Source of the DNA: Nymphaea colorata
Taxonomy: Eukaryota > Streptophyta > Magnoliopsida > Nymphaeales > Nymphaeaceae
Reading direction: 5' to 3'
DNA: 64,000 bases
Assembly (NCBI RefSeq): GCF_008831285.2
Contig: NC_045145.1
Location: forward strand, 2,046,001 to 2,110,000
Positions 1-64,000 of this stretch are shown here, one piece after another. The notes beneath the pieces are model-generated. The model made no database searches, was not told the origin of the DNA, and worked only from the letters and a program-made list of their open reading frames with translations. The number at the start of each line of letters is the position of its first letter. The first letter of the stretch is position 1. The position numbers and the translations under genes were made by a program.

Positions 1-1270
1 CGAAGCCGATTGATCTTAACTTTACGATTTTTCTGTTCTTTCTATCGGCTGAATCCTTACTAAGGACCGATCCTATGATCTCCAACTTGCGTCACGACGT
101 GTAAGATTTAGATTAGAACAAAACTCGCCCACGCCCGTAGCTCCACTCTTCGGGTATGCCGAGGGAGGAACTAGGGGAAGACGACCCTGGTTCTAATTCG
201 AATCAACACAACTCGAGCAGCAATTAGGGAATCAAAAGTCGCCCCTTTTCGGTGTCTTGTTGAAGCCGACGGGAATGCCCATGCCTTCAACCTTCCCTAC
301 ACCGGAATCAGCCTCTCAATCCCCTCGTGATCAGGGAATAGGCACAGATTCCAGAATTTCAAAAGATTCGAATGGGGTACTTATGTGAACAAAGGAGGGA
401 TCGCCGCCGGTGGAGGAGATCCGCCTAAGCCTTCAATCCTTATGCCGGTGTCCTAGGGGACGGTAGCTCTTCAAGGATGTTCTGAAAATGGAGGCGCCGT
501 GGTGGTAGAGGACGCGAGGAGGGAGGAGACGCCTGGCTCTCGGGTAGAGCAAGGTGGGAGACGAGAGTTGGAGAAGCCTCGAGAGAGGAGAGAGAGTGAA
601 AACGCCAAAATGGCCAATCTCATTCAATAATGCATAATATGTACATTGTTCTAAAAATATTTATACTAAGCCTAATGCGAGCCCTAATTACATTCTAACC
701 TAGCTCGCTAACCCACCCCAATACACAATTGCGCAAGGCACAACCCGCCTTGCTAGGTCACTTATTCCAATCCCGCTAGAAGCATGAAATCGAAAGATAC
801 ATAAAATTAGTTCGGGCCTAGCGCCCAGCAAGCAAATTAAACATGTAAACCCCTAGGTCTTGTGAACCTTGGGTGGGGACCTTGTGTGGGTTACCGCCCA
901 CACTTCGGGTGTTGGTGCACGGGTCAAGTCCGAGTGACTTAGACCTGAACCTAAGTCGTTCGGCTTAGAAAGGCTCAAGCGTTCGAGGGGTTTTGGACTC
1001 ACGCTCGGATTGGACTGGTCAAGCTCGGTGAGCCTCACAATTGAGTCTGGAACGCCTTGAGATCCACCTGCTTTGAGCACTCTTCCAGACCTAGCTGCTC
1101 CTCCCACTCCGCCCTCTGCAACTGGTTAAGGTGCCGACTTAGCCTCGTTGGGAACTTCTTCAAGCTGCCTTAGCGATTGAGCCCATAAGTCCGAGGCTTT
1201 GTGCTTTGGCCGACTAGTTCCGGCCTGATCATTCCTTGTTGGGTCTGGACCTATAGAAGGTTTCGAAACA
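1..1270 (-). repeat. Terminal part of a divergent chromovirus-type LTR (family A')
   Basis: This stretch aligns by eye, with many differences, to the last 1.2 kb of the family A LTRs further right: the LTR promoter area, the 'gggtggggacc' block and the LTR-encoded protein tail all recur in the same order. It ends in 'cgaaaca', where the other LTRs end in 'cgtaaca'. At 1271 the sequence switches abruptly to an internal part of a family A LTR ('tctacccggcc'). I infer an LTR inserted into the family A LTR at 'tctac', with its other end outside the window. The tail reading frame is interrupted here (partial frames at 1126-1323 and 853-1107, minus strand). Whether it is a solo LTR or part of an element cannot be told. 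Confidence 0.7.
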
Positions 1271-1338
1271 TCTACCCGGCCGGACAGGACCCCGGTGCAA
1301 ACCCGATGGGTAGAGGAGTACAAGTATGGCTGGTATCC
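1271..1338 (-). repeat. Displaced piece of the element 1 3' LTR
   Basis: These 68 bases match positions about 1447-1520 of the neighbouring family A LTR (conserved block 'cggacaggaccccgg'). They continue, after the solo LTR is removed, directly into 5248 onward. The piece is therefore the part of element 1's 3' LTR lying between two later insertions. The first roughly 130 bases of that LTR lie outside the window. Confidence 0.75.
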
Positions 1339-4300
1339 TGTTAGGTACTACCCGGGCGGACTAGTTAGACCGAACCGAAGCAGCCCTAAGGTCCCAAGAC
1401 CTTCTTGAGGAGCAATCTAAAAACCCAAAATCCTAAACAAACTATACACTTGTCTATCCGGCCGGACAGGACCCCGGCGCAAACCCGATGGGTAAAGGAG
1501 TACAAGTATGGCTGTTATCCCAAATCCTAACTAGGATAACCTATGACAGAAAACTAGAATGGGTGAGAGGCCGTACAAGCGCGAGCGATACAGAATAAAC
1601 ACTCTCAACTCACTCAGCAAACCACACCAAACCACACCCGAGCCCAGTAGGTAGGTCAAGTCCTTTAGCAGGCGTGTCGTCGGCACTTGTGCCTTCGAGG
1701 TACCGCCATGGGGACGTGGGACAGAGCCCGGGCTAAAGCAAAACTGAAAGCAAACTAAATGCAATCCTAAAGCATAAAGCAAGAACACTTGCCCGTGCTA
1801 CAAGGGGGAGGATGGGTGTTACCAACCAAGACGGACTTTGCTCAGCCGAAGGAAGGACCCGGGGAGAAACCACAGCCCCAGGTATTGCAGCTCACAGAAC
1901 AGAAGACCACTTGAGGCGTGCTTCCACGAAGCCTGGTGCTGGCGGAAAGACGCCTGGCCGAGGAAGACGCTACTGCAGATCGTGCTGCAGTCGGCCGCAA
2001 ATGCTGGTCACAGATGGGCGCAAGGGCGGCCGGAGTCGTTGTCGCCTGGAGGGAGTAGCCGCTCGCTGCGAAGGAGGGATGCGGACTGAGTGGCCGCGGC
2101 CTGGAGCGCGCTGCTGGAGGCACCGGCGTCGACGAGAAGGCCGATCGGTCTCGACAGTGAAGAGCAGGAGTCAAGGTTGGGAGTGCCGCTTCGTGCGTGA
2201 CCGCCTGTCGCGATAGCACTGCCGGAGGGTGCCTAGGCGACGAGGGGGGCTAAAGCCGCGAGAGGGCTAGCCGACCTACCTGTCGCTGGTGTGGCTCGGC
2301 CACGGGCGTCGGAGCGATCGACGGAAGGTAGGGGGCCGAGGCGCCGGTGAACGACGCTGGCCGGGGGACTACGGGGTAGCGATGAAGCTAACCCACGCAA
2401 TCAACCTAGTCCTAGCTAAGGTCGAGGGGGGGGGGGGGGCTAGGTGCGGTAGGGGTCTATAGGGGGTCGGTCTAGTCAAGCGGGTAGGGGGCTGGGGTAG
2501 GCCAAGGTGTCACGTGTCTTGGGAGGGGAAAGCGGGTTCCTAGCTATCGGGAGGCTTAATCGTGGATGGCCTAGGTCGGGCCTATGCCCAAGGGAGGTGG
2601 GTCAAGGTTGACCCGAATGAGGTGAGGGTTGACTATAGGGGAGGTTGTCTAAGGGACCGAGCGACGGGTCCGGGTGGGCTAGGTCGGGTGGGGCACTCGA
2701 GCTATGCTCAGGTCAACTAGGTGTGGTCAAAGGAAGTGGGCTTGGTGGTGGCTTGACTTCCTAAATTGACTAAGGGAAATGGCAAGTGTCGGTCTAGGAC
2801 AAGGGCGAGAAGAAAGGTGATCCTAAGTGAGGTGTCGACGCGTGAGGCTACCTAGCTAGGTGGGGTCAAAGGCTTGGCTGGTCAAGCCAAGGTGAGCGCC
2901 GGATTGTTGCCATGTGGCAAGATCAAGGGCTGGCAGCGATCACGCTAGAGAGGAATCTAGCGACAAGGATAAGATTGGATTCCCTCTCCTATCGTCTAGG
3001 AAGTTAATCGCACAAGGGAGGGAGATTCGGGTGAGGTGGCTCGGGGATCTCTCTCGAGATTTCGAAGTGGAGGGAGATGCCGACACGTGGGTTTGATGAA
3101 GGGCCAGGAAAGAAAGCGGGATCTGGCTGGAGGGAATGAGGAGATGCGAGTGAGACGAATCAGGAAACAAATGAGGACGCGGGATGGAGTTGCCGGTTTG
3201 GTAGGGAGAAAACGCGGGGCGGTGGATCCTTGACGCGTCTTGCTGAGGTGGTGCCCACGTGGAGGAGTCGTTGGACCAGGTGGGATGCGAGGAGGATCTC
3301 GCAGGGGGGGTGACGTGGCAGTGAGGGAGGACATGATCCAAACACGTGGAGTGATGGACGGATGAGGATGGCTGCGACTAGGGTTGGCGAGAGAGGAAAA
3401 GGCTACGGATTAGGCAAGAGGATTCACGCGGCTTGAGGGAGATTACTCAAATGCAGCTGCGTGAACCAAGGGATCTCGACTTGGGACGAGGAACTCGGGG
3501 ACTGACACGTGGCAAGGGCGATCAGGAACCTAAGCTAGGATGTTGACACGTAAGTGAGATGGATGGCTGAGAGGGACTTACCTTAGAGATGACGTCCACG
3601 AAGAAGACTCGCGCAAGGGGCCGGCGGCTAGGGTTCCACGTGCGGATCCAGATGACCACATTGCCCTTCCTTTCTGCTTCGGGGCTTTGACTGGCGTGAG
3701 GGCAGAAACGTCTTTGAGCACCAGGACTAATGGAGGTCACCGAAAATAGCAGCGGCGACCGGACTCGTCCAGAATTCCGGCATTACGCCGGTATCGCTTC
3801 ACAAGGTCGGATCGCGCCCAAATTTAGTTATTTTGTTCTTCGGGCTAGGGGATTCCAATGGTATTGCTTCTGAAGTAATTTCCCGGCAGGAGCTTTGGAT
3901 TCGAGGGGCCGGGACCTTGCTGGAACGTACTTGTAGCAGGGCAACCGAGGGCACCAAGGAAGCGATTAGACCCCCTTAGCACACCCGATGCTTGGATTTG
4001 GCCTAGGCCGCACCCGAGAGAAGGAAAGAAGTCTCGGATAAGGAGAGGGTTGTTCCGAGGGAGGGACACCATGGGACTGATCAAAACTGGCACTCCGGTA
4101 TGCCGAGCACATGCCTTGGTCCGTGGGTGAGGCACCCAATGCCAACAACTCAATCCTTAATCGAATTCTCGCCTAAAGTCGGAGTACTAACCTGTTACCC
4201 ATCTTGTTGAAGTCTGGATTACAGCCTTCAACCTTCCCAATGCTCGGATCAGCCTTTCAACTCCGCCGTGGTCGAGGAGATGGCACCAGTCCAAGCTTGA

Positions 4301-5247
4301 TTACGCTCTTGAGGGGAACTTTGCCGTGGTCACGTAGGGAGGAACACCGCCGATTAGGAGGGCCTGCCGTGCGCCTTTATTGCCTTGAGCCTTCGTCTAC
4401 GGGGACGCCGGATCTCCAAGGGGCACTAGAACGTCGCAAGGGAAGGGGACGCGAGGGGGGAGAAGACGGATTATCGTCCTTGGGGTTGAGAATGCGGGAG
4501 AGTAGAGAGACACCTCGAGAGAGGAGAGAGTGCCAAACTTCACAAATGAAATCTTCTATTGTCAAAAAGCATCCTTTACACTAAGATCCAAAATTATATA
4601 TACTAACCTAGGATGGACCGGGTCACAAGTTCGACCGGTTCCGCCAAGCCCAAACCCACTTTACAATAGAGCTTAATTCCGCCTCTTATTGAAATGAAAT
4701 ACCCCTACTTCGAAACCCAATGGTGTGGAGCACAACCCCGCTCCACTAGGTGCGCGCTAGGTCAAATCACGCAAGCCAAAAAAACGCCTAAGTGTAAACA
4801 AAACCGAATTAAACACCTAGTCTAAGCCGCCCCTGAGCCTTGCAAGCCCAGGGTGGGGACCTCGTGCGGGGAACCACCCGCACTTCGGAATTGGGTCAAG
4901 GGCTGGTCTAGTTGAACAAGCCATTCGTCTAATACTTGAGTTCTTAGACTGCCTCAAGGGCCTCAAGCGAAGGATCCGCGTTAGGTTTAGTCGTTCCTAG
5001 TTCGGGGCATCCTACAACTAATACCGGAGCAACTTGAGGATCGGCCTCACTTCTTTCGCACTTGGACCTGGTTGCGCCACCCTATCCACCCTCTGCAACT
5101 TTCGTAAGTGCTTCTTCAGCATCCCTGGGATATGCAATGAGCTTCTGTAGGGATTGAGTCCAGAGCTCTGACGCTTTGCGCTTCCTCTGGCTGGGCTCGC
5201 CCTGCTCGGGCTCGCGTGAGTCCAGACCTTCACCTAGGCCCGTAACA
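1339..5247 (-). mobile_element. Solo LTR, family A chromovirus, with target-site duplication
   Basis: It begins TGTTAGG and ends CGTAACA, so it has TG...CA ends with the short inverted repeat TGTTA/TAACA. It is flanked by a perfect 5-bp duplication 'tatcc' (1334-1338 and 5248-5252) and sits inside another LTR of the same family. No internal region, PBS or PPT is attached, so it is a solo LTR left by LTR-LTR recombination. The sense strand is minus. Its protein-tail frame carries a TAG stop (5082-5084) that is absent from the LTRs of the more complete element 1. A run of 14 G lies at 2426-2439. Confidence 0.88.
4594..4603 (-). promoter_or_regulatory. Putative LTR TATA box (solo LTR)
   Basis: 'tatatataat' on the minus strand lies in an otherwise GC-rich LTR, between the protein-tail coding part (U3) and the rest of the LTR. 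The same site occurs at 8315-8324 and 17052-17062. That is the expected place for the RNA polymerase II promoter of the element. The start site itself was not determined. Confidence 0.55.
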
Positions 5248-8200
5248 TATCCCAAATCCTAACTAGGATAAACTGCTACAGAAAACTAGAATGGGTGAGA
5301 GGCCGTACAAGCGCGAGCGATACAGAATAAACACTCTCAAGTCTCTCAGCAAACCACACCAAACCACAACTAACGAGCAAACCACACCCGAGCCCAGTAG
5401 GTAGGTCAAGTCCTTTAGCGGGCGTGTCGTCGGCACTTGTGCCTTCGAGGTACCGCCGTGGGGACGTGGGACAGAGCCTGGGCTAAAGCAAAACTGAAAG
5501 CAAACTAAATGCAATCCTAAAGCATAAAGTAAGAACACCCGCCCGTGCTACAAGGGGGAGGAAGGGTGTTACCAGCCAACACGGACTTGGCTCAACCGAA
5601 GGAAGGACCCGGGGAGAAACCACAGCCCCGGGTATTGCAGCTCATGGAACAGAAGACCACTTGAGGCGTGCCTCCATGAAGCCTGGTGCTGGCGGAAAGC
5701 CGCCTGGCCAAGGAAAACGCTACCGCAGATCGTGCTGTAGTCGGCCGCAAATGCTGGTGGCAGATGGGTGCAAGGGCGGCCGGAGTCGCTGTCGCCTGAA
5801 CGGGGCAGCCACTCGCTGTGAAGGAGGGATGCGGAATGAGTGGCCGCGGGCTGGAGGCACCGGCGTCGGTGAGAAGGCCGATCGGTCTCGGCGGTGAAGA
5901 GCAGGAGTCGCGGTTGGGAGTGCCACTTCGTGCGCGACAGCCTATCGCGATAGCACTGCCGGAGGGCGCCTGGGCGACGAGGGGGGCTAAAGACGCGAGA
6001 GGGCTAGCCGACCGACCTGTCGCTGGTGTGGCTCGGCCACGGGCGTCGGAGCGACCGACGGAAGGTAGGGGGCCGAGGCGCCGGTGAACGACGCTGGCCG
6101 GGGGACTACGGGGTAGCGATGAAGCTAACCCGCGCAATCAACCTAGTCCTAGCTAAGGTCGAGGGGGGGCGCTAGGTGCGGTAGGGCTCTATAGGGGGTC
6201 GGTCTAGTCAAGCGGGTAGGGGGCTGGGGTAGGCCAAGGTGTAACGTGTCTTGGGAGGGGAAAGCGGGTTCCTATTTATCGGGAGGCTTAATCGCGGATG
6301 GCCTAGGTCGGGCCTATGCCCAAGGGAGGTGGGTCAAGGTTGACCCGAATGAGGTGAGGGTTGACTATAGGGGAGGTTGTCTAAGGGACCGAGCGACGGG
6401 TCCGGGTGGGCTAGGTCGGGTGGGGCACTCGAGCTATGCTCAGGTCAACTAGGTGCGGTCAAAGGAAGTGGGCTTGGTGGTGGCTTGACTTCCTAAATTG
6501 ACTAAGGGAAATGGCAAGTGTCGGTCTAGGACAAGGGCGAGAAGAAAGGTGAACCTAAGTGAGGTGTCGACGCGTGAGGCTACCTAGCTAGGTGGGGTCA
6601 AAGGCTTGGCTGGTCAAGCCAAGGTGAGCACCGGATTCTTGCCATGTGGCAAGATCAAGGGCTGGCAGCGATCACGCTAGAGAGGAATCTAGCGACAAGG
6701 ATAAGATTGGATTCCCTCTCCTATCGTCTAGGAAGGAAATTGCACAAGGGAGATTCGGGTGAGGTGGCTCGGGGATCTCTCTCGAGATTTCGATGTGGAG
6801 GGAGATGCCGACACGTGGGTTTGATGAAGGGCCAGGAAGGAAAGCGGGATCTGGCTGGAGGGAATGAGGAGATGCAAGTGAGAAGAATCAGGAAACAAAT
6901 GAGGACGAGGGATGGAGTTGCCGATTTGGTAGGGAGAAAACACGGGGCGGTTGATCCTTGACGCGTCTTGCTGAGGTGGTGCCCGCGTGGAGTCCTTGGA
7001 CCAGGTGGGATGCGAGGAGGATCTCGGAGGGGGGTGACGTGGCAGTGAGGGGGACGTGATGCAAACAAGTGGAGTGATGGACAGATGAGGATGGCTACGG
7101 CTAGGGTTGGCGAGAGAGGAAAAGGCTATGGATTAGGCAAGAGGATTCACGCAGCTTGAGGGAGATTCCAAATGCAGCTGCGTGATCCAAGGGATCTCGA
7201 CCTAGGACGAGGAACTCGGGGACTGACACATGGCAAGGGCGATCAGGAACCTAAGCTAGGATGTTGACAGGTAAGTGAGATGGACGGCTGAGAGGGACTT
7301 ACCTTCGAGATGACGTCCACGAAGAAGACTCGTGCAAGGGCCCGGCGGCTAGGGTTCCACGTGCGGATTCAGATGACCATGTTGCCCTTTGTTTCTGCTT
7401 CGGGGCATTGACTGGCGTTAGGGCAGAAACGTCTTTGAGCACCAGGACTAATGGAGGTCACCGGAAATAGCAGCGGCGACCGGACTCGTCCAGAATTCCG
7501 GCGGTACGCCGGTATCGCTTCACAAGGTCGCATCGTGCCCAAATTTAGGTATTTTGTTCTTCAGGCTAGGGGATTCCAATGGTATTGCTTCTGAAGTGAT
7601 TTCCCGGCAGGACCTCTAGATTCGAGGGGCCGGGAGCATGCTGGAATGTACTTGTAGCAGGGCAACCGAGGGCACCAAGGAAGTGATTAGACCCCCTTAG
7701 CACACCCGATGCTTGGATTTGGCCTAGGCAGCACCCGAGAGAAGGAAAGAAAACTCGGATAAGGAGAGGGTTGTTTCGAGGGAGGGACACCGTGGGACTG
7801 ATCAAAACTAGCACTCGGGTATGTCGAGCACACGCCTTGGTCCGTGGGTGAGGCGCCCAATGCAAACAACTCAATCCTTAATCGAATTCTCGCCTAAAGT
7901 CGGAGTACTAACCTGTTAGCCATCTTGTTGAAGTCTGGATTACAGCCTTCAACCTTCCCAATGCTCGGATCAGCCTTTCAACTCCTCCGTGGTCGAGGAG
8001 ATGGCACCGGTCCAAGCTTGATTACGCTCTTGAGGGGAACTTTGCCGTGGTTACGTAGGGAGGAACACCGCCGATTAGGAGGGCCTGCAGTGCGCCTTTA
8101 CTGCCTTCAGCCTTCGTCTACGGGGACGCCGGATCTCCAAGGGACACTAGAACGTCGCAAGGGAAGGGGACGCGAGGGGGGAGAAGACGGATTCTCGTCC

Positions 8201-8968
8201 TTGGGGTTGAGAATGCGGGAGAGTAGAGAGACACCTCGAGAGAGGAGAGAGAGCCAAACTTCACAAATGAAATCTTCTATTGTCAAAAAGCATCCTTTAC
8301 ACTAAGATCCAAAATTATATATACTAACCTAGGTTGGACCGGGTCACAAGTTCGACCGGTTCCGCTAAGCCCAAACCCACTTTACAATAGAGCTTAATTC
8401 CGCCTCTTGTTGAAATGAAATACCCCTACTTCGAAACCCAATGGTGTGGAGCACAACCCTGCTCCACTAGGTGTGCACTAAGTCAAATCACGCAAGCCAA
8501 AAAAACGCCTAAGTGTAAACAAAACCGAATTAAACCCCTAGTCTAAGACGCCCCTGAGCCTTGCGAGCCCAGGGTGGGGACCTCGTGTGGGGAACCGCCC
8601 GCACTTCGAAATTGGGTCAAGGGCTGGTCTAGTTGACCAAGCCATTCGTCTAAGACTTGAGTTCTTAGACTGCCTCAAGGGCCTCAAGCGACGGATCCGC
8701 GTTAGGTTTAGTCATTCCTAGTTCGGGGCATCCTACAACTAATACCGGAGCAACTTGAGGATCGGCCTCACTTCTTTCGCACTTGGACCTGGTTGCGCCA
8801 CCCTCTCCACCCTCTGCAACTATCGTAAGTGCTTCTTCAGCCTCCCTAGGATTTGCAATGAGCTTCTGTAGGGATTGAATCCAGAGCTCTAACGCTTTGC
8901 GCTTCCTCTGGCTGGGCTCGCCCTGCTCGGGCTCGCGTGAGTCCAGACCTTCACCTAGGCCCGTAACA
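5248..8968 (-). repeat. Main part of the 3' LTR of chromovirus element 1
   Basis: It starts at an internal LTR position ('tatcccaaatcc') because a solo LTR split it, and ends CGTAACA next to a polypurine tract. It is near-identical over most of its length to 1516-5247 and to the 5' LTR at 14417-17705. The 5' LTR lacks about 0.58 kb present here (about 6007-6585). The last 304 bases encode the C-terminal tail of the pol frame. Confidence 0.88.
8315..8324 (-). promoter_or_regulatory. Putative LTR TATA box (element 1 3' LTR)
   Basis: Same 'tatatataat' motif and position as in the other family A LTRs. In a 3' LTR it would drive transcription leftward, out of the element. Confidence 0.5.
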
Positions 8969-11900
8969 GATTCCCCTTCCCTAAATTGCGCTTGTCCTCG
9001 AGCTCTTGTAGAGGGAAACCTGTGAGCGACAGACCCAAATTCTTCCCAGGAGGTGCCATGGTCGGCACCTTGCCATTCTACCAAGACTTCATGGCGTGTC
9101 CTACTCTGCCTTTGGACATAACGGTGCTTCAATATTCTATAAGGCGTGGGTAGCTGGTTTGGCACATGCTCCACCACTGTAGGTACGTCTCCGTGATGAG
9201 GCTTGAGACGCGTAACGTGCAAGACTGGATGAACCTGTGCCTCCCTAGGCAATCCCATTCTGTATGCCGCTTTTCCAACCTTTTGTAAGACTGGATACGG
9301 CCCGTAATATCGTGGGAGAAGCTTGGAATACGGCTGTCCCATAAGAGACCTTTGCTTAAGAGGTAGTCTCTTAAGCCACACGTACTGCCCAACAGTAAAT
9401 TCACGATCCTTTCTGCCTTTGTCGTACAGTTGCTTCATACGGTTCTGGGCCTTTGCCATATTCTGCTTGAGGGCTTCCAGAACCGCCTCTCTGGTGCGTA
9501 GTTCACAATCTACGTTATCTTCTATTGCACTGCCTCCTTCATAACGAGGGATCGAGGGAGGTGGATATCCGTAGACCGCTTCATACGGCGTCATCCCCGT
9601 GGAAGAATGCAACCTTGTGTTGTATGACCATTCTGCCCAGGGTAGAAACTTGACCCATGAGTTAGGTCTTTCTCCTGCGAAGCAACGTAAGTAAGTCTCC
9701 AAGGATCTGTTCATGATTTCACTTTGCCCGTCGGTCTGCGGGTGATGAGCAGTACTGAACCGAAGATCTGTACCCATTGTCTTCATATATTCTTTCCAGA
9801 ATGCGCTCATGAAGATAGAATCTCGATCACAGACGATGGTCTGAGGCATTCCGTGAAGCTTTCCAACAAACTCTTGGAAGACGTTGGCCACTAGTGGCCC
9901 TTGGTACAGGCGTGGCAAAGGTGCAAAATGGCTGTACTTGGTCAGCCGGTCCACTACTACTAATACGGCCTCTTTACCTTCTGAGCGAGGCATGGCGTTG
10001 ATGAAATCCATGGTAATATCTGTCCATGGTTTGGTGGGGATAGAGAGAGGATTGAGGTGCCCTGGAGGCTTTATGGCCTCGTACTTCTCCCGCTGAAACA
10101 CAGTACACTGTCGTATGTAACGCTGCACTTCGGCCTTCAGTCCTTGCCACCAGAACTGGGCCTTGACTCTGCTAACGGTCTTCGCGACCCCTTCATGTCC
10201 TACAGCTGGCGAGTCATGGAAGTGCTGCAGGAGCTCACGTTTAAGCTCTGAATTAGGAGGAACCACTACCCGGTTCTTCCTGTACAGGATGTCCCCTCTA
10301 ACCGAGTATAGAGGAATGGAGTCCGGGTTTTGGGAAACGAATGTCTTTATCAACCTTAAATTCTGATCAGCCTGCTGGTCCTCGGCCAATCTATCCCACA
10401 AACTCGTGCTGACCACCGAATGTGTCATTAGTTGCTCGGTTAGCCTCGAAAGGGAATCCGCTGCTGTGTTCTCAGGACCTCGTTTGTACTCAATCTCGAA
10501 GTCGTACCCTAGGAGTTTAGCTAGCCATCTCTGCTGCGTAGGGGTAGAGACTCGTTGCTTGAGCATATACTTCAAGCTATTCTGATCTGTCCTGACTATA
10601 AACCTGCGCCCTATGAGGTAGGGACGCCACTTCTCCACTGCTATGATGATTGCAAGCAGCTCTTTCTCATATGTTGAAAGAGGCTTGGCTCGGCTAGTAA
10701 GAGCTTTCGACATATAAGCAATGGGATGACCCTCCTGTCCGAGGACTGCCCCAACTCCCACATCACATGCATCTGTCTCAATAGTGAATGTTTTGGTGAA
10801 GTCGGGTAAGGTAAGGACGGGGGCGGTCATCAGGGCCGTCTTTAGCCTGTCGAAGGCGACCCTTGACTTGTCGGTCCACATGAATGCTCCCTTCTTCAGC
10901 ATTTGGGTAAGAGGCTGGGCTATTATACCGTAGCCCTGGATGAACCTCCTGTAGTACCCTGTCAATCCCAGGAAGCCGCGTAGACCTTTCAAGTCCTTGG
11001 GCAGTGGCCATCGTTCCATGGCTTGTAGTTTTTTGGGGTCTGCCCGAACCCCTTCTTGGGACACTATGTGCCCAAGATATCCAATTGAAGATTGCCCAAA
11101 ACTGCATTTGGACATCTTCGCAAACAACTGATGCTCCTTCAGTATTTGAAGCGTGATTTCCAGGTGCCTTTGATGTTGTTCTTCGTTCTTACTGTATATC
11201 AATATGTCGTCGAAGAATACTAAGACGAAGTTCCTTAAATGTGCCCGAAACACGTCATTCATGCACCTTTGAAAGGTGGCTGGTGCATTGGTAAGGCCAA
11301 AGGGCATTACTAAAAACTCGTAGTGCCCGTCGTGTGTTCGGAATACAGTTTTTAGCACGTCTTCATCATGCATCCATATCTGATGGTAGCCGGCTCTAAG
11401 ATCAATCTTGGCGAAAATGGTGGCGCCGGCCAGCTCATCCAGGAGCTCATCAATAACTGGTATGGGATGCCGATCCTTAACGGTCACCTCGTTGAGCGCT
11501 CTGTAGTCCACGCAGAACCTCCAAGTGTTGTCCTTCTTTTTAACCAAGAGGACAGGAGAGGAGAAGGGACTACAACTAGGCTTCATGATATCGCTTTGTA
11601 GCATTTCCTTGACTAGGCACTCGATTTCCACCTTCTGGCTATGCCCATACCTGTAGGGTCTGACATTCACAGGCTCTGCTCCCTGTGTAAGGATGATTCT
11701 ATGATCGTAGGCCCGCTTTGGAGGCAGGCCCTTAGGTTCATCAAAGATCTCGGGAAATCCATCCAGAACTTTATGTATTGAGGCTGGTATAGGTTCTTCT
11801 TGCTCTTTATCCGGCCCTGGCACATCTGTTGCAAGAGCAAGGACCCAACATGCTGGCTGCTCGTGGTTAAGGCATCTTTGAGCAGCCTTAGGTTGTGTAT

Positions 11901-11979
11901 TGCCCATAAGTCCTTGCAACTCAATCGGTTCCTCTTCTCCCTCGGGGTGAAGGTCATGGTGATTCTCTTCACGTCCCAA
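8665..11979 (-). CDS. pol: Pol polyprotein: RT, RNase H, integrase, chromodomain, LTR-encoded tail
   Basis: A 1104-codon frame holding the replication enzymes of element 1, expected to act in the cytoplasmic particle and then the nucleus. RT spans about residues 60-330, with the active site in FFDDILIYS at about 255. RNase H has ETDAC (about 402) and YEKELLAI. Integrase has a zinc-finger region (about 588-630), Asp in MDFI (658), Asp in CDRDS (718), Glu in GQSEIMN (754) and a GPY module at about 893. A chromodomain (about 948-990) probably directs insertion to marked chromatin. The second Cys of the integrase finger is Phe (QCTVFQ, codon 10096-10098). From about residue 1004 the frame runs through the PPT into the 3' LTR. 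It lies in a different frame from gag-protease and probably starts by frameshift near 11940, not at its first Met. Confidence 0.9.
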   Translation of the reverse strand: MGREENHHDLHPEGEEEPIELQGLMGNTQPKAAQRCLNHEQPACWVLALATDVPGPDKEQEEPIPASIHKVLDGFPEIFDEPKGLPPKRAYDHRIILTQGAEPVNVRPYRYGHSQKVEIECLVKEMLQSDIMKPSCSPFSSPVLLVKKKDNTWRFCVDYRALNEVTVKDRHPIPVIDELLDELAGATIFAKIDLRAGYHQIWMHDEDVLKTVFRTHDGHYEFLVMPFGLTNAPATFQRCMNDVFRAHLRNFVLVFFDDILIYSKNEEQHQRHLEITLQILKEHQLFAKMSKCSFGQSSIGYLGHIVSQEGVRADPKKLQAMERWPLPKDLKGLRGFLGLTGYYRRFIQGYGIIAQPLTQMLKKGAFMWTDKSRVAFDRLKTALMTAPVLTLPDFTKTFTIETDACDVGVGAVLGQEGHPIAYMSKALTSRAKPLSTYEKELLAIIIAVEKWRPYLIGRRFIVRTDQNSLKYMLKQRVSTPTQQRWLAKLLGYDFEIEYKRGPENTAADSLSRLTEQLMTHSVVSTSLWDRLAEDQQADQNLRLIKTFVSQNPDSIPLYSVRGDILYRKNRVVVPPNSELKRELLQHFHDSPAVGHEGVAKTVSRVKAQFWWQGLKAEVQRYIRQCTVFQREKYEAIKPPGHLNPLSIPTKPWTDITMDFINAMPRSEGKEAVLVVVDRLTKYSHFAPLPRLYQGPLVANVFQEFVGKLHGMPQTIVCDRDSIFMSAFWKEYMKTMGTDLRFSTAHHPQTDGQSEIMNRSLETYLRCFAGERPNSWVKFLPWAEWSYNTRLHSSTGMTPYEAVYGYPPPSIPRYEGGSAIEDNVDCELRTREAVLEALKQNMAKAQNRMKQLYDKGRKDREFTVGQYVWLKRLPLKQRSLMGQPYSKLLPRYYGPYPVLQKVGKAAYRMGLPREAQVHPVLHVTRLKPHHGDVPTVVEHVPNQLPTPYRILKHRYVQRQSRTRHEVLVEWQGADHGTSWEEFGSVAHRFPSTRARGQAQFREGESVTGLGEGLDSREPEQGEPSQRKRKALELWIQSLQKLIANPREAEEALTIVAEGGEGGATRSKCERSEADPQVAPVLVVGCPELGMTKPNADPSLEALEAV
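8969..8984 (-). promoter_or_regulatory. Polypurine tract of element 1
   Basis: The minus strand reads tagggaaggggaatc immediately before the 3' LTR, the position and composition of the plus-strand primer for reverse transcription. It is translated in the pol frame (residues just before the LTR-encoded tail). Confidence 0.85.
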
Positions 11980-13361
11980 TTAATTGCTTTCCAGGAGAGG
12001 AACCATGGCATTCCCAAAACCAGATCGACTCCTTCCAAGGGGATCACGAGGAAGTCGATTGAGAAAGCCCTCTTGTTCAGAACGACCTCCATGCCTTGCC
12101 CTTCGTGTAGACACTTTAGGCGATAGCCCCCTCCCACGATGATCGTTTGGGGCTTGCTAGATTGGAGCACGATATTGCATCGTTTGGCGGCTTCCTCTGT
12201 AAGGAAGTTGTTGGTGGCGCCACTATCCAGCAGTATTAGCACTTTGTGTCCGTTGATTCTGCCAAACACCCGCATGACATTTGGCTTGTGAGGGTCGGTC
12301 ATGGAGTGAAGAGACTCATCCTCGTCTTCTTTGGTTTCAGACTTGGGGGCCTCTTCTTTTTCTCTATTCTTGGTTCGCCTCTTGGTGTCCATCTCCTCTT
12401 CGGATGAGGAGCTGGAGCTAGCGTCCGTATCACTAGAGGAATCGTCTTTGGAATGAGATCCACTCTCACTATCGCTGAGCACACGAATCCTGTTGTGGGA
12501 TTTACATTGGTGGTTCTTATCCCACTTTTCCTCACACATGAAGCACAATCCTTTGCGCCTGTATTCCTCCATTTGTTTGGGTGTGAGGTATCTAGTTGGA
12601 GGACCTCTGCCCGATTTAGGTGTTTGATTCATTCCTTTTTCTCCAGGCTTATAATCTATCCCCTTTTGGTAGGGAGTCTCCTCGTTACTTCTAAAACGAG
12701 AAGCAGAAGATTGCGAGGGTTTCTTCCTCTGCTTATCAAACTTGCGTGCCTTCTTCATAGCACGCCTCTCCTCTATGCGTTCTTCATAGTTACGCGCCAT
12801 GGCAAAACATTCTTCTAAACTTTCGAAGCGTTGTACCTTCATTTCAAGCTTAACCTCTTGTTTTAGTCCACCCTTGAAGGCGACGATGAGGGCCTTCTCG
12901 GACCACTGTACCATGCTTGCAAGCCTTTCAAATTGCTTCTGGTAGGCCTGCACCGTGGTAGTTTGGACCAAATTCTTAAGGTCCTCGTCGTAATCTATAA
13001 AGGTGGAGTCGCCAAATCTCAATTGGAGGCTCTTCTTGAATTGCTCCCAGGTTGGATCGTATGTCTTGTGGACGAACCATAAATAGAAGCTTGTGGCTTC
13101 TCCTATCATCTTGGCTGCCGCGGTTTCTATCCACTCATCCCTAGGAACTCGATGGCACACAAAGTAACGCTCTGCCATAAACATCCACTCCCTCAGTTGT
13201 TCCCCGTTGAACTTTGGGAACTCATATCGGACTGTGGGTGTCCGTCTATCATCATGTCGGGGGTGTCTTTTCATTTCTCTTTCTCTGGTGAGGAGACTCT
13301 TCCTCTTCCTCAGAATCATAGTAGGTCTGATTCTGACTAGAGTTAGCGAATCTTTGCACAC
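11667..13361 (-). CDS. gag-pro: Gag (capsid, CCHC nucleocapsid) and aspartic protease
   Basis: A 564-codon frame. A retrotransposon Gag domain lies at about residues 45-190 (FPKFNGE ... WEQFKKSL ... RFESLEECF) and would form the particle shell. A zinc knuckle, CFMCEEKWDKNHQC (about 273-286), of the C-x2-C-x7-H-x-C type seen in chromoviruses, would bind genomic RNA. Next comes an acidic serine-rich stretch (about 296-325), then a retroviral-type aspartic protease with LLDSGATNN (about 377-385). Homology ends near residue 473, where the correct continuation moves to the pol frame (near 11940). The first about 35 residues are likewise out of frame with true Gag. The N-terminal part lies in the overlapping frame 13252-13872, and the switch is at a run of five G (13259-13263, plus strand). 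Confidence 0.87.
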   Translation of the reverse strand: MCKDSLTLVRIRPTMILRKRKSLLTREREMKRHPRHDDRRTPTVRYEFPKFNGEQLREWMFMAERYFVCHRVPRDEWIETAAAKMIGEATSFYLWFVHKTYDPTWEQFKKSLQLRFGDSTFIDYDEDLKNLVQTTTVQAYQKQFERLASMVQWSEKALIVAFKGGLKQEVKLEMKVQRFESLEECFAMARNYEERIEERRAMKKARKFDKQRKKPSQSSASRFRSNEETPYQKGIDYKPGEKGMNQTPKSGRGPPTRYLTPKQMEEYRRKGLCFMCEEKWDKNHQCKSHNRIRVLSDSESGSHSKDDSSSDTDASSSSSSEEEMDTKRRTKNREKEEAPKSETKEDEDESLHSMTDPHKPNVMRVFGRINGHKVLILLDSGATNNFLTEEAAKRCNIVLQSSKPQTIIVGGGYRLKCLHEGQGMEVVLNKRAFSIDFLVIPLEGVDLVLGMPWFLSWKAINWDVKRITMTFTPREKRNRLSCKDLWAIHNLRLLKDALTTSSQHVGSLLLQQMCQGRIKSKKNLYQPQYIKFWMDFPRSLMNLRACLQSGPTIIESSLHREQSL

Positions 13362-13872
13362 GCGTTGAGGCTCGATGGTGATCTTCTATGGGAGGCCGGA
13401 ATGTGGGTCCAGTTTGAGGAGGTCCTGGGGGCCCCATTCTGTTATTTCGGGCCCCGTCCATGCTGGTGCCTACGTGAGACACCCGTGGATCTACTTCATT
13501 GTCCGTGAAGTAGTTAGGATGGCCGCCAGCGACACCTTTTCCCTTGTCGCGCCCTGTTTGAGTCCGGCCTTGGGTGACGGCCTCTTGTTGTGGGTTTATG
13601 GAGGCGCTTAGGAGCCTAAACATACTCCTAAACTCGTCCATGTCCCGCTGCCTCGCCGAGTCTTGGCGTTCCATCTCGGTCCTATGGATGGAATCCTGCC
13701 TGTCCATATCGCGACGCATCCGTATGAGTTCTTTTTCTATATGCGTCATCCGCCCGACCATGGGGTCTTGAAGCTCGACGGATTCGGCTTTGGCCGGCTC
13801 TTCATGGGGTTGGGGAACCTCTTCGAGGACGGCGTTCTCCTCCAGGGCCAGTTGCTTCTTGGATTTACCCAT
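13252..13872 (-). CDS. gag: N-terminal part of Gag, frame-shifted from the rest
   Basis: Starting at the ATG at 13872 (MGKSKKQLA), which I prefer to the one 12 codons upstream because the charged Gag-like segment begins there, this frame encodes a helical, highly charged region (IEKELIRMRRDMDRQD, likely coiled coil). A Gly/Pro-rich linker and an acidic stretch (DSEEEEE) follow. It stops just after 13263. Removing one base of the five-base G run at 13259-13263 would make it continuous with the 11667-13361 frame, so both are probably one gag gene split by a one-base insertion or an assembly error. Confidence 0.75.
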   Translation of the reverse strand: MGKSKKQLALEENAVLEEVPQPHEEPAKAESVELQDPMVGRMTHIEKELIRMRRDMDRQDSIHRTEMERQDSARQRDMDEFRSMFRLLSASINPQQEAVTQGRTQTGRDKGKGVAGGHPNYFTDNEVDPRVSHVGTSMDGARNNRMGPPGPPQTGPTFRPPIEDHHRASTRVQRFANSSQNQTYYDSEEEEESPHQRKRNEKTPPT

Positions 13873-13908
13873 TGGTAAGACTTGGGCAGAAAATTTCCAA
13901 GGCAACAC

Positions 13909-14400
13909 GATGAAAAGAAGACAAAAAACCTAAGTACACTGAATCCAAAAGAAATCAAACACTGCCACTCTCAAAATCCAAGAACTGACTACTGCCACTC
14001 TCAAAGGAAAGTCTAAACCGCCCACACGCTGCTGCTGCCCGTGTGTTCGTAAGCAAGGGAGACGGGTTGGCCCGCCTACTGCCGCACTCTTCTAGTGCCT
14101 CGGCAGTCCCGCTTCACTCTCGGCCGAGCTCAAAGAGCCTAAATCACCACACCCGCCTGGTGTCTCGGTGACGCACCTCGAGTTTGGCTACCCTCGGGAG
14201 CACAGTGTGTACTGCCCTAGACTTGCTAAAGGGAAGCAAGCCTAGCCGAGAACAATAGCGGAAGTCCCAGAAAACCAGAAAACGGAAAAGAGAATACCAC
14301 TGCTGAATCTGAATCTGCTAGAAAAACCCGACTGTAAGCTGCCCTCTGACGTTGAATCTTCTTGGTCCAAGTGCTTACGAAGTCCGGTTTATCCTCAACA
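13909..14400 (-). other. Element 1 untranslated leader
   Basis: This lies between the primer-binding site and gag on the minus strand. I see no conserved coding frame. It is expected to hold packaging signals of the genomic RNA, but none can be identified from this sequence alone. Confidence 0.6.
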
Positions 14401-14414
14401 GGGCTCTGATACCA
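14401..14414 (-). promoter_or_regulatory. Primer-binding site, initiator-Met tRNA type (element 1)
   Basis: The minus strand reads tggtatcagagccc, two bases inside the 5' LTR. It matches the 3' end of plant initiator methionine tRNA, the usual primer of plant Ty3 and Ty1 elements. The same sequence occurs at 38101-38114 and 30551-30563. Confidence 0.9.
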
Positions 14415-17051
14415 ATTGTTAGGTACTACCCGGGTCGACTAGTTAGACCGAACCGAAGCAGCCCTAAGTTCCCAAGACCTTCTTGAGGAGCAATTTAAAA
14501 ACCCAAAATCCTAAACAAATTATACAGTTGTCTACCCGGCCGGACAGGACCACGGCACAAACCCGATGGATAAAGGAGTACAAGTATGGCTGGTATCCCA
14601 AATCCTAACTAGGATAACCTACTACAACAAACTAGAATGGGTGAGAGGCCGTACAAGTGCGAGCGATACAGAATAAACACTCTCAACTCACTCAGCAAAC
14701 CACACCAAACCACAACTAACGAGCAAACCACACCCGAGCCCAGTAGGTAGGTCAAGTCCTTTAGCGGGCATGTTGTCGGCACTTGTGCCTTTGAGGTACC
14801 GCCGTGGGGACGTGGGACAGAGCCCGGGCTAAAGCAAAACTGAAAGCAAACTAAATGCAATCCTAAAGCATAAAGCAAGAAGACCCGCCCGTGCTACAAG
14901 GGGGAGGAAGGGTGTTACTAGCCACGACGGACTTGGCTCAGCCGAAGGAAGGACCCGGGGAGAAACCACAGCCCCCGGGTATTGAAGCTCACAGAACAGA
15001 AGACCACTTGAGTTGTGCCTCCACGAAGCCTGGTGCTGGCAGAAAGACGCCTGGCCGAGGAAGACGCTACCGCAGATCGTGCTGCAGTCGGCCGCAAATG
15101 CGGGTCGCAGATGCGCAAGGGCGGCCAGAGTCGCTGTCACCTGAACGGAGTAGCCGCTCGCTGCGAAGGATGGATGCAGACTGAGTGGCCACAGGCTGGA
15201 GCGCCCTGCTGGAGGCACCGGTTGGGAGTGCTGCTTCGTGCGCGACCGCCTATCGCGATAGCACTGTCGGAGCACGCCTGGGCGACGAGGGGGGCTAAAG
15301 CCGCGAGAGGGCTAGCTAGGTGGGGTCAAGGACTTGCTGGTCAAGCCAAGGTGAGCGCCGGATTCTTGCCACGTGGCAAGATCAAGGGCTGACAGCGATC
15401 ACGCTAGAGAGGAATCTAGCGACAAGGATAAGATTGGATTCCCTCTCCTATCGTCTAGGAAGGAAATCACACAAGGGAGGGAGATTCGGGTGAGGTGGCT
15501 CAGGGATCTCTCTCGAGATTTCGAAGTGGAGGGAGATGCCGACATGTGGTTTGAGGAAGGACCAGGAAGGAAAGCGGGATCTGGCTGGAGGGAATGAGGA
15601 AATGCGAGTGAGACGAATCAGGAAACAAATGAGGACGCGGGATGGAGTTGCCGATTTGGTAGGGAGAAAACGCGGGGCGGTGGATCCTTGACGCGTCTTG
15701 CTGAGGTGGTGCCCACGTGGAGGAGTCGTTGGACCAGGTGGGATGCGAGGAGGATCTCGGAGGGGGGGTGACGTGGCAGTGAGGGAGGACATGATCCAAA
15801 CACGTGGAGTGATGGACGGATGAGGATGGCTGCGGCTAGGGTTGGCGAGAGAGGAAAAGGCTACGAATTAGGCAAGAGGATTCACGCGGCTTGAGCGAGA
15901 TTCCTCAAATGCAGCTGCGTGATCCAAGGGATCTCGACCTGGGACGAGGAACTCGGGGACTGACACGTGGCAAGGGTGATCAGGATCCTAAGCTAGGATG
16001 TTGACACGTAAGTGAGATGGACGGCTGAGAGGGACTTACCTTCGAGATCACGTCCACGAAGAAGACTCGCGCAAGGGGCCGGCGGCTAGGGTTCCACGTG
16101 CGGATCCAGATGACCATGTTGCCCTTCGTTTCTGCTTCGGGGCTTTGACTGGCGTGAGGGCAGAAACGTCTTTGAGCACCAGGACTAATGGAGGTCACCG
16201 GAAATAGCAGCAGCGACCGGACTCGTCCAGAATTCCGACGGTACGCCGGCATCGCTTCACAAGGTCGGATCGCGCCCAAATTTAGGTATTTTGTTCTTCG
16301 GGCTAGGGGATTTCAATGGTATTGCTTCTGAAGTGATTTCCCGGCAGGACCTTTGGATTCGAGGGGCTGGGAGCATGCTGGAACGTACTTGTAGCAGGGC
16401 AACCGAGGGAACCAAGGAAGCAATTAGACCCCCTTTGCACACCCAATGCTTGGATTTGGCCTAGGCCGCAACCGAGAGAAGGAAAGAAGTCTCGGATAAG
16501 GAGAGGGTTGTTCCGAGGGAGGGACACTGTGGGACTGATCAAAACTAGCACTCGGGTATGCCGAGCACACGCCTTGGTCCGTGGGTGAGGTGCCCAATGC
16601 CAACAACTCAATCCTTAATCGAATTCTCGCCTAAAGTCGGAGTACTAACCTGTTAGCCATCCTGTTGAAGTCTGGATTACAGCCTTCAACCTTCCCAATG
16701 CTCGGATCAGCCTTTCAACTCCTCCGTGGTCGAGGAGATGGCACCGGTCCAAGCTTGATTACGCTCTTGAGGGGAACTTTGCCGTGGTCACGTAGGGAGG
16801 AACACCGCCGATTAGGAGGGCCTGCCGTGCATCTTTACTGCCTTGAGCCTTCGTCTACGGGGACGCCGGATCTCCAAGGGACACTAGAACGTCACAAGGG
16901 AAGGGGACGCGAGGGGGGAGAAGACGGATTCTCGTCCTTGGGGTTGAGAATGCGGGAGAGTAGAGAGACACCTCGAGAGAGGAGAGAGAGCCGAACTTCA
17001 CAAATGAAATCTTCTATTGTCAAAAAGCATCCTTTACACTAAGATCCAAAA

Positions 17052-17062
17052 TTATATATACT
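17052..17062 (-). promoter_or_regulatory. Putative TATA box of the element 1 5' LTR
   Basis: 'tatatataat' on the minus strand, about 640 bases inside the LTR's upstream end. It is the counterpart of 4594-4603 and 8315-8324 and the best candidate promoter for the gag-pol RNA. Confidence 0.6.
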
Positions 17063-17401
17063 AACCTTGGTTGGACTGGGTCACAAGTTCGACCGGTTCC
17101 ACTAAGCCCAAACCCACTTTACAATAGAGCTTAATTCTGCCTCTTATTGAAATGAAATACCCCTACTTCGAAACCCAATGGTGTGGAGCACAACCCCGCT
17201 CCAATAGGTGCGCGCTAAGTCAAATCACGCAAGCCAAAAAAATGCCTAAGTGTAAACAAAACCGAATTAAACACCTAGTCTAAGCCGCCCCTGAGCCTTG
17301 CGAGCCCAGGGTGGGGACCTCGTGCGGGGAACTGCCCGCACTTCGGAATTGGGTCAAGGGCTGGTCTAGTTGACCAAGCCATTCGTCTAAGACTTGAGTT
17401 C

Positions 17402-17705
17402 TTAGACTGCCTCAAGGGCCTCAAGCGAAGGATCTGCGTTAGGTTTAGTCGTTCCTAGTTCGGGGAATCCTACAACTAATACCGGAGCAACTTGAGGATC
17501 GGCCTCACTTCTTTCGCACTTGGACCTGGTTGCGCCACCCTCTCCACCCTCTGCAACTGTCGTAAGTGCTTCTTCAGCCTCCCTGGGATATGCAATGAGC
17601 TTCTGTAGGGATTGAGTCCAGAGCTCTGACGCTTTGCGCTTCCTCTGGCTGGGCTCGCCCTGCTCAGGCTTGCGTGAGTCCGGACCTTCACCTAGGCCCG
17701 TAACA
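17402..17705 (-). other. LTR copy of the pol tail coding sequence (element 1 5' LTR)
   Basis: About 100 codons remain open here in the frame that forms the pol C terminus in the 3' LTR, with only a few substitutions. Features are an EPEQGEPSQRKRK basic patch, VAEGGEGGATRSKC and VLVVGFPELG. In a 5' LTR this copy is probably not translated as part of pol. It is kept because both LTRs are copied from one template. No function is known to me. Confidence 0.7.
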
Positions 17706-20700
17706 GGACCTGACTGGTTGCGACTAGAAAGTCCGAACCAATCGTGTCCGAGGTTCCTGGTAGGGTCTTGCCCGTGGCCGACCAAAGTCCCAAGCCGACG
17801 GCCGTGCCTACCCCCAAGATCACCTTGGACCAACCTAAAAACTTTCCTAGGACAAATCAAATACAAGACACTACCCAGTCGGACAGGAACACCGACTAAA
17901 ACCTAAATAGGTAAAGGAATACAAGGGAGGCTATCCCAAATCCAAAAGCCATATCCTACTACAAATAACTAGAAATGTGAGGCCAGTACAATGCGGAAGC
18001 GATACAATGCAAAATCTCTCACAACTCACTCAAACAAACCATCAAACCATACCTAATCGAACAAACCACACCCACCCGTAGGATGCTAGGTTGGCACGAG
18101 GTCGTGTCCTTGGCGTGGTGCCTCAGAGGTCCCTCAATGCTCAACAACGACCCAAGGTCGGGGTAAAAGCAAATGCAAAAGCAAAACAACCACCCACGTA
18201 TCTATAGGGGGATTAAGAGAGTACCGGCCAAGGCAAGCTTGGCGAAAATAAATCCAAGGCCTCAAGGTAAGATTCCACACTCGGGCAATAGCAGCTACAC
18301 ACGAGAAGTCGTCGAGGATGATGACAAGCTCCACAGGTGAAGAAGCACACCGGCGGGTGAAGAGGCTTCAAAGTCCACCTCCAATTGCAAGGTTCTCGTC
18401 GGAAAACGTAAAGGAGCTCCTCAGATGTACGCCTGATGAAGTGGGGACCGGCTGGATTCTTCGCCGGAGGGTCGCCAGAAAAGTAGCAGCAGCGGCCGGT
18501 GGCGGCCGGAGTTGGCCGGAGTTGGCTGAGACAAGGCCCGCTGGTTCCAAGACTCACAAGGATGCGGTAGCGCGGTCTTCCTTGAGGGCTAAGGTTGGAA
18601 CCAGCTAGGTGCGGTCCTTGTGGCTTTGGTAGGCTGAGGTGGGCTCGGGTCCGGTGGGTCAAGGTGGGCTCGGGCTAGGTCTGGGAAGTGGGCTTGGGCA
18701 ATGATGAGGTAGAATAACTCGGTCCTATGGTTCAAATGTGGGCTTGATCGGGCTAGGGGAATAGGCTCAAATGTGGATCCCTACAAAGTAGGTAGGGTAG
18801 GTCTAGGCGTCAAGTATGGAAATGGAAATGGGAAGTGGAGGGGGACTAGGGTAAATCAGATGAGGAAAATGAGGCTAAGTTATTGGAGAAGATCCCAAAT
18901 GAGGATCGAGCTCCAAGGATCTAGGTTGAGGTGGCGGCGCGGTGGAGGCTATCTCCCAAAGAAGTAGGAGAGAGGCTAGGGGAAGCGATGAGGTGTAGGG
19001 GGCGAGGGAGGCAAATGTGGTGAGGTGGAGCTGACTGGGGTGGCTCGAGCTAAGTGGTGGACAAGTGGCGCATGGAGAGGGGATTGGGCTAACTAAAATG
19101 TTGGCCACTACCTACGATATTGGGATTGAATCCCAAAAGTATCTCCCAAAAAGTGGGTCGATCCCACCAAATGGGAAGCACTTCCTAAGTTCTTGGAAGC
19201 AAGGGGCGAGCTCTCTCCCAATAATCTCTCTAATGCACTAGATCTCTGCCACGTGGCAAGGATGAAGGGTGGAGGTGGCGAAAGGCCCAAATGAGAATGT
19301 TCACTTACCTCAAGAGTAGAGCCGACCAAATGATTCCCAATGTGCCGGCGAGGGTGAAGGATTGCGTTGAGGATTTTCTTCTTGTTGCCACACGGAGTCC
19401 CAAATGCGCCAACACCGAATGTACGAATTCTTTGGCACGCCCAAATGCTCTATTCTTCAATGGCCGGAGTTCCCAAATGTTGGCCAGAAAATGAGCAGCG
19501 GTCACCGGAATTTCAGAATTCCGGTGGACCTAAAACCACTCGGCCAATATCTTCCTTTTGCTTGGACGATTCTTTTGAAATGCTTTTTCCTCTTTTTCCA
19601 CCGTCCAATTCACACTTTTTAACACTTGTTCTTGCTGTTTTCCAGCAATATTTCCAGGCCTAAACCAAGATTTAGAACTGAGATTTTGAAGACTTTTCGC
19701 CGGTGAAATTGACTTCCAATCGGCTTGGGGTAAGTACGAACTCCCCGAGGTATCCTTGCGCCTTGTAAGAAAGGGTTTTTGGAAGACTTCCACCGTCAAT
19801 CCCAGCTCAGGCTCACGGGTGTACACCATGGGAGAGGGCTGATCCTTAAGGGTGAATTCCTCCACAAAACCGCCCAACAAAATCCACAAATCGCCAAGAG
19901 AAGTTATGGCACTAACCTTCAACCGATCGATTCCATTGTCGCTACCCCAGTTTGCCTAGTTGCCTAGCCGAGTCGAGGTCTTCCTGAAGACTGGTCTGGC
20001 CTCTTTTCCTCCTCCGTGGTTCAAGGAAGAATGCACCTTTCACAGTCGGATGTTGATGTGGGGAAACTCGTGGGCAAGGAGATTCTTCGCGCCGGGCACT
20101 TGGAAATCTTCTAGCCGGTTTACCTTGGGCGAGTGAGGTGAGAAGAGAAGAAGAAAATCAAGGCAAGGAGAAAGAATACCCTCGGTTTTGCAATGGGGAT
20201 TGGCTGGGCTTCAACCACGGTGGCTGATTTTCCCCAAATGTGTCTCGAGGAAGAAGAGAGAGAGACGTGGAAGGGAGAATGCGCAAGGGAGCAAGAGAGA
20301 AACGTGGGGGATGAGAGAGAGATGAATGTGAAAAATGAACTCAATTCTCTTCAATTGCATGCGAATCCAAATGTGAACAAAGTATTTATAGTTCTGAAGT
20401 AAAACGGATCTAAACAAGTGATCCGGATCTGAAAACTTAATCAAATAAACATAAGCAAATGGCACACTCCAAATCCAAAGCAAAAAATGCACAAAGGCAA
20501 ACACGAGATTCTAAAGTCTCATCCCTAAAACCGGTCCTCCTCTAGCCTGCGCGTGCTTGGGCTTGACTCGGACCTAGATTTGCCTAGGCTCGCCCTAGAC
20601 TGACCCTAAGTGATTGGGTTTTGACCAAGACCCGGGCTGGACTTGACCTGGACCGGACTAGACCCACCCCCTCGGTCTTAAAGAGCCTCGCTTAGAGTCG

Positions 20701-20933
20701 TGGCACTTCCTCCCGCTCCTCCCTCTGCTTCGACTCCAAGCTGGTCCGTGCAATTAACCTTGGTCTGACCTCGTTGCTCTACGCCTCCCACTCCTCTCTC
20801 TTGACCCGGACTTGGGTCAACCCAGCCTTGTTGGGCCTTGACTGCATGAAGGGCGGTCTTGCCCTGCCCTCTATGACTGCTCTCTACCTCGTTAGTGGCT
20901 GCCCTAGGCCAAGTTGAAGGTAGACCCGTATCA
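17706..20933 (-). repeat. Family B LTR, 5-base start missing
   Basis: It starts 'ggacctgactggttgcgac', matching the LTR start at 20939 ('ggtcccgactggttgtgac') after its first five bases, and ends 'cgtatca'. Blocks shared with families A and C occur in the same order (conserved 'tacaa..cgatacaa' block, hairpin, TATA region, Gly-rich tail motif at 20701-20735). No PBS or PPT adjoins it, so it is a solo or truncated LTR. There is no convincing gene inside. Confidence 0.7.
20382..20391 (-). promoter_or_regulatory. Putative TATA box of family B LTR
   Basis: The minus strand reads ctataaatac, at the same relative place as in families A and C. The same sequence recurs in the second family B copy near 43165. 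Confidence 0.5.
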
Positions 20934-23563
20934 GTTCCTGTTAGGTCCCGACTGGTTGTGACTAGGACATCTGAACCAATCGTGCCCTAAGTTCCCAAGA
21001 CCTTCTTGAGGAGCAATCCAAAAATCAAAATCCTAGACAAATTACACAATGAGACTACCCGGCTGAACAGGACCTCGGCGCAAACCCAATGGGAAGAGAA
21101 TACAAGTGAGGTTAAAATCCAAATCTTAACTAAAGCCAACCTACTACAGAAATACTAAGAGGGATGTGAGGCCTTACAAGCGCGAAGCGATACAAGAATA
21201 CTCTCACAACTCACTCAACAAACCATGCAAACCACAACTAACAAAGCAAACCACGCCCGTACCCAAGCAGGTAGGTCTAGTCCTTAGCGGTCGTGTCTTT
21301 GGCAAAAGTGCCTCCGAGGTACCGCGGTGGGGACTAGGGACAAAGCCTGGGCTAAAGCAATAACCAAGCAAACTAGATGAACCTAAACGAAAGCAAAAAC
21401 ACCCTCCCGGATCTACAAGGGGGTTAAGTAACGATACCGACCAAGTATAGCTTGGTGAAGCCGGATAAGGACCACAGGGAGAGAATCAAGCCCCAGGTAC
21501 TGCAGCTCACGGTTCTAGAATACCGACTGAGGAGTGCCTCCACAAAGCATGCTGCCGATGGGGAACGCCTAAGCGGACTGATGCTGCTGCAAGAGCTGGC
21601 CGAGGGAGCTGAGGGCGCTGACGTACGCTGCCGAGGTAAGTGGTCGAAGTTGACCAAATGTGGGTCTGGTTTGTCTAACTAGGTGTAATTAGCTAAGTGG
21701 ACCGAATGTGATGGGTCCGGGTCTTAGGTCGAAGTGGGTCCTGTGAGGTAAGCTCAGGGTTCTAGGGTTTTACCTTAACGGAAAGAAAGGAACGACAGCC
21801 AGGTGAGGTTGCTAAAGATAGCTATGGCTAGGGATGAGGTCGGATTAGAAAGAAGGCTGAAATTTAGGGATTTGCCTAAGGGAAAGGAGGCACACAAAGT
21901 TGCCTAAGCTGGACAGTTGGGGCTTGGATGGTCTCACCATGAAGGAGTGCCCTAAATTATACACGTGGCCCAATCTAGGGCCGGTAGAGTGACAACTAAG
22001 GGCAAGCCTAATGATAAGGCAAGGGAATGATCTTATTTCCCAAAAAGAAGGAAGGAGATCGCAAGGATTCCTCGGCGATTGGCAACGTGGCTAAGGAGAT
22101 ACTCGAGCTATCTCTGTCTCTCTCGATGGGTGACACGTGGAGGAGATAAGAGGCTGAGAAGGGCTGCGGCTTAAGGCAAGGGATCGGATGAGAATGGAAT
22201 TGCGACAAATAAGGATAGGAGGGATGCGGTAAGGATTTCCTAAACGATAGAGGGGAAAGACGCGTGAACAATTTGGGCAATGCCGCGTGGAGCTGGCATG
22301 GCGGCCACGTGGAGACGCGTGGGACCAGGTTGGACGCGTGATGGATGAGCTGGCAGGGAGGACTGGCAAGATTATGACACGTGGATTGATGGACGGATGA
22401 GACAATAGATGACTTAGGGTTGACGATCGAGAGAAGGGTGCCGATAAGGAAAGAGGGAATGACTTGGCTAGGGTGATTCTAGTAAGTGGCTGGGATGAAG
22501 ACACGTGGATGGATCAACGGTAGAGGGAGAGACACGTGGTACTTACCTAAGATGGCCGGCGTCCAAGGTGGGAAGCTCGCTCAAGTTCGGTGGCTAGGGT
22601 TCCACGTGTTGGCGAAGTTGACCAAGTGGCCCTTTGAGATTTTGACTGTGCTTCGACTGGAAGGGGGCAGAACTGTCCTTGATCACCGGAGTTAATGGAG
22701 GTCGTTGTAATGTCCAGCGGCGGCTGGAATCAAGCCCTTTTTCGGCTAGGATGGAACTTGAGCTCTAGCGGTCTGAATGCACCCGTTTTTGAATATCTTG
22801 ATGTCTTTCTTATGGCGATTCCACTGGACCAATTTTCAGACTGAGATCACGGCCAGAAGTAGCTATTTTGATGCCTTAAAGCTTGCTGGAATAAATCACT
22901 TCTAGGAAAGCCAGAAGTGATTTTGATGGCTTCTATGCCTCAAAACCACACCCGATCTTCTTGTTCTTGGCTTGGGATCGTACCCAAGAGATGGGGAGAT
23001 GATCCAAGCAGTGAGAGAGATGTTCCGAGGGAGGGACACCGTAGGAATCTGAATCTAGCACTCGGGTATGCCGAGCGAAAGACTTAGCCCGCGGGTGAGG
23101 CGCCCAATGCAAACAACTCAATACCGATTCGGATTCTCACCAAGTTCTGAAGCACTAACCTTTGTAAGCCGTCCTTGTTGAAGTCGTATTCCGTCTTCAA
23201 CCTTCCCGGTGAGGGCTCGACCTTTCAACTCCTTTGCGAGTGAGGAGAAGGCACCGAAGACCTGCTGGAATCTTCGCATGAATGGGGGATGCCGTGGACA
23301 CGATGAGGGACCTTCCGCCGGAGAGGATGATCTGCCTTGAGCCATTCTTCCTTGGGCCTTTGCTTACGAGGACACCGGTTCTCCAAGGGACTATCAGAAA
23401 CGTCTTGGGGGTAGGGGACGCAAGGAGGGAGGAGACACAACACTCACGCTCGGGAGAGGATGTGGGAGACGAGGAAGAGACAACCTCGAGAGAGGAGAGA
23501 GAGTCAATTCGTTCAAATGAACTTTCTTAATTCCAAAAGCATACTATACAAGGAGATCCAAAA

Positions 23564-23573
23564 CATTATATAC
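23564..23573 (-). promoter_or_regulatory. Putative TATA box of family C LTR
   Basis: The minus strand reads gtatataatg between the tail-coding part and the rest of the LTR, as in family A. Confidence 0.5.
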
Positions 23574-23891
23574 AAGTTTTACTTGGATCGGGTCACATGA
23601 ATTGACCTGTAACTCCAGCCAAAACACGATTAAAATTGGAGCTTAAACCCGCTCCTATTTACATGCGAAATACCCAATCCAAAATCCAAATGCATTGTGG
23701 AGCACAATCCTGCTCCACTAGGTTCAAACCAAATCCAAAACGTAAAGCTGAAATAAATGCCTAAGTAATTAAACCGGCCCTGAGCCTTGCAAGCCCAGGG
23801 TGGGGACCTCGTGCGGGGACCCGCCTGCACTTCTGATTTGGAACAAGGGCTTGGTCTGAATGACCTAGCCATTTGCCTAAGATTCGGAGAC

Positions 23892-24195
23892 TTAGACTAC
23901 CTCAAGGGACTCGGATACTGGACTCGCGCTGGGTTCAGATTTTCCTAGTTCGGGGAGTCCTACAACTAGCACAGATGAGTCTTGAGGATCTGCGAACTCG
24001 CGCGCGCACTTGGACCTGGTTGCTCCGCTCGCTTCACCCACTGCAACTGGATCAAGTGCTGCTTCAACCTCCCTGGGACATACGAGTAGTTTCTGAAGAG
24101 AATGAGCCCATAAATCTGATGCCTTACGCTTCTTGCGACTGGGCTCACCCTGCTCGGGCTCAGATGCATCCGGGCCTCTACTTGGGCCCGTAACA
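23892..24195 (-). other. Conserved protein tail encoded in family C LTR
   Basis: The family C LTR keeps about 100 open codons collinear with the element 1 pol tail. Shared patches are TG...EPEQGEPS, RKASDLW, SLQKLL, GATRSKC and VLVVGLPELG. Many synonymous and conservative changes separate it from family A without a stop, which suggests coding constraint in the ancestors. It begins at the LTR edge in the same phase (Val-Thr-Gly). Confidence 0.65.
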
Positions 24196-26145
24196 CTGTA
24201 CAAGTGCAAGCGGTACAAGAAAGACTCTCACAACTCACTCACAAACCATGCAAACCATAGCTAACGAAGCAAACCACACCCTTGCGCACGTAGGTAGGTC
24301 ACGCTCCTCGTGGTCGTGTCTTTGGCACGTGCGCCGCCGAGGTACCACTGTCAAGAGCAAGGCCGAAGCTGGGCTAAAGCAGCAAAGAAAACAAACTAGA
24401 TGCTTTCCTAAAAACAATAAGCAAAACACCCATCCCGAAGCTACAAGGGGGATAGAAGACGATACCGGCCAAGTCTAGAGCTTGGCGAGGCCGAATAACA
24501 AACCACGGGGAGATGACCAAGCCCCGGGTAATGCAGCTCACGGTATGGAAGACCGGTTGAGGAGTGCCTCCACGGAGCGTTGCTGCTACGAGGTGACGCC
24601 TATGGCAATCAATCGCAGCAGGAAGTGCTGGCCACGGTTGGCCGAGGGTGCTGGCCGCTGCAACCGAGAATCGTCAGGTCTTCGTAGCCGCCTGCTGCCG
24701 AGTGGCCTATGCGGATGTGGCGGAAGCCTGATGCCGAGCACTGCTGGAGGACCGAATGCGCACCATCTATCACGAGGGGCCTGACCGCGGGTGCCGCTGA
24801 AAGTGCTGAGGCAGCCGGAAGGCAGCAAGCCGACCTGCCTGCGTTGGTGTGGCTCGGCCACGTGTGTCAGACGATAGCCGATGAGAGAGGGAGATAGCCA
24901 AGGAAGGGGAGACGAGGGTCTAGCTAGGGAGCTAGCGTCTCGGCTGAACCTAGGCCTAACTAAGGCTCGGGTGGGCTAGGTGCAGTAGGGCTCTATAGGT
25001 GGATCGGTCTAGTCGAGTGAGGTTAAGGGATGAGGTAGGCTAAGGATCAATGAGTTTTAGGTGGGGTAGAGGGTTGCCTAACTACAAGGAAGGCTTAGTT
25101 GGGTAGGTTGGGTTGAGCCTAGGCTCGATAGGGAATTGGCCAAGGTTGACCGAGAAGGGAAGTGGTTCGACTAGGTAGGTGGGCTTTGACTAGGTGCGGA
25201 CCACGTTGATGTGGGTCCGGGTCTTAGGCACAATGGGGGCCACAAGCTAGCTTCGTGGCCTTAATTGAGGCTAAGGGAGGTGATAGGGACGAAGGGGACG
25301 GGGTTGCCTAATTCGAATAAGGGCATTACGGGTAAGGATTGGGCCGATGATTAAGGGATTTACCTAAGGGGAAAGCTGGTGTGCGTGGTTACCTAAGTGG
25401 GGAGGGGATTCGCTTGGCTGGTCTTGCCAAGTTAGTGCACCTGATGCTTACCACGTGGCAAGATCAAGGATGGAGATAGAAAGCGCTAGGGAGGAGCCTA
25501 GTGATAAGGCAAGGGAATGATCTACTTTCCTAAAAAGAAGGAAGGAGATCGCAAGGATTCCTCGGTGTTATGCAACGTGGCCGAGGAGATTCTTCTGCTA
25601 TCTCTGATTCTGTCGATGGGTGACATGTGGAGGAGACGAGAGGCTAAGGATTATGGCTGAGGATCGAGAGGGATTTGGGTTGAGACAAATGAGGAAAGAT
25701 GGATTGGACACGCTAGAGATTTTCCTAAGAAGGGGGAAAACGCGTGAGTGGGAAAGGCAATGCCGCGTGGCGCTGACGTGGCTGCCGCGTGGAGACGCAT
25801 GGGACCAGATGGGACGCGTGAAGGAGGACGTGGCAAGTGAGATGGCTCAGTGAGGGACGAAATGTTGACACTTGGCGAGATGAATGGATGTGATAAGGGG
25901 CGACTTAAGGCTGACCAACGAAAAAGGTTACCGATAAGGAAACAAGCAGGGATGTGGCTAGGAGACTCCAATAACGTAGGAGCACAAGATCCAAGGAAGA
26001 TCTCGGCTAGGGTGATACTGGAAAGTGGCTGGGATGAAGACATGTGGAAGAATGGACGGCTGAGATGGGCAAAGGATCGACTTACCCGATTTGGAAGCGA
26101 CGGCCAAGGCGAGGTACCTCTATGCACAACAATGGCCATAGTCGG
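24196..26145 (-). repeat. Truncated C-like LTR (family D copy)
   Basis: It aligns to family C from about 21171 onward and stops where element 2's LTR begins. The LTR start and the tail-coding end are both missing. It contains the hairpin at 24324-24335 and the GC-rich middle. I see no gene in it. Its other half is not found on the far side of element 2, so the junction is a rearrangement and not a simple insertion. Confidence 0.65.
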
Positions 26146-29100
26146 TGTTAGGACCCAGACCCGGCGTTGTCCAAGACCTCTGCCGGATGTCGATCCTCTC
26201 CCAAGATCTCTCGGAGGAGCCGTCGGACAAAACCAAAAACAAATTACTTACAATAAAGAAACCCGGCCAGACAGGACCCCGGCGCAAAATACCCTAGGTA
26301 GCGGTACAAGTATAGGTAACCCAAAAACCTAACTAAGGCAAACCTATTACAAAAGACTAAGTGGGTGTGAGGCCGTACAAAGCGCATTCGATACAAGATT
26401 AAAACACTCACAACTCACTCAACAAACCACACCAAACCACAACTAACGTGCAAACCATGCCCATTCCCAAATAGGAAGTTCACGCTCCCGGTGGTCGTGT
26501 CTTCGGCGCTTGCGCCTCCGAGGTACCACGAATAAGAGCTAAGGCCGAAGCCGGGCTAAGCAATAAACAAAGCAAACTAGATGCTTCCTAAATGCAAAAA
26601 CAAGAACTACCACCCCGATAGCTACAAGGGGGAGAAGAACACGATACCAGCCAAGAAGGATCTTGGCTATGCCAGATAAGTCACCATGGGGAGATAACCC
26701 AGCCCCGGGTATCGCAGTTCATGGTAGGAAGACCCCTTGAAGTGAGCCTCCATGGTTATGCTGCTCCAAGGAAGAACGCCGGCTGAATAGGCGCGGGAGG
26801 AAGCAGCCACCTGCTGCCTTGTGCCGAGAGAAGGGCGACCGCCTGTCACTAGAGATGCGGCCTAGGGTGCCGCCGGTAGTGTTGAGGGGGGCTGGAGCCA
26901 AAGATGGCAACGCCTACCTGCCTTCACCTTGCGTGGCTCAGCCACGTTTGTCGGAAGAGAGCCGACGTTAGAGAAGAAGGCCGAGAGAGGAGGCCGGATG
27001 AGCTAGCGAGAAGACTAGCCTAGCCGGCTAGACCTAGACCTAGCTAAGGCTCGGGTGGGCTAGGAACGGATGGGCTCTATAGCTGGGTCGGTCCGGTCAT
27101 GATGGGTTAGTGCTGAGGTAGGCTAGGGCGTAATGTGGATTAGGTGGGGTAGAGGGTGCCTAACTACAAGGTAGGTCTTGGCGGGTCGGGCATGGGTAGA
27201 GCCTAAACTCGGGTAATGGTCTAAGTCGACCAAGTGTGGAGGAGGGTTGACTAGTAGGTTAGGTTTGACTAAGTGGACCAAGTTTAGGAGGTCCGGGTGA
27301 CTAGGTCAAGGTGGGACCTACGAGGTAGGCTCGGGGAGTCTAGAGTTTAAACTTTAAGGAATGGAAGGGAGTAAGGGGGCGGCGGCTTAGGAAGTTACCT
27401 AAGATTGCTAGGGAAGGAAGATGTTGGTTTAGGGCAAGGATCGAATGAGGTGGGATTTCCTAAGTGATAGGGTGAGGTGGCACATGCGAGGTGATCCTAA
27501 CGGGACGGAAAGAGGGGCTGGGCTGGTGTTGCCTAGAATAGCGCCAAGGGGATCCTCGTGATCCAAGAGAATCGCTAAGGGAGATAGCGATGAGGAAGGG
27601 AAGATCCAAACCTTTCCTAAAATGAAGGAGGTAGGATCGACAAGATTGAGAGGGATTTGGGCATGGGCCCACTTGATGCTATCTATCTCTCTCAAGGGAC
27701 CAGGTGGTGACACGTGGGGGGTGATGAGGCAAACTCGGCTGAGGTGGAAACACACGATTTAGACATGTGTACTAGATGGAGGGCTTAGGCAAGAAGCGGC
27801 TAGGGTTAGGTCAAGTGAAAAATATGCCAAAATGGAAAGAAGGTGGCTCGCCGCGTGGCAGACATATGGAGACACGTCGGACCTAGGTGATGATGTGGTG
27901 GATGACTTGGCGGGTGAGGTGGCACATGATATGGGAGATGGCGACACGTGGACAGATGGAAGGATGCAGTCCAAGGTGGGACTTAGGGTTGACAGAAGAA
28001 AAGTATACCAAAAAGGAAACAAGTGGGACGCGGCCAGGGCTCTACAGGCTGTCCTGTTTCTGGCAAACTTTCACTGGTCAAATGAAGTCTGATCACCGTG
28101 ATTTTTGGATATGTTGCATCTGGGATCGAGACGATTCCAACGGTACCAAGAACTCCTTGAAAGTCTTGACGGATCGCCGAGAAATGACCTCCGATCAGAC
28201 CGGTCTGCTGCTGGTTGCGACAGAACGATAACAACGATACAGAGCTGTTTCGCTGTAGATTTGGGTACCCAAATGATCTCGGACCATAATGAAATTTTAA
28301 CAGAAGATAGCTGACCTTAAGGCGAATTCAACGGCATATTGCACGCATTGAAACTCTGAGGGAATCTCCAGATTCAGATCAAAGAACAGCAACCAGTTTC
28401 TGGAAACGACAGAATCGCGGCTGCAGAATGTGTTCTGTTCCTGCTCTGATTTGACCAACCAAACGAACTCTGATCACCACCAAATTTGGGTATGTTGTAG
28501 AGGACATAAAGCGATTCCAACGGTATATAGATCTTCCTCTAACTCTCAGTAGATCTTTAGATATGGCTGTTTGAACAGGCAGATGTTCTGGAATTCCGCC
28601 TGTCGCGCGCGACCGAGAACGTGAAAGAGCCGACAGTGGAAAACTAGCTCCTTTCTTCCTTTTCACCGTCCGAACTTCTTCAAAAATGGCTTGATGGCCG
28701 TCGATATTGAAGGCGCTGCCGTCTTCAACGTTCCCGGTGTAAGATCGGCCTCTCAACTTCTTTGTGGGTGAGAAGAAGGCACCGAAACTTACTTGGATCT
28801 TTGCACAAAGGGGGGGAATAAACCGTGGCCAGTGGGGACTCTACCGCCGGAGCTAGGGAGCAGCTTTAACCTTTCTTCCTTGAGCCTTTACCTAAGAGGA
28901 CGCCGGTTCTCCAAGGGATTTCAAAAATCGCCGCGGGATCAAGGGAGCGTGAAGGGGGAGAAGACACTTTCAACTCACTCGGGAGAGAAGGTGGGAGACG
29001 AGAGGGAGAAACCTCGAGAGAGGAGTGAGAGACAAATCTCACAAATGAGCTTATTCCATAATGTATGCCTAGGGTTTCACGCTCTAGAGAATATATATAA

Positions 29101-29672
29101 GGGAGATGTCTCAGTTCTCTTACTCCTAACCCGAGACGGTACAAAGAACACTAAGCAAAACGAGTCTAAGCGTCTCAAACCGAGGTGGTACAAAACAACT
29201 AAAACAAGAGTACCTAAAAGAAAAGGGCGTATGGATCCAAACACGTTCCGCCCGCTCGAGTGTGTCCCAGACTTGTGGGTCCGAGTATAACTTGCCTAGG
29301 TTCGCCCTAAGCTGCTCCGTGGCTTGTTTGAGGTCTCGACACCTTGCTTTGGTCTGGCCTAAACCGGGTCCTGGTCCACTGTCATGCTGGTCTTCAATCT
29401 CTGAACTCGGTCCAAGCCCTGTTTCCCCCTTTTCGACCGTAGCTGCTCCGCCCGCTCCTCCCACTGCATCCACATAAGTAATGCTCGAAGGGTCTACAAG
29501 TGTCAAACCCTGAACCATGCCAAGGTTAACCTCACAAGAGAAAGAGGGTGTAGGCTTGTCAGGCGGTAATCGACGTGCCCAGCTACACCCTACACCGCTG
29601 GTCGGCTCCAATCCATTGCTCTTGGCCATGCCCTCGGCAGTCCTCAACGGTGCCAAAATTAGGCACGTATCA
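26146..29672 (-). repeat. 3' LTR of non-autonomous element 2
   Basis: It begins TGTTAGGACCC and ends GCACGTATCA, next to a polypurine tract. It matches 38117-40645 closely, except that the latter lacks about 1 kb (about 26961-27943 here). Near its start it has the same 'cggacaggaccccggcgc' block as family A. Within it, two related segments (about 28060-28200 and 28420-28560) look like an old internal duplication. The last about 546 bases are an open frame continuous with the internal region. Confidence 0.85.
29091..29100 (-). promoter_or_regulatory. Putative TATA box of element 2 3' LTR
   Basis: The minus strand reads ttatatatat. The same motif lies at the matching place in the other LTR (about 40066-40075). 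Confidence 0.5.
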
Positions 29673-30165
29673 GATCCACTCTCCTTACATCGAGCTTGAC
29701 CCCAAGCTTGTGCCATGATGTCTCCATGGGTGACCAGTATTGCTCCAACCAACTCTCCCACGCACTCATGCATGTGATTGGGTCCATAATCTTGAGGTAA
29801 GTGCTCTAGGGAGTTCCTCTGAAGAGAGAACCATTGCCTCGGTCCTCTAGTATACACCCACAAGTTGGCTCCCGTCCTTCTTTCTCCAACTAATATGCGG
29901 CCATCTTGTTTTTGCTTTGGGCCATAGTCCCGAGGTATAAGGCCAAGTAGTGACCTTTGCTGCCCAAGAACATACTTGGGCTCTTGCGGGTTCTCCATCT
30001 CCATGCGTGGTTTGCCCCTATCATGGGCCTGCCATATGCGACCTTTTCTTGGGCTCTCATGTTGGCCCATGAAGAGTAACCGTGGACCTATAGTAGCATC
30101 CACTACCAGCCATGCTTCGGCTGCACCAACAATTCCCAGATCCTGTGTAAGGGGCGAGTGAGTAG
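29126..30165 (-). CDS. Element 2 third frame, crossing PPT into the LTR; unknown function
   Basis: From the copia insertion point down to 29126 the minus strand is open for about 345 codons. The internal part is rich in Arg, Gly and Gln, and has two similar segments, LIPRDYGP and HLPQDYGP, each followed by a Leu-Val-Gly, which may be a short internal repeat. It then reads through the PPT into the LTR for about 182 codons, including VDAVGGAGGAATV, a motif like the pol tail of element 1. The frame extends rightward into the copia LTR (to 30403), but that part is accidental. In the uninterrupted element it would follow the 35467-36549 frame in the -1 frame. I recognise no domain. Confidence 0.5.
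29673..29687 (-). promoter_or_regulatory. Polypurine tract of element 2
   Basis: The minus strand reads taaggagagtggatc directly before the LTR, as expected for the plus-strand primer. It is translated within the third coding frame of element 2. Confidence 0.8.
30161..30165. repeat. Left target-site duplication of copia element
   Basis: 'agtag' directly before the LTR, repeated at 35444-35448 directly after the other LTR. The perfect 5-bp duplication shows this copia copy inserted here as a unit. Confidence 0.92.
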
Positions 30166-30550
30166 TGTGAAGACACCAGATGACACATGGCAGAAAGTAT
30201 GCAACGGCCAAATCAAAGAGGACAAACTCAACGACTATATCAGCAAAGGCAATGGGCATGACACAAGGCATGACAAAAGGAAAGAAGTATGCAACGATCA
30301 AATCAAGAAGGGAAAACTCAACGCCTATACCAGCAAAGGAAGACACACCCAATTCCATAAGGAAGGAATTAACGTCAATGGTGTATTCCAAAAATATAAT
30401 CATAGACCCGTTGAGATCTGTACATCTATAAAAGCATAATGGAACCTCAACTCAGCAAGTAGCTGTGATTGAGAGAAGAGGACGTAGGTTTATACTGAAC
30501 CTCTATAAACACCTATTTCAAAATATCTCTCTATTCTCTTGTCTTTAACA
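30166..30550 (+). repeat. 5' LTR of copia element
   Basis: TGTGAAGAC...TTTAACA. A TATA box (tataaaa) lies at 30427-30433. Its first 180 bases contain two similar copies, about 90 bp apart, of a segment beginning agtatgcaac (30196 and 30286). That is a possible duplicated U3 control region. Confidence 0.92.
30427..30433 (+). promoter_or_regulatory. TATA box of copia 5' LTR
   Basis: 'tataaaa' about 120 bases before the LTR end, also present in the 3' LTR at 35319-35325. Confidence 0.65.
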
Positions 30551-30563
30551 TGGTATCAGAGCC
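30551..30563 (+). promoter_or_regulatory. Primer-binding site of copia element
   Basis: tggtatcagagcc starts at the first base after the 5' LTR and matches the 3' end of initiator methionine tRNA. Confidence 0.92.
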
Positions 30564-30914
30564 ACCTTTGCGCAAAGGAAATTTCTGCGAGAGACTGGAT
30601 ACAATTCTGCAGCAGGACGGGAGGTCTTGTTAATTCCGAAACAGAGTTTTTTTTTTTTAGGCAGAGTACTGGAAAACCTGTTGCGGTTTTCCCTAGGGTT
30701 ACCAGCTCTGGCGACGATAGGTGTCGACCAAGAGCTCTCTGGATTCATTTGTCTCTGAAGATCCTTTACACCAATTTTGAGAATTTTTTGCATTGGTGTT
30801 AAGGCGTTATGGTTTTTTTGAACGTCTGCCTGTCCCTGGCAGGCGTCTTCCTCTATTTCTCCCCTGCTGCCATCACCGTGTGCTCCTCTTTATAAGTTGT
30901 CTTGTGTTGAGATC

Positions 30915-33900
30915 ATGGCATCGCCTAACTCATCTGCAACATGCGATTCGCCTCAAGACGCTGCTCTATTGAATAACCTGCTACCGATTGCACCTGCGCC
31001 AACCAGTCTACAACATCTATTGGCTGTAAAACTCACCTCTGATAACTATATGTTATGGGAAAATCAGCTGCAGCCTCTCCTCGTCTCATACAATCTGAAG
31101 GGCTTTGTTGATGGAACCAGGACTCGTCCACCTGAGACAATCCTCAGTGAAGGTAAGGAAGTCCTCAACCCTGCTTATATTGAATGGTTGCGAATGGATC
31201 AATTGTTACTTGGATGGATCATTTCATCTCTTTCGGAACCTGTTCATTCTCAAGTAGTGGGATTAAGATGATCCTATGAAGTCTGGACAAGATTGAAAAA
31301 CACCTATGCGGTCATTCTAGATCTAAGGTGATGCAATTGCGAGAACAACTTACTGTCTTAAAGAAAGGGACGAACAATATTGATGAACTCATACAAAAGG
31401 CAACGATGCTTGGTCATCAATTATCCATGGCTGGAAAACCTGTGGCTGAAGATGATTTAGTCTTGCATATCTTAAGAGCACTCCCACAGGAATACAATTC
31501 TTTTAAGACATCTATAGCCACTAGATCTGATCCATTGTCTCTAACCGATCTCTATAGTATGTTGTTAACACATGAATCACAGCTGAAAGAAACAAAGATT
31601 GATACTTGGTCCAACCGTCAATTTCTTACACAAGAACAGTCCCTCTTATAGTCATCCAAAAATCAGTACTAGGTAAAACAACCGTGGAGGAGGAGGGGGC
31701 TCTTACAAGCAAAACAGAAATCGGGTGGTTTGTCAATACTGTGATAAACCAAGCCATTCAGCCAAGATGTGCTTCAAGATTACCAAAAATGGAGGCAAAC
31801 AACAATCAAATCATACTGCCAATAAAGATATTTCTCCACCTCGTGCTCTTTATGCTTCTCATGCAGGAATAAATGATGCAATGTGGTATCCGGATTCCGG
31901 AGCCACACACCATGTGACAAATGATCTGAACGCATTATCTGAGCATGTCCGTTATGAAGTGAAGGAAAGGGTGCATGTAGGAAATGGCACAGGTCTGCAC
32001 ATTCTTAACCATGGTTCCTCTTATTTTACAAAAAATGATTCCAGATTCTTACTTAAGGACATATTACATGTTCCTCACATTACTAAATATTTGATTTCTG
32101 TTCATAAATTTACCAATGACAATAATGTTATTATGGAATTTTACCTTCATGTTTGTATTGTGAGGGATCTGAAGACAAGGAGTGAACTCTTTCGAGCACC
32201 AAGTCAAAATGGCCTTTACTGTTTTAAATTTGATGATGTAGGATGCAATAAGTTGAACGCAAGCAATAAGGACGTCTTCCTTGGAGAAAGAACGTTGGTT
32301 GATCAATGGCATAGTCGTCTAGGACATGCCACCTATCGTGTGGTTCAGCAAGTTATTAGTCGTTTTGGATTACCTTCATATGGACATTTTAAACCTCATG
32401 TGTGCATTGACTGCCTACGGGGAAAGTTTCATGTTTTACCATTCAGTACTTCAACTCATACTATTTCTAAGCCTCTTGATTTAATTTACTCTAATGTGTG
32501 GGGTCCTACTCCTATTCTAAGCTTTGATAGATTCAAATATTATGTTCACTTTATTGATGCTCACACGAAGTTCACGTGGATATATTTCTTAAATCAAAAA
32601 TCTGATGTCGTGGCTGCATTTTCTGATTTCAAAAACAAAGCTGAAAACCTTTTTGAAAGGAAAATCAAATGTTTTCAATCTGATGGAGGTGGTGAGTTCA
32701 CAACACTCAAACCAATTATTGATACTGCAGGAATATCCCATCGTGTTTCATGCCCTCACACACATGAAAAAAATGGTGCCGCTGAACGCAAACACATGCA
32801 TAGAGTTGAAACAGGCTTATGTCTTTTAAGTCACGCTCATATGCCTCAAAAATTCTGGTCTTGTGCTTTTGCCACTGTTGTATATTTGATCAATAGGTTA
32901 CCCTCTCATATTACTGGCCATAATAGCCCTTTTGAAATACTCCATGGCCTTGAACCGGATTTCAAATTCCTTAAAATTTTTGGCTGCGCGTGTTATCCCA
33001 ACCTTCGGCCTTACTGCCAAAATAAACTTGATTTCAAAACCAAGGAACATGTTTTTGTCGGGTATAGTAGCAAACACAAGGGATACCTATGTTTGAACAA
33101 AAAGGCGAACAAAATTCTTATCTCTCGAAATGTGATTTTTGATGAACATAAATTTCCATTCCAAAATGTTTCCAACGAGTCTGATTTAAAATCGTTCTCC
33201 ACCTCCCAAACTCATACTCCTCTACTCATTCCCATTACCTCGTCCTATATTCCTCCTTCACCAGCCATAGTTCTTCCCCCCTCTAGTGATAACCATGATG
33301 AAAGACGTGATCAGCCCACTAATCGTTCAGACGTGATCCCAACCAACTCAGACCCGTCTCAAGCTGCATCTCTCCCATCACCCATTCTTGCACCTTCGTC
33401 TTCACTTATCCCTGTCCAAACTGCCTCTCCTGCCCGTACTCACACTATGACCACTCGCTCCATGAACAGCCTCAAAATACCCAAGGTTCTCACATCTATT
33501 GTCCATCCTATACCTGTTGCTTTTCTCACTCAATCTCTAGATCTTCTTGAACCAACATCTTACACCAAAGCCAAATCCTACCCCCACTGGGTTCAAGCGA
33601 TAAGCACTGAATATAACACTCTTCTTAACAACCATACTTGGACCCTTGTTCATCGACCTGCCAACGAAAACATTGTAGGGTGCAAATGGATATTCAAAGT
33701 CAAAAGGAAAGCCGATGGCTCTCTGGAACGCTACAAGGCACGTCTTGTAGCCAAGGGCTACACGCAAGAAGAAGGTGTAGACTATTTTGACACCTTCAGT
33801 CCTGTGGTCAAACCCACCACCATTAGAACAATCTTAACTCTTGCGGTGACTTTTAAGTGGGTTGTGCATCAACTTGACATCCATAATGCTTTTCTCAATG

Positions 33901-35087
33901 GTGAGCTACAGGAAAACGGTCTTTATGGATCAACCACCCGGCTTCGAACAGCAGCCTAATTTCATTTGCAAGCTTCAAAAGGCGATCTATGGTCTCAAAC
34001 AAGCTCCTCGAGCTTGGTATCAAAAACTTAGCCACGCCTTGGTAAGCAATGTGGTTTTTCTATCTCCAAAACTGACACCTCCCTTTTTATTTCTCAACAG
34101 GGGTCTAGTGTGGTATATGTATTAGTGTATGTCGATGACATACTAGTCACTGGAAATTCTCCTCACCACATCGACAAATTGGTCAAATATCTAAGCACAA
34201 CCTTTGCTTTAAAAGATCTTGGACTGCTCCACTATTTTCTTGGCATCAATGTCTGTCACTCTGCCGGGGCCTCCTTTTATCTCAACAACAATATTGCCTG
34301 GACCTTCTCAAACGAGCCAACATGGTTGGCGTCAAACCAGCCCCCTCGCCTATGTCGACCTCACAAAATCTCTCCCAAGGCACCGACGTAGCATATCACA
34401 ACCCTACTGAATACCGACAGGTGGTCGGAGCTCTGCAATATCTAACATTAACACGACCAGACTTAGCATTTCCAGTAAACAAAGTCTGTCAATTCATGCA
34501 CAGACCCACTCAAGAGCATTGGACGGCAGTCAAAAGGATACTTCGTTATGTCAAAGGCACCATTCACTTTGGACTATTGATACGGCCATCAACCAGTCTA
34601 CATCTAAACACCTACTCTGATGCAGATTGGGCTGGGTGCCCGATGACCGTAAATCCACAGGGGGATATGCTGTATTCTTGGGGCCCAATATCATCTCTTG
34701 GAGCTCCAAAAAGCAACACACTGTTGCTCGCTCAAGTTCAGAAGCGGAATACAGGGCCGTTGCAAATGCCACTGCAGAACTCATATGGGTTCAGTATCTC
34801 CTACAAGAGCTTCACATCCCCATCCCATCTACTCCAATTCTCTGGTGTGACAATATCAGTGCAACCTATATGGCGGCTCACCCAGTTTTCCATAGTCGAA
34901 GCAAACACATTGAACTTGATGTTCACTTTGTTCGCGACCGCATTGCCAAAAACCAACTGCTAGTTAAACATACTCCTTCCTCCCATCAACTAGCCGATAT
35001 TCTCACCAAACCGCTGCCCATCACTCCCTTCCAAACTCTTCGTTCCAAACTCAACGTCATTCCTGGCCCGTTGAGTTTGCAGGGGGA
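30915..35087 (+). pseudogene. Copia gag-pol polyprotein, multiply broken
   Basis: Gag starts at ATG 30915 (MASPNSS). A TGA stops it at 31269-31271 and a frame change follows near 31315. The frame 31725-33959 carries the zinc knuckle CQYCDKPSHSAKMC, protease DSGATHH, the integrase zinc region (WHSRLGH ... CIDC), the integrase core and the start of RT (LVAKGYTQEEGVDY). The first integrase catalytic Asp is Asn (SNVWGP, codon 32493-32495); SDGGGEF and NGAAERKH remain. RT continues in other frames, with YVDD at 34128-34139, then RNase H (SDADWAG, SSSEAEYRA). Frame breaks are near 33915, 34050, 34300 and 34645. It cannot make a working polyprotein. Confidence 0.93.
35077..35087 (+). promoter_or_regulatory. 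Polypurine tract of copia element
   Basis: ttgcaggggga ends at the base before the 3' LTR, a typical copia PPT. Confidence 0.8.
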
Positions 35088-35443
35088 TGTGAAGACACCA
35101 GATGACACAAGGCAGAAAGTATGCAATGGCCAAATCAAAGAGGACAAACTCAACGACTATATCAGCAAAGGCAATGGGCATGACACAAGGCATGACAAAA
35201 GGAAAGAAGTATGCAACGATCAAATCAAGAAGGGAAAACTCAACGCCTATACCAGCAAAGGAAGACACACCGGTGTATTCTAAAAATATAATCATAGACC
35301 CGTTGAGATCTGTACATCTATAAAAGCATAATGGAACCTCAACTCGGCAAGTAGCTGTGATTGAGAGAAGAGGACGTAGGTTTATACCGAACCTCTATAA
35401 ACACTTATTTCAAAATCTCTCTCTATTCTCTTGTCTTGTTACA
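35088..35443 (+). repeat. 3' LTR of copia element
   Basis: Same ends as the 5' LTR, but it lacks 31 bases found there (gap near 35268). It is followed by the target-site copy agtag (35444-35448). Confidence 0.92.
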
Positions 35444-35466
35444 AGTAGATCCCGGAATTTGGATCT

Positions 35467-36549
35467 CTAGGGACTAGATGATCCTTCAATCTCTGTAGCA
35501 TAGTCCTCTAGACTGGGGGTATTGGATCTCTTCCAAGGCATGGGAAAGAGATCCTCTTTCTCATTGTGGCCCGGTTCCTTCGTGGCCATCCTTCTGTGAG
35601 CATGGGATATGTTAACTTCTTTTTGGAGTAGCTCACGAATGGCTGCCCTCTGTAGGTTGCTCCTCACATCTTCCTTAACACTACCACCCTCCTTAGGCTT
35701 TGCCTTACCCTTAGGAGTGAGAGGCTGTAGTGATAATGGTGCACTTGGGGCACGTTCAACTTGTGTGGAAGGCACAAGTTGTTTGTCCTCTTCGATGTAT
35801 TCGAGTGGTCCCGTGACATGATTCTTAGGGACTGCGCATGAGGACTCGGGGATCCTTTCTTCCTTGAGGACTATAAGGGGCTCTTCAACATAGCCATGGG
35901 TGGTACCGAGTTTGAGCTCGTCTCGTAGCTGGCATCGTATCACTTCAATGTCATCGTCAGGCTTGATGCTCTCAAGAGGTGCGAGCCCATTCTCTCCATT
36001 CAAGCTCTTGGTAGTTTCGGCCAGAGCTTGACACATTGTTACCTTCTCATCCATCTTGGGCTGTATAGTGCCAAATTTCCCAACATTTTCCTCCATAGGC
36101 TTTGGTTGGGCACTTGGTATCGTCCTCTTTGGATTGACTACCACTTTAGGAGTTGGAGTGTTGTCACGTGTAATCGAGGTAGGGCAAGACGCCAAGTGTG
36201 TTTTCCCATGATCAGATCTGGGCCTTGCAAGAATGCCTTTGTTGGCATAGGCACTCCGATAAGCCTTAGTGTTTCCCATTTTGCTTGGAGGTGGCTGAGG
36301 TAATATACCCATGGTCTTATCTTCACGGCTTATGCTTATGTTGCCTTTGGGAAAGGGTGGACTAGGAGTCCCGAGGATTTCTTTCCTTTTGTCACCTTGT
36401 ACATCTTGGCCTTGGGCCATGGTCTTCAATTGACTAACTTCTTTAGTTAAGGCTATTTTACCATAAATCAATGCCCTATACATTTCCCTGATTTCATTCA
36501 TTACTGGCCCACGATACGCCTCACTTGGTGAATCTGAACTTTTACCATC
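35467..36549 (-). CDS. Element 2 frame downstream of the FHA-like part; unknown function
   Basis: Same reading frame as 36550-37041, separated only by one TAA (36550-36552). The first Met is 16 codons after that stop (36501), giving 344 residues. A short helical stretch (MNEIREMYRAL ... ALTKEVSQL) comes first, then a long Pro-, Lys- and Ser-rich, probably disordered region with many Lys-Pro pairs, and a charged C terminus (ATKEPGHNEKEDL). There is no zinc knuckle and no protease or RT motif. It stands where gag stands in autonomous elements and may be a Gag substitute or an accessory protein. I do not recognise a family. Confidence 0.55.
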   Translation of the reverse strand, partial: DGKSSDSPSEAYRGPVMNEIREMYRALIYGKIALTKEVSQLKTMAQGQDVQGDKRKEILGTPSPPFPKGNISISREDKTMGILPQPPPSKMGNTKAYRSAYANKGILARPRSDHGKTHLASCPTSITRDNTPTPKVVVNPKRTIPSAQPKPMEENVGKFGTIQPKMDEKVTMCQALAETTKSLNGENGLAPLESIKPDDDIEVIRCQLRDELKLGTTHGYVEEPLIVLKEERIPESSCAVPKNHVTGPLEYIEEDKQLVPSTQVERAPSAPLSLQPLTPKGKAKPKEGGSVKEDVRSNLQRAAIRELLQKEVNISHAHRRMATKEPGHNEKEDLFPMPWKRSNTPSLEDYATEIEGSSSP

Positions 36550-37041
36550 TTAACTTGACGAGTCTGAGTCACTGCTCTGATTGTTAGATTCAGAGAAGGT
36601 TTCCTCTTCATCTTCACTTTCGTCACTTAGCTCCACACAAGGTTCTTTTTGCTCCTTGGCAACAAAAGAGGGTTTTTCCTCCAACACAAAGCATTGGTGC
36701 AAAGACCCAACTTGGATAGCTTTCCCATGGTAGATTCGCACCCATTGCTGAGATCTCGTCTCAAGTCCAGCCACAATAAGTCTACCCGTGTAAGTGGTAT
36801 TGGCGATCCAGATTGCTTGGGTATTTTTATCTATGGCTAACTTAAAATGATGCCCTATTATGCTAGGGTGTCGGAACTTCAAATCACATTCAGGATCACT
36901 ACCGGCCGTGATATACATCCATCTTGGACCTTGGTCCATGTCATCCCCTCGGATCAATAGGGTGTCCTTCATGAATCCTCCGTTCAGGTAGGTGCTCAAA
37001 AATATATCCATTTTCTCAAGACGGGCACCCACATCCACCAT
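36550..37041 (-). CDS. FHA-like domain protein of non-autonomous element 2
   Basis: 163 residues from ATG 37041, first frame after the PBS and leader. Residues about 42-123 follow the forkhead-associated (phosphothreonine-binding) pattern in order: GSDPECDL (47-54) where FHA has G-R-x-x-x-C-D, PSIIGHHF (59-66) for the S-x-x-H strand, IANTTYTGRLIVAG (79-92) for the Asn-Gly turn, HGKAIQVG (105-112) and CFVLEE at the last strand. The Arg of the first motif is Ser and the Asn of the turn is Tyr, both normally phosphate or peptide contacts, so binding may be changed or lost. The tail (135-163) is acidic and serine-rich, like casein kinase 2 sites. FHA identity is my inference from motif order. A structure-based search is needed. 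Confidence 0.62.
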   Translation of the reverse strand: MVDVGARLEKMDIFLSTYLNGGFMKDTLLIRGDDMDQGPRWMYITAGSDPECDLKFRHPSIIGHHFKLAIDKNTQAIWIANTTYTGRLIVAGLETRSQQWVRIYHGKAIQVGSLHQCFVLEEKPSFVAKEQKEPCVELSDESEDEEETFSESNNQSSDSDSSS

Positions 37042-38100
37042 CTACTCTACCGAAGTAAAGTGCTGAACAACTACTACTGCAGAAGAAAACACTGAAAACT
37101 GATGAAATCAACTAACTATGCTGACACAAAATTACGTAGAAGACTGCTCTGCTCAAATCTGTCAAAGAGAATACCAAGGTGCTGCGATTTCTGGAGTAGT
37201 GGTAGAGATTTTTCAGAAAACTGGTTCCACTTGTAAAATCAATATCTTTCTAACCAGATATCTAAAAATCATGAAATTTGGTGGTAAAATACTAGACCCA
37301 ATAAGGAATCCAACGCCACCAAATTTAGCCTCTAACTCATTTCCAGTGCTGCAATCGTTTTTCTGAAAGTCACACCTGGACAGGTTCTGTTCAGACGCTG
37401 CCTGTTGCAAATTGCGCAGGAAACTCTCCAGTGACAGGGGCCCACTCAAAAATTCATAACTTTTGATCCGTAACTCCAAAAATTCTGAAATTTGAACTGG
37501 AGATTCTCAATACATAGGAGCTTCTAACAAGCCTATGCCCCACCAATTCTGACGTCGGAGCTGACAGAGCTGGCCACCGGAATCCGGTGAAAAGTCTGTT
37601 TTCACAGGATCAGAAATCTGTGGGTTGTTGATATGGAAATTTGTAATCTGAGTCGCTCAACGAACTTCTTTCCGCACCAACTTTGGACAATAATAAGAGA
37701 GGATATTTATCTAACTATCCTCCGAAATCCAGCTCAATCTGACCTCGGGAAGCCTCTGAACCAACTAGATTTTCCTGGCAGAATGCTATCCAGACAGGTT
37801 CTGTCCGCTCAGGCTATCGGTCTGGTGTAGGGCAAAGATCACAGAGATTTCGGAAGAATCTCGCCAGATGCCCTATACGACTTTTGAAGCACAAATACTT
37901 ACGAAGCTCCCCACCAATTTTCGGGCTAATCCGACTAAGTTTGCCCTTAGAAATCACCAATTTACTCTTCCTGACTGTGACAGTCCAGAAACCGCAAGTT
38001 GTCTTCTACTGCTACTCAGAATTCGGAAATCAAAATATACTGAAATCAACTACTAACTTCAACTGAAACATGCAGAAAACCACTGGCTGGAACTCCGATC
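37042..38100 (-). other. Element 2 untranslated leader
   Basis: About 1 kb between PBS and the first coding frame. It has no long open frame on the minus strand. Repeated short phrases such as 'ccaccaa.ttt' and 'ctgttc' resemble those in the LTR at 28060-28560, so part of it may share origin with the LTR repeats. Confidence 0.5.
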
Positions 38101-38114
38101 TCGCTCTGATACCA
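38101..38114 (-). promoter_or_regulatory. Primer-binding site of element 2
   Basis: The minus strand reads tggtatcagagcga two bases from the LTR, the same initiator-Met tRNA type and the same spacing as in element 1. Confidence 0.88.
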
Positions 38115-38116
38115 AT

Positions 38117-40645
38117 TGTTAGGACCCAGACCCGGCGTCGTCCAAGACCTCTGCCAGATGTCGATCCTCTCCCAAGATCTCTCGGAGGAGCCGTCGGACA
38201 AAACCAAAAACAAATTACTTACAATAAAGAAACCCGGCCGGACAAGACCCCGGCGCAAAATACCCTAGGTAGCGGTACAAGTATAGGTAACCCAAAAATC
38301 TAACTAAGGCAAACCTTCTACAAAAGACTAAGTGGGTGTGAGGCCGTACAAAGCGCGTTTGATACAAAATTAAAACACTCACAACTCACTCAACAAACCA
38401 CACCAAACCACAACTAACTTGCAAACCACGCCCGTTCCTAAATAGAAAGGTCACGCTCCCGATGGTCGTGTCTTCGGCGCTTGCGCCTCCGAGGTACCAT
38501 GAATAAGAGCTAAGGCCGAAGCCGGGCTAAACAATAAACAAAGCAAACTAGATGCTTCCTAAATGCAAAAACAAGAACTACCACCCCGATAGCTACAAAG
38601 GGGAGAAGAACACGATACCATCCAAGAAGGATCTTGGCTATGCCGGATAAGTTACCGCGGGGAGATAACCCAGCCCCGAGTATCGCAGCTCACGATACGG
38701 AAGATCCCTTGAAGTGAGCCTCCACGGTTATGCTGCTCCAAGAAAGAACGCCGGCTGAATAGGCGCGGGAGGGGGCAGCCACCTGCTGCCTTGTGCCGAG
38801 AGAAGGGCGACCGCCTGTCGCTAGAGATGCGGCCTAGGGTGCCGCCGGTATTGCCGAGGGGGGCTGGAGACAAAGTTGGCAACGCCTACCTGCCTTCGCC
38901 TTGCGTGGCTCAGCCACGTTCGTCGGAAGAGAGCCGACAGTAGATGACGACACGTGGACAGATGGAAGGACGCAGGCCAAGGTGGGACTTAGGGTTGACA
39001 GAAGAAAAGTATACCAAAAAGGAAACAAGTGGGACGCGGCCAGGGCTCTACACATAGTCCTGTTTCTGACAAACTTTGACCGGCCAAATGAAGTCCGATC
39101 ACCATGATTTTTGGATATGTTGTAGCTGGGATCGAGATGATTCCAACGGTACCAAGAACTCCTTCAAACTTGCTACGAATCACCGGGAAATGACCTCCGA
39201 TCAGACCGGTCTGCTGCTGGTTGCGAAAGAACGACGACAGCGATACAGAGCTGTTTTGCCGTAGATTTGGGTACCCAAATGATCTCGGACCTTAAGACGA
39301 ATCCAACGGCATATTGCACGCATTGAAACTCTCAGGGAATCTCCAGATTCAGATCAACGAACAGCAACCATTTTCTAGAAACGACAGAATCGCGGCCGCG
39401 GAATGTGTTCTGTTCCTGCTCTGATTTGACCAACCAAACGAACTCTAATCCCGCCAAATTTGGGTATGTTATAGAGGACGTCAAGACGATTCCAACGGTA
39501 TATAGATCGTCCTCTAACTCTCGGTAGATCTTTAGATATGGCTGTTTGAACAGGCGGATGTTCTGGCATTCCGCCTGTCGCGCGCGACCGAGAACGTGAA
39601 AGAGCCGACGGTGGAAAACTTGCTCCTTTCTTCCTTTTCACCGTCCGAACTTCTTCAAAAATGGCTTGATAGCCGTTGATATTGAAGACGCTGCCGTCTT
39701 CAACCTTCCCGGTGTAAGATCGGCCTCTCAACTTCTTTGTGGGTGAGAAGAAGGCACCGAAACTTACTTGGATCTTTACATGAAGGGGGGATAAGCCGTG
39801 GCCAGTGGGAACTCTACCGCCGGAGCTAGGGAGCTGCCTTAACATTTCTTCCTTGAGCCTTTGCCTAAGAGGATGCCGGTTCTCCAAGGGATTTTGAAAA
39901 TTGCCGCGGGATCAAGGGGGCGTGAAGGGGGAGAAGACACTTTCAACTCACTCGGGAGGGAAGGTGGGAGACGAGAGGGAGAAACCTCGAGAGAGGAGAG
40001 AGAGACAAATCTCACAAATGAGCTTATTCCATAATGCATGCCTAGGGTTTCATGCCCTAGAGAATATATATAAGAGAGATGTCTCGGTTCTCTTACTTCT
40101 AACCCGAGACGGTACAAAGAACAATAAGCAAAACGAGTCTAAGCGTCTCAAACCGAGGTGGTACAAAAGAACTAAAACAAGAGTACTTAAAAGAAAAGGG
40201 CATATGGATCCAAACACGTTCCGCCCGCTCGAGTGTGTCCCGGACTTGTGGGTCCGAGTATAACTTGCCTAGGTTCGCCCTAAGCTGCTCTGTGGCTTGT
40301 TTGACGTCTCGACACCTTGCTTTGGTCTGGCCTAAACCGGGTCCTGGTCCACTGTCATGCTGGTCTTCAATCTCTAAACTCGGTCCAAGCCCTGTTTCCC
40401 CCTTTTCGACCGTAGCTGCTCCACCCGCTCCTCCCACTGCAGCCACATAAGTAATGCTCGAAGGGTCTACAAGTGTCAAACCCTGAACCATGCCAAGGTT
40501 AACCTCACAAGAGAAAGAGGGTGTAGGCTTGTCAAGCAGTAATCGACGTGCCCAGCTACACCCTACACCACTGGTCGGCTCCAATCCATTGCTCTTGGCC
40601 ATGCCCTCGGCAGTCCTCAACGGTGCCAAAATTAGGCACGTATCA
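38117..40645 (-). repeat. 5' LTR of element 2
   Basis: TGTTAGGACCC...GCACGTATCA. It is near-identical to 26146-29672 where both are present, but about 1 kb is missing at about 38940 (counterpart of 26961-27943). The open frame at the upstream end (40099-40629) is conserved between the two copies. It ends against a family B fragment with no matching target site. Confidence 0.85.
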
Positions 40646-43601
40646 CCGGGCTAAAAGCAAATAACGAAAGCAGAAACTACCACCCGCGAGGGGGTTCAGA
40701 AAATACCGGCCAAGGCTAGCTTGGCGTATGAGATACCAAACCCATGAGGTGAGATTCCACTCTCGGGTATCACAGCTACAGGGCAGAGAACTCCCAGTCC
40801 AAACGTCGGATGGGGCTGAAGAAGTCGTGGCCCGAGCTGACTAGATCGTGTAGGGAGTCGCCCATTGCAAGGAGGAAGACTCGCTAGTCGTTGGCCGCAG
40901 GTGGTAGGCAACTGTAGAGGGAATTGGGCAGCAGTAACTGGCCGCTGGTCACAGGCTGGCGTCGGCAGCATTAGCCACAGGCGTCACGCAATGGCAGACA
41001 GGAACAGGCTATGGCCGACAAGCACAGGCCGTAAGAGTTGCCGACAGCAGGCAGGTTGCGGCCACGGAAGCCGGTGCTGGACTCTGAACGCCTGGCTATG
41101 GGAGGCTAAGGTGGACGTCGGTGATGCTGAAGACGATGGCCCTCCTGGCCACTGCGGAAGTCGAAGGCTCGGCCCTCTTGGCCGAGCATGGTAGGGAGCT
41201 GGACGACGGGCGCGGCCCGCCTGGCCGCACGCTGAGCTGGCTACGTGCACAAGGCTGGCAGCGTTGGTATGAGCTGCGGGTGGAGATTCACCGACCACGA
41301 GAAGGCCAAGGCTGTGAAGGTGTTCACAGGCTGCCTTGGGTGCTAAGGTTGTGGCCGCCTAGGGGGTGGACCAAGGTGGGCTCGGTGAACTAGACTAGGC
41401 TCGGGCTAGGAAGGCCCACTAATGACTAAGTTCCGTTTGAGCTGTAAATGGGACACGAAGTAGGTTAGGTGTACTAGGTTCAAGGGTCCGAGTCTAGGTT
41501 CAACCAAATGTGAGCTTGAGGGTCAAAAGTCAACTCCTAAAATCTAGGAAGGGTAGGTTTAAGGGCGTCATAGCTTGGGGAAAATGGAAATGGCTGGGGT
41601 AATGGGATCAAATGCGAATGGCGGCTCGCTAAGGATGAGTGAGGGGAATGGGGCGGTGATCTAGGAACAGAATCCGACTAGGGATTGGGCTCCTAAAAGC
41701 TTGGCTGAGGTGGAGGGTGCGTGGAGGCTACCTTCCTCGAGTTTAGGAAGGGAGGCTGAGGTGTCGCCAACAAATGTGGGCGACTAAGCTAAGGTGGGTC
41801 ACACGAGAATGGGGCTTGGGACAAGTGGCGGGTAGGTAAGGCTGTCTTGCTAAAATGCTCGATGATTTCCTATCTAAATGGGATTTGATCCCCAAATGAG
41901 AATCAAAGATCGGCGAGGTGGCTTGAAGATTCCACCAAATGAGGTTCAATATCTCAACTCGATCTCTAGAGATCTCTAACCCTCCCAATGCTTGCCACGT
42001 GGGCTAGATGGATGGTGGAGATGGCGAAAGGCCCAAAAGTCAGATTCACTTACCTCGAAAATTGGAGAGATGACTGGGAACTCCAAGTGCACCGGAGGCT
42101 AGGTGTGAACACCTAGGAGATCCTCCACCATTTCACACGATATTTCCCAAATGAAGTCGAGATTTTTGGAGATTCTCTAGGGCAGCTCGAGATCAGCTGA
42201 GTGCCTTAGCTGGATGCCCCAAATGAACGCCGGAAGGAACCAATGGGCTGCCGGAATAGTAGCAGCGATGGCTGGAATTTTCAAATTCCAGCCGGCCCTT
42301 AAAATGGACCGAACTTGCCTAACTTGCCGTTTTCTCAATTCATTTTTTTCTTTGGGCATTTTCATTTTCTTTCTTTTCTTTTTCTCGCCTCTTTCTTTCT
42401 TTCTTTTTTTTAACTCTTCTGTCTGAATTTTCCGGCAAGGGTACAAGCTAAAACCGAGAGCAAAGAAGACTTTTTCGGTCACAATTAACCGATAAAATTT
42501 CTTCGATCCGTGGAAGCAAGCACGAGTAATCAAGGGTATTCCTTGTGGCCCGTAAAGGTGGATTTGGGGTAAGCTTCTGCCGAGGGAAAGCAATGAAACT
42601 CACGGCTGGAACCGAGAGGATTTCATGACTTCCTATGGCCGAATCTTAACTCAAATCAGCCCAACAAAATACACAATTGGACCTCTTAAATTAACATACT
42701 AACCTTGCAACGTGAATCCGTGTAGTCGATTGCTCAATCTCGCCTAGTTTCCTAGAGGAGAAGGAGCCTTCCCGGGGACGACGTGGCCTTTAGCCTTCAC
42801 GGTCGTGAAGTGATGGCTGCACCTTGATTGATGAGCTGAAGTGGGGAATATTGTGGAACATGGAAAACTCTTCACGCCGGAGCAAGAGGAGATCTTCAAG
42901 CCGTCAATCCTTGGGCAAGTGGACGAGTAGAGAAGAAGAGAATTAGGCAAAGAGAGAAGAAAAGCTCGCTGGTTTTGAGAATGCCTTTGAAGAATTCAAC
43001 ATTGGAGGTCAATTTCCCCAAATGTGACACACGAGGAAGAAGAAGACAAGAGGCGCAGGGAAAAGAGAGTGCGCAAGGGGAGAGGAGAGAGCCGTGAGGA
43101 GAGAGAGAGACAAGGAAGAAATGAACTCAATTCTTAATTCTTGCATACGAAATCAAATGTCTACAAAGTATTTATAGTCTGGACTAAACAACGGATCTAA
43201 ACACTTGATCCAGATCAAAGCTAGAATCCAAAAGCAAAATGGAATAGCTCAAAGCAAATGCTTAATAAAAAATGCGCAAAGTAAAGCTCGAGACCTATTG
43301 TCTCAATTCTTAACTGGATCCTCCTCCTTCCCGCACTAGCCCTGGCATGGATTTGGACCCCATTTGCCTAGGCGTTGCCCTAAGCTGGCCCTAAGTGTCT
43401 AGGCTCGACCCGACCCCTAGGTGGACTCGATCTAGATCGGGTTATACCCACCGCCTTGGTATTCAAGTGCCGCGCCTGGGTCACCTCCTTGTCCTTGAAC
43501 TTTCCTTAGAGTCGTTGCAATTCCTCCCTCTCCTCCCTCTGCATCAACTCTAAGTTCAACATTAACCTCACAAGTGGTGATTTGGTCTTCGTCTGTGCCA
43601 C
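40646..43601 (-). repeat. Truncated family B LTR
   Basis: It aligns with the family B LTR from about 18150 to its end region. The first about 450 bases are missing at the element 2 junction, and the last bases are cut by the Tat LTR at 43602. It contains the ctataaatac TATA motif near 43165 and the tail motif DAEGGEGGIAT (43516-43551). No gene is recognisable. Confidence 0.65.
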
Positions 43602-46600
43602 TGTTCGCACCCCACTCCTTTTTCAAGAAGGTCGAAATGCGAGTGAGCAAAATTCTTTTAAAATTGGGGTTTTGAGAAAATTTTCAAGAGAAAGGGATCC
43701 GCTTGTCGGTACGAGGTCCAACCGTTCCTGCCGCCTTTAACAGGGGTAATTAGACCAAGGACTAAGGATCATTTGGATCATATACGAGTTATTGATGTAA
43801 GTCCTATATGCTTATGCATTGAGGTTTTGGATTCAAGAACCGAAATTCATTTTTTTGAATAAATGAATTTGAATATTGGGGGTTTTCAAGTCGGTTTAAA
43901 AACCTTTGTTTTGGTGTTATTTGAAACACATAATTCTTGAGGATTTTTGAAGATTTGGGATTGAGTTCTTTGTTGTGAACTCTAGATGATGATGATCATC
44001 TTATGATAAAAATTGATTTTGAACTCTTCTTTTGTCAAATCATGTGATTTGTAGAATTCATTCTTTTGAAAGAACATAGGTTCCAAATTGTTAGAAAACA
44101 TGTTGTTTTTCAAATGCACTTTGGCCAAAAGATTATGAATGCATTGCTTGTGTTTTCTTTTGAAGTTAAGTGAAGTTTACAAATTCTCATTGCAATATGA
44201 CTTGGTCACTTTTTGCAACTTAAATTTGAATCACTTAATTTCTTGAGAATGTGCATGTGGTGCCATTGATTTTGAGTGAAAGTGAATGCATGAAACGAGA
44301 ATGGAAACTATATGGAACATTCATTCTTCTCTCTCTCATAATCCATCAAGATTCATTCATATGAAACATACATTCTTCACTCCCTCATAATCTCTCAAAG
44401 TCCGTATTACACGTCATACAATCTATACATGAAGATTGATTAAAATGTAGGACTTTCTCTATATGTGCTCATTATATGATTAAGCACATGAATTAGAGAT
44501 GTAGTCCATAAGCTTGAGGCTTGACATAAAATTATCAAAATGATGAAAATATATAAATGATGTCAAGTTCAATCTTTGAAACGGATGGGAGACATGGATG
44601 ACGTCCACTTTTGTCTCAAAATAGCTAAAAATCAGACCTTGTGTTGATTTAAATAGCTGAAAATTGTGGACATTGATTCCAATAAGGACTTGTTTCTTAG
44701 ATAGAAACAATGAGTTTTTCAAATCTATTCAAATTCCAGATTTCGTAGTAATGAAATCATCAACTCCTTTGGATGATTCTAGGATGGTTGGTATTTCAAA
44801 TATGTAAATTTTGATATTCTTAAACCAATTCCTATGAAACATGGTCTGATTTCAACAACATACATACATCTTATGTATGGGTTTGCTGAAATTAAGTAAA
44901 AATGAAATGAAAATAATTTATAATCTTGCACTAGAAAAATCAATAAAAATGGCCCATTTCCTTAAAGACCGGTTTGGAAACATGTTCCAACCTGATTTTA
45001 AGGGAGGAATGTAATTTTTGACAAGAAATCAAATACATATATGTACATATATAACAATGTATACATATACGTACCTTACTTTTCAAAATAAAATTTTATC
45101 AAGGGACCGCATGACTCATGAATCATGATGATTCATGGCTGGGTTCTTTTATGTAGGAAGATTGAGAACTTGTTTCAAATCTTCCATACTACCCTTGATT
45201 AATTAAATTGAAAGACATGAATCAAAATGACTGTGAATAAGAAAGAAAATAAAACAATACTCAAGCTTATTCGTCCATCATTTAGCCATGCAAGGGTGGA
45301 TCACATTCATAAAAACGTATCCATCCCTTATAGGCATTTTCATCATACGTGATGTAGCAAAATCACTCTCTCACCGTGGGATTCTCTCATGGTAGGGAGT
45401 TCAAAATGGTATTAAGTTGGTTCCTTTGAAAGGGACCTGGCCTTGGGGCCCATTTCAAAATTTGATACTTGGGTTCATATTTAAGAAAAACCGACATATG
45501 CATGCATTATGCATTAACATGTACATTGAAGCGTAGGTTTCCCTTAGCTGGACATCATTCCCAGCCGTAAGCAAATGAAAATAAACCATCCCACGAATTG
45601 CTGGAATTAAAATAAATCAACAATAAGCTAAAGTAGAAGAGAAGTGAGTTAAGATCACCTACCTTGCGGTCGGTCTTGATGTTTGTCCTTCGTCTTCACT
45701 TGTTTTCTAACCCAAGCAATCCTAAGCAAGAATCCAACCGTGGATTCAAGCTTAGCAAAGCTAGAATAAGAAATAGCTTGCTTGCTGGAATTTGGAGTGG
45801 TAAAGAGGGCTTCTCACCACGAAAATCCTAAGTAAGGGTTCACTTAAGCACCCTAACTTAGCAAAATCAATGGGGAGAATAGAAGAAAGTGAAGAAGAGA
45901 ATGGAAGAAAAAGGGGAAGGGGGCTTGGACGAACCTCTTCTCTCTTCCTTGGCTTCTCCCTCCTAGCTCCTTGGCTGCAGCAATTTGATAGAATGCTCCA
46001 AAATTTCGTCCTCCCCCTTGGTGGCCAAGGGGAGGTTTATATAGAGGAGGAGGTGGGTTCAACCACCTTCTTAACTCACCTTGGGAACTTGCTTAAGACC
46101 TTGGGGACTTGTAAAATGAGTTAAATAGACTTTAAAGGCTCTAATTGACCATTTCTCAGCCCATTTCCACGAGCTAGGTGGGCTGGGCTAGGTTTGGTCA
46201 ACTTGGGTTCAGACCTAGGTGACCATTTTGACCAAAATTTTGGACGAAAATGCCCTTGCACAGGGTTTTGCCCTTATTTTGTACTATTTATTTATTTTTT
46301 GTTTGAAATCGAGCTTATAAGGTTAAAACCTAGTTACTAAGCTCCAAATGCCATTGAATTATGATAATTAAATTTAAATTTTAATAAAATTTAAAAATTT
46401 TATCAAATTTAGTTCGAAAAGGGTATTTTCGTCCAAAACTTGATTGAAAATGGATTTCAACTGAATCAAACTTTCACTTGAGAAATTCAATTTAAATTTG
46501 GTATTTGATTCATGCATTTGACAAATTCAAATGTTTATTTGCCTTTCATAAACCATTTTAGGCTTTTTAATCTTAAGTTGACCGCAGAAGGGCAAAATTA

Positions 46601-47422
46601 TCCAAATTGATCAATTTCGACCAATTGACCAAAGTCAAAGCTCATTTGCAAGTAGTTTGACTTTATTTGAGGTAATTTGATAAATTTGGGTCAAGAAAGC
46701 TCTTAATTGAGCTAAATTGTACTTTGACTGAGTTTAGTCAAAGTGGGTTTGGTTCGGTCAAAGTCTATTTTCGTCCATTAATTGGATCATGAGACAGACT
46801 TACGTTTTGACTGTGTTGAGCCCATGGTGACCGAACCTAGCTGGAATTGGCACCACATTTGAGTGCACCCGGGTCAAACCTACTTGGATTAAGTAGGTTA
46901 GGTGAGTTTGACCAGTCTAGTAATTGCTTCCTTGAAAATGATTTTTTTCTTTAATGAGGACCTGGTTAAAGAAGAGAGAGAGACATAAATGTCTCTCTTT
47001 TCCTAGGTTTCTCCTTTATTTCTTTTTGAAAATGACTTTTCTTCAATTAATTTGAGAGAAAATATTTATTTATTATTTTTTTGACATGGAGGGGGCATGG
47101 CCCCTGGGGGGCTCTTGTCCACACGAGCTAGGTGGGGCCCACACGTGGGTCCCACGTAGCATTTTAGACTGAATTAGATCCAATTCTTGGATCTAAGTCA
47201 AAATTTGCATTTTGCAATTGGATTTGGATTTCAAATGACATTTGCAATTGAATTTGGACTCGTAATCCTGCATTGGGATTCGTGTATCGGGTTAAATTCA
47301 CGATTTGAATCTAATTGTTCTTTAGATTCGAAATTGGCTTTGAAATTGTAAATTTTCACAATTCTTTTGTGAAATTTTCACATTGCTTCAATTTTGATGT
47401 GGAAAAATTTGGGGTGTTAACA
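43602..47422 (-). repeat. 3' LTR of a Tat-lineage Ty3 element
   Basis: AT-rich, unlike everything to its left. It starts TGTTCGCACCCC and ends GGGTGTTAACA, followed by a purine tract (minus strand). I placed the left end at 43602 from the TGTTCGCAC end typical of this lineage and the composition change. The right end is well supported by the PPT and by a second copy of the same end at 62571. There are no genes in it. Confidence 0.78.
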
Positions 47423-47435
47423 GATGCCCCTCTTT
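47423..47435 (-). promoter_or_regulatory. Polypurine tract of Tat element
   Basis: The minus strand reads aaagaggggcatc directly before the LTR. Confidence 0.82.
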
Positions 47436-48486
47436 GTTGTTAAGCAAATTGAATAATTTGCTTAATAGCAAAGATTCACGCACCAAATTTTTGCAAATCG
47501 TTTGGAAAATCCATTTTTCAAATGATGTTGAACCATCCTCGCTCGAGGGGAAATGCTAGGCATAGACCTGAAATAAGAAGATTTTTCTCCATCTCATTGG
47601 GGACTTTGTAGAGGAATTAATGTTGGTTGAAAAATTTTGTAATTGTGAAAGTTTTTGCATTTGATGCTTTGAGAAATTTACCCTCGATGCCTTCTAAACC
47701 ATTGGCAAGTGCTTTTTCTCTTCTTTTACTTAGTTTTTCACATACTCGCTTTTGCTTTTGAATTTTGATTTTCTTTTTGAGCCACCCTTCACTCTTGGGA
47801 GAAATTCCTCACCACCCCAAAAGCTACTACGGAGTTCCACCGCTTTGGCGGTTTTGTGTAGTTTGCTTTGTGTAATATCAAGTCTATCGGGCTTTCTTCT
47901 GAACCCTTGTAACAAGCTTTGGGCCGGTAACTCCTAGACCAGTTGGCCTCAGGGTACCAAATGTAAAACACTCCCCGGGCTTACTTGCTCGAATTCAGAA
48001 GGCTTTAGGAGACTTAATATAAGCAAAATGCTCATGGATTGCTTTTTAGCTTCACGGCGTAAGCATAGGTCATATGCCCACCCGCGCCTGCTGAGCTTTG
48101 AACCAGAGGAACAACTACACTCACCCCGAGCTCATTGCTCAACTCATTTCGCTTGATAGCTTTTTCTAGCATCTTGCCAAGGTCTTTTAGGTGACAAGAC
48201 TTTTTCTTATGGCATCTCATGCTAGACCTTTACAAATGCCGATTGTCGGGACCAACATTAATTACTATACATTAGTCCCTCAATGTCTGTGAAATTTCTT
48301 GCCTATTTCAAGACGATGCCCTTGCAATTGCCCTCAAGACATGGGTTGAGTTTGAAAATTTTGATGCATTTTTGAAACTTTTCCCTAAGGGATACCATGC
48401 CCCTTGGTTGGTTTGAAAATTGTTACAAACGTGCTTATCAAAGCACAACTATTTTGAATTTTTTTTTTTTTTTTTGAATTGCAAAT
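47436..48486 (-). other. Tat element 3' untranslated region
   Basis: Between the end of integrase and the PPT. It has no coding frame of note, and a poly-T run near 48460. The part at about 47735-48240 recurs in diverged form at 53990-54430. Confidence 0.65.
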
Positions 48487-51400
48487 TCAAGTATAGAATT
48501 TTTTGAGATGCAAAGCATTAATTGGATCGGGGATTTCAACCCCATCGGCATCAATCAGTCGATAAGAATTGTGAGGTAGAACCTCTTTGACAACATATGG
48601 TCCTTCCCAGTTCGGCGCCCATTTTCCTTTGGGTCTACTCCTGAGTGGAACTATGGATCTTAAAACAAGATCATTTACCTGAAATTTTCTTTCAATGACT
48701 GATTTGGCATAATGTCGGGCGACTCTCTTACGATAGACTTCGGCATGCTCTGCCACTTGTAGTCTTTTCTCGTCTAAGAGGTCTAATTGAGCAAGTCTTT
48801 TTTTTTTTATATTTGCTAATTGGGAGTTCAATGAGAGCAGCAAATTTCATTGCTGGTTTTTGGACATGTAATGGAAGGACAATTTCCGTTCCATATACTA
48901 ATTCTGCTGGTGTAGCATTGGTGGGTGTCCGAATTGTGGTTCGATATGCCCAAAGTGCATTGTGCATTTTCTCGTGCCAATCTCGGCCTGTTTCAACTGT
49001 CATTTCTAAGACACGAATCAAAATCTTGTTGGTTGCTTCTGCCTGACCATTACCTTGAGGGTAATATGGGGCAGAAAAGTGATGTTGTATTTTGTGTTTG
49101 TGACAAAGATTGCGCATTTTCTCATTTTTGAAATGAGTACCGTTATCAGAAACGATATCATGCGGGATGCCAAATCTACACAAAAGATTTTTATGAATGA
49201 AGGACACTACGTGTTGTCCTTCGACTGTTTTTAAAGTGATCGCTTCCACCCATTTGGTGAAGTAATCTGTAGCTGCAAGAAAATACCTGTGTCCATTTGA
49301 GGCAGGTGGATTGATTGGACCGACTACGTCGAAGGCCCACATGGAGAATGGCCATGGTGAGCTGACCGAATGAAGGTACGCTGCTGGAGCATGAATTGAT
49401 GGTGCATGCAACTGACATTTGATGCATTTTTTGACAAATTGGTGACAGTCTCTTTGCATTGTGGGCCAATAGTACCCTGCTCTGACTATCTGCTTGACGA
49501 GGGTCTGATACCCTACATGTCCCCCACAAATTCCTTCATGGGCTTCTTGAATGACTTCTAGTGCCTCATTTGCATCGAGACATCTAGCATATTCTGTGCT
49601 GAATCCTCTTCTGTATAGGATGTCGGCTAGAATGAAATATCTTGAAGACATGTGTCTCAAAACTCTTTGCTCTTTTCGAGACATTTCTGGTGGAAGTGTT
49701 CCAGTTTGGAGAAAATCCTTGATGTTCTGATACCATGGTGTTTCTCTACTTTCTGCTTGCAACACCTGTTCTGGTATGACAAAAAATGGTTGTTCGAGTC
49801 TTCCAACTTGAAAAGATCTGATAGATTCTCCAGGTTTGAAGGCAATGGTAGAGCCTAAACTGGCTAAACTGTCTGCTATTGGGTTAAATTCTCTTTTGAC
49901 ATGTAAGAGTTGACATTCCTCGAACTGTCTTAAGAGGGAAGCTGCTAACTCTTGATATGGGATCAATTTTTGATCTTTGACTTGCCAATCTCCATTGACC
50001 TGACTGACAGCTAAGAGAGAATCTCCAAAAATGCGAACTCTCTGCACTTTAAATTTGAGCAACATTTTGAGTCCTTGGATTAGGGCCTCGTACTCTGCCA
50101 TATTATGCGTGCAGGAAAAATTCAATTTGAGAGAGTAAGGAATCATTTCCCTTTCTGGTGTAATGAAAAGTATCCCAATGCCTGCCCCAGCTGTGCTCTT
50201 AGATCCATCAAAGTACATCTCCCAAATCGGCTCTGGTTCAGTTGTCAGGATTTGCTCATCTGGAAAATCATCATTTGTTCTAATTTCTTCATATAGAGGA
50301 AAATTTGCCAATTGGTCTGCAATGGCTTGCCCCTTGATTGATTTTTGTGACACATATTCCAAATCATATTGCATCAGCAAAACCTGCCACTTTGCTATCC
50401 TTCCATTCAGAAATGACTGTTCGAGGATATATTTGAGTGGATTAAGTTTGGATAAAATTTTAACTTCACAAGCCAATAGATAATGCCTTAATTTTTGACA
50501 CATCCACACCAAGGCTAAGCAAGTTTTTTTCATGTGTGAGTAGTTCTTTTCATACTGCACAAATGTCTTACTGATGTAATAAATGGCATGTTCTATTCGG
50601 CATCCTTCTTCATATTGAGCCAGAAATCCACCACAGGCTGAATCGTTAACTGTGATGTAAAGGAGTAGAGGTTCCCCTAAAATTGGAGGTTTTAAAATTG
50701 GTGGGCAAAGAAGATACTTCTTGATCTTTTCGAATGTGGCTTGACATTCATGCCCCCATTCAAATTTGACTCCTTTCCGCAGTAAATGGTTGAAGGGTTC
50801 GCATCTCATGGCGAGATTAGATATAAACCTTTTGATTGACTGAATTCTGCCTTGCAAGCTGCGTAACTCCTTAAGATTTGTTGGGGGTGATATTTCGATG
50901 ATCGCCTTTGCTTTGGAAGGATCCATCTCGATTCCCTTTTAGCTGACCATAAATCCCAAAAGCTTACCGGATTCCACACCAAATACACATTTTTGTGGAT
51001 TCAATCTAAGTTTGTATTGTAAGAGTCTATCAAAAACTTGAGAGAGAATGTTGATGTGATTCTCCCTTGTTTTTTACTTAATTAGTAGATCATCTACATA
51101 TGCATCCATGATTTGATGCATTTGGTCATGAAAAATAGCTGCCATAGCCCTTTGATATGTTGCCCCAGCGTTCTTCAAACCAAATGGCATTACTGTATAG
51201 CAGAAGGTACCCCATGGGGTTGTAAATGATGTTTTGGCTTGATCTTGAGCTGCCAACTTAATTTGGTTATAACCAGAATATCCATCCATAAAGGAGAACA
51301 TAGCGTGACCTGCGGTACTGTCTACCAACAAGTCAATGTTTGGAAGTGGGTAGTCATCCTTTGGTGTAGCCTTATTCAAATCTCTGAAATCGATGCAGAG

Positions 51401-51922
51401 CCGAATTTTGCCATTTTTCTTTGGGACTACCACAATGTTTGCTAACCATTCAGGATAGTCGATTGTTCGGATGAACACTGCCTTTAGTAGGTCTTCCAGG
51501 CCTTCCTTAACTTGCCCCTCAAGACGAGGGTCTAGTTTCCTCAACTTTTGTTTGATTGGCTTGCATTCTGGTTTCAATGGTAGTCGATGCTCGACTAATT
51601 TTGTATCAAGTCCTGGCATGTCCTCATAAGTCCACGCAAAGGCTTCTTGATGCTTTTTGAGGAAGTCTATCAACTCTTTTCTTTCTTCTGCTGAGAGACT
51701 TGTTCCAATTTGCAAAATCTTTGGACTCTCTTCCGTGCCAATGTTAATTTCCTCAATCGGATCATTAATTAGAGGTGACGATTGATCTTGCTTTCTCATT
51801 TGGATGAACTCTGGACATTCGGCCTCAGTGAGTTCTGGATTTATCTCCTTAAAAGCTTTTGATGTTTGATCCTCAAATGCCATCCTAAAGATTGTAAAGA
51901 AGTTAGATGAAATTTGAGACAT
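48487..51922 (-). pseudogene. Tat-lineage pol: RT, two RNase H domains, integrase (inactivated)
   Basis: The frame 51922-51074 holds RT up to YVDDLLIK, where a TAA stops it (51074-51076). A second TAA in the same frame is at 50939-50941. The frame 50926-48728 then holds the rest of RT, the ordinary RNase H, a second archaeal-type RNase H (YFDGSKSTAGAGIG, MAEYEALI) that marks the Tat lineage, and integrase with its H-H-C-C finger (GGHVGYQ ... CIKC) and core D, D, E (FDVVGP, SDNGTHF, NGQAEATN). A frame change at a run of A (about 48791-48801) moves the integrase C terminus, with KWAPNWEGPY, to the frame 48843-48487. All enzyme motifs are well kept, so the damage is recent or partly due to assembly. 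Confidence 0.9.
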
Positions 51923-52041
51923 TGTATATGGAAGTAATTTGCATTTGTCATTGTATTTTTGAAGGTATTACAAAATGAAGACACTTGGTCTATTTGAGTA
52001 CAATGACGACAAAATGACAAAATGATAACGGATTTGTTGAT

Positions 52042-52284
52042 TCAAATTGATGGTGAACATCTGCCTATGGTATTGCTCTTGACGAAAGGTACTGACTTGA
52101 ATTCTTCCTCAACATCCACTTTTTCATAGCTTCGGCACCCCAAGGCTTGAGTGCCTCGTTGTCCTGTCAAGGTAACTGGTTCCAAGATTCCATTTTCATG
52201 TTTGCCAAGGCCAGTAAATGGCTGGTAGCCATGGCGTATGAGTAAATCCAATCCTTTCTCATTCTGGCAGAATTTCTTGAACAA
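52042..52284 (-). pseudogene. Tat element segment between protease and RT
   Basis: 80 codons including LIRHGYQPFTGLGK and GTQALG, a Gly-rich stretch usual between protease and RT in Tat elements. It lies just upstream of the RT frame on the minus strand. Upstream of it the element runs into a 29-bp tandem duplication and the N gap, so gag, protease and 5' LTR are not seen. Confidence 0.6.
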
Positions 52285-52291
52285 CGGATGA

Positions 52292-52349
52292 CTTTGTAAC
52301 TTGTTTCAAGTTTGGTACCCCTTTGTAACTTGTTTCAAGTTTGGTACCC
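52292..52349. repeat. Perfect 29-bp tandem duplication
   Basis: The unit 'ctttgtaacttgtttcaag...' (29 bases) occurs twice without change at 52292-52320 and 52321-52349, 62 bases from the N gap. It is out of frame with the Tat coding region and may be an assembly artefact. Confidence 0.9.
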
Positions 52350-52411
52350 CTTTTCACCCATACCTGTTTCTTTGGTTCTGAATGGCCAACCTGCTAAGAC
52401 TTTGAGATATT

Positions 52412-52511
52412 NNNNNNNNNNNNNNNNNNNNNNNNNNNNNNNNNNNNNNNNNNNNNNNNNNNNNNNNNNNNNNNNNNNNNNNNNNNNNNNNNNNNNNNNN
52501 NNNNNNNNNNN
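52412..52511. other. Assembly gap (100 N)
   Basis: Exactly 100 N, the usual placeholder for a gap of unknown size. The sequences on its two sides may not be neighbours at this distance. Confidence 0.99.
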
Positions 52512-52818
52512 AGTTAAAATCATAGCTCAAATGCATATTTCAACATAACTCAATGAGTCCATGAACAACAAAAATTAATCACAGCAACTAGGATAATTTC
52601 AATAACTTGCAAAAAGTTACCTAGACTGAACAGTACAACCTAACCAACAAATTGTGATTAACAACACTACATACAGTGTAAATAATGAATTATGAAATAA
52701 CACGTGCTACTTCCAACTTATTTGCGGTCTCAAATCATTATTATTTCAAATCAATTAATTGTCGATAGAATATAACTAAAAGTCAAGATCTTGAGGTTAT
52801 GATACCTGCGATGCTACT

Positions 52819-53340
52819 TCAGCACCAAAAGGAGAACGAAGTTCCATAATGCGACAAGAAATCTTTAGCAAGGAGAATAGCAACCGCATGACTCCCCCCT
52901 TCTATGGTCAACATTAGAAGATTCATAAATGCAATTCTCTCATCAACCCATTTAAGAACATCCTTGTACAACATTCTGCCAACAAGGGGCCAAGCAAAGA
53001 TTGCTAACATAAAAGTATGAAATAATCACATGCTGCTTTTATAGCTTCCATCACCAAATTTATCTTTCACAATCTCCATCATCTTATGAACTAAAATCAT
53101 GCTTCCTACTGGATCCTTCACATGAAACGAGCAGCACTATAACCATCTATCTGGCCATTCCTCTGTATTGTGATCATACCTCCATCCAGCAGCTTTCCCA
53201 ATACTCAGACTATATTGAAGCTGTTGGTATGACGTAGCACCTCGAGCATGAGCTTCTGATTCGCAGTTTGCAGAACAACCATTAGGGTCCGTCTCAACGA
53301 CCTTCTTATGGTTTTTTTATTATAGAAGAACTACCAAAGG
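52819..53340 (-). pseudogene. Unrecognised broken coding fragment
   Basis: The minus strand has protein-like stretches in a row: one with SEAHARGATSYQQLQYSLSI, one with VHKMMEIVKDKFGDGSY, and a 63-codon open part with KDVLKWVDERIAF and HAVAILLAKDFLSHYG. Stops separate them. Codon use looks coding, but I cannot assign a family, and it could be host or transposon in origin. Confidence 0.35.
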
Positions 53341-53989
53341 CAAAGATGGAAGATGACGATGACCGCAACCACCACTGATTCCATCAGTTTTTGTTGTTCT
53401 TCCTTGAACAAAACCAGCTTGAGGATAGTTGATCCACACACAAGTGAAGGCAATGAAATGAAAACCAAACAACTAAGACAATTAAGATGGAATTATGGTT
53501 CTGGTTTAATCTTCTATCCTGAAAGCATGTCTCTCTTAAGATAGAGGAGATGATGGGCTGGGTATATGAGAGGTTTTGTGTATTCAATTAATGTACTAGT
53601 AGCTTGGTAATGAAAGGGCAATATATACAAGACCAAAGAGGGATTGGGTTAGTTTCTCCTACCTCAGAAAACCAAGAAATATAACAAGAGATGTCAAGAT
53701 TTAGTTTGAAATAGTTCATAAATCATCCATCAACTCATAAGCTTGAGTGCTTGTGTTGTGCAAATAATATGTCTTTCATTTACTCGCAGTACTGTACAAG
53801 CATCAAGATCCATTTCACAAATTGTTGTGAATCTCTAGAAGGATCTCTCTCAATTTCCAAAATATGAACATAATGGAATGGTCCTCAACATCTCAGGAAT
53901 CAAAAGAGGAGTAGAATTGACTCCAAAATTACACATCTGCAAAAGACTGTCGCATTCAATTTCGCAAGTTCAGCCATCATGCCTTTCAT
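53341..53989. other. No recognisable feature
   Basis: AT-rich sequence without a supported gene or repeat boundary. Short open frames here lack any protein-like pattern. Confidence 0.5.
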
Positions 53990-54430
53990 TCCTTGACAGA
54001 TACCTTTTGTTTTTTTTTCCTTTGTTTTTTTTTTTCGTTCCTTCTTTTGCATTGGCTTTTTGCCTTTTGATTCATTTTTCAGGCCAACCTTCACCTTTGA
54101 GGAATACCTCACCACCCTAAAGGCTACTGCGAAGCTCCACCACTTTGGTGGTTATATGTAGTTTTGTGACGTATCCAACCCGCTTTACCTTACGGGCTTT
54201 CAACGATCCAAAAGTTCATAAGTCGTAATGTTCACGGCATAAACATAAATCACCTATATACCTACCCGGTACTCTCGATTACCGATCTAGAGGAACAACT
54301 ACACAAGCCCCGAGCCCATCTCTCAACTCTCATTTTGCTACCTGTCAAGGTTTTACAGAGCATTGTGGCTTCTCTCTTAGAGTATTTTCTTGCTAAATCC
54401 TTGTAGATGCTTAATCAGCAGAGTCAATAG
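53990..54430 (-). repeat. Fragment of a second Tat element (3' untranslated part)
   Basis: It aligns by eye with 47735-48240. Shared phrases, in order, include 'cctcaccacc', 'gctccaccactttggtgg' (with changes), 'acgggctttc', 'agaggaacaactacac' and 'ctctcaactc'. It is diverged and isolated: no LTR or coding region adjoins it. Confidence 0.7.
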
Positions 54431-55099
54431 CATCTCCTATTCTTGACTTTCTCAGCTTCATAGGATTTTTTCCTCATTGTTCATACTCAAGATTTTTCGA
54501 GTTTTCCTCTTCCATTGATTGACGACAAAAATTTGAAATTTTCTCCGAGTACTCGAGGAGGTACTAAAAATAAAATGAAGTCATATCATTGTGTGAAAAA
54601 ACGCTTGTAAAATGTTTTTAAGCAAAATGGAAAAGTTTTTTTTTTAGAAATGATCTTGACATCAAATGAAATATCTCAGTGGAGGTAGAAACTCTTCCCT
54701 CTCTAAAGAGAAGGGTGCTTGCAAAACCAAATGGATTGACTAGGTAAAAAAATGAACTTCATCAATTCTCTTACGGGTAGTGACAAAAGGTGACAGGTAA
54801 CATGCTGGATCAGATAAGAAGTTATCTTTCAGATCCAAACGGACAGAGATTTAAATGCAGATGCCTGAACCTAAACAAAATCTAATAACCAATCTATCAA
54901 ATTTGAATATGATCCCAAGTACATTTGATGCTCTAACTAAGGCTTTCCATTGAACAAAAACGTGCTCCCATAAATGATATCTAATTTTGACAAAGAATTC
55001 CGTTGATCAAATATTAATGAGAACAAATGAAAAACAGTCAACGATATCAAGCAATGAGAACAGAATTAGATGCCAAACATGTTTGGCTCTTCCGAGAGA
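54431..55099. other. No recognisable feature
   Basis: AT-rich intergenic-type sequence. I found no coding pattern, LTR edge or clear repeat. Confidence 0.5.
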
Positions 55100-55594
55100 C
55101 CTATTGTGATACCTTGGTATATGTATAACTATAAATTTTATATATACATATGCGTATATGTATTATTTATTATGTTATCTACATGTATACACATATTTTA
55201 TGAATACATATGTATACGTATGTACATGTTAGTTGTTACTTATACGTACGTATATGTATACATATACATATATGATATATGTGTACTGTAAAATATATTA
55301 TACGTATACATATTATATGCACATATATAAGTGCCATATATATGTCTACTATATAGAATATGTATACATATATACGTTAAACTTACCACACACACACATA
55401 CACACACACACACACACATACACACACACACACACATATATATATACATAAATATATATATATATATATATAATATATGTTACATATACATGTATATACT
55501 ATATTACATATATACATATATCATTATGCATAATATACACAATTTATATATGCATGTGTATATACTATTTCAATAATAAATATATCTATACAAT

Positions 55595-55626
<32 letters not shown>

Positions 55627-56290
55627 ATTATATATAACATTATACATCTATAACATATAACATAAATATACTTTTGTATAGTCTATAACTTGTATTCTAC
55701 ATTATACCATATATATGTATACGTTATACTATGTAGACATAAGATATATACATATAACGTTATATGTATACATATATGTTATACATATTCTTTGTGCATG
55801 TATATTGCATAGATATATAATGTGTATATGGATATCTATTTTAATATAATATTAATATACATATGTTAATATTATGAGTATACATATGCATGACATATTA
55901 CAGTACATCACATATACACATTAATATATAGTACAACATATTATATATGAATATACGTTACATATTTTCCAGAATTTCTACCATATATATGTATATGTTA
56001 TACTATGTAGACATAAGATATATACATATAAAGTTATATGTATACATATATGTTATACATATTATATGTGCATGTATATTGTATAGATATATAATGTGTA
56101 TATGGATATATATTTAATATAATATTATATATGTTAACAAATTAATATAATATTAATATACATATGTTAATATTATGAGTATACATACGCATTACATATT
56201 ACAGTACATAAGATATACACAATAATATATAGTACAACATATTATATATGTGTATATACGTTACATATTTTTTAGAATTTCACTATTGGA
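55100..56290. repeat. TA/TG-rich microsatellite tract with a 274-bp tandem duplication
   Basis: Almost entirely A and T with TATATG and TATACA phrases. It contains a CA-rich run (about 55388-55436), TA runs (about 55437-55470 and 55598-55614) and two imperfect copies of a unit with period about 274 bp (55706-55979 and 55980-56253) sharing 'gttatactatgtagacataa'. Apparent open frames here are low-complexity and not genes. Confidence 0.85.
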
Positions 56291-57239
56291 TTTGAACCAT
56301 CAGCCCCAACATCAACTTGAATGCATGAATAGGGACATGGGAGGAGACATAAATTATTTTTGAGGTGAGGAAGGATGGAGGGGGCATAAACCATTGTTAC
56401 ACAAGTATTGAAACTTTTAAGAATCCAAGGGGGCCTTGGCTGAAATAAGAACTCTAATACATAAAAAAAAATTAACTGCAGCTAGAATGACATTGAAATA
56501 GCACACGTACACGCATATTCATGACTAGACTTGATAAGATTTCATTTATCAAGGAATCCGGTAAAGTCATTGAAAAATGAAAACCCAACAACTAAATCAA
56601 CAAAGCTCCTAAGCAACCCATGACACAATGAAAGTGAGAACTAAACAGAACGAGCGTAATGCTGGAAAACCACTAAAGCAGAATATAAAAGAGAAGACTG
56701 AACTACTATAAAATCAAACCAACATTTGCCCGACTCAACAAAATTAAAATAAATCATACTGAATATGCTCCTACTGAAAACTAATCAAACCAATGACTTT
56801 AACCTATGTTGGATATTTACAATACCTAAGACATCCATTCAACTAACACAAGAAGAAATTGAATACTAACTTGGTCAAAAATCATGAAGGACCTAGTTAT
56901 TGAAGACATGGCTGGATAGTTGGTGATGATTGAGAATACCTCCACCCTTGGACGCTCATTTTTGCTATTAAGATAAGCACACACTAGCCAAGGGGGAGAA
57001 GGGTGAATGAGAAAAGTTAAAAAGGAGAATGAGAATGCAGTGGAGGGTAGACAAGAAGAAGATTGATCCACGGTGGAGATTGGTTACTGGTTAGGCTAGA
57101 GATACGGGGTGTTCCACCCCCTTTGATGTTGGATAATAAAAGAAAACGTTTGAAAAACCAGTTCTAGGACCTAAACAAAAAAAAAAATCATGTCATTGAC
57201 ATCATATAGAACCATTTGAAGCATCATATAGTCCATAAT
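56291..57239. other. No recognisable feature
   Basis: AT-rich sequence between the microsatellite tract and the eS7-like fragment. Open frames are short and without protein-like pattern. Confidence 0.5.
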
Positions 57240-57719
57240 ACTTGTACATTTGATTCCTCTTGTGTAATCCATTTTATAGAAAAGCCTTCGGCAATTTGAA
57301 GGAACATGGATCACCACTGCCTTCGGGTTCCCATAGATGTCAATTTGGCTTTAATGCCTAAAATGAGAAAAAGAAAACATCAATTAGCGTAAGAGTGCTA
57401 CCAAGAACATAGACACTAAAGCGACATTAAATCCCTTTTGTTAAAAGACTTTCATCAAGCATATAAAACAAACATGAAGTCCTTACACAGCTGAGTTGAT
57501 GAACCGATCCTTCATATCATTTTTCAGTTCCTGGTTGGTGTTCTCAAGGTCAGAAAAAGCCAGCAAGGTGAGAAATGTTTACTGTTGATGAATATTATAC
57601 TTCAACTTATGCTTTAAAGTAGCTACACAGCTCAAATTCTTAACCCGTGCAACTATCTCCTCAAACATAGAAGGATCAGCGCCCTTGTCTTCCTGAATTT
57701 TCCTCCTTGTTGTATACAT
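57240..57719 (-). pseudogene. RPS7: 40S ribosomal protein eS7 (RPS7)-like gene fragment
   Basis: eS7 is a structural protein of the small cytosolic ribosomal subunit. Three exon-like blocks lie in order on the minus strand: 57719-57645 (MYTTRRKIQEDKGADPSMFE, donor GTTAAG), 57560-57487 (SDLENTNQELKNDMKDRFIN, donor GTAAGG) and 57348 down to about 57240 (IDIYGNPKAVVIHVP, then decaying). Introns are still present, so this is a duplicated gene piece and not a processed copy. The acceptor before the second block has lost its AG (it reads ttgctg), and later exons (about two thirds of the protein) are absent. A candidate acceptor lies just before the ATG (tgcag), as with a 5' untranslated intron. Confidence 0.85.
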
Positions 57720-58051
57720 TATGACTGCAATTAACCATTCAATTCAAAACATTGGGATGGAAGCTAAAATGAAAACAGAAGATAAATGCCCTAAAAACCA
57801 ATGATTTTCAAGATAAAAGTCACTTCAAATTCAAATGGGAACACCAATGTGTTTACTTCTCCAATGCTAAAAGTAAAAAAGCAGAATCCACTGCAAGGCA
57901 CCAAAAGTTAACACGTTCTTTATATTCTTCAGCATTCCATTCAAATGGCATGGGATGAGAAATAACATGTAAAACAAGATGAAACCCACCCACTCTAATT
58001 TCACATGTTTACATATGTAAGAGTTAATGTGCTCCAATCACTACTACCAAC

Positions 58052-58121
58052 CTTCAGCCCTTGCCTTTGCTATATCCTTGAGATGACTAGTGTGTGATGT
58101 GCTGTTGGATTGTGCACTCAT
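58052..58121 (-). other. Possible orphan coding exon
   Basis: A short open block MSAQSNSTSHTSHLKDIAKA, preceded by an AG acceptor (58133) and followed by a GT donor (58051). It resembles no protein I know. It might be a 5' exon of a lost gene or chance. Confidence 0.22.
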
Positions 58122-58888
58122 TTTTGTCTGATCCTAGCAAATGGCCAAATGTATCAAATTGTGCAAACTGAATACCGATTCATTTTGATTCTCCCACAAA
58201 CGTGTAAACCTAGAAACTCATATTGGCTTTTATTTTGATGTGCCAAATTTCACAGGCACAGACAGCAAATGCAAATCATAATTTATTTACAATACTTCTT
58301 CAGGTAACTTATTGTTAACAAGAAGCCTAGGTTCCTCTAGGAGCAGAAGAATTTTGAATAGAACCGAAAGAGAGATAAAAGTGTGAAAAAACAACACAAA
58401 ATCATTCTAAACACAAAGTACTCTCAGCAAAGTAAAATAAACAAGAAACACTATAACTCCACAACTCTCTTGCGAAGACAAATGATAGACCCTATAATTT
58501 GAATGAAATAAATAGGCAAAAACAGAGGGGAATGGAAACACAACCGACCTCTGTAACAGAAAACAATCATTATCTGACTAAAAAGATTTTGTTGGTTCAG
58601 CAGGCTTGTTCCTCTCTCACCCCATGGAATTCTTCAGACTTCTCCTCTGATGTGGAGTCGGAAGGTCACAATTCTGAAGCAGCTCTGACTGCCTATCTGC
58701 AATATGAGGGCCAATTCCTTTACATATGGCCTATAAGTCCCATAGGTACTAAACTTAACAGGTCCCATTCATCTCTATTCTCCTTGGGGATGAAACAAGA
58801 GTACTCATGCTGAAGCAAAACAACTGTACATACCATGAAAAAGATGGATCAAGTTGTTCTGAAACAAAAACAGGTGAATGATGGTTAC

Positions 58889-60033
58889 CACTTATCCTAC
58901 TATTTGATTTCTTATGAACATCATCTCGTAAAAAGTTTTCAAGTATATCCCTCAGGACAGCCTGTAAAAAGGGATAAATCAATCAGCGGCATACAAACAT
59001 ATGTTATGTGAATGTTCTCCATAACCATGCTGTCCTACGTATATGAAGAAAAAAAATTCACAGGTTGAAAAAAGTTGGTCAAATGTGAAATGATGAGATC
59101 TTCGTCCATAGACCAAAATACCTCAGGTCCATTCTCACCATAACATGGAAGCACAAAGGAGGGACTGGGAGACTCTCACAGTAACTGCGCGTCACAGCCA
59201 AGAAGCTCATGCAAATGCTACCAGAATTCAGGACAATAAAAGCCCGCTTTGGGAATACTTTATGCAAAGCCATATTGCAATTTTGCATTTCAATCGCAAC
59301 TTTGAAAAGCATTAGTGCCAAAGGTGGATTGCAGAGCGTCCTCCATGGTGTTTCCGGATGCAATAACTGCACACACTATAGCCCCGAAAGATGAACCAGC
59401 TAACAGAGTGTTCTCCTGCAGCCATAACCCTAGTTGAGACAAGATCGGATCATGGAGGGGGAAGAAAAAAAAGAAAGAAAGAAGTTCATTATTTAATCGA
59501 AGCAAGCACTTCCGAGAACTTATGCAGAATTTGTTCGCAACAAATCATCCGACCAAGAAATCCGTCAGCACTCAATTTGTCGAAGACTCGAAAGAAATTC
59601 AGACCTGCGAAGATAAAACTAGGCGGAATTCCCATTTACAATGGGTGCTCCTCCTTGAAAACAGCTAAAACTTTGATGTTCTCACCAAAGTATCAAATTG
59701 CTAGGCAATCAGAAAAGCACACGGTTGGGTCTAAGCATGAGTCAGAACACAGGGAATAACGGCATCAAGATCACAGATATAAGCCAATTGCAGTTGCACA
59801 CGACAGAAGCAACACAGAGCGATAAACTCTTTCCCTCTTCATTACCCGAATGTACCCCTTCTCCAGGAGAAACTGCACGACGCCGAGATGGAAAGGAACC
59901 GAAAGCCCCGCAGCGGAGAAGCTGAAGCCGGGGCTCGTAATCTTCGACCGCTCCCTCTCCGCTTCGACGTCCTTCTCGCTCTGCTCCCAGAAGACGGCGG
60001 ACTCCGCCTCACCGACGATCACGCGAGGCCCAT
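58889..60033 (-). pseudogene. Patatin-like acyl hydrolase gene remnant
   Basis: Patatin-like proteins hydrolyse acyl groups of membrane lipids through a Ser-Asp dyad. Three blocks remain: 60033-59846 (ITSPGFSFSAAGLSVPFHLG, oxyanion region, donor GTAATG), 59415 to about 59326 (LLAGSSFGAIVCAVIASG, nucleophile in G-x-S-x-G, acceptor ctgcag) and 58960-58889 (AVLRDILENFLRDDVHKKSN, acceptor ttacag). The ATG at 60033 begins FFMGLA but meets a TGA after four codons; the conserved part is in another frame. The second block has no GT donor where homology ends, and the region with the catalytic Asp is missing. The order and spacing match an intron-containing host gene now decayed. Confidence 0.82.
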
Positions 60034-60119
60034 GAAGAAATCGCCGGTAGCGACGGCGAACGACCGACTGGGCAACCTAGTTGTGTGCCTTCTCCTGCAC
60101 CGTGGCGAATAATCTGAGG

Positions 60120-60450
60120 GCTTCTTGGTAGTCGGCAGAAGGAAGGGAGGGTTGGCGAAAGGCATCCTGGAGGGTATCATTGTGGAGGAACAGCGTGTGT
60201 AATGTGTATTGTAGAGATCCAGGAGAAAACTTGAACGTGGAGGAAATGGCTGCGGTTACATGGACCCGGAACGAAGTTGTAGGTCCATAAAATTGGCGTT
60301 AGGTTTAAATGGGTCATACATTTTCAAAAATGATGCTTAATTTTTTTTTTCTCAAAAGCAACGTAACGTAGAGGCACATTATTGCCCTCTTAAAAGTTTT
60401 TTATTTTTAAATAGAAACCTTAAATATTTATTCTTAGATATATATAAGTG

Positions 60451-60497
<47 letters not shown>

Positions 60498-61722
60498 TGG
60501 AAGAAAACAAAAAAGAAAGAAAGAAGGAAAATGGAAGGAGGTAAGAAAGTCCGATGGAGAGAGAGAAAAAGTGTTCGCTCTGTGTTAAGCGTCTCTATAA
60601 GCTGATTATTAAGTCATTTCTCGCAAGACGTTATGACAGAGACCATTTCGCATGACACGTTGTAACAAAGGTGAAAATGAGTTGTTATACAATTTCGCGA
60701 CATAGGTGAAAATGATGACATGTGAACAACACTTGCGATGATAGTTTGAAGTTCAAAACATTGTTACATATAATTGCAAAATTTTAAAAAATAAAAAGAA
60801 AAATAAGCAAAATTTGTTTTGTTACTGAAAATATATTTGTTGGGTCGTTATTGCATTTTGTTCATGTTTTCTTGTTTTCTCCTTTTTTACTTGCATGTCA
60901 TCATAAATTCAAATTTAAAATTAGAAAAGGTTTTTTATCATCATTTTGATCATCATCAAAACATTATTTGGATCATTTTATCTTGCTTTAGTGTTTTTTT
61001 ATTAATTTTTATCATTTATTTTAGTTTTACCTAATTTCAATTTTTTTTCCAAATAAAAATAAATTCTACAAAAGATATCATAAACAACTCCTTAGCACTA
61101 GTGCCCACCATCACACACCAATCTATAATTTGTAAACCAAATTCCATCCCGATCTTCAAAACCACCCTAATTCCATCTGCCCAAGCCACAATACATATTT
61201 TGCATGTAGACATATTTTGCATGTAGATGAAATATCTTTTCAATAATATGAAACTAATATGCGATACAGCTAGCCGCCATACTTTCAAAGCACTAGAAAC
61301 ATGTTTTACATATGAACAAAAAAATATGCAAAATTATCAGTTGTCTTTTATAAAAAATATATATATTTCACTATAATATCCTGAGACGTATGTTTTACTG
61401 CCTCAAGGCTTACTCCCGCATCATCACTTTTAACAATATTGATCTAACTTTGCCTTGTTGCACACATTAAAATTGTCTCGCACACACACATGCTTATGAA
61501 GATATGCACGTGATGTCGAACTGCACCCATATCATGCATTTCTCCTTCCTTGTCCAAAGATTGAACCAAATTTAATGGTGCCATGCACTTTATAGGGATT
61601 AGTGCTATTGGTGCTTTAAATATGCTATATATTCCTTCTCGACTAGATAGATGTTTCTCGATGAACTTCGATGACACGACCAATGCACCACGGAAAGCGA
61701 ATTCGATCCCATAACGCATCGC
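60120..61722. other. Intergenic DNA with a TA microsatellite
   Basis: An AT dinucleotide run at about 60458-60494; the rest is AT-rich. A 98-codon open frame at 61444-61740 (minus, starting MPVENKAMRYGIEFAFRGAL) and one of 83 codons at 61037-61288 are the longest. I recognise neither and consider them unsupported. Confidence 0.5.
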
Positions 61723-61748
61723 CTTGTTTTCTACAGGCAAGCACTCGC
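61723..61748. repeat. Direct repeat, left copy
   Basis: 26 bases beginning cttgttttctacaggcaag, repeated with one mismatch at 62223-62248, exactly 500 bases apart. Confidence 0.85.
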
Positions 61749-62222
61749 AAGAAAGTGGTTGTTATAAATGTACCTTAAGCTACGGTTATATATATATATA
61801 TATAAGATTTTGAGCAGTCCAAGTGCAAGGATATGACTGGATTGTGAGGCCTGCTTAGACTTGGTGGAATCCCCCTACTTACATGAAACTATATATATTT
61901 TGTTCCAAAGCAAATTGTGTTCCCCCTTATAAAGGGAAAAAAAAAAAGAGTTGTGGCTATAGTGGATAATCTCATTTTAAAACTTAGGTTTTGTACTTAG
62001 CTTCAAATTAAAACTCAATTTTTGCAAGAATACCCTTTGACTTTGACTTCAAACAATCTCTCTGTTGAGTGTGTTCAGTTTGACTTGAGCTCATTGGGGT
62101 TTTGACCTAGTGGTCTAATTTTAAATTATACTGAGTTATAGATTTTACCATCTATAAATTCAATAATCAAACTTAACTTACACGGATTTAAAAGCCATTG
62201 TGTTAAATTAAATTGGAAAGGA

Positions 62223-62248
62223 CTTGTTTTCTAGAGGCAAGCACTCGC
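62223..62248. repeat. Direct repeat, right copy
   Basis: Second copy of the 26-base sequence at 61723-61748 (one base differs). It lies at the left edge of Tat LTR-like sequence. Confidence 0.85.
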
Positions 62249-62571
62249 TAGGGCCTACATGTGAGTTCCATCTGGTGTTCTAAGTCCAGACCATAAATTT
62301 GAATTTCGATTTCAAATGACGATTGTAATTGGTTTTGAGTTAGAAACCTAATTTGGATCCAGTATTACATATTGGATTTGGACGTTGACTTGTAATCTAC
62401 ATTGGGATCTATGTCAAAAATTAAATTCATGTTTTATTTTGAACCCAAATTGTGTTTGTTGTTCAAAATTCACTTTGAAATTGATGTTTTTCATGATCAT
62501 TTTTGTGAAATTCTCTTGCAAAATTTGGAATTGCCTTTAGCGACAAAATGAAAAATTTTGGGGTGTTAACA
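62249..62571 (-). repeat. Terminal fragment of a Tat LTR
   Basis: It aligns with about 47160-47422 (phrases 'atttcaaatgac', 'tttttgtgaaatt', 'ttttggggtgttaaca') and ends at the same TGTTAACA edge. The usual PPT does not follow. Instead, LINE-like sequence starts within about 30-60 bases, so only the LTR end survives. Confidence 0.75.
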
Positions 62572-62609
62572 AGGTCAACTTGCTAAGAACATATTCTTGC
62601 TCTAGGTAG

Positions 62610-64000
62610 TTTTGATAGTGTCGGTAAGGGCCCACAAAAATTAGTTCCATCTGCTACAACTTCTTCAAAGACCTTTTGACTGTGACGGAAGGGTCTAGTG
62701 GCCTCACCCTTGAGCTGGTCAAAGGGTTGGTGGTTTTCTATGTGGACGATTTGAGATTGTTCAGACCATCTCAATAGCGGAAGACCATAAGTTGGTAGTA
62801 TTCTTCATTGATGGAGCCATTGCTTCAGGGCCAAATGAATTCCCAACATCATTCTTCCAACAGCATTGGGATGTGAAGGGAATGGACTTAGTTATTTTTG
62901 TGAGAAGTTTCTCAAGATCAAGAGATTGATGAAGAAGGTCCTCATTATGCTGATCGATGTAGAATTCATGACTATAGGCCCACAACCTTATGCAACTCTT
63001 CATACTCTGAATTCATTACCAACCGCATGAAGGGGTCCCTCAAAAAAAAAAAAAAAACCAAACCAAGTAGCTTTTCTCTCAAGGATGTTTGTCCAAGACA
63101 ATGTTATTCTAGTTCATAAGTCTTATGCACTCAGCTCCAAGCTTACTTAAGGGCCCCCACTTGTCTAAAACTAGATATCTCCAAAGCCCATCAACCAGAG
63201 ATTCTTGTGTAACTCCTTGCTTCACCTAGGCTTTGGTCGATGATAACTAGATAAAATCTTTACATGCATTCGTACGACAACAGTGGAAATCTTGGTTAAC
63301 AATATACTAGGGACATTTTTTGACCTGAAGTGCAATCTTAGACAGGGAGAGCCTCTTTCTCTTTACCTATTCGTTACAGTTATTTAGATCCTCTCGAACA
63401 ATGTTTGGTTCAAAATCTGAAATGGACGCCTCATGATCACTTTCTTATCCTACTAGCAGGTAGATGTCCTAGGATCCCCTCCTTCTGTAGATGATGTCAT
63501 GGTTCCCTCCAAGATTGACCAATAGTTGACACCAATGATCCATGATTCCCTTGAGGCTTTTAGGGTGCGCTTGGAAAGTGGGTGCAGCCTAGAAGAATAT
63601 GTGCTATCGTATTTAATGCAGATTACAATCGTACTCTTAATAGGCAGATTAGGCAATTACTGCTTACTTAGGCTACCCTACATACTGGGAAACTAAGTGG
63701 TAGTTGGTGTAATAGCTCGCCAAACATTTGGCTAGTTGGAAGTCTAGGATGTTGGTAACAGTACACCAAGGGATTGTATCTGATTAGCTATGCCTTCCAT
63801 AGCATCCTTGACTGCTAGTGTTCTCTATTACTTACCAAGGGAAATGTCAGGTGGAAGGAGAGGTAGTTCGAGCTGGGGCTACCATCTTCTTTTTGGAGCT
63901 TCCTTTGTCAGCCTATTATAGAAGGTGGCAAGGGATTCAGAGGATAAGAGGCATGGTAACTTTACAATGAGGATTTGGCGTAGGGATTCTCCATGGGTAA
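62610..64000 (+). pseudogene. L1-type LINE reverse transcriptase, decayed and truncated by window edge
   Basis: The plus strand shows LINE RT landmarks in order, separated by stops and frame changes: ASGPNEFPTSFFQQHWD (about 62820-62870), FVQDNVILVHKS (about 63087-63122), LDISKAHQPEI (about 63170-63200), LRQGEPLSLYLFV (about 63335-63375) and a C-terminal-type stretch with LASWKSRM and PIIEGGKGFRG (63730-63945). The catalytic Asp-Asp motif is not readable. No poly-A end is in the window. It is non-functional. Confidence 0.8.

Follow-up and report, generated by a model that had tools for sequence, protein, structure and literature searches.

A predicted FHA domain heads the single open reading frame of a non-autonomous LTR retrotransposon family in Nymphaea colorata

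We analysed a stretch of 64,000 nucleotides of Nymphaea colorata DNA, here called the window, in which a 163-residue frame had been predicted from the letters alone to encode an FHA-like domain carried by a non-autonomous LTR retrotransposon. The frame sits inside a 14.5-kb LTR element (26146-40645, minus strand) whose two LTRs match piecewise at 91-95% identity. The parts of this element, in its own reading direction, are as follows.

38117..40645, minus strand: 5' LTR, with ends TGATACG...CCTAACA, from self-comparison
38103..38114, minus strand: primer binding site (PBS) TGGTATCAGAGC
37042..38102, minus strand: leader of ~1 kb, from the PBS to the FHA start codon
36550..37041, minus strand: 163-aa open frame, stop included, forming the N-terminal stretch of the only ORF in the element
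36706..36909, minus strand: predicted FHA domain core, residues 45-112 (Pfam PF00498, E 4.8e-5)
36553..36627, minus strand: acidic Ser-rich tail, C-terminal of the FHA domain
35470..36549, minus strand: continuation of the ORF past the stop, a 360-codon frame
30166..35443, plus strand: nested Copia element interrupting the FHA ORF, from its LTR pair, Copia pol domains and borders
29129..30165, minus strand: C-terminal part of the FHA ORF, entering the 3' LTR (frame 29129-30451; tblastn with the frames of the C6, C10, C321 and C3b copies)
29666..29707, minus strand: in-frame AWGQARCKESGSDT at the border of polypurine tract and LTR, resembling the pol end of an autonomous element (hhalign)
26146..29672, minus strand: 3' LTR, with an insertion at about 26967-27935

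The 163-aa frame opens with ATG, is read from 37041 to 36550 on the minus strand and contains all five motifs quoted in the original prediction; the plus strand across 36550..37041 is interrupted by stops. The predicted frame is real, but the full protein has ~870 aa, of which these residues are the first 163. In the window the ORF is broken by the stop after codon 163, by a further stop at about 35467 and by the nested Copia, which is bordered on both sides by the target duplication AGTAG. In the C6 copy, the FHA part and the counterpart of the window's post-stop sequence share one frame. The flanks of the window FHA element match in two of five bases, with no visible target duplication. Paired LTRs, a PBS that we take to be of the initiator-Met type, and scanned frames free of gag and pol domains bear out the prediction of a non-autonomous LTR element with such a PBS; Pfam found nothing in the element's remaining window frames.

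Homology at several levels identifies the domain. The profile search that had been proposed for the 163-aa protein returned Pfam FHA (PF00498), scoring 24.2 bits where the gathering threshold is 20.7. We assembled 41 diverse rows from the window and 40 relatives, all from the N. colorata genome itself: 69 loci held FHA sequence (L002-L030, L040-L079), four of them with stops, and 40 of the 65 rows obtained were retained, near copies and some partial rows being dropped. Pfam FHA was matched at E<=0.1 by 40 of the 41 rows (best E 2.5e-8). Searched alone against PDB, the window protein gave weak matches (CHFR at E 1.5). With the 41-row profile, E<=10 was reached by 26 different sequences in the PDB, including the uncharacterized protein 2n84 (6.5e-5), Ki-67 (1.7e-4), Arabidopsis DDL (1.4e-3) and CHFR (1.6e-3), with NIPP1, RAD53 and others further down; nearly all are FHA proteins, an exception being OCRL-1 (E 0.58). 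On this homology we conclude that the frame at 37041-36550 encodes, by sequence, an FHA domain, as had been claimed.

The ligand pocket is degenerate across the family. Of the residues that we take to form the phosphothreonine pocket (Arg, Ser, His and Asn), Arg is retained in 11 of 41 rows, His in 38 of 41, and Asn, at alignment column 85, in two of 41; Ser three residues before the His (H-3) occurs in none of the 41. The original prediction correctly noted substitutions of the key Arg and Asn, and the pocket Ser is replaced as well. Because so little of the pocket Arg and none of the Ser is retained, classical phosphothreonine binding by the element's FHA may have been lost. Gly, His and hydrophobic positions are conserved in the family despite the degenerate pocket.

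Relatives elsewhere in the genome carry the whole ORF. Frames unbroken from stop to stop span 867 codons in C6, 877 in C3b, 872 in C321 and 880 in C10; a 3917-codon frame at C321 was rejected as an artefact of masked N. The ORF occupies the entire internal region in C6 and C3b, and it extends well into the 3' LTR in the window copy and C6. In Pfam scans of the C6, C3b and C321 frames there was no match to gag, protease, RT or integrase, and FHA alone stood above noise; the scan of the C10 frame covered the parts outside its middle. C6 is flanked by a perfect 5-bp target duplication, GACGG, and the repeat borders of C3b are without TG/CA. Towards its C-terminus, the C6 ORF also holds an internal duplication of ~85 codons (L034, 8128-8643).

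Within the 407.8-Mb genome we found at least 150 family matches at E<=0.001, with identities between 100% and about 28%. Scoring covered 150 of the 174 candidates, and a single copy can contribute several matches. A genome-wide search with Pfam FHA gave 149 matches, about three quarters of which belong by eye to the FHA-element family. A search for the same frame next to an initiator-Met-type PBS had also been proposed, and in this genome it succeeded: in 26 of the 29 top copies with flanks, a PBS with at most one mismatch precedes the FHA start by 713-1091 bp, compared with 0/29 in the antisense control. In C10 (L080), the LTRs around the 880-codon frame share 99.74% identity across a minimum of 2337 bp, and the FHA is 36% identical to that of the window; C10 and the window copy are two deep lineages sharing one plan. 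Another lineage, L081, shows this order in a shorter and decayed element, whose LTRs share about 91% identity.

Two structural variants were observed among the copies. Many FHA elements carry two PBS-like sequences (at most one mismatch) 128-169 bp apart upstream of the FHA frame. These doubled copies (L011, L013-L018, L027, L030, L080), most of which stand behind a similar LTR-like end, are a duplicated priming site. At L036 (C3:29153000-29162990), a pair of FHA units spaced by about 6.16 kb, and 99.7% identical over 5.57 kb, forms a tandem array.

We compared substitution rates across the rows to assess selection on the ORF. Over the FHA codons the median dN/dS was 0.36, with all 115 usable pairs below 1 (usable meaning dS between 0.05 and 1; 115 of 820 pairs from the 41 rows), and shifted-frame controls over the same region gave 0.92 and 0.97. 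Among longer frames (13 of 18 loci, those with frames >380 aa), dN/dS was 0.39 for the FHA (68 pairs), 0.46 for the linker (42) and 0.45 for the middle (43), where 93% of the 43 pairs were below 1. All 40 of the loci L040-L079 had been chosen from stop-free matches, which biases dN/dS towards unbroken copies. Judged from these codons, and from a sample that leans to unbroken copies, the FHA is under purifying selection.

The window also contains an autonomous Ty3/gypsy element that is a candidate helper for the FHA element, with these features.

14417..17705, minus strand: 5' LTR of the candidate helper
8668..13929, minus strand: gag-pol of the autonomous Ty3/gypsy element, with capsid, protease, RT, RNase H and integrase
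12387..12476, minus strand: acidic Ser/Thr tract in the helper Gag, after a Cys/His-rich stretch, as read from the frame

The helper's PBS lies at 14403. In the last 600 bp up to the PBS, the FHA element is 72% identical to the helper (640 columns); the LTR-end alignment has a Smith-Waterman (SW) score of 302, against a shuffle maximum of 33 and a Copia control of 27. At its other end, the C-terminus of the FHA ORF resembles the end of the helper's pol, where that frame crosses the polypurine tract and enters the LTR (RAWGQAxFKEGGSDT, RARGQAQFREGESVTG). For this border between pol end and LTR, hhalign gave E 3.8e-4 with a probability of only 36%, compared with control E values of 0.37 and 0.13; the C-termini of five copies scored SW 54-86 against the pol C-terminus, with shuffle means of 36-39 and scores of 33-42 against another part of pol. 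The likeness of both LTR end and pol end to the helper argues that the FHA element probably descends from a gypsy element of this sort, its end kept in frame. The helper's chromodomain is weak and degenerate (13.1 bits, cut-off 25.1), and the Ty3/gypsy descent is perhaps of chromovirus type. The LTR end of C10 hardly resembles the window helper (SW 32, shuffle maximum 29), so lineages of the FHA element may differ in their helpers.

We also considered LPRDYGP repeats in the FHA ORF as remnants of the GPY/F motif of integrase. Their region scored 54 in C10, 56 in C6 and 57 in the window, with 11, 5 and 0 of 500 shuffles as high. Pfam found no GPY/F-type domain, hhalign picked solely the border of pol end and LTR, and we regard the repeats as suggestive only.

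The nearest host relative of the domain, among those compared, is a gene that joins FHA to a PIN domain. This gene (L101, on C1; PIN_4 E 2.4e-12) has the architecture of PARALLEL SPINDLE 1-like proteins (PMC3071787), and its FHA is apparently split by an intron, as judged from its frames. It was the best of seven compared host FHA sequences for all 29 element and intermediate rows, the seven being a subset of host FHA genes in which some are partial exons and so handicapped, L100 was read from L101, and host status other than that of L101 was assigned by exclusion. The window FHA matched it at 52.0 bits and 23% identity (next host sequence, 14.6 bits); across the retro rows, identity to it is 23-37%. 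In a quick tree, 25 retro rows and L095 fell on one side (SH-aLRT 98), and three more canonical intermediate rows fell on the host side. The tree drew seven host and four intermediate rows (L084, L086, L091, L095) from 18 fetched FHA stretches, L084 and L086 being read from L102 and L103; L085, L089, L093, L094, L097, L098 and L099, with stops, partial or unused, stood outside it.

The original prediction had allowed for either a captured or a convergent host domain. Because the FHA-PIN gene is the best of the seven for 29/29 rows, capture of a host domain appears more likely than convergence, which we disfavour. The retro FHA copies are without the intron in the domain, which suggests capture through spliced RNA. 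At the intermediate loci L102 and L103, a PBS search found none.

A more canonical FHA unit, with GRHPDCD and SSTYGT kept, lies at L102 and L104 (C11:10202000-10214500). It has a sub-threshold protease-like match (E 0.0038) and is followed by a decayed gypsy gag-pol. In this decayed copy, the one repeat that links the units is about 190 bp long. It could be an older FHA element beside, or once joined with, gag-pol, and was considered as a possible autonomous FHA element; a search for its PBS at up to two mismatches found none.

We propose that this is a non-autonomous, Ty3/gypsy-derived family that would have lost gag and the enzymes and carry a single ORF of ~870 codons instead. This ORF begins with the FHA, continues through a middle that is acidic and of low complexity, and closes with a pol-end-like C-terminus that would still hold the polypurine tract and the LTR start in frame. 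The FHA would have been captured long ago from a host FHA-PIN (PARALLEL SPINDLE 1-like) gene, probably via spliced RNA. With PBS, polypurine tract and LTR ends kept, copying and insertion could be supplied in trans by the gag, RT and integrase of a sister element. The protein might act as an adaptor, its FHA binding a protein of the helper's particle or integration complex, so that the parasite's RNA or complex would be favoured; a conceivable ligand is the helper Gag, through its acidic Ser/Thr tract. The original prediction had suggested that the domain could tether the element's RNA, Gag or preintegration complex to phosphorylated host or helper proteins. What we observed is the anatomy of the element, its FHA homology by sequence, the family, selection on the frame, the LTR homology to the helper and the nearest of the host genes compared; mobilisation in trans, capture via RNA, ligand and function are what we infer from this arrangement. 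We consider the account as a whole, a helper-dependent gypsy derivative with a captured FHA-PIN-type FHA and an adaptor protein, reasonably probable; the adaptor role, taken by itself, is the most likely working of the FHA module and is put forward tentatively.

Other readings were weighed against the same evidence. The captured FHA might face the host instead, binding the partners of a PARALLEL SPINDLE 1-like protein in meiosis or RNA decay and so protecting the element's RNA or aiding germline transmission. The FHA-PIN gene is indeed the nearest host FHA compared, and the FHA and PINc of such proteins are tied to the orientation of the meiotic spindle and to putative decay of RNA (PMC3071787); however, the retro FHAs mostly lack the Arg and all lack the Ser that are conserved in the plant genes presented there, and with just 23-37% identity to the host gene we think this mimicry unlikely. 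The protein could also be a structural substitute, a Gag-like or nucleic-acid-binding particle protein in which the FHA is a ligand-free fold for assembly or dimerisation. Purifying selection on linker and middle alike, and the conserved Gly, His and hydrophobic positions around a degenerate pocket, speak for such a role, but a CCHC zinc knuckle is absent from the four frames and the scanned frames gave no Gag-family match; we consider it improbable. Quite unlikely, though the most far-reaching, is a combination in which a meiotic FHA of PARALLEL SPINDLE 1 type was captured, its pocket rebuilt and many divergent versions kept in one genome, as a changeable adaptor that hijacks different helpers or the meiotic or RNA-decay machinery: in effect, FHA domains would set the specificity between parasite and helper.

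Two further explanations remain to be set against our preferred account of a helper-dependent element. The domain may be a functionless captured host fragment, copied because it lies between LTRs. Some copies do have stops in the FHA frame (four of 29 in one set, others elsewhere), and stop-bearing copies were excluded from the dN/dS pairs; the median of 0.36 with every usable pair below 1, against shifted frames near 1, nevertheless largely contradicts a passenger, as does the same ORF plan in a 36%-identical lineage with young LTRs, and we hold this reading to be very unlikely. Chance resemblance to FHA might be argued from the single-sequence AlphaFold model of the window protein, a poor one (pLDDT 42, about ten strands), and from the frame scan, in which scores of 18.7 bits for the C6 fragment and 17.4 bits for the C3b frame fell under the Pfam cut-off. 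Both sites exceed the cut-off in the genome-wide search (25.5 and 22.7 bits, respectively), and with the PDB profile matches, 40 of 41 rows positive and the host FHA-PIN match for 29/29 rows, coincidence is hardly credible.

LARDs and BARE-2-type parasites have long LTRs, are non-autonomous and are presumed to be mobilised by relatives; LARDs are described as without coding capacity. The FHA family resembles both in its long LTRs and its non-autonomy. Unlike LARDs, it keeps an ORF of ~870 codons that appears selected, and frames of 867-880 codons in four copies do not fit "no coding capacity". Del/Tekay chromoviruses, too, have an initiator-Met PBS. Their long LTRs (PMC4029996) are another feature shared with the FHA element, which, unlike them, is without gag-pol. 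The element also differs from PARALLEL SPINDLE 1-like FHA-PINc proteins: it has FHA only, with no PIN match, an intronless domain and a degenerate pocket. The host FHA-PIN gene, in an alignment read by eye, has His at the site of the usual Asn, as is reported for most plant PSL genes (PMC3071787).

Captured domains in non-autonomous LTR elements are a known kind. In Phalaenopsis, Ty3/gypsy elements carry a 2-ODD (AlkB) domain (PMC9289625), a comparable case of a plant gypsy lineage that fixed an extra host-type domain. There, the domain is an additional ORF in large elements identified by RT, whereas in the FHA element, without gag and pol, it heads the sole ORF. That screen of 121 angiosperm genomes used RT as its marker, so RT-less elements would be missed; FHA is absent from its main text. 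Extra ORFs of plant LTR elements mostly follow pol and precede the 3' LTR in gag-pol elements, in the sections consulted of PMC7264820; the FHA element shares with these an extra conserved ORF of unknown function, and there is no FHA among the cases discussed in those sections. Protein database searches with the window protein and the family alignment, and a scan of viral contigs, found no relative in collections that we judge largely non-plant, and no FHA-bearing LTR element was found in the open-licence literature by titles and the beginnings of abstracts. As far as could be checked, the novelty lies in FHA as the domain, in the depth of the family and in a single ORF that is under selection.

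The FHA family has, across divergent lineages, one protein under apparent selection, with no enzyme found and a captured signalling-type domain at its head. Non-autonomous LTR elements are usually regarded as passive cargo; this family would make it testable whether a parasite element encodes a trans-acting factor that competes for the helper. It also points to a class of captured domains invisible to RT-anchored surveys.

Further LTR-element sequence lies elsewhere in the window. A 3.7-kb direct repeat, 94% identical, occupies 1516-8974 in the region of the helper LTR as tandem LTR-like copies, and 20984-25222 holds additional LTR fragments, which are related to the FHA element as well as to the helper. 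A second, different Ty3/gypsy pol lies on the minus strand at 48731-51967.
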